Shown: one piece after another, positions 1 through 59,281 of the stretch
How positions within the stretch are numbered: position 1 is the first letter of the stretch
Layout: each line of letters opens with the position of its first letter
Assembly: GCA_021817905.1 (NCBI GenBank)
Contig: JAKAFM010000004.1
Coordinates: forward strand, 1-59,281
Length of the DNA: 59,281 bases
Direction: 5' to 3'
From: a bacterium
GTDB lineage: Bacteria > Patescibacteriota > Microgenomatia > UBA12405
Notes under the pieces: model-generated
What the model was told of the DNA's origin: nothing
What the model saw: the letters and a program-made list of their open reading frames with translations, nothing else
Databases searched by the model: none
Program-made: the position numbers and the translations under genes

Positions 1-771
1 ACTACCGATTACAATAACGCAAATAAGTCCAATGAGGGCCAGTAACCAATAGAGTATTTGTGAAGTGATTGAGGGCTCGGGGAGCCTACCCATGTGAAGC
101 CATCTTAGGGCATGAAAATTACGACTTATAAATATTGCCCATATTATTGGAAGTATTATTTCATAAACAAAGATAATTATTTGGAGTGGTAGTTGAAAAA
201 AATGAAGTGCGTTAATGATTGCAAAAACCATCATAAGTACTACATTACAGCCCAAGAATAAAAGCACCCGGGAGATTACACCCCAGAAATTTTTGGACAT
301 ATAAAGACGACTGCGATTAAGCGCCATGATTCCGTTTTGTTCTTCGATTAACTGAACATTGATAGCAAATAATGAATAGAGACTAATAACTACTCCGGGG
401 ATGATTAACAAGACGCTACCACCGATGGTAGTAAAGGTGGCAAGTAAAATTACGAATACTAATGACCAAATTTTCCCAAATGACCTCATATAAATTTGGA
501 ATACGGTGATTTTTTCGTCGAGATGGTTGACAGCATAAAGCATAGCAATCTGCGACCAGAGAAAAATAAGCATGACCAGACCAATGATGACAATTCCCGG
601 GATAAATAAAGCAGGGTAGTTAGGAGTAGGACCGATAAAACTAAGACTTAAGGCCATTTCAAAAAGTATAAAAATGACAATTCCTAATACTATAAGTCCG
701 ATAAAAGGAACGATGATAACACCTAAAAGTCTAAAAAAATTGTCGATAAACAAATAGACTGTTTCCGACAT
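1..771 (-). CDS. Partial multi-pass membrane protein, runs off the left edge; start uncertain (upstream GTG near 893 possible)
   Basis: Manual minus-strand translation MSETVYLFIDNFFRLLGVIIVPFIGLIVLGIVIFILFEMALSLSFIGPTPNYPALFIPG... is open to base 1; not in the ORF track because it is truncated. Confidence 0.7.
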   Translation of the reverse strand, partial: MSETVYLFIDNFFRLLGVIIVPFIGLIVLGIVIFILFEMALSLSFIGPTPNYPALFIPGIVIIGLVMLIFLWSQIAMLYAVNHLDEKITVFQIYMRSFGKIWSLVFVILLATFTTIGGSVLLIIPGVVISLYSLFAINVQLIEEQNGIMALNRSRLYMSKNFWGVISRVLLFLGCNVVLMMVFAIINALHFFQLPLQIIIFVYEIILPIIWAIFISRNFHALRWLHMGRLPEPSITSQILYWLLALIGLICVIVIGS

Positions 772-912
772 CAGTTCCAGAAAATTTGGATATCTTTGTT
801 CGACTATTTCTGGCGAGGTTTCGTCAACCGAATGAGAAAATACGATTGAGGGAGAGACGGGCAAATCATGTGGCTTCTGATCGGGCACATATAAGTATAC
901 CTGAAAGTCGAA

Positions 913-1518
913 TTAAAATAATCCCATTTGTTCCTGTGACAGATTAATTTCGGGATAAGAGAAATCAACCTCAATGGTACGAAGCGTGTTCCATTTATCC
1001 ACGAAACTGAGTGACCGGTGAGTTCTGCCAAAATCGTAAACTTCCTTGGTGACTAAGACGTCCATTTCGCAATACGATTTTAGCTTTTGAAGGCTTTCTG
1101 GGGTGTGCTCATGCCAATAGACTACGGCGTTAGTGCCAACATCTGATTTGGTGTGACCAATAGTCTGAGCAGCGACAGCACCAAGGCCAATACGAAAACC
1201 GAGCTTTTGTTTTAGATAATCAAGCATGTCAAAATGAGGGATTTTTCGAAAGTCATAGGGACATAGCGGGGCTAATGCAGGAACGTCAAATTTGAGGGAA
1301 TTGTAGCCAATCACCCGATCGACATTGGTAAAATGAGTCCACATTTTTGGAATCTCGGTATCCCAAAAACTCATCATCTCTCCGGTAACCTCCTTTCCTT
1401 GCTTATCAAGTGTCCGCTTATAGAGGGAAACAATGGAAACGCCAAGAGCCGATGGATCAAAACCATCGATTTCTTCAAATAATTTTTTGGTTTCAATATC
1501 AAAAATAATTTCTGTGGT
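913..1518 (-). CDS. RNase H-fold 3'-5' exonuclease-like protein
   Basis: MTTEIIFDIETKK (DxE exonuclease motif), VIGYNSLKFDVPAL, and late D residues; DnaQ/PolB-exonuclease-like. Confidence 0.7.
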   Translation of the reverse strand, partial: TTEIIFDIETKKLFEEIDGFDPSALGVSIVSLYKRTLDKQGKEVTGEMMSFWDTEIPKMWTHFTNVDRVIGYNSLKFDVPALAPLCPYDFRKIPHFDMLDYLKQKLGFRIGLGAVAAQTIGHTKSDVGTNAVVYWHEHTPESLQKLKSYCEMDVLVTKEVYDFGRTHRSLSFVDKWNTLRTIEVDFSYPEINLSQEQMGLF

Positions 1519-1558
1519 CATAAACATTACCGGCTTAAGTGGTAGAATAATAGTATAT

Positions 1559-1699
1559 ATGATACTTAATACTATTTCTCCCCTATTGGCTTTAGTTTTT
1601 GGAGTTTTAATATTGATTAACCCAAAATTATTGTCGATTCTGGTTGGACTTTATTTGGTATTTACCGGGTTGGTGGGATTGGGGATACTACATTTTTAA
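1559..1699 (+). CDS. Small two-helix membrane protein, DUF3096-like
   Basis: MILNTISPLLALVFGVLILINPKLLSILVGLYLVFTGLVGLGILHF; TAGAAT 10 nt upstream of ATG. Confidence 0.6.
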   Translation: MILNTISPLLALVFGVLILINPKLLSILVGLYLVFTGLVGLGILHF

Positions 1700-2059
1700 A
1701 CGAGGTTCGCTTGGTTTGGGTCCGCGGCGGAAGCCAGCTTGTGATTCTGGAAACTGTGGAATCGGTTGCTCGGTAGGCTGGTTTTTGATTAGGCCAGTGG
1801 GTATTGTTTGGCCTTGGTAACTTTTGGAAGTTACGGTTTCGGGAGTGGCGTAACTATCTACGACCTCTTCGGTAAACCGTTGAGTTGTCACGGCATTAAC
1901 AGCATCAAGGGTTCGCCGAAGTAACAGTGTAGTAGGATCGGCGGTTATTGCCTCGACACGGTTTTTTTTCATAATTTGTTGAAGTCTGAGTTGTGCTGCC
2001 TTGGCGGATTCCCGCTCTTGCCTTTCTTTGTCTCTTCGTCGCTTCTGTTCCGCTGTCAT
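1688..2059 (-). CDS. Hypothetical charged coiled-coil-like protein
   Basis: ORF with MTAEQKRRRDKERQERESAKAAQLRLQQ N-terminus. Confidence 0.5.
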   Translation of the reverse strand: MTAEQKRRRDKERQERESAKAAQLRLQQIMKKNRVEAITADPTTLLLRRTLDAVNAVTTQRFTEEVVDSYATPETVTSKSYQGQTIPTGLIKNQPTEQPIPQFPESQAGFRRGPKPSEPRLKM

Positions 2060-2128
2060 TTGAAGTGAGTATAATTTTTCCTTTTAGCTAAATAAATATA
2101 TTGAAATAAAGATAAATATAAGTCAAAA

Positions 2129-2947
2129 TTAGAGTTGCACCATATTATTGTCGATTGTTATCAATCCTTCTTTCTCAAGCTTGGACAAGGCAGCAGTGAT
2201 ATTTTTTTTGGGCCATTTTGGTATATTTTTTATAAGCTCAGAAATAGGGATAATTTTCTTAGCCGTTAGTATTTTTATAATTTGACTGCGGAGTTGTCGA
2301 TTAGATCCTGCAAAAGTGCCTTGTTTAGCGTAATGTTTACTGCGGCGAGCACTGTTACCAATTGTCTTTTTAAGCATCACTCCGTAATCAGTAAGAGCAT
2401 AATACCATTGTCGGATATTGGTCTGATCAAGCGTCTGGATAATGAGGGGCTCGAGCTGTTTATCTGAAACGTTGGTACTATCGGTAAAAAAATAATGAAT
2501 GAAAACAGTCCGAATATTGGTTTCAATAAAAACTACTGGCTGATTGAAAGCATAAGCCAGTATGGCGCCAGCGGTAGCCTGGCCAATACCCGGAAGACTC
2601 ATTAGCTTTTGAAAGTCAGCAGGTAAGCTGTCCTCATAGGTATCAACGACAATTTTAGCGAGGCGAAGCAAATTAAGTGCCCGACGATTATAGCCTAGAC
2701 CCTGCCAAAGTGACAAAATTTGGCTATTTGATGCGCGGGAAAGAACGCTAAAGGTAGGAAAAACGTTGAGAAAATGATTAAATTTTTCAACCACACGAAT
2801 AGTTTGGGTCTGTTGGAGCATTACTTCGGATACAGTTATGGCATATGGGTCGGGGTGATAGCGCCAAGGAAATGAGCGACCATTGTCTTTAAAATAGTCG
2901 TAGATAGTTTGTTGAAAACGGTAGACTTCCGAGGGTGAAAGTTTCAC
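2129..2947 (-). CDS. HhH-GPD DNA glycosylase, MutY-related, lacking Fe-S cysteines
   Basis: FPWRYHPDPYAITVSEVMLQQTQT, LWQGLGYNRRA, LPGIGQATAGAILAYAF, ETNIRTVF; no cysteine anywhere; C-terminal winged-helix-like tail. Confidence 0.8.
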   Translation of the reverse strand: MKLSPSEVYRFQQTIYDYFKDNGRSFPWRYHPDPYAITVSEVMLQQTQTIRVVEKFNHFLNVFPTFSVLSRASNSQILSLWQGLGYNRRALNLLRLAKIVVDTYEDSLPADFQKLMSLPGIGQATAGAILAYAFNQPVVFIETNIRTVFIHYFFTDSTNVSDKQLEPLIIQTLDQTNIRQWYYALTDYGVMLKKTIGNSARRSKHYAKQGTFAGSNRQLRSQIIKILTAKKIIPISELIKNIPKWPKKNITAALSKLEKEGLITIDNNMVQL

Positions 2948-2948
2948 T

Positions 2949-3479
2949 TTACCAAGATTTTAGCTGTTGGGAAACTACAAAGGCAAAGGCCTGGTTCAAA
3001 TCATTTCCGGTTGATGATCCAGCAATGGTAAGTAATTGGTTGTTTTTGATGATAAGTTCTTGCATAACAAAAATTTTGGTTTTTTTGCTGTAGTAATAGC
3101 CGTCAAGACTCCGAGTAAAGAAATTATCTTGGGTTGAGGTTGTGTCGCTGGTAAAAACTAAACTTGGCAAGACCGATCGAGCCCCTTTAATGAGGTTATC
3201 AGTGTAATTTTTTGGATCGGGAATGGTTATCTCATTTTTTAACACAATAATTGTTGGTTGAAATCCGGTAGTACCAATTTTAACCATTTTATATATTTGT
3301 GGAGTGACTGGAGTAACTGATTCCCAACCTTTCACATTCGTTGTTTCGGAAACAGTGGTGGGGGTAACAGGTTGAACGAGACGTTGCAAATTAGTGCGAT
3401 TACTTTTATACCACACAAAACCAGCAACCAATAAAATGGCCAAGATAATGATTAGACTGAATATTTTTGAAGGTTTCAT
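2949..3479 (-). CDS. Hypothetical N-terminally anchored protein
   Basis: MKPSKIFSLIIILAILLVAGFVWY membrane anchor, soluble tail. Confidence 0.55.
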   Translation of the reverse strand: MKPSKIFSLIIILAILLVAGFVWYKSNRTNLQRLVQPVTPTTVSETTNVKGWESVTPVTPQIYKMVKIGTTGFQPTIIVLKNEITIPDPKNYTDNLIKGARSVLPSLVFTSDTTSTQDNFFTRSLDGYYYSKKTKIFVMQELIIKNNQLLTIAGSSTGNDLNQAFAFVVSQQLKSW

Positions 3480-3481
3480 GG

Positions 3482-4549
3482 TTATTTGAGCGCTGCTGCT
3501 TTTATAACTACTCGAAGATTTATGTCGTGTGGATCACAGCTGACCAATAGCATGGTATTGGTGGTTATTTTAGTAAATAATTGCTGATACTGAGCACTGA
3601 CCCGACTTACTTCGACGACCTGATAAGTAGTGGAATGACCATAGGCTGAACGAATAAATTTGTCGCCAATATGAAGTTGATTTAGATGACCGAAAACTGT
3701 TGGGGAATTATGGCCGTATATAAAATAACCATTATTAACTTGGGCTTCGAGGGCTTCCTGATCGCCAATGAGCCAATTATCACCGACAGTGGAGGCTTGA
3801 TATAGAGGAGCCGTAAAATTGATTTGGGGGATGGAAAGAAATATACCTTGGAGCCGATCATTGTCCGATGGTAATTTTGGCCCTTCGGCCACGGGGGCAG
3901 CAGTAAACGGAAGTTGGGTTGAATCGCCAAGAATTTCACCATAACTTCCTTTTATACCGTCAATAATCGGATTATAGTTGGTAGTAGTACCAAGAACTTG
4001 GGCAACACCACCGACTGCTGGCGCCGGAGTGGGCGCTGCTGGCGCGGCATTATTACTAGAGTTATTACTGGAATTATTGTTGTTATCGTTACTATTATTG
4101 TTGTTATTATTATTGTCGGAACTACCAGGAGTGGGAGTGGAGGTAGGATTAGGAGATGGCGACTGAGTGGGGATTTCGGTGGGGGATGGAATTACTGTTA
4201 CGGTTGGAATAGGAGTCTGGGTTGGAGATGGGGGTACTTCAGTTGGTGAGACGCAAGGGGTAAGTGTTGGTGATGGAGTTTTGGTGGGTTTGATGGTACA
4301 AATCGGAGTAGGAGTGTTTTTGCAGGAAGTGGGAGTGGGTCGTGGAGTCGAGGTGTTTACTGGCGTTGGAGTATTTTGGCAAAAAGTGGGGGTCGGATGG
4401 TGTTCTTCGTTGGTGGGGGTAGGTGAGGTTTGGCAGCTAGTTGGGGTCGGATGGTGGAGGTTGTCGTCGGCGTTCAGTGGTGTAGTAAGTAAAAAGAAGG
4501 GGATAAAAAATAGAAGCGTAAATACTAAGAATTTATACTTTGGAACCAT
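3482..4549 (-). CDS. Sortase-family protein with long Pro/Thr/Cys and poly-Asn linker
   Basis: Signal peptide; C-terminal LSIPQINFTAPLY, YGHNS (His), TMLLVSCDP (catalytic Cys), LRVVIKA (Arg). Confidence 0.85.
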   Translation of the reverse strand: MVPKYKFLVFTLLFFIPFFLLTTPLNADDNLHHPTPTSCQTSPTPTNEEHHPTPTFCQNTPTPVNTSTPRPTPTSCKNTPTPICTIKPTKTPSPTLTPCVSPTEVPPSPTQTPIPTVTVIPSPTEIPTQSPSPNPTSTPTPGSSDNNNNNNNSNDNNNNSSNNSSNNAAPAAPTPAPAVGGVAQVLGTTTNYNPIIDGIKGSYGEILGDSTQLPFTAAPVAEGPKLPSDNDRLQGIFLSIPQINFTAPLYQASTVGDNWLIGDQEALEAQVNNGYFIYGHNSPTVFGHLNQLHIGDKFIRSAYGHSTTYQVVEVSRVSAQYQQLFTKITTNTMLLVSCDPHDINLRVVIKAAALK

Positions 4550-4614
4550 TCTTTATTAAAAGGGTATATATTCGATTGTAGCATGTGGCACTCATATAAG
4601 TAATATATGAGGTA

Positions 4615-4929
4615 CTATTTATTTTCTTGTTTTTTCTTGTCGATTCGATCAACTCCAATGATTTTGACTAGGATATAGATGATTAAAGCAATAACAATAA
4701 AGTCAATAAGATTACTTATGAAGTCACCCCACATAAACTTTGAAGAACCTACCAAAAGATAAGCTTCTTTCAGATTGCGGGTTGACCCTAAAATAAGGCC
4801 AATAAACGGAGTGACTAAGTCAGTAACCAAGGCAGTAACAACTTTAGTAACCGAGCCGCCGATAATAAAACCAATCGTAAGACCAATGACTCCCTGTTCG
4901 CGGACAAAATCAATGAATCCTTTAAGCAT
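4615..4929 (-). CDS. mscL: Large-conductance mechanosensitive channel
   Basis: MLKGFIDFVREQGVIGLTIGFIIGGSVTKVVTALVTDLVTPFIGLI is classic MscL TM1. Confidence 0.93.
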   Translation of the reverse strand: MLKGFIDFVREQGVIGLTIGFIIGGSVTKVVTALVTDLVTPFIGLILGSTRNLKEAYLLVGSSKFMWGDFISNLIDFIVIALIIYILVKIIGVDRIDKKKQENK

Positions 4930-4993
4930 ACCTAATATATTGTACAATACGTATGTGTTGTCTGAAATAAACAAGATTGAGAATACCCGAAGA

Positions 4994-6070
4994 ATGCCCA
5001 AAATTGCTTTATTGGTGTTAACAGCACTACTTCTTATTGGGTATTGGTTTGTCAGAGGGGGAAGTTTTCGGTTGTATGCCAGTATGTTTTTTGGCCTTTA
5101 TTTTATAACCAATACCGTATGGCTATCGATTATTTTAGTGAGTCTGATTCAAAATGTTGCTTTTTTACCTTTGCGTATTATTGGAGAAAAATTGTTGCCA
5201 AATTTTAAAGAATTTGAAACAGAACTTGAACAAACAAAAAATGATGATCAATCGCTTTTGGTAACCAAGAAGATACGGGAGGGTGATACTTCACTATTGG
5301 TTTATATACTTAATTTTGTATTGGTAGCAATTGCTTTTATTTCAGCTGGGCGGGTATTTTTACTAGATTTTTATTATGAGAAAATAAGCACGGTCTATCT
5401 TTATCCGTTTATCCCCTACCCTCAATATCCATTACAAGGCACTATTTTTCATTTTCCGTTTTTAAAAATTACAAAAACAATGGCCCTACCTTGGCAAACC
5501 ATTATTATGATATGGGTGGGGCTGGTAGTTGTTTTGGTTTTAGTGAGGTTTGCTTGGCGATTAGTCCGATGGATTCTTAATAGAAATCAACAAATATTAC
5601 GAATGAGGATTGCCTATAATAAAGTTTTGATGATGGGCGGTGGAATTTCGCTAACATTGTTTATTGTATCGACCTTATTTTTGCGCAATATTCCGATCGG
5701 ATTTCAATTTATGTGGTTATCGGCAGATTTAACCAGGCAAAATACAACTTTTAACGTTGTAACCGCGGTGGCAACTTTTTTTGCTACTGTTTATATTGGT
5801 TATTCCCATAATCGAGAGGGAGCCAAACGGGCGTTAGAACGGGGGTTGGGTCAGGAAGCTGTTAATAACGTTTTGCGAGCCAGTATGAAGGTAACGTTAA
5901 GAAATGCCTTATTTCTTGCTATATTTGCTTATTGGCTGACCCATCATATGCCCAGTTCACATGACTTATCAGTGCTAGCGTTTGAATCAATTTATATTCT
6001 AGCACCCTACACAATTGATGCTTTTATTATGAAGAAGATGGTACCCAAAAAAGCGCCTGTTGCTATCTAA
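4994..6070 (+). CDS. Multi-pass membrane protein, unknown
   Basis: Start chosen at MPKIALLVLTALLLIGYW; several TM segments. Confidence 0.65.
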   Translation: MPKIALLVLTALLLIGYWFVRGGSFRLYASMFFGLYFITNTVWLSIILVSLIQNVAFLPLRIIGEKLLPNFKEFETELEQTKNDDQSLLVTKKIREGDTSLLVYILNFVLVAIAFISAGRVFLLDFYYEKISTVYLYPFIPYPQYPLQGTIFHFPFLKITKTMALPWQTIIMIWVGLVVVLVLVRFAWRLVRWILNRNQQILRMRIAYNKVLMMGGGISLTLFIVSTLFLRNIPIGFQFMWLSADLTRQNTTFNVVTAVATFFATVYIGYSHNREGAKRALERGLGQEAVNNVLRASMKVTLRNALFLAIFAYWLTHHMPSSHDLSVLAFESIYILAPYTIDAFIMKKMVPKKAPVAI

Positions 6071-6124
6071 GTGCAAATTGGTAATAGTTTTGTTATTATC
6101 TTCCCTGTTATTGATTACCTTATC

Positions 6125-6841
6125 ATGAACAGAAAAGAAGCAATACGGACTATTGCAGGCTTGGCAATGGGTGGTATGTTGGTTAGGCCACGCCAAGTGA
6201 TGGCGGAAATTAGCGAACAGGTTGAGTTGCAGTTTTTTCTTAATTCGATCCGCCCTGAATATAATAATTGGCGAAATGTAGTAACAAAAAATGATATATT
6301 TGGCGGATTTAAAATTATTCCCCGAGATTTGCAGCTTGCTAGTTTTGACATGTATTACCCGATGTATAAGGCGGGTGAAGAAAAATATAAGATTGATTGG
6401 AAGTGGGCATTTATTTTTCATGCTTTTGAAACTGGATTTTCGACCGCTCCTAACCCTAGAGCGTCTGGGTTTTTCGGACCATTACAAACATCTTTCAATC
6501 AGCAAGAAATTGATAATGCCATAAATGGCTGGACTATGTTGAGAAAATTACCACAAAGATATACTTTGGAAAATGTGGGGTTTTATGATTGCGATGGAAT
6601 TATGGATGGAATGGGTAGAATGCGAAGTTATGTTGACGAAATGAGGGTTCGCGAACCGAACTCGCCTCAGTTTGAAATTGAAAAACTGGCACTCCGGTGG
6701 TATTGTGGGGATGATTATACAAAAACTTCATTTGCGGAACAAAGACTGGAACTGGTGCACAGAATGAACAGGATATTGCAAGCCGATACTATGGGCAAAA
6801 CATTGGTCGATGGCATTAACCAACCAAGTCAAATGCCTTGA
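6125..6841 (+). CDS. Secreted protein, possibly transglycosylase/lysozyme-like
   Basis: Signal-like MNRKEAIRTIAGLAMGG; YKIDWKWAFIFHAFETGFSTAPNPRASGFFGPLQ resembles SLT-type helix (weak). Confidence 0.45.
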   Translation: MNRKEAIRTIAGLAMGGMLVRPRQVMAEISEQVELQFFLNSIRPEYNNWRNVVTKNDIFGGFKIIPRDLQLASFDMYYPMYKAGEEKYKIDWKWAFIFHAFETGFSTAPNPRASGFFGPLQTSFNQQEIDNAINGWTMLRKLPQRYTLENVGFYDCDGIMDGMGRMRSYVDEMRVREPNSPQFEIEKLALRWYCGDDYTKTSFAEQRLELVHRMNRILQADTMGKTLVDGINQPSQMP

Positions 6842-8621
6842 GTTCTTCTTTAATATCTGAGGCAGGCATCGCCAATGCTCGTTGTTGCAGAGCTATAAGC
6901 TGGGCATATAAACCGTTCTTTTCATGTATCAACTGCGACGGAGGGCCAAATTGAGTAATATGACCTTTTTCGATGGCCAGAATTAAGTCGGCGGTAGCGA
7001 TAGTAGAAAGTCGATGAGCGATAACAATTGAAGTTTTATGATTCATTAATTTATCAAGCCCTTTCTGAACAAGAAGTTCGGCGTGACTGTCAAGGGCTGA
7101 GGTAGCTTCATCAAGAACAACAATTGGGGCGTTTTTAAGAATGGCTCTAGCAATGGCAATACGTTGTTTTTGGCCCCCAGAAAGTTTGACTCCCCGCTCA
7201 CCAACATGACTTTGATAACCATCGGGTAATTTGATAATGAAATTATGAGCGTTGGCGGCTTTGGCGGCGGCAATAATTTCTTTTTTGGTAGCCGATGGAT
7301 GGCCATATCGAATATTTTCTTCAATAGTTCCCGAAAAGAGTAATGATTCCTGAAAAACAACGGCAATATTTTCACGAAGGCTTGCCTGGGTAACCTGGTT
7401 AATTGAATGACCAAAGAGTTTGATAGTACCTGATTGAGGTTGATAATAACGCAATAACAGATTAACAACAGTTGATTTTCCTTGGCCACTTTCGGCAACG
7501 AGTGCTAATTTCTGACCCTGATGAAGATTAAAAGAAATATTTTTAAGAACCTTTTTACCTTTGTCGTAACCAAAATTTACCTTATTAAATGATATGGCGG
7601 GAACATTATTGTTTGTGGTAGTCAACAGATGGGCATCGGGACTATCGGTAATTTCGGAGTCGACTGATAGAACCTGAAAAAAATCTGCCGAGCCGGCCGA
7701 AGCTTGCTGAATTTGACCAATAATAAAGGACATAGCAAAAAGCGGAAATCGAGCTTGGGTAACTAATTGGATCAGTAACGTCATTTCTCCGATGGTGTAG
7801 TGGCCAAGAAAGGTGTTGTAGATAACATAGGCGTAAATAGCAAATAGAATAATATTTAGGAGAGAACGACGAACAAAATCAAAAAAGTGCCAACCTCTGG
7901 TTTGATCGACCGTTAACGACTCAATTTGACGACGGGCGGTAAAAAAATGCTTAAGTTCAGAAATTTCGGCAGCAAATGATTTTACAACCCTGATACCGGT
8001 TAAACTTTCAAAAACTCTTCCCTGCGAGGCATCGTTAAGACTATTTTTTTGACCTTCAAATTTTTCCCATTCAGTTGATGATTTTTGGGATATAAGAATA
8101 TAAAGCGGGAAAAGAATAAAGAGTAGAAAACTAATGACAAGTGAATAGTGAGCTAACAAAATTATGGTCACAATGGCCGTTAAGAAAAATGGCAGAAAAT
8201 TATTGAAAGCATTTTGGATAAAATCGGAAATGCTGGTAATGCCTCGATACATTTTGTTAATAATTTTTCCGGTTATTTCGTTGTCAAAGTAACCAATATG
8301 GAGATTAAGTAAATGTTGATAAAAAGTCTGTGACAGGTAGGACTGAAGTCGAATAGCAAGGATATCGCCAATCCATTGGCCAATAGCGGTTAGTAAAGTA
8401 GAAAAAAGATCAACGCCGATAATAATACCCAGGAGGATATAAAAACGGGAAAAAGCAATCTGCTGACCACCTACCTTGGCGACGATTAGATCAACTACTT
8501 GCTTACTTAGTAGAGGACCAACCAAGGTGAGCAGAGAAATGGTAATCACAAAAAATGCCATGAAAAGATACCATTTCCAAAACTTACCGGTAAATTTGAG
8601 AATACGAAAAATGGGTGACAT
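6816..8621 (-). CDS. ABC exporter (TMD-NBD fusion), half of a probable heterodimer
   Basis: Walker A AESGQGKST, LSGGQKQRIAIARAIL, VVLDEATSALDS. Confidence 0.92.
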   Translation of the reverse strand: MSPIFRILKFTGKFWKWYLFMAFFVITISLLTLVGPLLSKQVVDLIVAKVGGQQIAFSRFYILLGIIIGVDLFSTLLTAIGQWIGDILAIRLQSYLSQTFYQHLLNLHIGYFDNEITGKIINKMYRGITSISDFIQNAFNNFLPFFLTAIVTIILLAHYSLVISFLLFILFPLYILISQKSSTEWEKFEGQKNSLNDASQGRVFESLTGIRVVKSFAAEISELKHFFTARRQIESLTVDQTRGWHFFDFVRRSLLNIILFAIYAYVIYNTFLGHYTIGEMTLLIQLVTQARFPLFAMSFIIGQIQQASAGSADFFQVLSVDSEITDSPDAHLLTTTNNNVPAISFNKVNFGYDKGKKVLKNISFNLHQGQKLALVAESGQGKSTVVNLLLRYYQPQSGTIKLFGHSINQVTQASLRENIAVVFQESLLFSGTIEENIRYGHPSATKKEIIAAAKAANAHNFIIKLPDGYQSHVGERGVKLSGGQKQRIAIARAILKNAPIVVLDEATSALDSHAELLVQKGLDKLMNHKTSIVIAHRLSTIATADLILAIEKGHITQFGPPSQLIHEKNGLYAQLIALQQRALAMPASDIKEELKAFDLVG

Positions 8622-8636
8622 CTGGTGAGAATTATA

Positions 8637-10364
8637 TCAAGCCTGGGACTGAAGTGACCAAAAGTGACGATAAAGACCATCGGGGATGGCAAGCAGTTGG
8701 TGGTGTGAGCCGTACTCTTTTATTTGACCGTGCTCCATAACAACAATTTTTTCAGCCCGAGCAATAGTAGAAAGCCGATGGGCAATAATAAGGGTGGTTT
8801 TGTTTTTGACAGCATGCCAAAAAGCTTCCTGGATTTTTTGTTCAGAATCGGAATCAAGTTGAGAAGTCGCTTCGTCAAAAATTACTATTTCAGGATCGGA
8901 AAGAATCATTCGAGCAATAGCGAGCCGTTGCTTTTGACCACCGGAAAGTTTGACTCCTCGCTCGCCAACTTGTGTCAGATACTTTAGAGGAAGGCTAACA
9001 ATAAAGTCGTGGAGATTGGCCATTTTGGCAGCGGCTTCGATATCTTTTTGGCCGGCATTTTCCGATCCATAAGCAATATTGTAACTAATTGTGTCGTTAA
9101 ATAAAATTGGCTCCTGGGGGACTACACCCATATATGACCGCAGTTGGTCCTTGGTAAACCGTTTAATATTAGTGCCGTCTATGGTTATTTTTCCGGACGT
9201 GGGATCGTAAAAACGCATTAATAGTTTTATAAGCGTCGTTTTGCCAACCCCACTACTACCGACAAAGGCAACTGATTGACCAGGGCGGATCGTTAGATTT
9301 ATATCCTTGATAGCATTTCGTTTGCCTTCGGGGTAGGTAAAAGAAATGTTTTGAAAGTCGATTTGGCCGGTAATTGTTTTGTTTGTTACCGGATGAAGCG
9401 GATCTTTGACAACAACGTCTTCATTAAGAATGGAGAAATATCGCTCCATATCGGCATTGTGTTTGGCGACATTACGAAGATCAAAAATTACTTCAAAAAA
9501 TTTGGGGTAAAAATTACTAACAAAACCGAGAATCATAATGTATTCGCCGGCAGTAAGATTAAAACTAATGACTTTTTGGAGGCCGATTATGAGGATTAAA
9601 AATAGGCCAGCATTGGCTAAGCCACCAACGGTAATATCGATCAGACGAAACGAATTAGCATAGGCCCACAATTTTTTGTTCCAATCAACAAATTGGCTTT
9701 GAAGTCGGTGATATTCTTTACTTTCTTTGGCAAATAATTTAACGGTCTCGAAATTAATTAAGTTATCGACAATTATGTCGGAAACTTTATCTTCGGATTC
9801 GTTGAACTGGCGTCGGGTAGTAATATTACTTTTAATAAGAAATTTTGCCAGTACAAGATTAAGAGCAAAAGAAATAACCATTAAAACAGTGACTTCGATA
9901 TTAATTTGGGTAAAGAAAAACATAAGAATAAAAAACGAAAATATCGCCTTAAGAAGATTAAGATTGACCGTATGGTGGAAATCAAAAAAAGCATTATCAC
10001 CGCGTTTGAAAGCACTTATCAACGAGCCAGTACTTTTAGATAAATGAAAAGCAAAATCAAGATCCTGGACTTTTTTAAAAATTTTAAGTCGCGCGTCGAC
10101 AGAGGCTGGGATGACCACTTTGTCGCTCAACCAGCCTGAAAGTGTGTCTAAAAGCACACCAACAATGCGGATGACTATGTAGGCTACAAGTAGTGAAAAA
10201 AGTTTGCCAGCAACGGGTGTTGGTAAGTTATCAACGAATAATTTATAAAAGTATGGTTGGATGGAATCGGTAATAGTCAGCAAAAATAAGACCACCACAA
10301 AGAGGCTAAAAATTTTCTTATATTTTAGTAAAAAACCGTAGTAGGTTGCATATATTTTGAACAT
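8637..10364 (-). CDS. ABC exporter (TMD-NBD fusion), partner half
   Basis: Walker A GSSGVGKTT, LSGGQKQRLAIARMIL, VIFDEATSQLDS; adjacent co-directional. Confidence 0.92.
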   Translation of the reverse strand: MFKIYATYYGFLLKYKKIFSLFVVVLFLLTITDSIQPYFYKLFVDNLPTPVAGKLFSLLVAYIVIRIVGVLLDTLSGWLSDKVVIPASVDARLKIFKKVQDLDFAFHLSKSTGSLISAFKRGDNAFFDFHHTVNLNLLKAIFSFFILMFFFTQINIEVTVLMVISFALNLVLAKFLIKSNITTRRQFNESEDKVSDIIVDNLINFETVKLFAKESKEYHRLQSQFVDWNKKLWAYANSFRLIDITVGGLANAGLFLILIIGLQKVISFNLTAGEYIMILGFVSNFYPKFFEVIFDLRNVAKHNADMERYFSILNEDVVVKDPLHPVTNKTITGQIDFQNISFTYPEGKRNAIKDINLTIRPGQSVAFVGSSGVGKTTLIKLLMRFYDPTSGKITIDGTNIKRFTKDQLRSYMGVVPQEPILFNDTISYNIAYGSENAGQKDIEAAAKMANLHDFIVSLPLKYLTQVGERGVKLSGGQKQRLAIARMILSDPEIVIFDEATSQLDSDSEQKIQEAFWHAVKNKTTLIIAHRLSTIARAEKIVVMEHGQIKEYGSHHQLLAIPDGLYRHFWSLQSQA

Positions 10365-10440
10365 ATCGGCTTTTTATTATAGCGCCTATGGATTAAGTTA
10401 CTAGGAGGCAAAGCAAGCATTGTTTGTTACAATGACATCC

Positions 10441-11232
10441 ATGGAGTTATCGATTGCTAGCTGGGGGCTGTTGGCTCGATTGTCGAGGAGTTTGGACGCA
10501 ACTATTAGAAAAGAGGGATTACAAGGAGGGATGGATGCCTTATTGAAGAGATTTGGAGTAAAACTCCAGATTACTTATGATAGTCCGGAAGTAGTTATGG
10601 CTTTACAGTCAGCACCCTTAGTAATTGTGGCAAACCACCCGAGCGAATCAGATCCGATTGTACTTTTGGCGAGTTTAGCCAAGAGAAAAGATATTTATTT
10701 AGTGGCCAATTCTTTTTTGTTGGGAATAAGCAGTGCTTTGGATCATTACTTGTTGCCGGTATATATTGACTATCGAATCCGACAAAAAGAAAATTCTGGG
10801 TCATTCAAACTCGATATTTTAAAAAGGATTCATAAAATTCCTAGTTTTGACCGGGGTATCGAACATCAAAAAAATATTGAGACTATTCAAAAAGCTTCCG
10901 AAGAAGTAAGTCATAACGGCGTGGTAGTTATTTTCCCTGGGGCGGGAGGCGGTAGGTCGGGAAAATGGTTTTCCGGAGTTGGCTATTTGATAAAAAATAT
11001 TACACATAAGGATGCAAGAATTGTGATGGCATATATTGAAAATACTTCGGACAAAGATTATGCCAGGGTTATTCCCGGAGTGAGTAAATTACTAAAGGCT
11101 CCTAAAATTCGTTTTTCTAAACCTTTAATGGTGGCTGATTATCACAACGTTAGCGGAAAAGAAATTGCCCACACATTGGAAAAGAAATATTGGGCATGGG
11201 CTAACGAATCCACATTGCATCACCAAAACTAA
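10441..11232 (+). CDS. PlsC-like acyltransferase family protein
   Basis: VIVANHPSESDPIVL (NHx4D-like), FPGAGGGRSGKW; start at MELSIASW supported by TACAAT 7 nt upstream. Confidence 0.65.
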   Translation: MELSIASWGLLARLSRSLDATIRKEGLQGGMDALLKRFGVKLQITYDSPEVVMALQSAPLVIVANHPSESDPIVLLASLAKRKDIYLVANSFLLGISSALDHYLLPVYIDYRIRQKENSGSFKLDILKRIHKIPSFDRGIEHQKNIETIQKASEEVSHNGVVVIFPGAGGGRSGKWFSGVGYLIKNITHKDARIVMAYIENTSDKDYARVIPGVSKLLKAPKIRFSKPLMVADYHNVSGKEIAHTLEKKYWAWANESTLHHQN

Positions 11233-12256
11233 AGAAGCGGTAGTGGTCAATGATTGCCTGATGATAGACATTACCCAGCGGTGAGGTGTTAAATTGAGTA
11301 TATTTATTGTTGGTGTTTGGCCGGGAACATAAGGCGGAAACTAGCATTAGTAAACTTGATTGAGGAAGATGAAAATTGGTGATTAGACTATCAACTAATT
11401 TAAATTGAAATGGTGGGTAGATAAAGAGATCGGTAGTACCCGTTAATTGACCAGTAGCGGCGTAACTTTCTAAAGTTCTAGCGGTAGTTGTGCCAACAGC
11501 AACAAGACGCTGGCCGTTACTTTTTGCCTGCAATAACCGTGAGGCAACGGCAGGACTGATGTCATACCACTCATGATGTAGTTTCCCCGTCTGAAGATTT
11601 TCAGGTCGTAAAGGCTGAAAAGTTCCGAGCCCAACATGAAGGGTAATATATTCAATAGTAATCCCCTTTTTCTTAATGCTTGCCAATAGTTGGTCAGTAA
11701 AATGAAGCCCGGCGGTTGGGGCAGCAGCAGAACCATTAATTTTGGCATAAACTGTCTGATAATCACTCCGAAGCTGACTTTCAGATTGGGAACTGTGAAT
11801 ATAGGGTGGCAAGGGGGTGTGGCCAATTACGTCTAAGGTGTGGTAAAAAATAGGAGTAGTTTGGTTAAATTCGCAATCAACTTCGCCCGTAGAAAGGTTG
11901 AAGTCAGTGACTACAGCGGTAAGATTATTTTCAAAATTAAGTACCATGGTCGGCTTTAATCCAGGTCGGGCAATAGCCCGCCATTTTGAAGTAGTTAATT
12001 GTTCTAATAGTAAGAGTTCCACTTTTCCACCAGTACTCTTGGTGCCATAGATCCGGGCAGGAAAAACTTTGGTTTCGTTAAGAATAAGGACATCGTTGGG
12101 GGTAAGCTGATCTAAAAGTTCATAAAATTTTAGATGGGTAATGCTGTTGAGACGGCGATCAAAAGCCAGTAGCCGACACCGGTCGCGAGGAGTGGCGGGG
12201 GCAACGGCAATACGATCCTTCGGTAGGTGATAATCAAAATCAGCGGGTGTGAACAT
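11201..12256 (-). CDS. queA: tRNA preQ1(34) S-adenosylmethionine ribosyltransferase-isomerase
   Basis: DFDYHLPKDRIAVAPATPRDRCRLL, LNETKVFPARIYG, GSAAAPTAGLHFT, HVGLGTFQPLRPE, TNFHLPQSSLLMLVSA. Confidence 0.95.
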   Translation of the reverse strand: MFTPADFDYHLPKDRIAVAPATPRDRCRLLAFDRRLNSITHLKFYELLDQLTPNDVLILNETKVFPARIYGTKSTGGKVELLLLEQLTTSKWRAIARPGLKPTMVLNFENNLTAVVTDFNLSTGEVDCEFNQTTPIFYHTLDVIGHTPLPPYIHSSQSESQLRSDYQTVYAKINGSAAAPTAGLHFTDQLLASIKKKGITIEYITLHVGLGTFQPLRPENLQTGKLHHEWYDISPAVASRLLQAKSNGQRLVAVGTTTARTLESYAATGQLTGTTDLFIYPPFQFKLVDSLITNFHLPQSSLLMLVSALCSRPNTNNKYTQFNTSPLGNVYHQAIIDHYRFFSFGDAMWIR

Positions 12257-14159
12257 GGCGGTTTATTTTATACCCAAAAATCCGGAAAGAGTTGATGAGT
12301 GGGAAAAAGTCGGTAACAAAATTAAAAAGTGCCGCTTCGGGTGGATTAAGATAACCAGCAAAAACAAGATATAACCCTAAGGTATTGACAATGCCCCAAA
12401 TGGTAAAGTCTTCGATAATGATATTGCGGGTAGTTTTGGCTAAAGAAATGGCGGCGTCAACCCGACTGAAATTATCATCCATAATGGCGATGTCGGCAGC
12501 TTCGATGGCCGAGTCGGTACCAATGGCTCCCATAGCAAAACTGACGTCGGCCTGGGCCAGTGAAGCGGAATCATTAACACCATCACCGATATAGGCTATT
12601 TTGTTATTGGGTGAGAGATTGTGCTCGACGAACGCCAGCTTATCTTGTGGTTTAAGATTGGCATGGACTTCGGTAATACCGGTCTTTTGAGCAATAACAT
12701 TGGCGGCAAATTCGTTATCGCCGGTTAGTAAAACAATGCGGTTAACCCCGAGAGCGGTAAGTTGTTTTAGTGTTCCGCGAACCTCTGGCTTAACTTCATC
12801 TTCGAGAGCAATAAATCCGAGCAACTTTTTATCAACAGCAATAAGGATGGCGGTAGCGGCTTGTTTCTCCCAGTCTTCAAGTATTTTAGTTTGAGTCGGA
12901 GTAATAGTAATTTTATTTTTTTGAATGTACTTTGGACTACCAGCGATGATGACATGATGATGACAAATGGCCTTGACTCCCCCACCAGGTTGTTCAATAA
13001 AATCAGTTGGTAGCGGATACCGAAGTCTAAGAAGTTCAAAATGTTTCATCACTGCCTTAGCTAAGGGATGTTCTGAAACTGACTCAGCGATGGCGGCATA
13101 ATACATGACTTTGCTTTCAGGAATGGACGCGGAAAAGGAAACGGTTTTGACAACTTTGAGTCTGGCTTTGGTAATAGTTCCTGTCTTGTCGGTAATTATG
13201 GTTTTGATTTTGGCAAGAACTTCGAGATAATTACCCCCTTTGATAATAATGCCGTTTTTGGCTGCTTGAGCGATGGCAGCCCAATAGGCAAGGGGGACAG
13301 CGACAGCGATGTCGTCGGCACAACTAACCAACAGAAAAGATATGACCAAGTTAACATTTCTGGAAATAATTAAAATCAGCACTGAGGAAATAACGGTAAT
13401 AATGATATACCAACCGGCAAATTTTTCGGCGACTGTTTGATATTTAATTTTATTATTCTGGGCAGATTCAACTAAATTTATTATTTTTTGAAAGGTGGTG
13501 TCGGCGCCAATTTTATCCGCTCGAATTAATAAGGAACCAGAGAGATTAAGGGTGGAACTAAAAACTTGGTGATTTGGACCCACAGAAATGGGTAATGATT
13601 CACCGGTCAGTGAAGATTGATCGATGTCGGCGTTACCAGAAATGACAATACCATCAACAGGAATACGATCACCGGCTTCGACGACGATCTGGTCGCCTTT
13701 TTTGACCTGATTGAGAGGAACAACTACAAATTGATTGTCTTTTTTTATTTTGACAGATTCGGGACGGAGTTTTAAAAGACTTTTAATGGTATTTTTGGCC
13801 TTTGATTCGGTATAGATTCCAAATAATCGGGCGGAGACAATCATTAAATTAATGAAAGTTGCCGAAAGCCACTCTTGATGGAGAAAGGTGGCAAATAAAG
13901 CAATGGCGGCTAATTGATTGACGGTGACTTTTTTTTGGATTATGTCACCAATAGATAGAATGACGACGGCACTGGTGGAAATAATACAGACATAGATCAG
14001 AAAAAATTGAGGGTCAAAAAAAGCAGAAGTTACTTTGAGAAGTGATGTACATAAAACAAAAATGAGAGCAATGAATAAAACAATGTTTAACTTAAGACTG
14101 TTGATAAGGTCCACGTTATAAGTGTAGCGAATCGTAGACCGCAAGCCAATCGGTAGCAA
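12240..14159 (-). CDS. P1B-type heavy-metal P-type ATPase, divergent metal site
   Basis: DKTGTIT, SEHPLAKAVMKH, GDGVNDSASLAQADV; SCADD replaces the CPC-type TM motif. Confidence 0.88.
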   Translation of the reverse strand: MLPIGLRSTIRYTYNVDLINSLKLNIVLFIALIFVLCTSLLKVTSAFFDPQFFLIYVCIISTSAVVILSIGDIIQKKVTVNQLAAIALFATFLHQEWLSATFINLMIVSARLFGIYTESKAKNTIKSLLKLRPESVKIKKDNQFVVVPLNQVKKGDQIVVEAGDRIPVDGIVISGNADIDQSSLTGESLPISVGPNHQVFSSTLNLSGSLLIRADKIGADTTFQKIINLVESAQNNKIKYQTVAEKFAGWYIIITVISSVLILIISRNVNLVISFLLVSCADDIAVAVPLAYWAAIAQAAKNGIIIKGGNYLEVLAKIKTIITDKTGTITKARLKVVKTVSFSASIPESKVMYYAAIAESVSEHPLAKAVMKHFELLRLRYPLPTDFIEQPGGGVKAICHHHVIIAGSPKYIQKNKITITPTQTKILEDWEKQAATAILIAVDKKLLGFIALEDEVKPEVRGTLKQLTALGVNRIVLLTGDNEFAANVIAQKTGITEVHANLKPQDKLAFVEHNLSPNNKIAYIGDGVNDSASLAQADVSFAMGAIGTDSAIEAADIAIMDDNFSRVDAAISLAKTTRNIIIEDFTIWGIVNTLGLYLVFAGYLNPPEAALFNFVTDFFPLINSFRIFGYKINRHVHTR

Positions 14160-14673
14160 TTTGTCGTTGGGCTTCCGATAAAGAAAGTTTACCGGCGCAG
14201 ACTTGTTGATGGAGATAGTTTTCTAGCTTATCTTTTTGATGGAATCCGGGAACGGGAGTAGCACTTTCCGGCCAAAGATTGCTTTGATCATTAGAACCAC
14301 CAAGTTCAAGACTAATAAAGTGATCAATTTCATATTGACCTTTGGAGTGAGTAATGATGCCGTAGGCCTCATAGACAGCTTTTTTCTCCGTATCGGGAAC
14401 ATTGCGAACTTGCGAGGAGTAGCCGGGAACACAAATTTGATCAACGCCAATGTCGGGAAAAGTAGCACCGGGGGTACATTTTGGATCAGGAAGTGGACCT
14501 TTAACTTGACAGTTAGAATTTATGCTGGGGCTTGGGATTAATGTCAAAGTAGCGGACGTAGTAGTACCCAGACTCTGGCCAGGATTGCTATTTAAGTGAT
14601 TATTTAGGTAAATAATGGCAAAGATAAAGATAATGGCTATTAATAAGTGAGGAAAAAATTTTTTAAGAGACAT
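14116..14673 (-). CDS. Secreted HNH-like nuclease-fold protein
   Basis: Signal anchor; YEIDHFISLELGGSNDQSNLWPE HNH-like motif. Confidence 0.6.
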   Translation of the reverse strand: MSLKKFFPHLLIAIIFIFAIIYLNNHLNSNPGQSLGTTTSATLTLIPSPSINSNCQVKGPLPDPKCTPGATFPDIGVDQICVPGYSSQVRNVPDTEKKAVYEAYGIITHSKGQYEIDHFISLELGGSNDQSNLWPESATPVPGFHQKDKLENYLHQQVCAGKLSLSEAQRQIATDWLAVYDSLHL

Positions 14674-14738
14674 AAAAAAGTATAGCTCAGCTTTTTATTT
14701 CAGGTAGTTTTCAGGAAAGGCTTATACTATAGGTGCAT

Positions 14739-15413
14739 ATGAAATTATTAGTCGTTGAGGATGAACATAAAATTGCCAATTCGATTAAGAAAGGACTGGA
14801 GCAGGAAAGCTTTGTGGTTGACGTGGCTTTTGATGGAACTGAAGGGTATGATTTGGCAAGCACCAATCCCTATGACGTCATTATTCTTGATTTGATGCTA
14901 CCGGGAATTGATGGGCTGACTATTTGTAAAAAACTGCGGGCGGAGGCTATTCACACCCCGATTTTGATTTTGACAGCCAAGGGACAACTTGATGATAAGG
15001 TGGCCGGGCTTAACAATGGGGCAGACGATTATTTAGTTAAGCCGTTCGCATTTGCGGAATTGTTGGCTAGAGTCAGAGCCTTGGGAAGGCGGCCGGCTCA
15101 TCGCGTAAATACGGTTATTCAAGTTGAAGATTTGGAACTTAACACCAATACTTTTGAGGTAAAGCGTGGAGGAAAATTAATTCCCCTGTCACGAAAAGAG
15201 TTTGGGCTGTTGGAGTATCTGATGCGGCATGTCAATACGATTATGTCAAAAGACCAAATCATTAATAATGTGTGGGATTATGAGGCCGATGTTTTGCCCA
15301 ATACGGTTGAAGTTTATATTGGCTATTTGAGAAATAAAGTCGATAAGCCATTTAAAGGTAAGACCCAACTTATTCACACAATCCGCGGCTTTGGTTATAA
15401 ACTAGGAACATAA
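14739..15413 (+). CDS. OmpR-family response regulator
   Basis: MKLLVVEDEHKIA, VIILDLMLPGIDG, C-terminal winged helix QLIHTIRGFGYKL. Confidence 0.95.
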   Translation: MKLLVVEDEHKIANSIKKGLEQESFVVDVAFDGTEGYDLASTNPYDVIILDLMLPGIDGLTICKKLRAEAIHTPILILTAKGQLDDKVAGLNNGADDYLVKPFAFAELLARVRALGRRPAHRVNTVIQVEDLELNTNTFEVKRGGKLIPLSRKEFGLLEYLMRHVNTIMSKDQIINNVWDYEADVLPNTVEVYIGYLRNKVDKPFKGKTQLIHTIRGFGYKLGT

Positions 15414-15417
15414 AAGC

Positions 15418-16428
15418 ATGTTTGAATCCGCCAGAATCAAAATAACCTTGTGGTACGTGCTTATTATTATGATAATAAGCGGACTTTTTAGCGTGGCGGT
15501 TTATCAGAATTTAACTAACGAATTGGCACGAGGATTTCGGGCAATGCGACGAATTCAAGGTCAGTTAGTACCGCTTTATGATGCCGCAGACGGAACCTAT
15601 CATATCGAAAGCGACCAGGAATTATTTGACGAAGCCAGACACAGGATAGCTTTTGAGTTATTAATGACTAATCTGATTATTTTAGTGCTTTCAGGGGGAG
15701 CTAGTTATTTATTGGCTGGAATGACCTTGCAACCCATTGAACGAATGGTGGAAGACCAAAAACAATTTGTTAGTGATGCCTCACATGAATTACGGACACC
15801 CTTAACAGCCATGAAAACTGAAATTGAGGTAACTTTGAGGGATAAAAAAATTACCTTGGCGGAGGCGCGGGAAATGCTGAAGAGTAATTTGGAAGAGGTC
15901 GACAAAATGCAATCGTTGTCAAATTACCTTTTGTCGCTTACCCGATATCAAAACAAACAGTTGCCGATGACTATGGGACCTGTACAGCTTGATCGAGTAA
16001 TCGAAAAGGCAATTGCGCAGGTAAAATTGGCGGCTGGCGACAAAAAAGTGACCATTATTACTCATCTCAAAGAGATTACTATTATCGGAAATGAAATGAG
16101 CTTACGGGAACTGGTGGTTATCTTTTTGGACAATGCAATTAAATATAGCCATGAAGGAACGGAAGTTACTGTCAACACCTTTTTTGACCATAAACAAGCG
16201 GTAGTGGAAATAAGTGATTACGGTGTCGGTATTCCGGCCAAGGATTTACCCCATATTTTTGATAGATTTTATCGGGGGGAATCGTCTCGGAGTAAAATTA
16301 CAACTAACGGATACGGACTGGGATTAGCCATTGCGAAAAGTATTATCGAGCTTCACAAGGGCAGAGTTCAGGTAAAAAGTGAAGAAGAAAAAGGTACAAC
16401 TTTCCGAATTATATTGCCAATAAGATAA
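15418..16428 (+). CDS. Sensor histidine kinase
   Basis: SDASHELRTPLTAM H-box; DNAIKYS N-box; GYGLGLAIAKSI G-box. Confidence 0.95.
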   Translation: MFESARIKITLWYVLIIMIISGLFSVAVYQNLTNELARGFRAMRRIQGQLVPLYDAADGTYHIESDQELFDEARHRIAFELLMTNLIILVLSGGASYLLAGMTLQPIERMVEDQKQFVSDASHELRTPLTAMKTEIEVTLRDKKITLAEAREMLKSNLEEVDKMQSLSNYLLSLTRYQNKQLPMTMGPVQLDRVIEKAIAQVKLAAGDKKVTIITHLKEITIIGNEMSLRELVVIFLDNAIKYSHEGTEVTVNTFFDHKQAVVEISDYGVGIPAKDLPHIFDRFYRGESSRSKITTNGYGLGLAIAKSIIELHKGRVQVKSEEEKGTTFRIILPIR

Positions 16429-16486
16429 TTATTTTAATCATTTATTATTAAGCTTGTTCTCAGATAATAAACTTACCATTACGGTT

Positions 16487-17710
16487 ATGAAAAAGAAATG
16501 GTTTGTAGTGGTGGCAGTTATACTAGTTATTGTCGGTTATTTCTATATTAGAAGTAAAAATAATACAGCCAAGGTCAGTTATCAGACAGCTCAGGCGACA
16601 AAAGATACTCTGATCACGACGGTAAGTGCGTCGGGCAACATCACTTCGGGAAACAATATTAACATTGCCACCAACGCTTCGGGAACGATTAATCAGGTTT
16701 TTGTTAAGAATGGTGATAAGGTGGTTGCCGGCCAGAAGATAGCCACAATCACACTAGATCAGGACGCTCTGCAACGGCAAACACAAGCATGGGCCAGTTA
16801 TTTGTCAGCTAAGAATCAATTGGCGACAGCCCAGGCAAATCTTAATCAATTGCAGGCGGCGGCGTTTGCAGCTAATCAAAAATTTATTAATGATGCGGTA
16901 TCGCGAAACTTATTACCTGGAGACCCAACTTATATTCAAGAGAATGCCACTTGGTTGCAAGCTCAAGCCAACTATATTAACCAAAATGGGCAAATTGCCC
17001 AAGCTCAGGCAGCACTTCAAAGTGCCTATTACACCTATCAACAAATATCTTCGACGGTGACGGCACCTTCGGCAGGGATAGTCAGCAACCTAACGATTGC
17101 CCCGGGATCACTGGTAAGTGGAGGAACGACATCGGGTAGTAGTTCGACAGCAGCGGCTCAAGTTATAGGGACTATTGCCAAAGAGCAACAAACCCAGGCG
17201 GTAGTTGATTTATCAGAAATCGATGCAGCTAAGGTTTCCCCAAATCAAAAAGTGACTATAACTATGGATGCTTTTCCGAATCAGACTTTTACCGGAAAAG
17301 TACTGGTTATTAATACTAATGGGGCTGTCAGCTCGGGGGTAACTACCTATCCGGCAACAATACTGTTTGATACTTCGCAAAGTAATATGTATCCCAACAT
17401 GGCAGTAAATGCCAAAATTATTACGGCGGTTAAGGATAATGTTATCTTGGTTCCCTCTTCGGCAGTACAGTCTGCCAACGGATCGAGTACTGTTCGGGAA
17501 TTACAAAACGGTAAACTCGTTAATGTTCCCGTAACGCTTGGCGACGCCAATGATAGTTTAACTGAGATAGTGTCGGGGGTTAATGAAGGTGATACGGTGG
17601 TTACTAGTGTAATTAATGGGGTAACTTTAACATCGGGTACCTCAACAACTTCACCTTTTAGTGGCCTAAACCGTGGAGGACCCGGTGGCTTTAGACGGAT
17701 TGGAGGCTAA
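16487..17710 (+). CDS. MacA/HlyD-type periplasmic adaptor protein
   Basis: TM anchor, lipoyl/barrel motifs (GTINQVFVKNGDKVVAGQKIATI), coiled coil; followed by MacB-like genes. Confidence 0.88.
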   Translation: MKKKWFVVVAVILVIVGYFYIRSKNNTAKVSYQTAQATKDTLITTVSASGNITSGNNINIATNASGTINQVFVKNGDKVVAGQKIATITLDQDALQRQTQAWASYLSAKNQLATAQANLNQLQAAAFAANQKFINDAVSRNLLPGDPTYIQENATWLQAQANYINQNGQIAQAQAALQSAYYTYQQISSTVTAPSAGIVSNLTIAPGSLVSGGTTSGSSSTAAAQVIGTIAKEQQTQAVVDLSEIDAAKVSPNQKVTITMDAFPNQTFTGKVLVINTNGAVSSGVTTYPATILFDTSQSNMYPNMAVNAKIITAVKDNVILVPSSAVQSANGSSTVRELQNGKLVNVPVTLGDANDSLTEIVSGVNEGDTVVTSVINGVTLTSGTSTTSPFSGLNRGGPGGFRRIGG

Positions 17711-17712
17711 TT

Positions 17713-18438
17713 ATGGCGAAAATTACCAAGCCGATTATAGAAACGAGCCACTTGTCAAAGATTTATAAGACCGATGATTTGGAGACAGTGGCCTTGGCTG
17801 ATGTTTCCTTTACAATCAATAAAGGTGAATTTGTAGCAATAATGGGGCCATCGGGGTCGGGTAAGTCGACCTTGATGCATATTTTGGGAGCGCTTGATAA
17901 GCCAACAAGTGGAACTTATATTTTGGATGGAGAAAACGTCGAGAAACTTGATGATGACGAGTTGGCGGATATCAGAAATAGAAAAATTGGTTTTATTTTT
18001 CAAGCCTTTAATTTGTTACCGCGGACAACAACCATGAAAAATGTGATGTTACCGATGGCTTACGCAGGCGTTCCAGTTGAAGAACGAGAGCAGACTGCCG
18101 AAAAGTTTTTGAAGATGGTCGGCTTGGGTGATCGGCTGAAACATACATCAAATCAGTTGTCGGGAGGTCAGCAACAAAGGGTAGCGATTGCCAGATCATT
18201 GGTAATGAACCCGGCATTATTGTTAGCCGATGAACCAACGGGAAATATTGCCAGTGCCCAAGCGGAAGAGATAATGGCAATTTTCCAGAAACTTAATAAT
18301 GAAGGACATACAATTGTGATGATTACTCATGAACCGGATATTGCCGAGCATGCCAAGAGGATTATTCACATTCGCGATGGCAAAATTTTTGAAGATAGTA
18401 ATAACCATCAGCAACGAAAGGTTAACCTTAAAAAATAA
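17713..18438 (+). CDS. MacB/LolD-type ABC transporter ATPase
   Basis: GPSGSGKST, LSGGQQQRVAIARSL, LLADEPTGNIAS. Confidence 0.95.
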   Translation: MAKITKPIIETSHLSKIYKTDDLETVALADVSFTINKGEFVAIMGPSGSGKSTLMHILGALDKPTSGTYILDGENVEKLDDDELADIRNRKIGFIFQAFNLLPRTTTMKNVMLPMAYAGVPVEEREQTAEKFLKMVGLGDRLKHTSNQLSGGQQQRVAIARSLVMNPALLLADEPTGNIASAQAEEIMAIFQKLNNEGHTIVMITHEPDIAEHAKRIIHIRDGKIFEDSNNHQQRKVNLKK

Positions 18439-18440
18439 TT

Positions 18441-19661
18441 ATGGAACTTATTGAACAAATAAAAGAAAGCTTAGGGATGCTAACCCTTAATAAAACGAGG
18501 ACAGGGTTGGCGATTTTGGGAATTGTGATTGGTATTGGCTCAGTAATTGCTTTGATTTCTCTTGGTCAGGCCAGTCAACAGGCGGTGGCTTCACAAATTC
18601 AAGGTTTAGGGGCGAATTTGCTAACAGTTCAACCAGGGGCAGTTAGCCAGGGGGCGGTTCGTGGAGCTGCCGGAGGCAACACTACTTTAACTAATGATGA
18701 TGCCACGGCTATCGCCAGCACCCCGCAAATTACAACGATTCAAAATGTTTCACCGGAGCTGTCGCGAAGGTCTCAGGTAAGAACGGGATCGAGCAATACC
18801 AATACACAAATTGTGGGGGTGACACCGGCTTATGCGCAAGTACATAAAATTACGGTGGATTCTGGAGCTTTTATAACTCAACGGGATGTTGATGCTATTA
18901 ATAAGGTGGCAGTGATTGGGCCACAAGTAGTAACCGATTTATTTAATGGCAATAGCCCCATTGGCCAAACTTTGAGAATTGGAACACAGACATTGACCGT
19001 TATTGGGGTGACAACCTCAAAAGGAGGGAGTGGTTTTTTTAACCAAGATGATATTATTTTTGTGCCGTTGTCGGTGGCTCAAAAACAATTGTTTGGGGTG
19101 AACTATTTAAGTTCAATTGCACTGGAAGCAAAAAGTTCTGATCAAATGACGAATGCCCAAAATGAAGTTGGTTATTTCTTGTTGGCTCGCCATCATTTTA
19201 ATGACCCGGCTCAAGCAGATTTTACGATTACTTCACAGCAGGATATTGTCAATACGGTATCGGCAACGACCGGGACTTTTACGACTTTACTATCGGGAGT
19301 AGCGGCAATTTCGTTATTAGTAGGCGGCATTGGGATTATGAACATTATGTTGGTGACGGTGACTGAACGAACTAGGGAAATTGGACTTCGAAAAGCTTTG
19401 GGTGCCAAAAAAGGAACTATTACGACCCAATTTTTAATTGAATCAATGATTTTGACTTTTTCCGGGGGGGTGATTGGAGTATTGTTGGGAATTGCGGCAT
19501 CGTATCTTTATTCAGTCAGTTCAAATTCGCCTTTTGTAGTATCGCCAAGCTCGGTAGTTTTGGCGTTTGTGGTATCGGTGGGAATCGGTATTTTGTTTGG
19601 TTGGTATCCGGCCAAAAGGGCCTCTCAGTTGCAGCCAATTGAAGCTTTGAGGTATGAATAA
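18441..19661 (+). CDS. MacB/FtsX-type ABC transporter permease
   Basis: LNKTRTGLAILGIVIGIGSVIALISLG, VTERTREIGLRKALGAKKGTI, YPAKRASQLQPIEALRYE. Confidence 0.95.
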   Translation: MELIEQIKESLGMLTLNKTRTGLAILGIVIGIGSVIALISLGQASQQAVASQIQGLGANLLTVQPGAVSQGAVRGAAGGNTTLTNDDATAIASTPQITTIQNVSPELSRRSQVRTGSSNTNTQIVGVTPAYAQVHKITVDSGAFITQRDVDAINKVAVIGPQVVTDLFNGNSPIGQTLRIGTQTLTVIGVTTSKGGSGFFNQDDIIFVPLSVAQKQLFGVNYLSSIALEAKSSDQMTNAQNEVGYFLLARHHFNDPAQADFTITSQQDIVNTVSATTGTFTTLLSGVAAISLLVGGIGIMNIMLVTVTERTREIGLRKALGAKKGTITTQFLIESMILTFSGGVIGVLLGIAASYLYSVSSNSPFVVSPSSVVLAFVVSVGIGILFGWYPAKRASQLQPIEALRYE

Positions 19662-19729
19662 TACTGGTGTTATTCGGAAATATTATGAGTTTGTTTGAAT
19701 AATAAGAAATATTGGTTTGAAAAGCAAAA

Positions 19730-21139
19730 TTATATATCTGGAAAAAGTATAGTTTCTCTTAAGCTTTTTTGATTACCCACAATCATTAATAATCTGTTTA
19801 GACCGATACCCAGTCCAGCAGTTGGTGGTACACCATAATTTAGGGCAATAACTAATGGATCAGTAGAATGATCTCTTTCTTGAATACCCATTTCACTGTC
19901 TTGACCTGCCAACTTCTTTTGAAGTTCAGTTGAGTTAACCAAATTAGTTGATATATCAGCGAATCCAATACCATTCATACATGCCCAAGCCCTTTCAACT
20001 TTATTTTCATCATATCCAGTTGTTTTTCCAAGTGGAGCTAGTCCAACCGGGAAATCCCTCAAAAATGTTGGTTGCAATAGTTTGGGTACAATAATTTTTT
20101 CAATTAACTTACCCACCTCCTGTGTTAAAGGAAGTCCCGAAAGTAGGATATTGTTTTTAGCAGCCATTTTTTTAAGGGAGTCTAAACTATTTATCTCATT
20201 TAGTGAAAAGTCTCCGAATAGCTTAAAGCCTTCATCTACAGTCATTTGTCCCCATTTTGTATCAACATTAATGCATTCTCCATTTAACAAAAAACGAGAT
20301 GTTCCAAACGCTCTCGTGACGGCTTCTCTAACCAAATATTCAGCCAAATCCATCATGCCGTTATAATCTGAATATGCAGCATATGCTTCTAGGGCTGTAT
20401 ATTCCGGGTTGTGGAATCTATCTTGCCCTTCATTCCTAAATGCTTTTCCTAGTTCATAAACCCTTTCATAACCAGCAGCAATCAACTGAACAAGTTCCAA
20501 TTCGCTTGTCGGTCTCATAAACATATCGGTTCCGAGCGAATTTTGGTGAGTGACAAATGGCTTAGCTTGACCAGACCTAAATTGTCTTCTTAAAACAGGT
20601 GTTTCAAATTCTTTAAAACCCAATCTATTAAGATTATCCCTTAATGACATATTTACTTTCGATATTCTGTCAAAAAAGACAAACGAATCTCTATCTGTAA
20701 TTAGTTGTAAAGGGAAATTGCCCCTTCTTTTACCGGTGTCCTGGACACCTTTATAACGATCTGGAAACGGCCCATTAAAACGAGTCACAACCTCTAATTG
20801 CTCCACAACTAGACTTCGCTCTTCCTTTTTAGATACAAAGGCTGAACCTGTAACACTAATTACGTCGCCTGTGTTTAACTGCTTGGCTAATTCGGTGGTT
20901 CCAGGTGTTGTCTCATCTGAAAAAGCTAACTGTGTTTGATCAGACTGGTCTTGGAGAACACCAAAACTTATTGATTTAAATCGTCTAAGATTTCTTACTC
21001 GGCCTCGTAACTCGACTTGTTTATTCTGTGAAAGGATAATACCAAAATCTCTTTTGAAATCGGCTATCAAAATACGCTTTGATTTTGGTTTACCATCTGC
21101 AATTGGTAATATACTTTCAATCATAATTTTATCTTCCAA
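19730..21139 (-). CDS. Class II lysyl-tRNA synthetase-like protein with diverged amino-acid/metal site (start TTG 21139 or ATG 21124)
   Basis: OB-fold VELRGRVRNLRRFKSISFGVLQDQ; motif 2 FRNEGQDRFHNPEYTALEAYAAYSDY; motif 3 GLGIGLNRLLM. Residues aligning with E. coli LysRS E414/E421/N424/E428 are W/G/D/N. Confidence 0.85.
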   Translation of the reverse strand: MEDKIMIESILPIADGKPKSKRILIADFKRDFGIILSQNKQVELRGRVRNLRRFKSISFGVLQDQSDQTQLAFSDETTPGTTELAKQLNTGDVISVTGSAFVSKKEERSLVVEQLEVVTRFNGPFPDRYKGVQDTGKRRGNFPLQLITDRDSFVFFDRISKVNMSLRDNLNRLGFKEFETPVLRRQFRSGQAKPFVTHQNSLGTDMFMRPTSELELVQLIAAGYERVYELGKAFRNEGQDRFHNPEYTALEAYAAYSDYNGMMDLAEYLVREAVTRAFGTSRFLLNGECINVDTKWGQMTVDEGFKLFGDFSLNEINSLDSLKKMAAKNNILLSGLPLTQEVGKLIEKIIVPKLLQPTFLRDFPVGLAPLGKTTGYDENKVERAWACMNGIGFADISTNLVNSTELQKKLAGQDSEMGIQERDHSTDPLVIALNYGVPPTAGLGIGLNRLLMIVGNQKSLRETILFPDI

Positions 21140-22103
21140 ATAGAAATCTCATAGTGTTTGTATAAGAAATATCTTTTCTGACTGAAGTTGGTAAGTCACC
21201 TAAAAGAGTGACTTCGTCTTCATAAACAACTTTTGTAAGAATTTTATGATTATTATCGTCTGTTACTGTCGTCCACGGCTCATCTGTACCCCAAAGAAGT
21301 CTGTCTGGGATCATTTTGTAAAGATCCATTATTACCTGTCTAGGTTTTGAATAGTCCAAATCCAATATTTTTCCATCGTCACGTCTTTGGGCAAAATAAC
21401 AGTTTGTGATATGTGGAGCCAGGTCGGTAAACAAGTTAGGTAACCCATCTTTTGTCAATACAGCAAACAGATCTTTTTCATAATCTCCCGTATGAGCTAT
21501 ACATATCCTTGTATCTGGGTATTTTTTCGCAACTTCGACTATTTGGTCAGGTCTTGAGTACTCATCGGGTCCCGAGTGAATCATAATTGGCAATGAATGT
21601 TCAGTGGCAAATTCTGTAAATTTGGAACCAATAAGTTTTAGGGCATGGGTATGGGTAGCCAGAGTGTGTAGTTTTAATCCAAAGAGTCTGTCCCCATCAA
21701 GAAGCTCTTTCAAAAGATTTAATTGTTCATCCTCTTTTGTACCTGGAAGAATATTTGCAAAAGGCATTATTTGTCCATTTCCAAAGAGTTCAACTTCTGC
21801 AAAGTGCGCTATGTTCGCGTGTTCATATGGAAATCTCTCGGCTGGTTTTTCTAGTTGTTCCCACACAGCATCAAATGCAACTTTTCTAGGGTCAAACCAA
21901 AACAAATCACTTGGGCCGGGAAATACAGCTGCATGGGTTATTCCGTTCGCATTCATCTTTCTGGCCATGTCTATAATACTTTGAGCGATTGGGTATCGAC
22001 GTCTTACTATATTGGTTAAATCTACCCCTGCGTGAGAATGGGCATCAATTGTTTTGGTGCCTGGACTAGCAAGATCTTTAAATATTTCTTCTCGTTCGAT
22101 CAT
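21129..22103 (-). CDS. Amidohydrolase-2-like metal-dependent hydrolase
   Basis: TIDAHSHAG (HxH), GLKLHTLATHTH, IMIHSGPDE, ICIAHTGD, LLWGTDEPW; start MIEREE. Confidence 0.82.
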   Translation of the reverse strand: MIEREEIFKDLASPGTKTIDAHSHAGVDLTNIVRRRYPIAQSIIDMARKMNANGITHAAVFPGPSDLFWFDPRKVAFDAVWEQLEKPAERFPYEHANIAHFAEVELFGNGQIMPFANILPGTKEDEQLNLLKELLDGDRLFGLKLHTLATHTHALKLIGSKFTEFATEHSLPIMIHSGPDEYSRPDQIVEVAKKYPDTRICIAHTGDYEKDLFAVLTKDGLPNLFTDLAPHITNCYFAQRRDDGKILDLDYSKPRQVIMDLYKMIPDRLLWGTDEPWTTVTDDNNHKILTKVVYEDEVTLLGDLPTSVRKDISYTNTMRFLFGR

Positions 22104-22106
22104 GTG

Positions 22107-22154
22107 TTGAAAAACTGGCAGGTGAAGTATACAATAACGGCAGTCCAGTATCAA
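22107..22154. promoter_or_regulatory. Overlapping divergent promoters between amidohydrolase and substrate-binding protein genes
   Basis: Plus: TTGAAA (22107-22112), 17 nt, TACAAT (22130-22135). Minus: TTGATA (22149-22154), 17 nt, TATACT (22126-22131). Confidence 0.65.
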
Positions 22155-22158
22155 ACCT

Positions 22159-23172
22159 ATGAGATATAACAAAGGCCTGACTATCGTCACTTTTTTAGTA
22201 GTCTGTTTTGTTGGCTTAAGTATTCTTCTTAAACATTTTAAAGTTGGATCTTACAGATCACAGATGAATGGAATCCGAGTTGGTTGGCAAATTCCGTGGG
22301 CGACTGAAGGGCAATTGGTGCAAGCAATGAAACACAAGAATCTTTTACAAAAACAGAACTTAAACCCGAATTTTATAGGTTTCAGTTCTGGGGCACCACT
22401 AAATGAAGCAGCTCTTTCGGGTAAAGTTGATGTTATTTTAACCGCGGATCAACCCGCAGCAACGTTACTTAACAAAAATTCTGATTGGGTCATTATAGGC
22501 CGTCTGATGTACAACCGTGTATCGTTATATGTCCCTCCCGATTCTCCAATCAAATCTGGAGCAGATTTAAGAGGTAAAACGGTAGCAATGCCTTTTGGTG
22601 CAGCTGCACAAAGGCTTGCATATAAAGTTGAGCAGAATGCTGGTCTTGATCCTAGTAAAGATGTCAAAAATATAAATATTGACATCTATGAACAATCCTC
22701 ATTGATTACAGATAAAAATGCTACAAAGTGGGGAAATATTGATGCGGTGGCTGGATTTGATCCCACCCCCGCTGTTTTGGAAGAAAAAGGACTTATTAGA
22801 AATATTGCTGTAGGTAAAGTGGTCTCAGTTGTGATGATGTCAAAATCGTATATAATTAAAAACCCAAATGCACCAACTGAATTCTTAAGAGCACTTAATA
22901 ATTCATATGTATACTATAAAGCTAATGTTGGTCAGGTTGATCAGTGGTTTAGAGACGAATCTAAGTTAAATGTTAGTTCGAAAGCTCTTGAAATATCAGC
23001 AAGTATTGAACCTAATATGACTCAACCAAATATTAATCTTTCTTTAAACGATGACGACTATCAGGTATTACAACAAGCAGCAGATTTTATTTATTCAGTA
23101 AAACTTATAAATAAAGACGTCACGATGAAGGATTTTGTGAATTTATCCAGTCTAAAAAATGTTAATAACTAA
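22159..23172 (+). CDS. ABC importer substrate-binding protein, NMT1/SsuA/ThiY-like, membrane-anchored
   Basis: N-terminal TM; VGWQIPWATEGQLVQAMKHK, FSSGAPLNEAALSGKVDVILTADQPAATLL, DLRGKTVAMPFGAAAQRLAYK. Confidence 0.8.
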   Translation: MRYNKGLTIVTFLVVCFVGLSILLKHFKVGSYRSQMNGIRVGWQIPWATEGQLVQAMKHKNLLQKQNLNPNFIGFSSGAPLNEAALSGKVDVILTADQPAATLLNKNSDWVIIGRLMYNRVSLYVPPDSPIKSGADLRGKTVAMPFGAAAQRLAYKVEQNAGLDPSKDVKNINIDIYEQSSLITDKNATKWGNIDAVAGFDPTPAVLEEKGLIRNIAVGKVVSVVMMSKSYIIKNPNAPTEFLRALNNSYVYYKANVGQVDQWFRDESKLNVSSKALEISASIEPNMTQPNINLSLNDDDYQVLQQAADFIYSVKLINKDVTMKDFVNLSSLKNVNN

Positions 23173-23174
23173 AA

Positions 23175-24305
23175 ATGAAGCAAAATTTGCTACTTATATC
23201 GCTGGATACTTTAAGGGCAGATGTTGCTTATAGTGGTAAATTTAAGACAATTGAAAAACTTCGTTCTTGCAGTGCCACTTTCATAAATACAATATCCTCA
23301 TCTCCCTTGACCCCATGTAGCCATGCCTCAGTTTTTACAGGATTACAACCATATAATCATGGCGTAAGACATTTATTTAAAGAAAAATTAAAAAAAGACA
23401 CAACAACCTTGGCACAAATACTTAAGGAAAATAATTATAAAACTAAAGCTATTATTTCTTGTCCTGGCATGAATAAATGGTATGGTTTTTCTAAGGGCTT
23501 TGATAATTATGATGACGAAATACCTTTACTCGCCGATGGCTCTGATCCTTTGAAAACTATTGATGTCAAAAAACGAGGCACAGCTTTAAAAAGAGCAAGT
23601 GTTGTTACTGAACGAGCGATTAATTGGTTAGAAAAAAACAAAGATGAACAATTTTTTCTCTTTATACATTATTTTGACGCTCATTGGCCGTATGAGGCGC
23701 CAGAAATATATGGTGGTGATAATGCATACGAGAACGAAGTTGCCTATTCAGATCATTATCTAGGTAAAGTCTTTGACTATTTAGAAAAAAATAAACTAAT
23801 GGATAGCACAACTATAGTTTGCTTCTCTGATCATGGCGAGGATTTAAATGGGTGGTATCCAAATGACAAAGGAGGTAAAAAATTAGGCCATCCTGAGGAA
23901 AATGGTCATGGATGCTTGCTTTATAATCAAACACAAAAAGTAGTTTTGATTATTAAAAACCGTATAATTTCAAAAAAGTCTAATTTTAACAATCAGGTTC
24001 GTTTGATAGATGTGTTACCCACTATCCTAGACTTACTTTCAATAAATTCAAAACTTAAGAATATTGATGGAATTAGTTTGCTACCGGTATTACAAAAAAA
24101 GATTAAAGACTCTTATATTGGTTATTCAGAAACTTTCTATCCTGAGGAGCAAGCCAAAACAGAACCTTCACTGAGCTATGTAAAAAACAAAAAAGCTTTC
24201 TTTTTTGATAACGAATTTAAGGTAATAAATAATTTGGATTCCGATTTGCAAGAAGCTTACGATCTTATAAGTGATATTAATGAAAAATATAACCTTATTA
24301 AATGA
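23175..24305 (+). CDS. Alkaline phosphatase/sulfatase-superfamily protein with Thr at the nucleophile position
   Basis: LLISLDTLRAD; TPCSHASVFTGLQPYNHGV in place of CxPSR; FSDHGEDL, GHGCLLYNQ. Confidence 0.82.
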   Translation: MKQNLLLISLDTLRADVAYSGKFKTIEKLRSCSATFINTISSSPLTPCSHASVFTGLQPYNHGVRHLFKEKLKKDTTTLAQILKENNYKTKAIISCPGMNKWYGFSKGFDNYDDEIPLLADGSDPLKTIDVKKRGTALKRASVVTERAINWLEKNKDEQFFLFIHYFDAHWPYEAPEIYGGDNAYENEVAYSDHYLGKVFDYLEKNKLMDSTTIVCFSDHGEDLNGWYPNDKGGKKLGHPEENGHGCLLYNQTQKVVLIIKNRIISKKSNFNNQVRLIDVLPTILDLLSINSKLKNIDGISLLPVLQKKIKDSYIGYSETFYPEEQAKTEPSLSYVKNKKAFFFDNEFKVINNLDSDLQEAYDLISDINEKYNLIK

Positions 24306-25720
24306 AAATCAATAATTCCGAGAAGTACAACAAAGTCATTTTAATCTCACTTGATACATTAAGAGCAGATTGTGTTCCGTCGAATCCCAATAAACTTTAT
24401 CCTTCTGAATACAAAGCAAAAGTTAAACTTAATGACTCTGAGGTAAATAAATTATTTTCTAAAGGTGTGTTTTTTAATAATGTTGTGTCGGCTGCGCCCT
24501 ACACATCTTCGTCGCATGCAGCATATTTTACAGGCAAATGGCCTATTCGTAACGGGGTTTACGATCAATTTAACAGCAAACTAAAAACTAAAAGTATTTT
24601 TCAAATATACAAACAAAATGGATATGAGACGATTTTTAAAACAGATTTTCCATTCATTCTGGGTAAATATCTTAACATGATAAAGGGTGTAGATAAATAT
24701 TTTATAGAAGACACGCCATCAGCACTCAAAGAACTTAAATCTAAAAAGAAACAACTGGCATTCTTTCATTTCGGACAGTTCCACTATCCATACGGATTCC
24801 ATAATCTTAAATATGGAGGTAAAGATTATGTCAATAAAATAAACTTTTTAGAGAAAAAATATAAAATTCCAACAGACAAAATTAACTTGGAAGATATGGC
24901 TATGGAGTCGTTTAGGTCAAAAGAAGATACTGAGTTGCTTTATAGATATAAAAAGATAATTGCATACCTTTATAAACACAGGTTGGATAATGATCTCTTT
25001 AATCTTTATTTGGAAGGCATTAATTATTTTAATAAAAACTTTTTGGATAAATTTATAAAAGAACTGCTCGAAACTATTAACAATCAAAACTATTTACTAG
25101 TTATATTTTCCGATCACGGGGAGGCATGGAATGATTATTCCTATGGTCATCACAATTCTTTTGATGAAGGAGTTATCAGAGTTCCTATTGTTTTTTACTA
25201 TAAAGGTGTAACTCCAAAATTATATTCAAATAGGGTACGTACAATAGACCTTGCCCCTACACTTAATGATTTATTATCACCAAACAGTAACAGATTTGAT
25301 GGAAAGAGCTTGTATAAAAAAGTATTTGCTGACGAAGAAGATGGTAACCTTGATGCTTTTTCTGCAATTTGGGTAAATGAATCTACTGATGTCATCAAAA
25401 AAGTCAGAACATTAATTGATAAAGACGAACTAACATTTAATAAATCGCTTTCCATAAGATACGGAGCGGCTTACTATCAACAAAATCTAAAATATACTGA
25501 ATACTATAAAAGATTTACAAATCGGTCTGAGGAGTTAAGTGATGTAAAAGAACATGATACTTTTGAAATCACAGACAATCTTAATGTTTTACAGACACAG
25601 AAAAGATTACCAAAATCTATAAAGCAAAATATAAACAAACTTAACAACATAAAATTACAGTCAAACTCCTCACCTGATATTGTGCGTACTTATCTACGTT
25701 TAAGTGGATACAAGGTCTAA
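24302..25720 (+). CDS. Second sulfatase-superfamily protein with Thr at the nucleophile position
   Basis: VILISLDTLRAD; YTSSSHAAYFTGKWPIRNGV; FSDHGEAWND, YGHHNSFDEGVIRVPIVF; 4-nt ATGA overlap with upstream gene. Confidence 0.82.
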   Translation: MKINNSEKYNKVILISLDTLRADCVPSNPNKLYPSEYKAKVKLNDSEVNKLFSKGVFFNNVVSAAPYTSSSHAAYFTGKWPIRNGVYDQFNSKLKTKSIFQIYKQNGYETIFKTDFPFILGKYLNMIKGVDKYFIEDTPSALKELKSKKKQLAFFHFGQFHYPYGFHNLKYGGKDYVNKINFLEKKYKIPTDKINLEDMAMESFRSKEDTELLYRYKKIIAYLYKHRLDNDLFNLYLEGINYFNKNFLDKFIKELLETINNQNYLLVIFSDHGEAWNDYSYGHHNSFDEGVIRVPIVFYYKGVTPKLYSNRVRTIDLAPTLNDLLSPNSNRFDGKSLYKKVFADEEDGNLDAFSAIWVNESTDVIKKVRTLIDKDELTFNKSLSIRYGAAYYQQNLKYTEYYKRFTNRSEELSDVKEHDTFEITDNLNVLQTQKRLPKSIKQNINKLNNIKLQSNSSPDIVRTYLRLSGYKV

Positions 25721-25721
25721 T

Positions 25722-26300
25722 ATGTCAATTACAACTAAAACTATTCTAAAACTGCAGTATGGTGACTTTACGACTTGTTATCACGAAACAAAAACTGGTG
25801 AGTGTATATCTTTAAGTTATGGAGATATAACAAAACCCTTACCTGTTGTTCGAATTCATTCTTCATGTCTTTTTGGTGAATCGTTTTTATCTCTCCATTG
25901 TGAATGTCGGAATCAACTTGAAGAAACACTTAAACAAATTAAGAAAAACGGTTCAGGTGTGATCATATACACATATGCAGAGGGAAGAGGGATTGGTTTA
26001 GAGAAAAAAATAAAAGCAATGGAAGTTCAAAGAACAAAAAATTTGGATACTGTACAGGCATTTGAGTTTTTAGGGCTACAACCAGACCTTAGAACATATA
26101 GCACTGAAGTAACCGCACTTAAAGAGCTTTATGTAAACCGTAATATAAAGCTAGTTTCAAACAATCCAAATAAGATTAATGCCCTAAATAAGGCAGGTTT
26201 TGTTATAAAAAAAATAGTTAAATTAACCATCAAATTAAATGAATACAACTCAAAAGAATTGATAACCAAAAAGACAAAACTAGGCTATTATATTGATTAA
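25722..26300 (+). CDS. GTP cyclohydrolase II-like enzyme (RibA family), Tyr105->Met variant
   Basis: HSSCLFGESFLSLHCEC (three Zn Cys), EGRGIGLEKKIKAMEVQ, LDTVQAFEFLGLQPDLRTY, LVSNNPNKI. Confidence 0.85.
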   Translation: MSITTKTILKLQYGDFTTCYHETKTGECISLSYGDITKPLPVVRIHSSCLFGESFLSLHCECRNQLEETLKQIKKNGSGVIIYTYAEGRGIGLEKKIKAMEVQRTKNLDTVQAFEFLGLQPDLRTYSTEVTALKELYVNRNIKLVSNNPNKINALNKAGFVIKKIVKLTIKLNEYNSKELITKKTKLGYYID

Positions 26301-26307
26301 AAGTTTT

Positions 26308-27048
26308 ATGAGAAAAAACATATTAGTACTATTATCCGTTTTGATCTTTTGGCAGATATTGGACTACCTTGCCCTTAACCGTAGCGGTCAGTTCACTTCA
26401 CCTTTCAGTCTTATAACATCAATAATTAATACAATTAAGAATGGGGAAATATTATCAGATGCGCTTGCGAGTATCGTACGAGTCTCCATAGGTTTTGTGA
26501 TTGCTACCTTTTTAGCTATCCCATTAGCCCTGATTTCAGAAACCAATAAAATTATGCGCATTTTTATAAATCCCATTATTGAAGTATTACGTCCAATTCC
26601 ACCAATTGCGTGGATACCAATATCCATTATTTTTTTTGGCCTTGGAGATACGTCATCCTATTTTATTGTCTTTTTAGGCTCATTCTTTCCGATATTCAGT
26701 AATACTTATTTGGGCGCTTCGTCATTGCCGACAATATACAAACATATCGCAGAAACGTTTGAATTGAATAAATCAGATTATTACAGAAAGGTGTTATTAA
26801 AGTTTTCCCTTCCTTATATTTTTACTGGATTAAAAATTGGGATTGGAATGGCATGGATGAGTGTAATCGCCTCAGAACTAGTTAGCGGCCAATCTGGACT
26901 GGGGTATTATATTCAGATCAATAGATTACTTCTTAATCTCGATAACGTAATTATTGGGATGGTATTTATTGGTTTTATTGGGATTGTTTTTAATTTTGGT
27001 TTTACTAAACTAGAACGTAAAATGATACCTTGGAGGAAAAAAATATGA
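26308..27048 (+). CDS. ABC importer permease (SsuC/TauC/ThiX type)
   Basis: EVLRPIPPIAWIPISIIFFGLGDTSSYFIVFLGSFFPIFSNTYLG, GMAWMSVIASELVSGQSGLGYYI. Confidence 0.9.
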   Translation: MRKNILVLLSVLIFWQILDYLALNRSGQFTSPFSLITSIINTIKNGEILSDALASIVRVSIGFVIATFLAIPLALISETNKIMRIFINPIIEVLRPIPPIAWIPISIIFFGLGDTSSYFIVFLGSFFPIFSNTYLGASSLPTIYKHIAETFELNKSDYYRKVLLKFSLPYIFTGLKIGIGMAWMSVIASELVSGQSGLGYYIQINRLLLNLDNVIIGMVFIGFIGIVFNFGFTKLERKMIPWRKKI

Positions 27049-27737
27049 TTTTGATAAAAAATTTATCCTATTCTTACGATATGAATACATATCAAACTAT
27101 TAAGGATCTGTCTTTCAATATACAACAAGGTGAGTTTGTTAGTATTTTAGGAAAATCGGGTTGTGGTAAAACGACATTGGCAAATATTATTTGCGGGTAT
27201 TTAAAACCTACAGAAGGGAAAATAGAAATAGATGGAAAAGCAAGTTTTTATCCGAACAAAAATAAAATTATAATAAACCAAGAAGACGATCTGTTTGATT
27301 GGATGACTATTTACCAGAATATGGAAATTGCTACTCAAGACCGAGACTTAATTCTTAAATATCTCCTTCTTGTAAATCTAGAAGATAGAATAAACGAGTA
27401 TCCGTCTAGTTTGTCTGCTGGAATGAAAAAGAAGTTGTCGTTTATAAGGGCCTTATCTGCAAAACCAGATCTGCTTATTCTTGATGAACCATTTTCGTAT
27501 TTGGACTATTCCACAAAAGCCGAGCTTCTTAAACAGTTTCAAAGAATTATTAAATCATCTAATACTACGACGATCTTAATCACCCACAACATAGACGAAT
27601 CTTTATATTTATCGGATAGAATAATAGTTTTAAAAGGTTATCCGTTTAAAATTTCTAAAGATATTAGATTGGATAGCAAGAAGATTAAAGGACATGCGAT
27701 GGCTAGTTTGGTTGATGACATCAAAAAATCATACTAA
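27045..27737 (+). CDS. ABC importer ATPase (SsuB/TauB/ThiZ type)
   Basis: GKSGCGKTT, SSLSAGMKKKLSFIRAL signature variant, LLILDEPFSYLD; start overlaps permease stop. Confidence 0.92.
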   Translation: MILIKNLSYSYDMNTYQTIKDLSFNIQQGEFVSILGKSGCGKTTLANIICGYLKPTEGKIEIDGKASFYPNKNKIIINQEDDLFDWMTIYQNMEIATQDRDLILKYLLLVNLEDRINEYPSSLSAGMKKKLSFIRALSAKPDLLILDEPFSYLDYSTKAELLKQFQRIIKSSNTTTILITHNIDESLYLSDRIIVLKGYPFKISKDIRLDSKKIKGHAMASLVDDIKKSY

Positions 27738-27743
27738 CTTTGG

Positions 27744-27749
27744 TATAAT
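27744..27749 (+). promoter_or_regulatory. -10 element TATAAT, 5 nt before the S66 peptidase ATG
   Basis: tggTATAATcgcttATG. Confidence 0.55.
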
Positions 27750-27754
27750 CGCTT

Positions 27755-28741
27755 ATGGACAAAATATTTCCAGAAAAGCTTAAACAAGGTGATGAGGTAC
27801 GAATTATCACTCCTTCTAGATCTTTGGCAATAATTAGCAAAGAGAACAGAGAAAATGGAAACAAAAGATTTGCTGAATTGGGGCTAAAACTTTCATTTGG
27901 AAAACACGCGGAAGAAATTGATGATTTTGTTTCCTCATCAATTAAATCGAGAATAGAAGATTTACATAATGCTTTTTCTGACGAAAATGTTAAAGCCATT
28001 TTGACTGTAATTGGAGGATTTAATTCCAACCAACTTTTGAAATACATTGACTGGAATTTAATAAAAAATAACCCAAAAATCTTTTGTGGATTTTCTGATA
28101 TTACAGCTCTAAATAATGCAATTTTTGCAAAGACTAGCCTTGTTACATATTCTGGACCATTTTATTCAACTTTTGGACAAAAATTATATTTTGACTACAC
28201 CCTGGATTACTTCAAAAAATGTTTGATGTCAGAGGAATCTTTTGAGGTAAAGCCAAGCGATAATTGGAGCGAAGATGTGTGGTATAAGGATCAGAACAAC
28301 AGAAAGTTAGTTCAAAATCCAGGCTGGGTGATAATAAATGAAGGAAAAGCCGAAGGGACAATACTTGGTGATAATTTGTGTACTTTTAACTTACTCCAAG
28401 GAACGGAGTATTTTCCCGATTTATCCAATTCGATTCTATTTATCGAGGATGATGAAGAATCAGCCCCTCATAATTTTGACAGAGATTTACAGTCATTAAT
28501 TCATCTTCCGAATTTTCATAAAGTTAAAGGGATTGTGATAGGAAGATTCCAAAAAGCCAGCGAAATGACAAACGACCTGTTAATTCAAATTATAAAGTCT
28601 AAGAAAGAGTTAAATAATATTCCAGTGATTGCAAATTTGGACTTTGGTCATACAGATCCCAAAATGACTTTCCCGATCGGGGGAAATGTAAAAATATCCG
28701 CATCTAACTTAAAAGTTTCTATTATTATAACTAGCCACTAG
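27755..28741 (+). CDS. Peptidase S66 family (LD-carboxypeptidase / MccF-like)
   Basis: GFSDITALNNAIFAKTSLVTYSGP (Ser), SILFIEDDEESAPHNFDRDL (Glu), LDFGHTDPKMTFPIGG (His). Confidence 0.88.
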   Translation: MDKIFPEKLKQGDEVRIITPSRSLAIISKENRENGNKRFAELGLKLSFGKHAEEIDDFVSSSIKSRIEDLHNAFSDENVKAILTVIGGFNSNQLLKYIDWNLIKNNPKIFCGFSDITALNNAIFAKTSLVTYSGPFYSTFGQKLYFDYTLDYFKKCLMSEESFEVKPSDNWSEDVWYKDQNNRKLVQNPGWVIINEGKAEGTILGDNLCTFNLLQGTEYFPDLSNSILFIEDDEESAPHNFDRDLQSLIHLPNFHKVKGIVIGRFQKASEMTNDLLIQIIKSKKELNNIPVIANLDFGHTDPKMTFPIGGNVKISASNLKVSIIITSH

Positions 28742-28940
28742 TGTTTAATTGCTGTTTCTCGCGAACAAACCAACCATTCGAATTTTGTGTGAATAGTAAG
28801 TCTGTCAATATACCCTGGACATGCTGTATTTAACATCTTTTCAAACCCAGAACGTATCTGGTCAATATCCGGTGCGGGGGATCTTTCTTTATATTCTTCA
28901 AACTCAAACTCAATTTGGTACAGCCCTTCATCTGTAGACT
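28738..28940 (-). pseudogene. Truncated ORF remnant without start
   Basis: Minus-strand reading STDEGLYQIEFEFEEYKERSPAPDIDQIRSGFEKMLNTACPGYIDRLTIHTKFEWLVCSRETAIKH*, preceded by in-frame stop. Confidence 0.5.
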
Positions 28941-28950
28941 AATCTACTAA

Positions 28951-29207
28951 AGATGTGTCAAGTACCCTGTTTGGATGAATTTGTCGGGTGAGCAAGAGAT
29001 AATGGTTTTGAAAATGCTGAAATTGAAGATTTAACTGCGCGGGTATCTGTATCGGTAAATGCTATGGGGGATAATTCAGAAAAAAAGATTAGAGAAGGGG
29101 GTGAAGTGTCAAGCGTAATTGCACAAAGTAGGCGGGCCTGTGTGGCCACTCGAGACTTGTTGAAAGATGGACTTATGGGTTATTTTAGTTTATTACTTAC
29201 TAAATAG
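28951..29207 (+). pseudogene. Decayed ORF remnant with internal stop
   Basis: Plus-strand reading ...PCLDEFVG*ARDNGFENAEIEDLTARVSVSVNAMGDNSEKKIREGGEVSSVIAQSRRACVATRDLLKDGLMGYFSLLLTK*. Confidence 0.45.
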
Positions 29208-29358
29208 TAATAAAATATTTTATGATGTGTTTGAAGTGTCTTCTTTATCTTAATATTATGAGCATACTATTCTTACGAGTTATACTCACAGTAGCAGTGG
29301 TAAAGTTATCATTATTATAGGTAGTATATAGAGAATGGTTTTATATACATACCCGATG

Positions 29359-29431
29359 TGTAATATACATTATAGGCTCTTTAATTATTGATTTAAAGAC
29401 TCAAAAGAGGTAGAATGGCGGATATGAATGA
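29359..29431 (+). repeat. Conserved leader/promoter repeat, copy A
   Basis: gtaatatacattataggctctttaa-tattgattta...aatggcggatatga shared with copy B at 35149. Confidence 0.8.
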
Positions 29432-30992
29432 TGGAGAGAAGCTTATTCGTAAATTGTTAGTAGCTGCAACGTTAACAAGTGGTTTGGCGGCATGTGCTCC
29501 CCAACCCAAGGCAGCAACTCCAGAAATTGTTGGAGGAACGGTGACTCCGGTACCTAGTGCCACGGCTCCAGAAACAGCAACAGTAACTGCCAGCGGCACT
29601 CCCCAGGGTTTAGAGATCAGTCCGACGGTGGCTGCCTTAACGGCCACTCCTGAGTCAATAGAAACAGCCACTACAGTACCAAAGGCTTCGTTGGGAGCAG
29701 TGGAAGTTTTAGGAGCTGGTGATTCAACGATGCTGGGAATGGTTGATCAGGCCAGCTTACAAAAGATAGCTGAAAAGATGGGTCCGGGGGTCATTGTTTA
29801 CTTAAAGGCTGGAGTGCCAAGTGGAACAATTGAACAAGTGGGGAGTAACTATCAGGGAGTGATTACCCAAGTTCCCCAAGAGATAATGGTTACTGGGATA
29901 AGCTACTCTTTAAATCTGTCCAATAGTACTCCCTCTAAAGTAGTGGGGGCAGAGTATGTCTCGGCTGAGGGAAAGAAAATCACTTTGGATAATCAATGGT
30001 TAGCAAGCGGATTAAACTCGGCAGTGGATATAGTATATTATTTTCAAGATCAAAAGAACCCTGACCAGATAAAGGCAGGATTATTACTGAAGAATGGAGA
30101 GGTGGTAAAGGGGAATATTGATAAAGTGAAGGAGGCAGTAGATGTGGTTTCCGTTGACCAAATGGAGCCAATCGATGCCTCTAAAAACCCAGAAAAAATT
30201 GCGGCATTACCAGTCAAAACAGCGGTGGAAGCGTGGGTAAAGGGAAAAATCAGACCAGGAGTCGATCAAGGTATAACTAATGTAAATGCTACAAAATATA
30301 AAGATGGAACAGTAAGATTTGGTGTTATTGATACTGAGGACAATGTTATAAAGGGACAATTGTTAGCTACAAATGATTACATGCCGGCTATTATATTGGG
30401 ATTAGATAAAGCGACTGGTAATGGAATTGAAAATGTGGCGCTCGGAATAACGAGGAAAAACTTACAAGGAGAAGATGTTCAAATTGTACTACGGGTTCCT
30501 TTTGATACTTTTATGGACGTTGGTTATGTTGATAATAAGATAGATGCTTCGTCAAGAAAAAATATTACTGACAGGGCAGCATTTTCTGCTGTTTTAGATA
30601 CAAAAGTTGGTTCGGTGGCTTTAGTCGGCTATCTACGAAAATTTGTACCCGGGGTATTTTTAAATGTAATTGAAGTTAAAAAGGTAAATACATCATATAT
30701 TGATAATGATCCAACTATGCAAAAAGAACCGGAAGATGTGCGTAATTGGGCTAAATTGATGCTCATACTTGATGCAAATGCAGGTAAAGATGTTTCTGGT
30801 TACACAGTTCCAGTTTTGATTGATAAGGCACAAAAACAAGTACAACAATATAAAACATTTGATTTACTTTCAGGATTTTTTACTGGAAAAACGGACAAAA
30901 TTCCTGATGGAGATATTATTTTACCAAATTCAACGGTAACAAAGCTTAATTTGAAAAATATCAGTATTGCTGTTCCACACGAAGGTTCATAA
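29424..30992 (+). CDS. Lipoprotein with Thr/Pro/Ala-rich linker, paralog A (track start 29415)
   Basis: KLIRKLLVAATLTSGLAAC lipobox; ASLGAVEVLGAGDST shared with paralog at 35205. Confidence 0.75.
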   Translation: MNDGEKLIRKLLVAATLTSGLAACAPQPKAATPEIVGGTVTPVPSATAPETATVTASGTPQGLEISPTVAALTATPESIETATTVPKASLGAVEVLGAGDSTMLGMVDQASLQKIAEKMGPGVIVYLKAGVPSGTIEQVGSNYQGVITQVPQEIMVTGISYSLNLSNSTPSKVVGAEYVSAEGKKITLDNQWLASGLNSAVDIVYYFQDQKNPDQIKAGLLLKNGEVVKGNIDKVKEAVDVVSVDQMEPIDASKNPEKIAALPVKTAVEAWVKGKIRPGVDQGITNVNATKYKDGTVRFGVIDTEDNVIKGQLLATNDYMPAIILGLDKATGNGIENVALGITRKNLQGEDVQIVLRVPFDTFMDVGYVDNKIDASSRKNITDRAAFSAVLDTKVGSVALVGYLRKFVPGVFLNVIEVKKVNTSYIDNDPTMQKEPEDVRNWAKLMLILDANAGKDVSGYTVPVLIDKAQKQVQQYKTFDLLSGFFTGKTDKIPDGDIILPNSTVTKLNLKNISIAVPHEGS

Positions 30993-31034
30993 AGCATTGT
31001 TATCGAGCGGAATATATTATATTCTTACATATAT

Positions 31035-31631
31035 ATGTTCCGGAAGGTTATGGTTTTCGTTGTCGTTCTAGTTGTTGGATTTGTTGTTTATTGGCTATTT
31101 TCTTCACCTTCAAAACATACTAATGCTCAAATAAATGATTGTAATGGTCAGTTTGCTTTAGACAAAACTGTAAAGTCTTGTGGTTTGGTTAGCTTGTCAA
31201 ATAATACTACTAATTATTATGTTGGAATATTAAAGTCTGTAAGAAAAAGTGGTACAAGTTATTATTTGGATCTTGATGTTGGTAGAGTTATTCCGCTTAG
31301 TTTCTTAATATTTGATTCTATAGGGGTTCATACTGGCAGTGATGTAAAATCACCCACAATCATTAAGGCAGACATAATTGCTCAACTTAAGCCGTATATT
31401 GGTCAAAAAATAACATTACTTTCCCCAAATGGAAAGAGTTTTGCGAGTGTATTGAATTCTCTTTTACCAAAAATTCCGCTTACTCAGTCTATTGGGGTAA
31501 GAAATATGATAGGCTATTTAAATCAGTGTGATGGTGAAATGTCAGAAATGAAGACGGGGGATGTAGTTTATACTTATGGTTTTTTAAAAACCGGCTGTAA
31601 TCTACTGGTAAATGATATATATGTTAACTAA
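31035..31631 (+). CDS. Small N-terminally anchored hypothetical protein, module A
   Basis: MFRKVMVFVVVLVVGFVVYWLF; same position in module as 36689..37225. Confidence 0.65.
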   Translation: MFRKVMVFVVVLVVGFVVYWLFSSPSKHTNAQINDCNGQFALDKTVKSCGLVSLSNNTTNYYVGILKSVRKSGTSYYLDLDVGRVIPLSFLIFDSIGVHTGSDVKSPTIIKADIIAQLKPYIGQKITLLSPNGKSFASVLNSLLPKIPLTQSIGVRNMIGYLNQCDGEMSEMKTGDVVYTYGFLKTGCNLLVNDIYVN

Positions 31632-34600
31632 GTTTGTAAGATTTGGGTTAGTATTTTTATTTTTTCTATTTTTATTTAAATTGTCTGTTTTTGCAAGTTA
31701 TTGTTCTGGAAAAACTACCTGGAATAATAGTTATAATACTTGCGACAGTCTTGGATATGGGGGTTATGTATATTGTAATAGTCATTCGTCTGGTCAATCG
31801 GCTAGCTGTGGAGGTACTAGTACAAATTGTGGTTCATTTGTAATGATTTGTTCTGACTCGTGCAGTGTTAACCAGAGTCAAACGGCGTGTAATATAACTA
31901 GTAATGGATGTGTTCAAAATTGGCAATCATCAAATTGCAGTTCGTGTACTTCAAACTGCAGTAATCCTGGTTCTCATTGCGGTAGTTTTTCTGATGGTTG
32001 CGGAGGATGGTGTACTGGAACACTGACGTGTACTGGTGGCCAAACATGTCAAAACGATAGCTGCGCTTGCCCAAGTGGACAATGTACTGTAAATGGGCAA
32101 TGTACGGCACCTAGCTGTGGTTCGTGGGGTTCGTGTTCAACGGGGTGTGGCAATCATACCCAAACAAGAACAGAAGTCTGCGGAGGCTGCGGTGGGGTTT
32201 TGTCACAGGGTTGCGGGGCCTGCACCGAATGCCAGACCTGCACCCGACAGTGTGGTCAGAGTAAAGATTGTGGAGGCAGCTGTGCCCAAGGTTATGAATG
32301 TACCAATCCCCTGGCGCCGACTAACCCGATTCCTAACAATGCCACTAGTTCACCTTTGGTAATCGCGACTCCAAATATTACTTTACAGTGGAGCGATCCG
32401 GCCAACACGGCTCCGCCTTATAATTTTGATAATTTTGTAGTTAGTGCTGACGGGGCGGTGGTGGGAACATTACCAAACACTCAACATAGTTTTCTTTTCC
32501 CGGCGTCGGGAAGTATGGTTGGTAACCATAAGTATGGCTGGACCGTACAGACGTACAAGGCTGCAAATTGTAATGGTTTGGGATGTGGGGCTAATGGCTA
32601 TAGTCCGGCGGTGGGAGGCTATTTTTGTTACCAAGTGACTCCGGGGGCACCGACCATGGCTAATGGCAATGGAGTAAGCGCCAGTAGCCCGTATGGTTTT
32701 CCGAACACGACCACGGCAAATTTAACTTGGAATTTGGATGAAACTAATCACAGTGCCACGATTAAATATGAAGTGCAAGTGCTTGATTCGTCGGGGAGCA
32801 CGATTTTAGCTTCAACAACAACGACCAATGCAACGATTAACACCTATAGTTTCACTGGTTCTAAGGGGGTGGTCTATAGTTGGAAGGTGCGAGCACTTTC
32901 AACTTCCTGTACCGGAGTGGCATTGCAAGGCCCATGGACAACTGGTTACTTTATCTTTGCAACGCCGCCGATTTTTAATGACTTTAATATTTATAGTGTG
33001 ACGGATACGATGACTAACGGTTATCATGATGGGTCGTTGGTGGCACCTCAAAATACCAGCATTGGTTTTAGTGGAAACCAGATTTGTCAGCAGCCATTCC
33101 AAATGTCAACACACCCGCGAAGTGTTTCGTTTCGAGTAGGGGTCGTTGATAATAGTGGTATTACTAGTATTTCAGAAATTGACATGAGGTTTGTTAACCG
33201 GAGTACCGGGACAGTTTACACTACGGCGAAATTAACTGGTATGGATACGGGTAGTCTTGCTTACAGCTCAACACCCAACATTGGACTTACTTTCTATGAG
33301 ACGCCACACACGATTACGGTAGGGACAACCGAAGTTCAAGCGATTTTCCCATTAACTTTTCCTGATAACTTTAATCCTTTAAATTATGAAATTAATGTTT
33401 GGGCAGTAGATAAATATGGGTTGACAATTGTTAATGGCGGAGGGTCAACACCTGTCCCGCCGGCAACTACCTGTACGGGAATTATGTATTACCTCAGTCC
33501 AGCTTCGCCGGAAAATCCTAATACATCGGTTAATGTTAATATTGACCGGTCAACAGCAACCAGTTGTAGCGGAAATTGGAATAATGTGGGCTTTTTGCTT
33601 GACGGAGTGTCACTGCCGGGAGGGTCGATAGGTTATCTGGACGGCTCAAATACTGGCAGTGGTTATCATTGGCCGATAAATAGTGGTGCGGTTGGAACTC
33701 ATACCATTCAATTTACGGTAAACAACGGAGCTTGTACGTGTAATCCAAATTACTTTTTAACCGTGTCACCGCTGACAGCTGATGGCTGGGTTGATGCTAA
33801 TCGAACCTTTAAATCATGGAGTTGTGCCGTGGCAGTATCGGGTGATGTTTACGATGCCAGTGCCTATTCCTTTACTGACCTGACCAGTTGTTTGAGCAGT
33901 ATTTACACCCCAACCAACTTGTATAGCCAAAACCCGAGTATGTTTAAGACACTGGATTGGCAACAGAACGGAACTAGTTCGAACACCAGTACGACAATTA
34001 GTAATATTTCCCATTATGTAGTTAACGTTGGCTTGACTTGGGGATATCAATATTTGCCACTTTTTAATGCCGATAGCGATATGCCGGGATTAAACCAACA
34101 TATGCGGGTATCAGATACTGGAACCAATGGGGCACCATCACCAGTAACGAATCTTTGTTGGGCGAGTAGTTTTAGTCCATCAATTTTGGATTTGCGAGGG
34201 GCAGTTGGAAGTCAATTTGTGGTCAATCCTTATGCGGATAATCCCAGCGCACAAGTTGACTTTGCGGGAATTAGGAATCAGGATCCATGGTTTCAAGCGG
34301 TTGGCGGTGGAATCCAATCGGATGGAGTGTTGCATAGTGCGGTGCCCGTAACTTGTAGTGTCAGTAATGCCTCAACTCCAGGGAGTTGTTTGCCGGCATT
34401 ATCGATTAGCAGTGCCGGTAATTTGGATAGCGGGGTGGTTACCGGTAAGAGTGGAATTACTAATACTAATGGTTGTGCCACCAACCAATGCTTCAACGGC
34501 TACCCTTCACCAGACCGAAACTGGAGTGTTGCTGGCGCTAATGTTTCAACTGTGGCTAGTGTGGACTATAACAAACTTATTAATCAACTGTATTACCAAT

Positions 34601-35061
34601 CGGGTATTGGATCGACGATGATTTTCAACAGTAATCCCAGTGCTAATACCAATGCCTGGCAAACTATTATTGCGGATCCTAATTATGCCCATCAAGTTTT
34701 GTTTATTGATACTTTAGGCCAGGGATTAACGATTTCTAGTGACTTGACGCTACCGGCTAATTCGTATTCAGTCATGGTGGTTAATGGTGATATTACCGTT
34801 GACCCATCAGTTTCCCGACTGGATGGTATCCTGGTCTCTACGGGAACTATTGCTATCGGAGGGAAAGCTCCCACCGATAATCAACTGGTCATCAACGGAT
34901 CATTGTTTGGCAAGACACTTTCGTTTACCAGAAGCTATACGACGGCTTCTCTTAATAATACCCAACCGGCAGTAAAGATTAACTACCAACCGGGATACAT
35001 GATATTATTACCTCAGAAAGTATTTAGAAATGTGGGCGCTTGGTCACAGGGAGCGCAGTAA
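31621..35061 (+). CDS. Giant secreted Cys-rich protein, paralog A
   Basis: Signal peptide MLTKFVRFGLVFLFFLFLFKLSVFA; Cys-rich N-terminal third; Fn3-like segments; C-terminus shared with 37227..40220. Confidence 0.8.
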   Translation: MLTKFVRFGLVFLFFLFLFKLSVFASYCSGKTTWNNSYNTCDSLGYGGYVYCNSHSSGQSASCGGTSTNCGSFVMICSDSCSVNQSQTACNITSNGCVQNWQSSNCSSCTSNCSNPGSHCGSFSDGCGGWCTGTLTCTGGQTCQNDSCACPSGQCTVNGQCTAPSCGSWGSCSTGCGNHTQTRTEVCGGCGGVLSQGCGACTECQTCTRQCGQSKDCGGSCAQGYECTNPLAPTNPIPNNATSSPLVIATPNITLQWSDPANTAPPYNFDNFVVSADGAVVGTLPNTQHSFLFPASGSMVGNHKYGWTVQTYKAANCNGLGCGANGYSPAVGGYFCYQVTPGAPTMANGNGVSASSPYGFPNTTTANLTWNLDETNHSATIKYEVQVLDSSGSTILASTTTTNATINTYSFTGSKGVVYSWKVRALSTSCTGVALQGPWTTGYFIFATPPIFNDFNIYSVTDTMTNGYHDGSLVAPQNTSIGFSGNQICQQPFQMSTHPRSVSFRVGVVDNSGITSISEIDMRFVNRSTGTVYTTAKLTGMDTGSLAYSSTPNIGLTFYETPHTITVGTTEVQAIFPLTFPDNFNPLNYEINVWAVDKYGLTIVNGGGSTPVPPATTCTGIMYYLSPASPENPNTSVNVNIDRSTATSCSGNWNNVGFLLDGVSLPGGSIGYLDGSNTGSGYHWPINSGAVGTHTIQFTVNNGACTCNPNYFLTVSPLTADGWVDANRTFKSWSCAVAVSGDVYDASAYSFTDLTSCLSSIYTPTNLYSQNPSMFKTLDWQQNGTSSNTSTTISNISHYVVNVGLTWGYQYLPLFNADSDMPGLNQHMRVSDTGTNGAPSPVTNLCWASSFSPSILDLRGAVGSQFVVNPYADNPSAQVDFAGIRNQDPWFQAVGGGIQSDGVLHSAVPVTCSVSNASTPGSCLPALSISSAGNLDSGVVTGKSGITNTNGCATNQCFNGYPSPDRNWSVAGANVSTVASVDYNKLINQLYYQSGIGSTMIFNSNPSANTNAWQTIIADPNYAHQVLFIDTLGQGLTISSDLTLPANSYSVMVVNGDITVDPSVSRLDGILVSTGTIAIGGKAPTDNQLVINGSLFGKTLSFTRSYTTASLNNTQPAVKINYQPGYMILLPQKVFRNVGAWSQGAQ
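34873..35001 (+). repeat. Near-identical 129-nt 3' block, copy A
   Basis: accgataatcaactggtcatcaacgg...gggatacatg; 2 mismatches versus 40032-40160 by manual alignment. Confidence 0.85.
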
Positions 35062-35148
35062 AGAATCGTATTATAAGATGGTAAATAATAATATTTGTTA
35101 GGTATTTTAGACGGTATATACGGATATACTTTATCTACATATTTGATA

Positions 35149-35221
35149 TGTAATATACATTATAGGCTCTTTAAATATTGATTTAGAAGCCTAAAAGGGG
35201 TACAATGGCGGATATGAGTAA
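35149..35221 (+). repeat. Conserved leader/promoter repeat, copy B
   Basis: Same block as 29359-29431, offset 5790 bp. Confidence 0.8.
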
Positions 35222-36644
35222 TGTGGATCGTGATAGCTCACCTAAGCCCCTGACTAAAATATCCAGAAGGGATTTTTTAAGAATTGGGATGGTAGCAGGC
35301 GCCGGGACAGTATTAGCGGCTTGTGAAGCAGTCCAGAAAAAAATTACTCCAGTGGCTCAATTCATAGATACGGCTACTCCAAAAGCATCAGCAACTGAAA
35401 AAGCATCAGCAACTCCTCAGCCAGCAGCATCAGCAACCGCAGCAAAAGTCATAGAAACAGCCACTCCAGTACCAACCGCTTCTTTGGGAGCAGTGGAAGT
35501 TTTAGGAGCTGGTGATTCAACACCACTAGGGATAGTTGATCAGGCAAGCTTACAAACAATAACGGAAAAGATGGGAGCCGGAGTGACGGTCTATTTGGAA
35601 GCTGATAAACCAAGTGGGACTATTGCCCAAGCAGGAAATGACTATCAAGGAACTATTTCACAAGTGCCAAAGGAGCTAATGGTTAAAGGGATAAAGTATG
35701 CTTTACAGTTATCAAACACACCATCAAAGACACCCGGGATTAACTATCTGTCAACTGATGGGAAGAATACCTCATTAACACTAGACAATCAGTGGGGAGG
35801 TTCTGGTTTGAACGCAGCTGTGAAGACAGTTTTCTTATATCAAACAACCGATAAACCAGATGAAGTTCTGGCAGCAATTGCTTTAAATAATGGAGAGGTG
35901 GTTAAGGGGAATAGTAATAAAGTGAGAGAGGGGCAAGCTACAGCTGAGGCGACAGCGGTAACAGAATTTACGAATGCGCAATTGAGTGAGATATTGTCTC
36001 ACAAAGATGAACATGGTTATTTTAATGACCCACACTGGGTTGAGGCATTACAACAAATTACAGCTCCATTAGGGGGAAAGGATGCTTTAACTTGGATAAA
36101 GAATATAAATACCTTAGCTAAACCAAATTTTGATAATGATGCGTGGTTGAAGGTTAAAGGAAAAAGTAGAAATTTTGGTGGTTATACGCCGGTTAAGTTT
36201 GATACACCTGGAGTTTATTACAATGCAGATGGCGTTACTCCCGTTGGATTTGTTGGTAACATAGAAGGTTTAGTGAAAGGTATGGATACTAAATTAGGTG
36301 GTATTGATAATAATTATGGCGGAATGTTAGTATCGTTTAGTAAAGATGATATGGTGCATACGCTGGTCTTTGCTCCTGATTCTTTTGGAATAAATAATAT
36401 TTCTTTTTTTGATGCAAATAAGCAGAAATATGTACCTGATCGTGATATCCAGAACATGATGAACTTGTACAAAAGTATTGGTGATATTTTGCTTAACAAA
36501 CCTTGTTATGTCATTGCTACCGGTAGAGGAATGATTCCGATCTTACATGAGATTGTTATGGCTTCTCAAGTACAAGCAATAACAGGAGTAGACTTAAAGG
36601 AACTTAAGGATAGGTATGGAGTGTCCACACATATACGTGAGTAA
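35214..36644 (+). CDS. Lipoprotein with Thr/Pro/Ala-rich linker, paralog B, Tat-type signal (track start 35205)
   Basis: SRRDFLRIGMVAGAGTVLAAC (twin Arg + lipobox); ASLGAVEVLGAGDSTPLGIVDQASLQ. Confidence 0.78.
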   Translation: MSNVDRDSSPKPLTKISRRDFLRIGMVAGAGTVLAACEAVQKKITPVAQFIDTATPKASATEKASATPQPAASATAAKVIETATPVPTASLGAVEVLGAGDSTPLGIVDQASLQTITEKMGAGVTVYLEADKPSGTIAQAGNDYQGTISQVPKELMVKGIKYALQLSNTPSKTPGINYLSTDGKNTSLTLDNQWGGSGLNAAVKTVFLYQTTDKPDEVLAAIALNNGEVVKGNSNKVREGQATAEATAVTEFTNAQLSEILSHKDEHGYFNDPHWVEALQQITAPLGGKDALTWIKNINTLAKPNFDNDAWLKVKGKSRNFGGYTPVKFDTPGVYYNADGVTPVGFVGNIEGLVKGMDTKLGGIDNNYGGMLVSFSKDDMVHTLVFAPDSFGINNISFFDANKQKYVPDRDIQNMMNLYKSIGDILLNKPCYVIATGRGMIPILHEIVMASQVQAITGVDLKELKDRYGVSTHIRE

Positions 36645-36688
36645 TCGTTGAGTTGTGGTGAGTGTAGATAAAATTATATACTGTTTAG

Positions 36689-37225
36689 ATGAAGCTTTAT
36701 TTTGTCGGGGCTGTGGTTGTAATAATTATTGCCATGTCTTTGTTTGTGGCTTCTCGGTTTTCAAATGATGGTTCTCAAATAATTTATCAGACTACTGGTT
36801 TGAGGTCCTATGATTTGGGTGGAGTGGGAATTTTAAAAAATGCCAATGGGGTTCCTTATTTATTTAAAGGGTTTCTTGAAAGTTGGAATGTTGACGGTAA
36901 CGGAGACATTGTAGTTAAGGCAAGTAGCGGATCTGGGCAAACATTTGAAGGGGTCGTAAAATTGAATCCCAATTTAGGTTTTCAGACACTCTTATTTGAT
37001 GAACAACTGACAAGGTTATTAAACAGCCCGTATGAGATGACCAAAATGGGTAAAATGAGCGATTTGAGCAGGAGCCAGTTAGTCGGAATTTTGAAAACGG
37101 GCCGTTTTATGGCTTTTGGATATGCTCTTCAATTAATAAACAATACCAACGTGAACATTATTATGGAAAACGACAGGCCGGTGATTCGCACTTGTTATAT
37201 TAGAAGTTATGGTAAATTGTTATAG
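36689..37225 (+). CDS. Small N-terminally anchored hypothetical protein, module B
   Basis: MKLYFVGAVVVIIIAMSLFVASRF; TATACT 6 nt before ATG. Confidence 0.65.
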   Translation: MKLYFVGAVVVIIIAMSLFVASRFSNDGSQIIYQTTGLRSYDLGGVGILKNANGVPYLFKGFLESWNVDGNGDIVVKASSGSGQTFEGVVKLNPNLGFQTLLFDEQLTRLLNSPYEMTKMGKMSDLSRSQLVGILKTGRFMAFGYALQLINNTNVNIIMENDRPVIRTCYIRSYGKLL

Positions 37226-37226
37226 T

Positions 37227-40220
37227 ATGCGTACGTTTTGGTTAGTGATAATTTTTGGGATTTGGAGCGCTTTGACCTTTTATACGGGCTTTAAAAAACC
37301 GGTGTTGGCAGCGGTATGTTGTGCCAGTGATGGTACTTGTCCGGGAGGAACGACCTGTTCTAATTGTCCGGCAAATATGTCATGTGCATGTCCTGGGTAT
37401 GGAACGTGCATTGATCCTAATGCGATTCCAACTACTTCTTGTTCAACCTATGGTCAACAATGCGGGGCAAATGGGGTTCAAAGTGCCTGTTGTAGTGGTT
37501 ATATTTGTAATGCTAACACATGCCAACCTATACCTACCAGTACGCCTGTTCCTGCTGGAGTGACACCAATTTCAACAGCACCGGCCGTAACTAGCTGTTC
37601 GGGTTGGTGTACGAACGCTGGGGATACATGTCAGGCTCATGGTTTGCCGACGGCATCCGGAACATGTAGTAATGGTGGACAATGTTGTGGAACAACTACG
37701 GTGGTGCAGTCTTGTGGTACTGGCTGTTGTGATTCTACCCCGGTTAGTTATATGAACTTAACCTGCTTGACAAATACAAGTCAGTTGCGTCTTGATTGGC
37801 AGCCATCAGTTGACACCTATAGTTGTATTTCGCATGGGGTTTCGCTGGTTCATTCACCTGATTGGTGGGATCCGTTTTATTCTCAAAATTTTGCGGCTTC
37901 GGCATCAACAACAACGCTTTCTATTACTAATACGTCTGCCTATCAGGACTATACTGTTTCTACCAGCGGAACTCAGACGGGAACCAATATAAGCTGGGCA
38001 GCGTGGTATAACCCAATAACTTCCAAAAATTCTTCTCAAAATGGTGATCGATCATTTTCCTGTACGGATCGGATGGGGCGAGTAATTGATAAAAGTAATA
38101 AGGGAATCCCGGGGGTATTGTTGGATATTTATAAATGTTCAACGTCTGGATATTGCGGACAAAGTGGCACCTTAGTAACTACAGAAACAACTGATAGCAG
38201 TGGCTATTATTATGTTCCCTACGGATCAGTTTTTCCGGGGGCGATAGCGACGCGACATGCTCAAGATGCTATTAATTACGGATGGGTAGAAACAAGTTAT
38301 GCAGTGTTTCCCCACGATACTACCTGGGGGTTGGTAACACCGAGCGGAGGGACATCATACAGTGATCAGAATACAAAATATTCCGGCGGTTCATCTGACT
38401 GCGCTTACCCGTCAAGCATGGCGGCACACCCTTATTCGGGTCTATGTAACTTTACGGCTACTGTTTCGCCTCCAACTTTTACAGATTTAACTATCAACAA
38501 TGTAAACGGGACGACATCACAAGCAACCAGCGGGGTACTTCTTGATGGGGCTTTAGTAAATCCCGAAAATGTTTCCGGGGTAGGAGTCAGTGTTAATCAA
38601 ATTTGTGATAGCTCGTTTGCTAACCAAACAAATAATAGTCGAGATGTTTCATTTAGAATTAATGTATCAGACGCTACCAAGTGGCAAGATATTCAAAAAG
38701 TGGCTTTGAGAATGAGTAATGGGGGGAACTCTTTAACCGTATGGATGAATAACGTCGGGGCGGGACAGACCTCTCCGGGAGCACTAACGTTGACCATTGA
38801 TCCGGCAAGTACGACATCGATGGCTTCAAATGTATCATTTTATGGAAATAATAATCCGCCGATTATAAATGCACTTAGCTCAACCAGTGTAATGGCAGTG
38901 ATTCCGTTGCGATTTACAAAAAGCTTCCCTTCGGCCTTGTACAATTTGCAGGTTTATGCAATTGACACTAATGGGATTTTGATTCCGGGTTCGACTAGTG
39001 GGTGGGTTGATTCCGGAAGAGAGTTTAAAGTATGGAATTGCGGCGTGGCTACCCAAGGAACCATCTATGATGCTAGTGGTTCAAACAGCCTTGATGTTCA
39101 AGCATGTGCAGCTTCAGCCTTTACAACGGTTTATACCAATCCCCATAATTTAGCCAACACGCTTGATTTTGCCTGGACAGCGAATCTAGCCACCATAGTA
39201 CCAGCGACGATTACCAATAACGCATTGTATGCCACTAACTCGCCATTAACTTGGGGACAGAGTTTTCAACCGACATTTAATACCAATTTTGATTTGCCAG
39301 GACCAATCGGAAGAGTTAACGGCGGACAGGCATGCATTGGAACCGGGCCGATTAACTTGGCCGCTAAGGATGGCAGTGGGGCATATTTGGTCAACCCATA
39401 CGCTAATTTACCGACATTACAACTTGATTTTGCGGGGATACGTAATCAAGATTCCTGGTATCAAGTAGTCGGTGGTGGGGTGCAATCAGATAGGACATTA
39501 TATAATGCCGTTCCCGTTACCTGCAGTGTCAGTAACAGTACTACTCCGGGAAGCTGTATTCCGGCAGTGTCAATTAGTAGTACGGGGAATTTAAACAGTG
39601 GATTGGTCGCCGGTAAGAGTGGAATTACTAATACTAATGGCTGTAGTAGTAGTCAATGTTTTAACGGCTATCCCGACCCAGAGCGAAACTGGAGTATTAA
39701 TGGAACTAATATTTCAACCGTACCTATCATGGATTATAACAAACTTATTAGTCAGCTCTATTTTCAATCTGGGATAGGAACTACGATGATTTTTGACAGT
39801 AATCCCAGCGCCAATACCCTGGCTTGGCAAACTATTAGCGGTGATACTAATCAAGTTGTATTTGTTGATACTAAAGGTCAAGGATTACTTATTAATGCTA
39901 ATTTAGTTTTACCGGCTAATGACTACATAGTCATCATTGTTAACGGCAATGTCACCATCGACCCATCAGTATCTCGACTTGATGGTATTTATATTTCAAC
40001 TGGTGCGATTGGGGCTGCAGGTCAAAGTCCAACCGATAATCAACTGGTCATCAACGGATCATTGTTTGGCAAGACACTTTCGTTTACCAGGAGCTATACA
40101 ACGGCTTCTCTTAATAATACCCAACCGGCAGTAAAGATTAACTACCAACCGGGATACATGGTACTTTTGCCTCAGAAGGTGTTTAGAAACATAGGAGCTT
40201 GGTCACAGGGAGCGCAGTGA
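37227..40220 (+). CDS. Giant secreted Cys-rich protein, paralog B
   Basis: Signal peptide MRTFWLVIIFGIWSALTFYTGF; Cys-rich N-terminus; DFAGIRNQDSWYQVVGGGVQSD and C-terminal NQLVINGSLFGKTLSFTRSYTTASLNNTQPAVKINYQPGYM shared with paralog A. Confidence 0.8.
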   Translation: MRTFWLVIIFGIWSALTFYTGFKKPVLAAVCCASDGTCPGGTTCSNCPANMSCACPGYGTCIDPNAIPTTSCSTYGQQCGANGVQSACCSGYICNANTCQPIPTSTPVPAGVTPISTAPAVTSCSGWCTNAGDTCQAHGLPTASGTCSNGGQCCGTTTVVQSCGTGCCDSTPVSYMNLTCLTNTSQLRLDWQPSVDTYSCISHGVSLVHSPDWWDPFYSQNFAASASTTTLSITNTSAYQDYTVSTSGTQTGTNISWAAWYNPITSKNSSQNGDRSFSCTDRMGRVIDKSNKGIPGVLLDIYKCSTSGYCGQSGTLVTTETTDSSGYYYVPYGSVFPGAIATRHAQDAINYGWVETSYAVFPHDTTWGLVTPSGGTSYSDQNTKYSGGSSDCAYPSSMAAHPYSGLCNFTATVSPPTFTDLTINNVNGTTSQATSGVLLDGALVNPENVSGVGVSVNQICDSSFANQTNNSRDVSFRINVSDATKWQDIQKVALRMSNGGNSLTVWMNNVGAGQTSPGALTLTIDPASTTSMASNVSFYGNNNPPIINALSSTSVMAVIPLRFTKSFPSALYNLQVYAIDTNGILIPGSTSGWVDSGREFKVWNCGVATQGTIYDASGSNSLDVQACAASAFTTVYTNPHNLANTLDFAWTANLATIVPATITNNALYATNSPLTWGQSFQPTFNTNFDLPGPIGRVNGGQACIGTGPINLAAKDGSGAYLVNPYANLPTLQLDFAGIRNQDSWYQVVGGGVQSDRTLYNAVPVTCSVSNSTTPGSCIPAVSISSTGNLNSGLVAGKSGITNTNGCSSSQCFNGYPDPERNWSINGTNISTVPIMDYNKLISQLYFQSGIGTTMIFDSNPSANTLAWQTISGDTNQVVFVDTKGQGLLINANLVLPANDYIVIIVNGNVTIDPSVSRLDGIYISTGAIGAAGQSPTDNQLVINGSLFGKTLSFTRSYTTASLNNTQPAVKINYQPGYMVLLPQKVFRNIGAWSQGAQ
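40032..40160 (+). repeat. Near-identical 129-nt 3' block, copy B
   Basis: See 34873-35001. Confidence 0.85.
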
Positions 40221-40295
40221 TTGTTTGATATTTTCAGATTAATCTCAGTTTATAGACTTATGATAGCTACAGGCAATTATTAGTTATCTATAAAA

Positions 40296-40730
40296 ATGAA
40301 TAAAAATATGTTGGCTGTGGTTTTGTTAGTTGTTGGACTGATTGGGGGTTTTGTTGGTGGAATGCAATACCAAAAAGGTCAAATTTCGACAAGTACGAAC
40401 GGGAACGGAGTCCAATTCCGGCGGGGGGCTGGCGGATTAGGGGCTAATGGTTTCAGAGCAACCTTGGGTACTATTTTGAATGCCGATGCGTCGACTATGA
40501 CGGTTAAGCTCCAGGATGGCAGCAGTAAAATTGTGATTCTTAATTCTAAAACTACCATCGGTAAAACGACCGAAGCAACAGCAACCGACTTGACCGCAGG
40601 ACAGACTGTCCAAGTGTTTGGAACTACTAATAGTGACGGAAGTGTGACGGCGTCAAATATTCAACTTAATCCGATTATGCGACAAAGACCAGAAGCAGGT
40701 GGGACGGTTACTCCGGCTACAAAGCTGTAA
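40296..40730 (+). CDS. DUF5666-like secreted/anchored protein
   Basis: N-terminal TM; LGTILNADASTMTVKLQDGSSKIVILNSKTTIGK...TASNIQL. Confidence 0.6.
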   Translation: MNKNMLAVVLLVVGLIGGFVGGMQYQKGQISTSTNGNGVQFRRGAGGLGANGFRATLGTILNADASTMTVKLQDGSSKIVILNSKTTIGKTTEATATDLTAGQTVQVFGTTNSDGSVTASNIQLNPIMRQRPEAGGTVTPATKL

Positions 40731-40779
40731 TCCGGGATAACTGATATGTTAACAGTGTCAGTTTGTGGTACCATATTTT

Positions 40780-41151
40780 ATGGATTACCATAAGCTGACA
40801 CCAGAGGAGGAAGCGGTCATAGTTCAACAACAGACAGAAGCCCCCTTTACAGGTGAATATAATGACTTTTGGAAGGAGGGTATCTATGTCTGTCGACGGT
40901 GTGATAATCCCCTTTTTGATTCGAAGGCTAAGTTTGAAGCAGGTTGCGGTTGGCCAAGCTTTGATCGGGAAATTAAAGGTGGCGTAAAGCGAATACCAGA
41001 TAGAGACGGTATGAGGATGGAGATACTTTGTGCTCGATGCGGCGGACATCTAGGGCACGTATTTGGAGGAGAAGGAATGACACCCCAAAATACAAGGCAC
41101 TGTGTAAATTCACTAGCAATTAAATTTATCAAAAAAAATAGTGAAAAATGA
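40780..41151 (+). CDS. msrB: Peptide-methionine (R)-S-oxide reductase
   Basis: CRRCDNPLFDSKAKFEAGCGWPSF, CARCGGHLGHVF, RHCVNS active site. Confidence 0.96.
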   Translation: MDYHKLTPEEEAVIVQQQTEAPFTGEYNDFWKEGIYVCRRCDNPLFDSKAKFEAGCGWPSFDREIKGGVKRIPDRDGMRMEILCARCGGHLGHVFGGEGMTPQNTRHCVNSLAIKFIKKNSEK

Positions 41152-41638
41152 TAATGAAGTCATTGTTTTAGGAGGTGGGTGTTTTTGGTGTGTGGAGGCT
41201 GTTTACCAACAGGTTACTGGAGTTGTATCAGTTGAGCCGGGTTATGCCGGAGGAACCATAGCGAACCCCAGCTATGAACAGGTATGTGGTGGAAAAACAG
41301 GACATATTGAGGTGGTTAAAATAACCTATAATTCCGCGCTTTTGTCACTTAGTACGCTACTGGAAATCTTTTGGAAAACACATGATCCGACCTCATTTGA
41401 TCGGCAAGGAAATGATGTGGGGAGCCAGTACCGAAGCGTTGTTTTTTATACCACTGAAAACCAAAAAAGGGAGGCAGAAAGGGAAAAACAAGCGATCGAT
41501 GGAGCAGTAACTGAAATTCGACCTTTGGAAATATTTTATCCAGCTGAGGCCTATCACCACGACTACTATGAACGGCACAAAAACGAACCTTATTGTCAGC
41601 TGGTGATTGCACCAAAATTACGGAAATTAGGACTTTAA
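41141..41638 (+). CDS. msrA: Peptide-methionine (S)-S-oxide reductase (GTG start)
   Basis: VLGGGCFWCVEAVYQQVTGVVSVEPGYAGG; HDPTSFDRQGNDVGSQYRS. Confidence 0.96.
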   Translation: MKNDNEVIVLGGGCFWCVEAVYQQVTGVVSVEPGYAGGTIANPSYEQVCGGKTGHIEVVKITYNSALLSLSTLLEIFWKTHDPTSFDRQGNDVGSQYRSVVFYTTENQKREAEREKQAIDGAVTEIRPLEIFYPAEAYHHDYYERHKNEPYCQLVIAPKLRKLGL

Positions 41639-41753
41639 TCGAATTTATGATTCGCAAATACGCATTAATTGAGGTACAATATAGGAGTAGGGAGTTTTTT
41701 TTATCCAACAAGATTGAAAAGCCGCTACAGATTATTAATTATTTTAGGACCTT

Positions 41754-42107
41754 ATGGCAAAAAAATTGTATGTCGGCGGCTTGTCTTTCCAGACGACCAA
41801 TGATACTTTAGCCGCAGCATTCGCTCAGGCTGGTACCGTCGTATCCGCGGTTGTTATTATGGATAAATTCTCCGGTAAATCGAAGGGATTCGGTTTTGTG
41901 GAAATGTCAACCGACGAAGAAGCTACAGCTGCTATTGAAATGTGGAATGAGAAGGAACTCGATGGCCGTATGGTTCGAGTTAACGAAGCTCGCCCCATGG
42001 AAGATAGACCTCCTCGTCAGGACAACTATTCTCGAAGTGGATCGAGTCGTGGTTTTGGTGGTGGAAGCAACGGCGGAAGCCGCAGTGGCGGTCACAACCG
42101 TTACTAA
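41754..42107 (+). CDS. RRM-domain RNA-binding protein with Gly/Arg/Ser-rich tail
   Basis: KLYVGGLSFQTT (RNP2), KGFGFVEM (RNP1), SRGFGGGSNGGSRSGG. Confidence 0.93.
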   Translation: MAKKLYVGGLSFQTTNDTLAAAFAQAGTVVSAVVIMDKFSGKSKGFGFVEMSTDEEATAAIEMWNEKELDGRMVRVNEARPMEDRPPRQDNYSRSGSSRGFGGGSNGGSRSGGHNRY

Positions 42108-42130
42108 GTTTCTGTTGAAATTTAAAAAGT

Positions 42131-42159
42131 CCTCCGATGTATGTCGGGGGATTTTTTTT
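42131..42159 (+). terminator. Rho-independent terminator after the RRM gene
   Basis: cctccga-tgtatg-tcggggg stem-loop followed by attttttttg. Confidence 0.8.
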
Positions 42160-42193
42160 GGAATCAAATCAAGAACGTGTATAATTTTGGTAG

Positions 42194-42439
42194 ATGAAAA
42201 CAAAAAAAGAGGAGACTTTTCAAGTTAATGGAGAGGATTTAATTAAAAAAGTTAAGGAACTTATCAACGAGGGAAATATTCGTCAAATTTCTATTGTCGA
42301 TAAAAATGAAAAAACTTTAATCGTTTTACCGTTAACGCTCGGAGTAGTTGGTGCTATTTTAGTGCCGGCATTAGCGGCGGTGGGGGCGATTGCAGCTTTG
42401 GTAACCGAGTGCACCATTAAGGTCGAGCGAAGGGCATAA
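42194..42439 (+). CDS. DUF4342-like small membrane protein
   Basis: EETFQVNGEDLIKKVKELINEGNIRQISI...LPLTLGVVGAILVPALAAVGAIAAL; TATAAT 8 nt upstream. Confidence 0.7.
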   Translation: MKTKKEETFQVNGEDLIKKVKELINEGNIRQISIVDKNEKTLIVLPLTLGVVGAILVPALAAVGAIAALVTECTIKVERRA

Positions 42440-42497
42440 TATTTGATAAGGGCGTATAGAGCGATGATTAAGAACTTTGGATATCGTAATTGAGTAG

Positions 42498-44180
42498 TTA
42501 TAGTGTTTCGACGATTCTAAAAACAATTTTGCCATCGGGCATAGGGATTTCTCTAATTAATTTAAATTTAGTGGGGTCAGTAATGTCTTTTTTGGGGATT
42601 GATTCGTCGGTGCCAACATAGAGTACATGGCGAACTAATCGATCCTGTGGCCAGAAGATTTGCCTAAATTGGTATTTATAAAAACTATAGACAGCGACAA
42701 CTTTGTTTACGAGATCATCTTGTCGGGAAACAGTTTTGTTGTACAAATTCGGATCAAATTGCTGATAAAACAAAAAGAAAATATAAGGGTTTCCATAGAC
42801 GGCGGGTACATCGACTACCACTTTATCAAAACGATTTTGTTCGTCATGGACCGTCTCTACAACTTGCTTATAACCATATTGCCACCAACCAGCTCGCTCA
42901 ATGGGAGTGTAAATAAAATAGCTTTGGATAAAACGAGCGAAATTAATACCAATAGTAGTTACCATTACCAAAACCGTTATCAGAAGAATGGCTTTTGATC
43001 GCTTTTTTATTACCTGTAAAAATTGACTTAAGCCCCAGGCCTCAAAAATAAATAAGGGAGGGATAGCTAACAGCGACCGTATTCCATGGATTCGATCTTT
43101 GGTAATCATGGCTGGTAGTAAGCCTAAAAATAACCAAATGATTAAAAATAGATCAGTATCTTTTTTTTGACGACGGATATAAAAATAAATTGAGACAAGT
43201 AAAATTAAGAAGTCAGTAGTATATAAAATTCCAATATCAACAGCTCCATGTCGGCCTACCGGGTCACCATTGACGAATAATTCGGCCGGAGACAGGTAAG
43301 CAAAAAATTTTGAGGCGATATCAGTAAACGACAAGGCTAGTCTGGAGTGCAGGAATATGACCTTAAGTGGGCCGGAAGGATCTTTGACTAGGTTTTGAGT
43401 AGCAGCATAATCCACATCTTTAGTTGAGTAGTAAAGATAATCGGTAATAAGTGATCCGCGGGCGCGTGATGTTCCGGAAACGTTAGTAATGCCAATAATA
43501 GCCGGAAGAGCAGTGAGACATAAAACGATAATAGCAATACTATGTCCCTTGATAGATAATTTTATTTTCTTTCTGAACAATACGTAAGCCGCCAAGATTA
43601 ATAACGGTACAGATACTTTTTCGGCATGGTAGGTATAAAATGACAACATAAAAAATAGTATTGAACCGGATAACCAAGCAATTTTTTCCAAACTTAATAA
43701 AAATAAGTAGACAGCAAGTGTAAATAAAAATACCGCCATCATAGCTTCCCAACCGGCACGAGAAAAATTTATAGCCCAGGGGGAAATGGCCAACAAAAGA
43801 GCCGAGAGGAGGGCAACTAAATCTGACTTAAAAAGTTTTTTAGCAATTAAAAATACGAGGACAACGAGCAAAGTTCCAAAAAGGGCGATAGGAGCACGAA
43901 CAACCATCTCACTTAAGCCAAATATTTTTACCAGTGGGGCAAGAAAATAAACAAAGAGAGGAACTTTGTAGTCGCCAAATGATTTAAAAACCAACGGTAA
44001 AAATTGGCCATGTTCGTCGCGTAATGTTTTTTCTATAGCAAAGGCATTATAGCCAAAGGCGGTCTCGTCTCCGGTCATAGCTACCGGAACTGAAGTGATA
44101 TGATAGAATCGCAAAGAGGCTCCGAGAACAACAATAAGTATTAATAAAATAATTACTTTGTGACTAAGGACTTTTTTCAT
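42498..44180 (-). CDS. GT39/ArnT-like membrane glycosyltransferase
   Basis: LRFYHITSVPVAMTGDETAFGYNAFAI, PLFVYFLAPLVKIFGLSEMVVRAP; many TMs. Confidence 0.8.
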   Translation of the reverse strand: MKKVLSHKVIILLILIVVLGASLRFYHITSVPVAMTGDETAFGYNAFAIEKTLRDEHGQFLPLVFKSFGDYKVPLFVYFLAPLVKIFGLSEMVVRAPIALFGTLLVVLVFLIAKKLFKSDLVALLSALLLAISPWAINFSRAGWEAMMAVFLFTLAVYLFLLSLEKIAWLSGSILFFMLSFYTYHAEKVSVPLLILAAYVLFRKKIKLSIKGHSIAIIVLCLTALPAIIGITNVSGTSRARGSLITDYLYYSTKDVDYAATQNLVKDPSGPLKVIFLHSRLALSFTDIASKFFAYLSPAELFVNGDPVGRHGAVDIGILYTTDFLILLVSIYFYIRRQKKDTDLFLIIWLFLGLLPAMITKDRIHGIRSLLAIPPLFIFEAWGLSQFLQVIKKRSKAILLITVLVMVTTIGINFARFIQSYFIYTPIERAGWWQYGYKQVVETVHDEQNRFDKVVVDVPAVYGNPYIFFLFYQQFDPNLYNKTVSRQDDLVNKVVAVYSFYKYQFRQIFWPQDRLVRHVLYVGTDESIPKKDITDPTKFKLIREIPMPDGKIVFRIVETL

Positions 44181-44181
44181 A

Positions 44182-45819
44182 TTAGCTACCGATAATTTTG
44201 AAACTAGTAGTACCATCAGGTAATGTTATGGTTTGTTTGAGCCGAAGACAAAGTAATTGATTAACTGAACAATATGCTGATTTGCCGGGATCGTAGTCTA
44301 TTAATAGGGTATGATCTAACGAACTATCCTTCTTTTCATCAATGGATCGATATTCATATTTTCCGAAACTACTGGTAGAAATAAATATGCTTCCGCCACG
44401 TTGTTTGGTCATTTGTTGATATTGATGAGGGTCAATTTTTTCGTAAAATAAGGTATAGATGTAAGGTTTAGTCGCCAAGGCGTCGGAGATGACAAGGTGA
44501 TCATATTTGCCGCTTTCTTGAGTGGCTATTTTGTTGACTTGTTGGTAGCCATAGTCCCAATCAGCCAGAGCTTGAATGGGGTAATGAACAAAATAATAAT
44601 GAAAAAATGTGGTAGCACTGGTGATTAGTAACAATAGTGAAAAGACGATTATTAGTTTAACAATGATATTACTTGACCACTTGGTTAATAGTTGGCTGAA
44701 ACCATAAGCTGTCAGTAGGTAGAAAGGGATCATACTTACGAAGAAAGTTGAGCCAAGTTGCTGTGTAATATTGGTAATTCCCGGCAAAGGTGACAAAAAA
44801 AGTATTGCCCAAAGATAATTGGCGTTTGGTTTTGTTTTTTTGATAATGAAATAACAACCAATAAAAAAACCAATTAATTCTATACTATAGAGTTTTCCAA
44901 ATGCATTGGCAAAATATCTTTCGTGTGTATCGTTACTACTAAATAAATTATAGAAGTCAAAGTCCCGCAGGTAATTTTTGGTTGTCTGGTCAACAAAAAC
45001 AACTATTTTATTTTGAAACAGTCGGGCAGAGACATTGCTGTGGGTGTAATTTCTGACATAACCCTGGAGTTGGTCGATGCGGTTGCTAAAACCGATTTCC
45101 CCATAAAAGGCCTGGTCAAAATAATATGATTTAATAGTGTTTTTTGTTAGATAACCAACTAATCCTATGGCTAAAATAAGTGTAATCAGAAAAAAGCGGT
45201 TTGATGCTTTGTTTTTTGTTTGGTGTCGAATTAAGGCTATTAAAGCTAAAGGGACACTAACTACCCACATTGAAGGGTGGGTCAACAAGAGAAGAATTTG
45301 AATAGCGAGAAGTAGCCACCATTTTCTTTTACTGTCTTCTTTAATGATTAAAATAATTATTTCAAAAAGTAATAAACAAATTGCTAAAGTTATGGGGGTA
45401 TTAGACCGTGATAACTGGACATGCCATGGCGAAATAGCAAGCAGAAATGAGGCGGTTAATGCCGAAGGTTGATTAAATAGTTTCTGGGCTAGAACATATA
45501 GCAGCCAGACTGAAAATACACCAACCAAAGCAGCAACGATTCTAATAGAAAAGGTTGATAAATCATTTATTTTTATGGAAATACCAGTTAAATATATAGG
45601 GATGGGGAGTTTGTAATCACCAAAGGATCGAAAGGTAATCGGTAAAAATTTTCCCTCTTCATCCCTGCCTGTTTTAATGATTGAATAGGCATTGTATCCA
45701 ATGGCGGCTTCATTTTCTGATAATCCCAGAGGGACTTTATCGAGTTGGTAGATTCTGAGAAAAAAGGCAAGGGCAATTATGAGTAGTAAAATCCAATTTT
45801 TTTTGATTATGGTCAGCAT
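44182..45819 (-). CDS. GT39/ArnT-like membrane glycosyltransferase, paralog
   Basis: LRIYQLDKVPLGLSENEAAIGYNAYSIIKTGRDEEGKFLP; similar architecture to 42498..44180. Confidence 0.8.
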   Translation of the reverse strand: MLTIIKKNWILLLIIALAFFLRIYQLDKVPLGLSENEAAIGYNAYSIIKTGRDEEGKFLPITFRSFGDYKLPIPIYLTGISIKINDLSTFSIRIVAALVGVFSVWLLYVLAQKLFNQPSALTASFLLAISPWHVQLSRSNTPITLAICLLLFEIIILIIKEDSKRKWWLLLAIQILLLLTHPSMWVVSVPLALIALIRHQTKNKASNRFFLITLILAIGLVGYLTKNTIKSYYFDQAFYGEIGFSNRIDQLQGYVRNYTHSNVSARLFQNKIVVFVDQTTKNYLRDFDFYNLFSSNDTHERYFANAFGKLYSIELIGFFIGCYFIIKKTKPNANYLWAILFLSPLPGITNITQQLGSTFFVSMIPFYLLTAYGFSQLLTKWSSNIIVKLIIVFSLLLLITSATTFFHYYFVHYPIQALADWDYGYQQVNKIATQESGKYDHLVISDALATKPYIYTLFYEKIDPHQYQQMTKQRGGSIFISTSSFGKYEYRSIDEKKDSSLDHTLLIDYDPGKSAYCSVNQLLCLRLKQTITLPDGTTSFKIIGS

Positions 45820-45850
45820 GCAACAAAATTTTGCTAACGCCTTAAATATA

Positions 45851-47083
45851 TCACGGCTCCAGTTCTTTAACGCCACCAAAACTAATACGATCAGGAGCTA
45901 AATTTTTGGCGGTAAGCATTAAGGCGGGAGTGATGACAAAATTTCCCCATTTTCGGTTAATAGTATCAATAGTATTGACTAATCGATTTTTTTTGACAAC
46001 ATCACTGAATAAGTCAAGCTGAAAACTATTGACTTTGGCCAAATCAAAAACAGTTACTGAAACGGTGGCCACCGGTTTTTTGGTGGGGGTGGAAGTTAAC
46101 AAAAAGAAAGCGCGGCGATAGATATCGTGGGCTGAGGAAAGGAGTCGCGGATTACGATGACTCTGGTGCCAAAAGGTATGGTCACGATAAAGAAGCGCCA
46201 AATGAACCCCATAGGCAGAAAAACCGGCCAAGCGCATACGAAAACTACATTTTTCAATCAATTTGGAAAGAATGGGGGCTAACTCCTGAGGAGTTGACAG
46301 CGATTGAGGAAGAGAAAACATGTTCCCAAATGATTTTCGGCCAGTATCAATATCATCAACCTCCCAACCATGGAGCCGTAAAAACCAATAATAACCGTTG
46401 ACAGAATGAAAAGCTGACCGAAGTTGAGTGATAGGGGCATGGTAAAAATCAAGAACCGTATAGATGCCAGCGCTATTAAGACGGACAGTATTAGCTTTTT
46501 TGATGCCCGTAATATCCATTAGGGTTAGCCGCTTGTAAATCTTTCTAAAATTAGTACTATTGATTTCATTAAGGCCGTCGGGCTTCTTGAGGCCAGCACC
46601 CATTTTTGCCAGGAAACGATTGGGGCCAATACCAATGGAAACAGTGAGCCAATCACCGATAGTTGCTTTAATGCGATGCTTTATCTCAGTGGCGACATTT
46701 TTTAGACCCCGATTAAGCCCAGAGTAACCACTAAAGTTGATCGCAAACTCATCGATTGATTTGGCGATAACATCGGATGAATATTCAAGCAGTAATTTTC
46801 TTAACTTAAGGTGAATATAGCGATATTTATTGGGATCAGGCCCGAGAATTTTAAGGTTTGGACATATTTTCTGGCCATCCTTGACACGCATGCCGACTTT
46901 AACTCCGAGTTTTTTGGCTTCAATTGAGGGTGCCAGAATACACCCCGAGGGGGTTGGGTAAGCAGCAACAGCAATGGGAAGCCCACGCAAAAAAGGATTG
47001 GCTTGTTGTTCAATGGTAGCGAAACAGGAATTTAGATCGACGTGCATTATGGTGGGAGGATTCTGGTTAAAGTCCATTATCAA
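45851..47083 (-). CDS. Y-family DNA polymerase (Pol IV-like)
   Basis: MHVDLNSCFATIEQQANPFLRGLPIAV, KSIDEFAINFSG, SIGIGPNRFLAKMGAGLKKPDG. Confidence 0.93.
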   Translation of the reverse strand: MIMDFNQNPPTIMHVDLNSCFATIEQQANPFLRGLPIAVAAYPTPSGCILAPSIEAKKLGVKVGMRVKDGQKICPNLKILGPDPNKYRYIHLKLRKLLLEYSSDVIAKSIDEFAINFSGYSGLNRGLKNVATEIKHRIKATIGDWLTVSIGIGPNRFLAKMGAGLKKPDGLNEINSTNFRKIYKRLTLMDITGIKKANTVRLNSAGIYTVLDFYHAPITQLRSAFHSVNGYYWFLRLHGWEVDDIDTGRKSFGNMFSLPQSLSTPQELAPILSKLIEKCSFRMRLAGFSAYGVHLALLYRDHTFWHQSHRNPRLLSSAHDIYRRAFFLLTSTPTKKPVATVSVTVFDLAKVNSFQLDLFSDVVKKNRLVNTIDTINRKWGNFVITPALMLTAKNLAPDRISFGGVKELEP

Positions 47084-47321
47084 CCTCCGTAAGCCGCCAG
47101 ATTAAGGTGTCGGTGTCGAGGACAAGGCAGAAAAAGGCAGTGGGGGCGGCGACAGAAAAAACATGGAATAGCGTCCTCCCCTGCCGAAAGGTATGATGCA
47201 GGCCAAGCTTGACGATTTGATATTCCCGGGATTGCCATTTTAATGATAACGGAATAAGTTGTTTGGTGTAAGGATCAGAATTAAAAACAACAGCAACCGG
47301 AGTGTTGATCTTAAGACTCAT
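47067..47321 (-). CDS. Small protein coupled to the Y-family polymerase
   Basis: MSLKINTPVAVVFNSDPYTKQLIPLSLKWQSREYQIVKLGLHHTF...; overlaps polymerase start. Confidence 0.6.
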   Translation of the reverse strand: MSLKINTPVAVVFNSDPYTKQLIPLSLKWQSREYQIVKLGLHHTFRQGRTLFHVFSVAAPTAFFCLVLDTDTLIWRLTEVDNGL

Positions 47322-47352
47322 ATGAGAAGTATACCCGAATAAAACCCGAATA

Positions 47353-48531
47353 TCATCTATGGGAACGAATAGTGGCTCCGATGAATAAAATTCCGAAACT
47401 AGCGGCAATAACGCCAGTAGTAACAAATCCTGCTTGAATAGAAAATTGGGTGATAATAAAACCAACAATAAATGGACCAACAGATTGACCGATATCCATT
47501 ATTGAATGTAATGCCCCCAGAAAGCTGGTTTGTTGGGAAAGTTGCGATAATTGGGCAACATAGGCAGTGGTAGCCACAGTAGTAATAGACATGCCGATAC
47601 CAAATAAGACGCAACTTGCCATAAGTAGTGAATAGATCGATGATTGAGTAAGAAGAATCATGGCTACGGCAATAATAAAAATACCGATCGCAATAGGAAA
47701 GCGCTTGTCAATTTGATCGGCAATTTTACCGAAGAATGGCTGGGTGACAGCAATTGATAGAACCTGAACTGAAAGCAATGGCCCCATCAAGACGGCCGGG
47801 ATATTTTTTCCAAGGAGATACAGAGGAAGATAGGTTTCAAAAACACCATAGGTAAAATAGACAGCCATTTGAATGAGAGCTGTTAAAAATATTGGTCTAT
47901 TGGTAGTAAATTGTTTAAGGGTAAAGAGAAAATCAGAAAAACTCAAATGGCGGGGTAACTTATTGGAAAAATCAGTAGAATGGTTAAGTAAAATAACCAA
48001 AAAACTGACCGGAAGACTGATAATAAAAGCAGCGATATAAACAAGACGGTAATTTAGAGTGGTAGTGATGATTAGGCCACCAAGAAGCGGGGCTAGTAGC
48101 CGGCCAACTAAGGTTGAGGAATTATAGAACCCAAGACTTTGAGCTTTTTTATTTTCAAAAAGTTCAACAATAATGGAAGCGACTATCGGCCCCAAGATGG
48201 CAGTGGCCAAACCATGAAAGAAGCGAATCGGCAAGAGGAGAAGTGGATTTTGAACAGCTAAATAAAGCAATGGGGCTGTAACAAAAATAAAGGCAGCGAT
48301 CGTAAGCAGGTTTTTCTTACCCCAATTGTTGGCCAAATAACCAATAGGAAAACCTAAGATCATACCCGCTAACGGAGAGAGCGACGAAAGTAAACCTAAC
48401 AAAGCGGTGCTGGCACCAAGACTTTTGGCAAAAAGTGGTAATACCGGACTTTTAGAAATGGTGGTTGAAAAAATTCCAAAAAAGCCAAGAAGGCAGATAT
48501 AATAGACTCCTCGGGAAGATATTTTGGTCAT
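47353..48531 (-). CDS. Major facilitator superfamily transporter
   Basis: 12-TM-like; GFPIGYLANNWGKKNLL motif A-like. Confidence 0.85.
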   Translation of the reverse strand: MTKISSRGVYYICLLGFFGIFSTTISKSPVLPLFAKSLGASTALLGLLSSLSPLAGMILGFPIGYLANNWGKKNLLTIAAFIFVTAPLLYLAVQNPLLLLPIRFFHGLATAILGPIVASIIVELFENKKAQSLGFYNSSTLVGRLLAPLLGGLIITTTLNYRLVYIAAFIISLPVSFLVILLNHSTDFSNKLPRHLSFSDFLFTLKQFTTNRPIFLTALIQMAVYFTYGVFETYLPLYLLGKNIPAVLMGPLLSVQVLSIAVTQPFFGKIADQIDKRFPIAIGIFIIAVAMILLTQSSIYSLLMASCVLFGIGMSITTVATTAYVAQLSQLSQQTSFLGALHSIMDIGQSVGPFIVGFIITQFSIQAGFVTTGVIAASFGILFIGATIRSHR

Positions 48532-48548
48532 ATGTTAACTTCATTGTA

Positions 48549-50069
48549 TCAGGCAAAGCCCGGGAAGAAATCAGTTTTGAGATGATCTTTGGCAACACCC
48601 ATATTAGCTAAAAGTTCCTCAAAGGTGACAATCATAGAACGAGGCCCTGAAACATAAAAATAGCAATTTTGATAGTCAGGTACTTCGGTTTGAATAAGCG
48701 GGGCATCAATGCGCCCGGTTTTCCCGGTCCAACCAGGGGGGACAGTTCCACCATCACTCAGAACATAGATTGTTTTAATTCCTAATACTTTTTGGGCCTG
48801 ATTAAAAACATCGCTATAGACAACATCGTCAATAGTTTTGCTGGCATAAAAGATAGTAATATCCCGCTGTTCCTTTTTATCAATTAGGTATTTGACCATA
48901 CTTCTAAAGGGGGTGATTCCGATCCCGCCGGCAATAAAAACTAATTTCTTGGTTTTATCCTGAGGAAGGGTAAAATCCCCTGCCAACTGTCCGGCAACAA
49001 TTCGACTATCGATAGTCATATTAAGAAGCGCTTTTTTATAGGTACTGGAATTTTGGTAGAATTTTATTCCCAAACGAAGATCCGGCTCGGTTGGCGATGA
49101 GGCCAAGGTAAAATAACGTCGATTGCCACGGTCGTCGGGATTGTCGTGCTCAAGTGTCCACTCCATATACTGACCCGGTTCATAGGAAATTTTTTGGATA
49201 GGTGTAAACACAAAGTCGTAAATATCCGGTGAAAGTTGGATTTCTTTGGTGAGATTAAGCACCAGCTTAATTTTTGGACTCACTAGATATGAAAAAAGAT
49301 TGCCGGCAATAAGGGCAAGTTCCGGAGTCGAGAAAATCGGGCCAAGATGGATTTGGGGAGCAAACAAGATTCCCACCAGCCCACCATACATCATTTGCAG
49401 TTTGGCAGTTGGAGGAGTAGTTAACGGTTCGGTTAACATGACAAAGGCAAAAAATAGAATTGGAGTATCGATAACTAGATTTTTTATACCACCAAATGGA
49501 CTGACTCCCCGACTGACAGCAAAAAATACCGTCTCAATCAGAGCCACAACCAGGAAGCTTTCTATCAACCTATACCGTTTAATTTTTCTAACAATTAAAA
49601 GTCCCCCAACAAGAACAAACGGAAACATAATGGAATTACCAACCCACCAGGTAGCAGTTTGGTTAATAACCAAGGAAGTAATGACGACGGCAATAGCAAC
49701 GGGATTAAATAAGTGTTTTTTGCCAATAGCAAAGATAAATTTTGAGGCCATTGTTAAAATGGCGGCCCAGGCAAGAAAAATATAGTCATGAATGCCGGTA
49801 GGCGGGGTAATAATTAAGGCCAGAATAAGGGCGGAGATATAGAGTGATTCGTTATTAGTCGGTGACTCAAACACGGTGGCAAATACGGTGTTAGTACACC
49901 AACTAACAATAACCAGAACGGTGATTGAAGCGATGAGTGCAAGGGGGCTAAATGGGAGCAGATGAAAAATACTGAATGATAAAGCAATGGCCAATAAGAT
50001 AAGCAAAAAATAAAGTATCAGGCGATACATGGTAATGGAATTGAGAAAATTGTCGATTATTTTGAGCAT
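48549..50069 (-). CDS. RnfD/NqrB-like membrane domain fused to ferredoxin-NAD(P)H reductase domain
   Basis: N-terminal TMs; C-terminal YEPGQYMEWTLEH, RYFTLASSP, FIAGGIGITPFRSMVKYL, FYVSGPRSMI. Confidence 0.85.
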   Translation of the reverse strand: MLKIIDNFLNSITMYRLILYFLLILLAIALSFSIFHLLPFSPLALIASITVLVIVSWCTNTVFATVFESPTNNESLYISALILALIITPPTGIHDYIFLAWAAILTMASKFIFAIGKKHLFNPVAIAVVITSLVINQTATWWVGNSIMFPFVLVGGLLIVRKIKRYRLIESFLVVALIETVFFAVSRGVSPFGGIKNLVIDTPILFFAFVMLTEPLTTPPTAKLQMMYGGLVGILFAPQIHLGPIFSTPELALIAGNLFSYLVSPKIKLVLNLTKEIQLSPDIYDFVFTPIQKISYEPGQYMEWTLEHDNPDDRGNRRYFTLASSPTEPDLRLGIKFYQNSSTYKKALLNMTIDSRIVAGQLAGDFTLPQDKTKKLVFIAGGIGITPFRSMVKYLIDKKEQRDITIFYASKTIDDVVYSDVFNQAQKVLGIKTIYVLSDGGTVPPGWTGKTGRIDAPLIQTEVPDYQNCYFYVSGPRSMIVTFEELLANMGVAKDHLKTDFFPGFA

Positions 50070-50070
50070 A

Positions 50071-50811
50071 TTAGACGACAAATTTACTAAATCCAGAAGT
50101 ATAGGTGGCTTGGCCATTTTTATCAATCTGGTAACCTTCGAACCCCGGAAGTTGTTCGATAAAATCGATGCCTTGAACACCCATAGCGAAGGCGGGCGTA
50201 GCAAAGCGATCAGCTTCGTAGACGTTTGGACCGATAACTGTTAGGCTGACAATATCGGTAATTAATTGACCTGATTTTTGGGGATTATATACATGTTGAC
50301 CACGGATGTAGGTTCCAGAGGTAGCAATGCCTTGGTTTGAAAGTTGGAGGACTTTGATTATTTCGTTAAAATTAAACGGGTTGCGGATACCAACTTGCCA
50401 GGGTTTATTTTCTGCATTGTGGCCATATATTTGAATGTCGCCGCCGGCATCAATGTAGCAATTTTTGACACCTTTTTGAATGAGAAGCTGGGCAGCGTTA
50501 TAAATAGCCCAACCTTTTACTAGACCAGATGGATCAAGTTGGCCACGACGTTTAATTTCAAAATAGCCATTTGATTGTATTTTTGTTTGTTGACAGAGAC
50601 TCAGGACTGTTTTCATGTCTGGGCTATAATCAGCCGCCTTTATTTTGCCAAGATTGATTTGGGATATTTCGCTCGTTGGTTTAAAAACGCTGAATTTGTT
50701 GTCTATATAGATAAAATAATCGTAGACTAGCGAAAATAGATCAGGAGAAGGATTCTTATCAGTAATCTCGACAGTAATAGGCATATCCATCATTATTTTT
50801 GTTTGTCTCAT
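50071..50811 (-). CDS. apbE: FAD:protein FMN transferase, ApbE family
   Basis: MDMPITVEI, FSVFKPTSEISQIN, LDPSGLVKGWAI, CYIDAGGDIQIYG. Confidence 0.92.
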   Translation of the reverse strand: MRQTKIMMDMPITVEITDKNPSPDLFSLVYDYFIYIDNKFSVFKPTSEISQINLGKIKAADYSPDMKTVLSLCQQTKIQSNGYFEIKRRGQLDPSGLVKGWAIYNAAQLLIQKGVKNCYIDAGGDIQIYGHNAENKPWQVGIRNPFNFNEIIKVLQLSNQGIATSGTYIRGQHVYNPQKSGQLITDIVSLTVIGPNVYEADRFATPAFAMGVQGIDFIEQLPGFEGYQIDKNGQATYTSGFSKFVV

Positions 50812-50813
50812 GG

Positions 50814-51359
50814 TTAAGATGCCTGATTAAGGGCGGTTTGTAACGATTGCATGAAGGCCTGGCTGGTAAAAGTGACACTGGAGACAATTTGGACATTGGC
50901 GCTTTGGGCCTGAATAGCTTCGGAAGTTAGGATGGGGACGGCCATAGAGCTTTTTCCGGCCGAAGTGTAGTTGTCGTTAGGATATTGAAGAAAATTAATC
51001 GCGGCAATTTTGCCACCTCTAATAGCTACCTGGACCTGGACACTGCCATAAACAGCGTCGTTTACCGAGCCGGTGTAATTGCCATTTTTATATCTACCTT
51101 GTGGAGCAGGGACTCTTGTTGGCGGTGGGGCAGTTGGAACCGGTCTTTTGGTAGGGGCGGGAGTAAATGCAGGATTGTCGACGATAGTTGGGGGAGGGGC
51201 CGTGGGTACTGGCGATGACTGAATAGAAGTTACAGAATCGGAAATAGGAGAAGAAGAAATAAGCATTGAGGGTGTAGAAGCAGCTGCGTTTGATTGTTCC
51301 AAAATGGCATAGGCCACAAATGCCAGTACCACGAACGAAGAAAGAATTATTTTTTTCAT
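50814..51359 (-). CDS. FMN-binding domain protein, signal peptide and Pro/Thr linker
   Basis: YKNGNYTGSVNDAVYGSVQVQVAIRGGKIAAINFLQYP...SSVTFTSQAFMQSLQTAL (flavinylation-type motif). Confidence 0.88.
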   Translation of the reverse strand: MKKIILSSFVVLAFVAYAILEQSNAAASTPSMLISSSPISDSVTSIQSSPVPTAPPPTIVDNPAFTPAPTKRPVPTAPPPTRVPAPQGRYKNGNYTGSVNDAVYGSVQVQVAIRGGKIAAINFLQYPNDNYTSAGKSSMAVPILTSEAIQAQSANVQIVSSVTFTSQAFMQSLQTALNQAS

Positions 51360-51473
51360 GAATGTTTGATAGTAAAGGTGTTTTCTGAAAGTTAACTGAG
51401 AACAATTACTGAATATTGGCCTACTTACATCTTACATTATGCGCGATAAAACATGGGTGGGTGGGTAAATCTT

Positions 51474-51923
51474 TTAGATATCTCCGGTAGTTATTTCAAT
51501 GACAGTGACAGGTTGACCATTTACGTCAACGGTATCCCCTTGCTGATGCCCTATTAGGGCAATACCAAGCGGACTTTCGGCCGATATCCATTGAGGTTTA
51601 AGGTGGGCATCATTTTTGCCGACAAGGGTAATAACCATCTGACGATTATCGTTAGTAAAATTGACGGTTATCTGATGGCCAAAAGTAATAGTGGTATTTT
51701 GAGTGGGAATTGGCTGAACAACTGCCGCTTTCAGATCGGCCATAATTTCGGCAATTTGCGTTTGTAAGACAACGGCCCGTTCACTGTAAAAAAGATAGGC
51801 GGAATTTTCTTTTAAGTCGCCTTCGGCGGCGGCTTTGGCTCGCTCTTCGTAGGTACGGGTTAACTCAGCTTTGAGTTCTTGAAGGTTTTGCTCTAATTTT
51901 TGTTTACCTAATTTGGTTATCAT
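51474..51923 (-). CDS. GreA/GreB-family transcription elongation factor
   Basis: Coiled coil ...EGDLKENSAYLFYSERAVVLQTQIAEI; SPLGIALIGHQQGDTV. Confidence 0.93.
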   Translation of the reverse strand: MITKLGKQKLEQNLQELKAELTRTYEERAKAAAEGDLKENSAYLFYSERAVVLQTQIAEIMADLKAAVVQPIPTQNTTITFGHQITVNFTNDNRQMVITLVGKNDAHLKPQWISAESPLGIALIGHQQGDTVDVNGQPVTVIEITTGDI

Positions 51924-51986
51924 TAGATTGTAATTCTATCAGTTTCTCGATAGAATTAAAACATTACTTTTTTAGTAGGAGTTTCC

Positions 51987-52637
51987 ATGAATACTTTTTC
52001 CGATGCCCTATTGTGGCGTTATGCAACCAAAAAATTTGACCCGACCAAAAAACTTACTCAAGAGCAGCTTGATTATTTAATGAATGCCGGACGATTGGCC
52101 CCAACCTCTTTTGGGTTACAGCCATTTAAAATTTTAGTGATTACCGACCAAAAAACAAAAGAACAATTAAGTCCAGCTGCCTTTAACCAACCACAGATAA
52201 TTGATTCGAGTGCGGTATTTGTATTGGCAGCTAACAAGAGCGGTTTAAGAGCTGAAGATGTTGATAGTTTTATAACCTTAGTAAGCCAGACTCGTGGGGT
52301 ACCGGTCGATTCATTGGCTGGTTTTCGGCAAACTTTACTTGACTTCTCAACACGAGCTACCACTGAACAGCAAATTGAGTGGATAAAAAAGCAACTTTAT
52401 ATTGTTTTGGGAGTTATCATTTCCGCGGCGGCAATGAGTGCTATCGATAGCTGTCCAATGGAAGGTTTTAATCCAAGTGAAGTTGATAAAGTGTTGGGAT
52501 TAGAGGCGTTAGGTCTAACTTCGGCTGTTTTACTGTCAGTTGGCTATCGCGCGACCGATGATAAATATAGTCAGGCGAAAAAGGTCAGGAAACCAATAAG
52601 CGAACTTTTTATACCAATAGCTACACCCGGAGAATAA
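51987..52637 (+). CDS. Nitroreductase-family NAD(P)H oxidoreductase
   Basis: RYATKKFDPTKKLTQEQLDYLMNAGRLAPTSFGLQPFKILVI. Confidence 0.92.
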   Translation: MNTFSDALLWRYATKKFDPTKKLTQEQLDYLMNAGRLAPTSFGLQPFKILVITDQKTKEQLSPAAFNQPQIIDSSAVFVLAANKSGLRAEDVDSFITLVSQTRGVPVDSLAGFRQTLLDFSTRATTEQQIEWIKKQLYIVLGVIISAAAMSAIDSCPMEGFNPSEVDKVLGLEALGLTSAVLLSVGYRATDDKYSQAKKVRKPISELFIPIATPGE

Positions 52638-52980
52638 AAATAAAAATACCGATAATAGCTGAAATAATTGCAAGTGTTAAAACGGCGCCCGCGGCAAGAT
52701 CGCGGGCGTTCTTGGTAGCGTGATAACTAAGTTTATTTTCATCCCGGATTAAATTTGCTAATTCCTCGACACTGGTGTTAATTAGCTCGGCGGCCCATAC
52801 CAGACCAATGAGTAAAAATAAGATCATCCAATCTATAGGTGATATTTGCCAAATTACACCAGCGACAATAACACTTAAGGCTGCTACTCCGTGAACTTTC
52901 ATGTTACGTTCCTTAAATCCGGTAGTAATTCCTCTGAAAGCGAAATAAAATCCCTTAAAAAACTTTGCCAATGCAGTCAT
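52621..52980 (-). CDS. dgkA: Diacylglycerol/undecaprenol kinase family
   Basis: ERNMKVHGVAALSVIVAGVIW, LIGLVWAAELINTSVEEL. Confidence 0.92.
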   Translation of the reverse strand: MTALAKFFKGFYFAFRGITTGFKERNMKVHGVAALSVIVAGVIWQISPIDWMILFLLIGLVWAAELINTSVEELANLIRDENKLSYHATKNARDLAAGAVLTLAIISAIIGIFIFILRV

Positions 52981-52989
52981 AAAAATAGT

Positions 52990-53676
52990 TTAATCCTTTT
53001 GGTGGTTTTTATATAGTTTAAAAAAATAGAATGATTTATCAATAAGTAGGGCGGTAATAAACCACCACAAGCCAATACAATACCCTCCCAAGACATCGGA
53101 AGGATAGTGAACGCCAAGATAAATACGGGTAAATCCAATATAAACTATGATTAAAACACAAGCGATTCCAGTGTAGAGACTAAGTTTTTTATTTCTTGTA
53201 AAATGAAACATATAAAAAGCGATAGTAGAATAAAAGACAAAAGAATTCATGGAATGACCAGAGGGAAAGGTATAGGTTGATTCGTGAATAAGTGGCGATA
53301 TGAGGGGGCGTGGGAGAGCGATGAGAGACTTTAATAGCAGGTTGATAGCAAGACCCATAGAGGTCATAATAATAAAAAGTAGGGCCTCTTTTTGGTGATG
53401 ACGGTGAATGAGAAAGATAACAATGATTAACAAACCGATGAGAGTATAGCTGGCTCCGAGATTGGTCGTCACCATGATTATTTTTGTTAAAACAGGGGTG
53501 CGTAAATGGTAAACAAAAGTAGAAATGAGCAAGTCATAATGAAAAAGTTCTTTTTCGACGACATCCCGAGCAAATTTTAGAAAGACGAATCCCACCAAGA
53601 AACTTGAGGAGATGCCGATAAGTACCTCTAGGAAGATGAGACTAATCGCATGAGTAGTAGAAAATAACTTTTTCAC
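52990..53676 (-). CDS. PAP2-family phosphatase
   Basis: KSLIALPRP, PSGHSMNS, GFTRIYLGVHYPSDVLGG. Confidence 0.92.
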   Translation of the reverse strand: MKKLFSTTHAISLIFLEVLIGISSSFLVGFVFLKFARDVVEKELFHYDLLISTFVYHLRTPVLTKIIMVTTNLGASYTLIGLLIIVIFLIHRHHQKEALLFIIMTSMGLAINLLLKSLIALPRPLISPLIHESTYTFPSGHSMNSFVFYSTIAFYMFHFTRNKKLSLYTGIACVLIIVYIGFTRIYLGVHYPSDVLGGYCIGLWWFITALLIDKSFYFFKLYKNHQKD

Positions 53677-53876
53677 TACTTTAGTTTAGCAGTTGGCAGA
53701 GCTTTGGTACTGGGAGTTGGTGACACAGCTGAAGTGGGCACAGCTTCTATTGTCGGGATGGCCGTGGGGGCACCGAGTAAATGCCTTTTGATATTACTGG
53801 GACTAAAACTCTTAAGACTGCAGGCAGAAACAACAACAGCAGAGGTAACTAATACAGCTAGAGAATATTTTTTCAT
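53676..53876 (-). CDS. Small lipoprotein
   Basis: MKKYSLAVLVTSAVVVSAC lipobox, Pro/Thr tail. Confidence 0.55.
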   Translation of the reverse strand: MKKYSLAVLVTSAVVVSACSLKSFSPSNIKRHLLGAPTAIPTIEAVPTSAVSPTPSTKALPTAKLK

Positions 53877-53917
53877 TTGGAAATTAATTGATAAAAAAAA
53901 TATCTGTTATTACTATA

Positions 53918-54550
53918 TCATTTTTGTTTTTGGGCGGTGAATCCAAAAACGGCACAGACTAAAGCAGTGGCAAGCAAAAATCCACCAACTACATCACTTG
54001 GCCAATGCTCCCCTAAACTAACTCGGGAAACCAACACAGCGAGTAATAAGACTCCAATCGTAAGATTTATGGCTCTAATTGATTTTTTATGGAAATGAAC
54101 GCCAGTATAATTTACAATAAGTGCAAAAAAGGTGGAGCGAAAACTGTGCCCTGAAGGATAGGATGAGCCGAGGCTGATTTGTGAGGTAGGGAGCGTGACA
54201 TGAAGATCGTTGCGATAAAATTGAAGTGGAGGGCCAGGGTGATTAAATGAGTATTTTGAGAGGAGTTCTATTGATGAGCCGATAATATAAGCAAAAGTGA
54301 GAAAAAGTCTGAGTTTATTGTTTTTAGTTGACCAGATAAAGAAAGCGATGGGGAGGGTAATAATTTCAAAATTACCTAATACGCTTAAAACGGCTAGAGG
54401 ATTGTCTAAAATAATAGGGGTTTTTCTTTGGATTAGCTTGAGAATGACAACATCAAATTGCTGAAAAGGGTGTAGGAAAAGTAGTAAGGTTCCTAGGCAA
54501 AATAAGAAGGTGGAAGTGAGTGCGAGCAACCGATAGTGCTGGGAAGTCAT
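53918..54550 (-). CDS. PAP2-family phosphatase, second copy
   Basis: SSYPSGHSFRST, SRVSLGEHWPSDVVGG. Confidence 0.9.
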   Translation of the reverse strand: MTSQHYRLLALTSTFLFCLGTLLLFLHPFQQFDVVILKLIQRKTPIILDNPLAVLSVLGNFEIITLPIAFFIWSTKNNKLRLFLTFAYIIGSSIELLSKYSFNHPGPPLQFYRNDLHVTLPTSQISLGSSYPSGHSFRSTFFALIVNYTGVHFHKKSIRAINLTIGVLLLAVLVSRVSLGEHWPSDVVGGFLLATALVCAVFGFTAQKQK

Positions 54551-54585
54551 GACTCCTTTAATTTTAACAGAACTTGGGGTGGTCG

Positions 54586-55053
54586 CTATTGGACAATACC
54601 GTTTTGATCGACAACCAAACCATAATCATCACGAAGATTATTGTCTTTGTTTTCGGTGTCATCCAGCATAGTATTTTCAACAAAGTACAAACTTTGATCT
54701 TTACCTAGTTTATAGCTTTGAATTTCTTCGTCTGATTCTTTGGGTAATAAATCCACCTGAGTACGACCGTCGGCAGTTTTTGATGTTTTCATGGAGTAAT
54801 TTACAAATGCCTTTTGAGCATCGGCAGATAATTCACCAGGATAAATTTTGTAGGCTACCTTGGCAACAGGTGAATCTGTTAACTTCATACCTTTAGTAAG
54901 GAAGGCGGGACGTTTAGGGGCTGAGGAGGCTTGTGATTGGGCGGTTATAGCGGCGTTCCAAGCACGCATGGTTTGAATTTTATGTTTAATGAGTAATGCA
55001 CTTTCGAGGGCAATAATAATAAGGAGAACAATGATGATAGTATTTTTTGACAT
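54586..55053 (-). CDS. Hypothetical anchored protein
   Basis: MSKNTIIIVLLIIIALESALLI anchor. Confidence 0.5.
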   Translation of the reverse strand: MSKNTIIIVLLIIIALESALLIKHKIQTMRAWNAAITAQSQASSAPKRPAFLTKGMKLTDSPVAKVAYKIYPGELSADAQKAFVNYSMKTSKTADGRTQVDLLPKESDEEIQSYKLGKDQSLYFVENTMLDDTENKDNNLRDDYGLVVDQNGIVQ

Positions 55054-55133
55054 ATTTATTTGGATTTTATACTACTACTTAATCAGTGTAAAGATTTAAT
55101 TTTATTCATACCATAAAATGGTAGAATTTTGGA

Positions 55134-56229
55134 ATGAGAAAGCTTTTATTGCTTATGTTTTTGAGCTTATGGTTTTGGGGAGGATTAACCAAACCATCAT
55201 TGGCGGCTTCTGGTGATAACCAAACGGATCAACAGACAATGGATGGAAAGATAGATAAAATAGTTGAAGAAAAGACTATTACAGTTATGGATACGAAACA
55301 ACTTTACCAGAAATTGGAAGTAACCATAACTTCAGGAGAAAAAAAAAGGTGAAAAAGTTATTATTGAAAACGGCAATGAACCGCTGGCAACCAATATTCG
55401 TTATCATCTTTATGACCGGGTAATTGTAAGTTCGAGCTTGGGGACAGATGGTAGCGAGCATTTTTTTATTATGGATTTCGTTAGAACAGACAGTTTGGTT
55501 TTGTTGACAATTATTTTTGTGGCTGTAACTTTGCTTGTAGCCAGGTGGAAAGGGTTGGCGTCAGTGGTTAGTATGGCACTAACTTTTTTACTTATTATGG
55601 TATTTGTTTTACCAAAGTTGGCGGATGGAGTTAATCCGGTTTTGATTGCTTTAGTGGCATCGGCATTAATTATTCCGGTAACTTTTTATTTGTCCCATGG
55701 GGTTAATAAAAAAACGACGGCGGCTATTTTGGCTTCCTGGATCACTCTATTGTTTACCGGATTTTTGGCATATATATTTATTAACCTTGGAAAACTTTCC
55801 GGAACAGCTTCCGACGAGGCGGCGACATTGTCAACCTTTCTGCACGGAACTGTAAATATGAAAGGGTTATTGTTGGCTGGATTCATAATCGGAACTTTGG
55901 GAATTTTGGATGATATTACTATTTCTCAGGCGGCGATCGTAGAGGCATTGGCAAAAACTACGAAACACAAACTTGGACATCTTTACAGTAAGGGAATGGA
56001 AGTTGGACGCGATCATATTTCATCGAATGTGAATACATTAATTTTGGTGTATGCCGGAACCTCGTTGCCATTAATGCTTATTTTTATTGATAATCCTCAT
56101 CCTTTTTCTGAGGTGGTTAATTATGAATTTATAGCCGAGGCTATTATTCGAACTTTAGTAGGAAGTATTGGGTTGGTAATAGCGGTTCCAGTGACAACTT
56201 TAATTGCAGCTTGGTTTTATTCCAGTTAG
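55134..56229 (+). CDS. YibE/F-like membrane protein split by a +1 A in a poly-A tract at ~55340
   Basis: First part 55134-55352 (signal peptide + KIDKIVEEKTITVMDT), second part 55438-56229 (YibE/F TM domain); removing one A joins them: SGEKKGEKVIIENGNEPLATNIRYHLYDRVIVSSS. Confidence 0.75.
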
Positions 56230-56240
56230 AATGGAAGTGG

Positions 56241-57389
56241 ATGCAGAAAAGAAGCTGGTTGGCGATAGGTATTGGGATTGTTATTGTGGGCTTTATTGGA
56301 GTTTTATATAAAGGTGTTTTATATCAAAAAAGTGTGGAATTGAATCAGCTTGAGCAGCGGCAGCAATTAGCAGAAAACCAACTCATTGATGTCAATAAAA
56401 AATTAGAACAAGTTTCAACTCAATATCAGATTTTGCAAAACAGTAACCCAATACAACTTACCAAGCAATTTAAGGATAGTATCGGAACGTATGAAAAAAT
56501 TGTTGATTTACAGAAATCAGGTGCGAAAACACAACCACTAGAAGTGCTATGGGCGGAAGTGATGGCAGATATCGCTAATAATAATACCTCGTCGGCGAGT
56601 GCTGACCTAAACAAGTTACAGACGGCTGTGTCCCAGACGGAGACAGCATTGGTATCAACTCCCCCACCAACTCAACTGCCTGTTTCTAATTCCCCACCCG
56701 GAAGTGGCTTTTCGCAACAGGTAGTCACGATTGATAGTGGCAGCTTTGTCGTTTCAATTGTCAGCGCAGATTTAAAAACGTCTAAATTAATTGTCGATAC
56801 AGCATCAGAACATGATTGTGGAAATAACTGTCCAGTAAACTCGCTTGATTTTTACGCACGGAGAAGTGGCGCTTTTGCCGGCGTGAATGGGCCATATTTT
56901 TGTCCAGATACCTACCCAACATGTGCCGATAAGAAAAATTCATTCGACACTCTATTAATGAATAAAAATAAAGTATATTTTAATTCTGATAATAATGTCT
57001 ATAGTACTAATCCGGTGGCAATATTTTCAACATCATCCCGATTTGAAGAAAAAGGTCAAGCTTGGGGGCGAGATACCAGTGTTGATAGTGTAATTATGGG
57101 AAGACCGCTTTTGGTGTTTAATAATTCTGTTTGGTTTAATGGTAACAGTGATTCTAAGGAGACAAGTAAAGGAAATCGGGCTTTTGTGGGGGCAACTGAT
57201 GGGACAGTGTATATAGGTATTGTTCACTCAGCAACAGTAGCGCAAGTTGCTCAGGTATTAGCAAAATTAGGAATCAGAAACGCTATTAATTTGGACAGTG
57301 GAGGGTCAGCTGCAATGTGGGTTAATGGAAAATATATTATCGGACCAGGGAGAAATTTACCTTTTGGGGTTTTATTGGTGAAAAGATGA
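56241..57389 (+). CDS. Phosphodiester glycosidase (NAGPA)-family exported protein
   Basis: N-terminal TM + coiled coil; GVNGPYFCPDTYP, NLDSGGSAAMWVNGKYI. Confidence 0.82.
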   Translation: MQKRSWLAIGIGIVIVGFIGVLYKGVLYQKSVELNQLEQRQQLAENQLIDVNKKLEQVSTQYQILQNSNPIQLTKQFKDSIGTYEKIVDLQKSGAKTQPLEVLWAEVMADIANNNTSSASADLNKLQTAVSQTETALVSTPPPTQLPVSNSPPGSGFSQQVVTIDSGSFVVSIVSADLKTSKLIVDTASEHDCGNNCPVNSLDFYARRSGAFAGVNGPYFCPDTYPTCADKKNSFDTLLMNKNKVYFNSDNNVYSTNPVAIFSTSSRFEEKGQAWGRDTSVDSVIMGRPLLVFNNSVWFNGNSDSKETSKGNRAFVGATDGTVYIGIVHSATVAQVAQVLAKLGIRNAINLDSGGSAAMWVNGKYIIGPGRNLPFGVLLVKR

Positions 57390-58617
57390 GATAGAGTATA
57401 GAACTTATTCCCTGACCAATAATCCAGCCATAGCCAATACCTCTTAACCCTAACAGTGCAAGCAAAGTGCAGGAAATTATGATTGATGCAGCATTGAAAA
57501 CGTTCATAAAGACATAGGCTTTGTGGTGATGGGTTATGTTTAGAAGCGTATCAACAACAATGTTACATGATACAAATATTGAACCTATTGTTAAAAGATG
57601 AAGAACGATAAGTCCCTCGTGTGAATAGCCTTTCCCAAAAGCTAACAGAACATATTTACCAACGAGATTAACGCAAATTATTGCCGGAATTAAGAGAACA
57701 AAAATGGTTTTTATTGATTTTTTTAGATGGGTAGCAATGGTTAATTCGTCATGAGAACCTTCGGCAAAAAGTGATTGTGAAACCGACTTAGGAATAATGT
57801 GAAGAATATTAACGATCATTAATGGCATATAAAAGTAGGCGGCACTTTGGGCATTAAGCCGGTTGGTGATAATGAGCGGTAGGAGTAATACCGGGAGGGA
57901 ATTACAGATAGTGGCTAAATGGTTTGCTAGTGAAAATCGAGCGATCCGGTGAAGAATTGCATAATCAATATGAAGTGAAAAATGGTAATTAAATTTTTTA
58001 GAAAGAATCATAATACAAGCAAAAACGGTGATCATGAAGGCAACCCCAAAAGAAAGAAATATTCCATATCCAGCAAGGGCAACAAACAAAAAAGGCAAGA
58101 GCAACTTAGTAAAACCGGTAATAACATTTTTAATCAGAACATATTTTGCTTGACGATAGGCGATAAAAACATTTTCAAATAAGGTTGATGAGGCCGAAAA
58201 AATCACAATAATAATAAAGGTGACGATATAAAACGTGTTTTGGCGAAGAAAAACTAATTCTGGAGATAGTCGAGGGAGAAAAAATAAAAATATAAGTGAA
58301 AACAGAACACTAAACAGAGAAATAACAGAAAGTGAAGTGTTAATAATATGATCTTTATTGATAGTTTTGGAAAAATAGTGAATTAATCCATTAGTGAGGC
58401 CGAAAAAACTTAGGGTTATTATGAGCGAAGATACAGAGATCAAATCCGTAGATACACCAACCATAGAAGGAGTAAAAAGACGCGCATTGACAATCCAAAA
58501 GATAAAACCAATTACGGAAACAATGGCAGTGCTGGCCATTAGATAGAAGGAGTTACTGGTCAGTGAGTCGTCTCTGAGTTGAGCGACAGTATTTTTGGCA
58601 ACTTTTACAAGGTTCAC
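57337..58617 (-). CDS. Wzx/MATE-like polysaccharide flippase
   Basis: GTG start; ~12-14 TMs, NARLFTPSMVGVSTDLISVSSLI. Confidence 0.82.
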   Translation of the reverse strand: MNLVKVAKNTVAQLRDDSLTSNSFYLMASTAIVSVIGFIFWIVNARLFTPSMVGVSTDLISVSSLIITLSFFGLTNGLIHYFSKTINKDHIINTSLSVISLFSVLFSLIFLFFLPRLSPELVFLRQNTFYIVTFIIIVIFSASSTLFENVFIAYRQAKYVLIKNVITGFTKLLLPFLFVALAGYGIFLSFGVAFMITVFACIMILSKKFNYHFSLHIDYAILHRIARFSLANHLATICNSLPVLLLPLIITNRLNAQSAAYFYMPLMIVNILHIIPKSVSQSLFAEGSHDELTIATHLKKSIKTIFVLLIPAIICVNLVGKYVLLAFGKGYSHEGLIVLHLLTIGSIFVSCNIVVDTLLNITHHHKAYVFMNVFNAASIIISCTLLALLGLRGIGYGWIIGQGISSILYLIFSPIKPQKVNFSLVR

Positions 58618-58681
58618 AATATGGTATTTTACACTGAATAGTTTGCTAGAATGAGGTACGATCAGTCAAAAAATAAAAAAA

Positions 58682-59281
58682 ATGATGAAGCTTGTTGGAC
58701 CGGGGATTATTACCGGGGCGGCGGATGACGACCCATCGGGAATTGCGACTTATAGTCAAACTGGGGCTCAATTTGGGTATGGACAATTATGGACAGTACT
58801 TTTTATTTTGCCATTTTTAACGGCAGTACAGGAAGCTTGCGCTCGAATTGGGGCCGTTACTGGCAAAGGAATTGCTGCCGTGGTTAGACAACATTATTCA
58901 AAAAAAGTCCTCTATTTTGTTGTAGGACTAGTATTGGTGGCAAACACTATTAACATTGGGGCAGATATCGGAGCGATGGCAGCAGCGGCACAGCTAGTAG
59001 TACCCATTAATTTTGCATTTTTAACTATAGGTTTTACCGTCCTAATTTTATTACTGGAAGTATTTACCTCGTATAAAGTTTATTCGCGAATTTTGAAGTG
59101 GCTAGCCCTTGCATTGATTGCCTATTTATTATCCTTAGCAATGATAAAAGTGCCATGGATCACAGTACTTAAGGCAACTTTTATTCCTCATATGGAATTT
59201 AATCCGGCCTTTTTATTTATTATTACCGGAGTTTTTGGAACTACCATTTCGCCCTATATGTTTTTTTGGGAAGCATCCGAA
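58682..59281 (+). CDS. NRAMP-related divalent metal transporter, partial at right edge
   Basis: MMKLVGPGIITGAADDDPSGIATYSQTGAQFGYGQLWTVLF; open to the last base. Confidence 0.85.
   Translation, partial: MMKLVGPGIITGAADDDPSGIATYSQTGAQFGYGQLWTVLFILPFLTAVQEACARIGAVTGKGIAAVVRQHYSKKVLYFVVGLVLVANTINIGADIGAMAAAAQLVVPINFAFLTIGFTVLILLLEVFTSYKVYSRILKWLALALIAYLLSLAMIKVPWITVLKATFIPHMEFNPAFLFIITGVFGTTISPYMFFWEASE

Follow-up and report, generated by a model that had tools for sequence, protein, structure and literature searches.

Organization of the locus

The window analyzed here, that is, the whole stretch of 59,281 nucleotides corresponding to contig 29 of the source genome, contains a run of seven co-directional genes from position 22159 to 28741 (about 6.6 kb), with intergenic gaps of -19 to +17 bases. 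The run, on the forward strand, starts with a membrane-anchored ABC substrate-binding protein of the SsuA/NMT1 family (22159..23172) and two hydrolases of the alkaline-phosphatase ("sulfatase") superfamily (23175..24305 and 24302..25720). These are followed by a homologue of GTP cyclohydrolase II (GCH II; 25722..26300), an ABC permease of the NtrB/SsuC/TauC type (26293..27048), an ABC ATPase of the NtrCD/SsuB type (27030..27737), and an S66 peptidase of the MccF-like branch (27755..28741). For the GCH II homologue, the longest reading extends from 25704 to 26300 with a GTG start (198 residues), and the in-frame ATG at 25722, 1 base past the upstream stop, gives 192 residues; the frame is intact.

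In both hydrolases, the formylglycine Cys is replaced by Thr, as observed by alignment in the first one and in the motif TSSSH, read from the sequence, in the second one, and we therefore rejected them as true sulfatases. As far as can be judged from sequence, a Thr at this position makes phosphoester chemistry likelier than sulfate removal for both enzymes. The best PDB matches of the S66 peptidase are BA_5613 and Lmo1638 (E about 1e-120 to 1e-113); the protein scores 403 bits against BA_5613 and is near Lmo1638, which suggests a Firmicute-like source or an ancestry common with such proteins.

The binding protein is rare, being present in 3 of 351 genomes of the class; the solved structures closest to it are distant SsuA-like ones, and its plasmid homologues are less than 33% identical. 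In the genome G007, homologues of the binding protein and of the first hydrolase (59% and 66% identity, respectively) occur in the same order, with the contig ending within the hydrolase gene. No GCH II was found in the G007 genome, and no second copy of the operon with a GCH II was seen. Also, a distantly related ABC importer is present in G025 (L066, 4735-8772), with a radical-SAM/B12 protein between the binding protein and the permease, and a sulfatase-family gene nearby. A role in anti-phage defense was rejected because PADLOC gave generic ATPase matches and one weak match only.

Upstream of the operon, two divergent genes are encoded on the reverse strand, a PF04909 amidohydrolase (21129..22190) and a lysyl-tRNA synthetase-like gene (19730..21139). 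The longest reading of the amidohydrolase overlaps the start of the first operon gene; its GC content is 39% (GC3 30%) versus 31% (GC3 22%) for the GCH II gene, and it is probably outside the operon unit. The lysyl-tRNA synthetase-like protein has a GC3 of 0.26 and is 30% identical to that of the same-genus genome G001.

Met replaces the catalytic Tyr in a conserved GCH II framework

The window protein matches the Pfam family PF00925 (GTP_cyclohydro2) with 133.8 bits (cut-off 23.3), and its AlphaFold2 model (mean pLDDT 88) has the E. coli GCH II structure 2bz0 as the best structural match (E 3.6e-16, TM 0.79/0.87). In the alignment to E. coli RibA, the zinc ligands C54/C65/C67 and the catalytic R128 are conserved (C49/C60/C62 and R124 in the window protein, numbered from the ATG), and Asp126, Glu92, Arg94, Lys154, and NNP are also retained (E. 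coli numbering, used below). We take Glu92, Arg94, and Lys154 to be candidates for the contacts with the guanine and the phosphates. However, Tyr105 of E. coli corresponds to Met100 of the window protein, in a stretch where the alignment is unambiguous (KIRAYALQ versus KIKAMEVQ). Further changes at near-invariant positions are T56F, which adjoins a zinc Cys, and N118F, together with a one-residue insertion, whereas Q91A occurs in the window protein alone, and Gln is present in the relative closest to it. The E. coli segment RQEGRNIGL reads YAEGRGIGL. A previous reading of this DNA (hereafter the sequence-only reading) had placed a Met at the Tyr105 position of this gene, with the zinc cysteines, the Arg, and the YAEGRGIGL motif; the alignment confirms all of this, coordinates and motifs included. 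That reading did not cover T56F, N118F, the insertion, or the operon.

Tyr105 is present in 29 of 29 Tyr-type comparison sequences, a set grouped by having this residue and composed of E. coli, two plasmid-borne sequences, and, for the remainder, RibAs of the same class; no alternative residue occurs among close RibA relatives. Given this invariance, the Met is real and specific. Other residues at position 105 are found in more divergent GCH II homologues of the class. For example, a homologue with Leu at this position is present in G034, from the same family (L052, 3192-8087), where its row of genes also encodes a glycosyltransferase, FemAB/GNAT-like acetyltransferases, and a PIG-L deacetylase. 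Also, a divergent homologue from G246 without the Tyr105 motif (L055, 6511-9600) shares its gene row with a HAD phosphatase, a PfkB kinase, and a short-chain dehydrogenase; here, too, the fold may serve a purpose other than riboflavin.

UTP cyclohydrolase is a relative of GCH II whose substrate is UTP. Its structures (PDB codes: 7eev and 7ej3) share with the window protein the GCH II fold and the Cys pattern of the zinc site, but the identity in the structural match is 23-24%, the enzyme is longer, and a Tyr at position 105 is apparently kept. The window protein falls outside this family (198 versus about 420 residues; 30.8 versus 403 bits, NF005536-like).

A Met-type clade apparently separate from the Streptomyces enzymes

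The motif EGRxxGLxxKxxAM, located at 25980..26021 of the forward strand, is diagnostic of the Met-type, with 0 chance matches expected in the window. The corresponding DNA pattern, which was run across 84,980 species, contains the AAA lysine codon only and therefore misses other Met-types (e.g. that of G361). It matched 47 loci, all but two of them from Actinomycetes and nearly all from Streptomyces. The two exceptions, from Paceibacterota Bin_542 (L102) and Pacearchaeota (L104), are the nearest relatives of the window protein, with 42% and 54% identity, respectively. Moreover, the three proteins form one clade in the tree (support 99/98) and have in common T56F, Y105M, N118F, and the one-residue insertion. 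Unlike in the window, no importer or hydrolase operon was found within the 8 kb around L104 and L102. Creatininase, lumazine synthase, and flavokinase were not found in these two genomes either, the flavokinase model being one that excludes archaeal riboflavin kinases. In L102 (1684-3008), the Met-type GCH II overlaps a 201-residue ORF with no Pfam match, nucleoside deoxyribosyltransferase-like by eye.

Among 380 sampled genomes of the phylum, the pattern occurs in the window genome only, and a contig scan using the single window protein gave no match. A class-level search recovered an additional Met-type of the same class, from G361 (L051), whose genome also has no detected lumazine synthase or flavokinase. 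Unlike the window protein, the Met-types of G361 and Streptomyces retain Thr56 and Asn118. In the best tree, the window clade is apart from the Streptomyces Met-types and Met105 takes three changes; neither a single Met clade (AU p 0.063) nor the window clade joined to Streptomyces (AU p 0.067) is rejected at 5%. The window clade is also separate from the RibAs of riboflavin operons in the class of the source genome. The window protein scores under the cut-off of the NCBIfam ribA equivalog TIGR00505 (150.1 versus 205.85 bits), and so do L104 and L102, whereas the Streptomyces and G361 Met-types score over it; the wider subfamily PRK00393 does include the window protein (160.1 versus 148). A viral origin of the Met-type was rejected, since the sole IMG/VR match to the pattern (L119) is in a reading frame that does not encode a GCH II, and no relative came up in an alignment search.

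Riboflavin genes and FAPy deformylases

The source genome (817 kb in 31 contigs, 97% complete) has one GCH II according to the family search, that of the window, and "paralog", the term of the sequence-only reading, is thus inexact. Lumazine synthase (PF00885) and flavokinase (PF01687) were not found in this genome with models that match 14 of 14 and 10 of 14 control genomes, respectively. Also, a concatenated CPR RibE-RibH-RibB-RibD query, aimed at close homologues, gave no match here and matched four of the nine genomes run together, all of them RibA-bearing relatives. These gene absences, and those below, refer to a draft assembly. Riboflavin operons containing RibA occur elsewhere in the same class. 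A sole GCH II in a genome where lumazine synthase, flavokinase, and close RibB, RibD, and RibE homologues were not found makes riboflavin synthesis very unlikely and a riboflavin role unlikely, and we rejected this role on that ground; the product probably has a use outside vitamin B2. This agrees with the sequence-only reading, which had noted the lack of adjacent riboflavin genes, an observation that now extends genome-wide for the families searched, and had favored a non-riboflavin role. It had also considered that the gene could be the only GCH II of a full riboflavin pathway encoded elsewhere: the gene is indeed the only one, and the pathway was not found.

A creatininase-family gene is present near 45 of 49 distinct Met-type loci versus 0 of 39 Tyr-type loci, where the former come mostly from one related Actinomycete set with non-independent Streptomyces loci, and the latter have short flanks and include repeats. 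In G361, such a gene is one gene away from the Met-type GCH II. The two creatininase relatives that were scored fall under every NCBIfam equivalog cut-off. Archaeal ArfB is a creatininase-family enzyme that deformylates 2-amino-5-formylamino-6-ribosylamino-4(3H)-pyrimidinone 5'-phosphate (FAPy), and SCO6655 is said to release FAPy, a result attributed to Spoonamore and Bandarian. A second creatininase-family enzyme, BrbF from Sinorhizobium and Brucella, deformylates the FAPy nucleotide (PMC9478397). As the known FAPy deformylases belong to this family, the presence of one of its genes next to a Met-type GCH II fits an enzyme stopping at FAPy. SCO6655 itself appears in a list of genes with an expression anticorrelated to the predicted flux; most genes of this list are upregulated in stationary phase (PMC2853524).

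The analogy with SCO6655 drawn by the sequence-only reading thus has contextual support from the Streptomyces and G361 Met-types, which lie beside creatininase-family genes, but is weaker for the window clade. No creatininase (PF02633) was found in the window genome by a Pfam search, the same Pfam family matching Methanocaldococcus. The creatininase was accordingly discarded as the missing deformylase, no FAPy-processing enzyme being found in this search. For comparison, we used S. fungicidicus CNQ36_RS30625 (L067), from the SCO6655 group, which stands for SCO6655 by residue and context and not by the SCO6655 sequence. This protein shares Met105, the zinc ligands, and the Arg with the window protein, but keeps Thr56 and Asn118, has no insertion, and adjoins a creatininase-family gene. 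The apparently different clade, the two extra changes at near-invariant positions, and the insertion make it unsafe to equate the window protein with SCO6655, and its chemistry or substrate may differ.

Probable acquisition of the operon

The GC content of the operon is 32% versus 40% in the other sequence of the window, and its GC3 is low. Both flanks are syntenic with G001 (window 913-19661 and 45851-57389, about 33-87% identity), whereas for the tested genes between them, no homologue was found in the intervening 13 kb of G001, a search covering most of the bases of this genome. The lysyl-tRNA synthetase-like gene (19730) is the first of the variable stretch absent from G001, which extends past the operon to include downstream genes. 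The composition and the absence from G001 indicate that the operon was probably acquired by horizontal transfer. Downstream, at 29415-40220, there are long ORFs, five of six without a Pfam match at threshold and one with a weak TAT signal, for which no homologue was found in the matching interval of G001.

Proposed function and alternatives

We tentatively favor, at somewhat less than an even chance, that the window protein is an active zinc-dependent GCH II homologue in an acquired importer operon, which stops at FAPy and whose product is used outside flavin metabolism. In the mechanism that we infer, from the activity and the substrate to FAPy as product and all later steps, the enzyme would bind GTP or a close purine nucleotide, the conserved Arg would drive the release of pyrophosphate, and the imidazole ring would then be opened. 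Without the catalytic Tyr, the reaction would halt at FAPy, with no deformylation toward riboflavin; FAPy would perhaps be handled by the two presumably co-transcribed Thr-type hydrolases, and the ABC importer would bring a partner compound. The conservation of the zinc ligands and Arg128 speaks for an enzyme that binds GTP, releases pyrophosphate, and opens the ring, and the simplest prediction from the missing Tyr105 is that deformylation no longer takes place and FAPy is the product. As for the two hydrolases, it is solely their place in the same operon that makes them candidates. The role of Arg128 according to a review is the release of pyrophosphate (PMC10366380). Counting against this reading are T56F, N118F, the insertion, Q91A, and the score below the ribA equivalog cut-off, as well as the failure to find a FAPy-processing enzyme in the genome or a second operon copy with a GCH II.

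Indeed, T56F beside a zinc Cys, N118F, Q91A, and the insertion could just as well point to a different substrate, the enzyme then being a cyclohydrolase or pyrophosphohydrolase for another nucleotide, such as a modified purine perhaps derived from the importer. The apparent co-transcription with an importer and two hydrolases and the structural kinship with UTP cyclohydrolase agree with this possibility; the retention of Glu92, Arg94, and Lys154, and the distance of UTP cyclohydrolase, which appears to retain Tyr105, do not, and we consider it unlikely. Those same alterations, with the score under the equivalog cut-off, would also be expected of a non-catalytic or decaying homologue, e.g. a GTP-binding regulator of the importer. 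However, this is improbable for a protein with three zinc Cys and Arg128 kept, an intact frame, and a well-formed fold model, whose motifs also recur in an archaeal relative of 54% identity.

The clear overall similarity to RibA with complete zinc ligands and Arg, together with the riboflavin operons of the same class, would instead fit ordinary GCH II chemistry, in which the Met is tolerated and APy is made, either as the remnant of a riboflavin pathway since lost or as a precursor for other cells. This seems improbable given the otherwise invariant Tyr105, the downstream riboflavin genes not found in the genome, a clade apart from the riboflavin-operon RibAs, and an operon that looks acquired and not vestigial. 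On the other hand, FAPy could be made and then deformylated to APy, for a non-flavin product, by the adjoining PF04909 amidohydrolase, an idea already raised by the sequence-only reading. The gene is adjacent and overlaps the operon in its longest reading, and in a genome where no creatininase was found, any requirement for APy would call for a deformylase of another kind. Nonetheless, it is a weak candidate, suggested by adjacency alone: it lies on the opposite strand and has a lower AT content than the core of the operon, and the two FAPy deformylases known from experiments are from the creatininase family. We know of no FAPy deformylase in PF04909, and we consider this possibility very improbable.

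Returning to the favored reading of an active GCH II homologue that stops at FAPy, a broader proposal, rather unlikely at present, is that a distinct CPR/DPANN subfamily of GCH II (Phe56/Met105/Phe118) founds a non-flavin pathway in cells where no flavin biosynthesis was detected. This pathway would start from a formylated pyrimidine nucleotide or an opened purine nucleotide other than GTP, and in the window genome it would be linked to two phosphoester hydrolases and a dedicated importer.

Because a GCH II gene is usually taken as a riboflavin gene, automatic annotation would assign the first step of vitamin B2 synthesis to an organism in which none of the later steps was detected. The Phe56/Met105/Phe118 clade, if confirmed, would mean that a pyrimidine chemistry derived from GTP and separate from flavins is common to reduced-genome bacteria and archaea. 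It would then also offer a compact way of testing how a single Tyr separates the formation of FAPy from that of APy.
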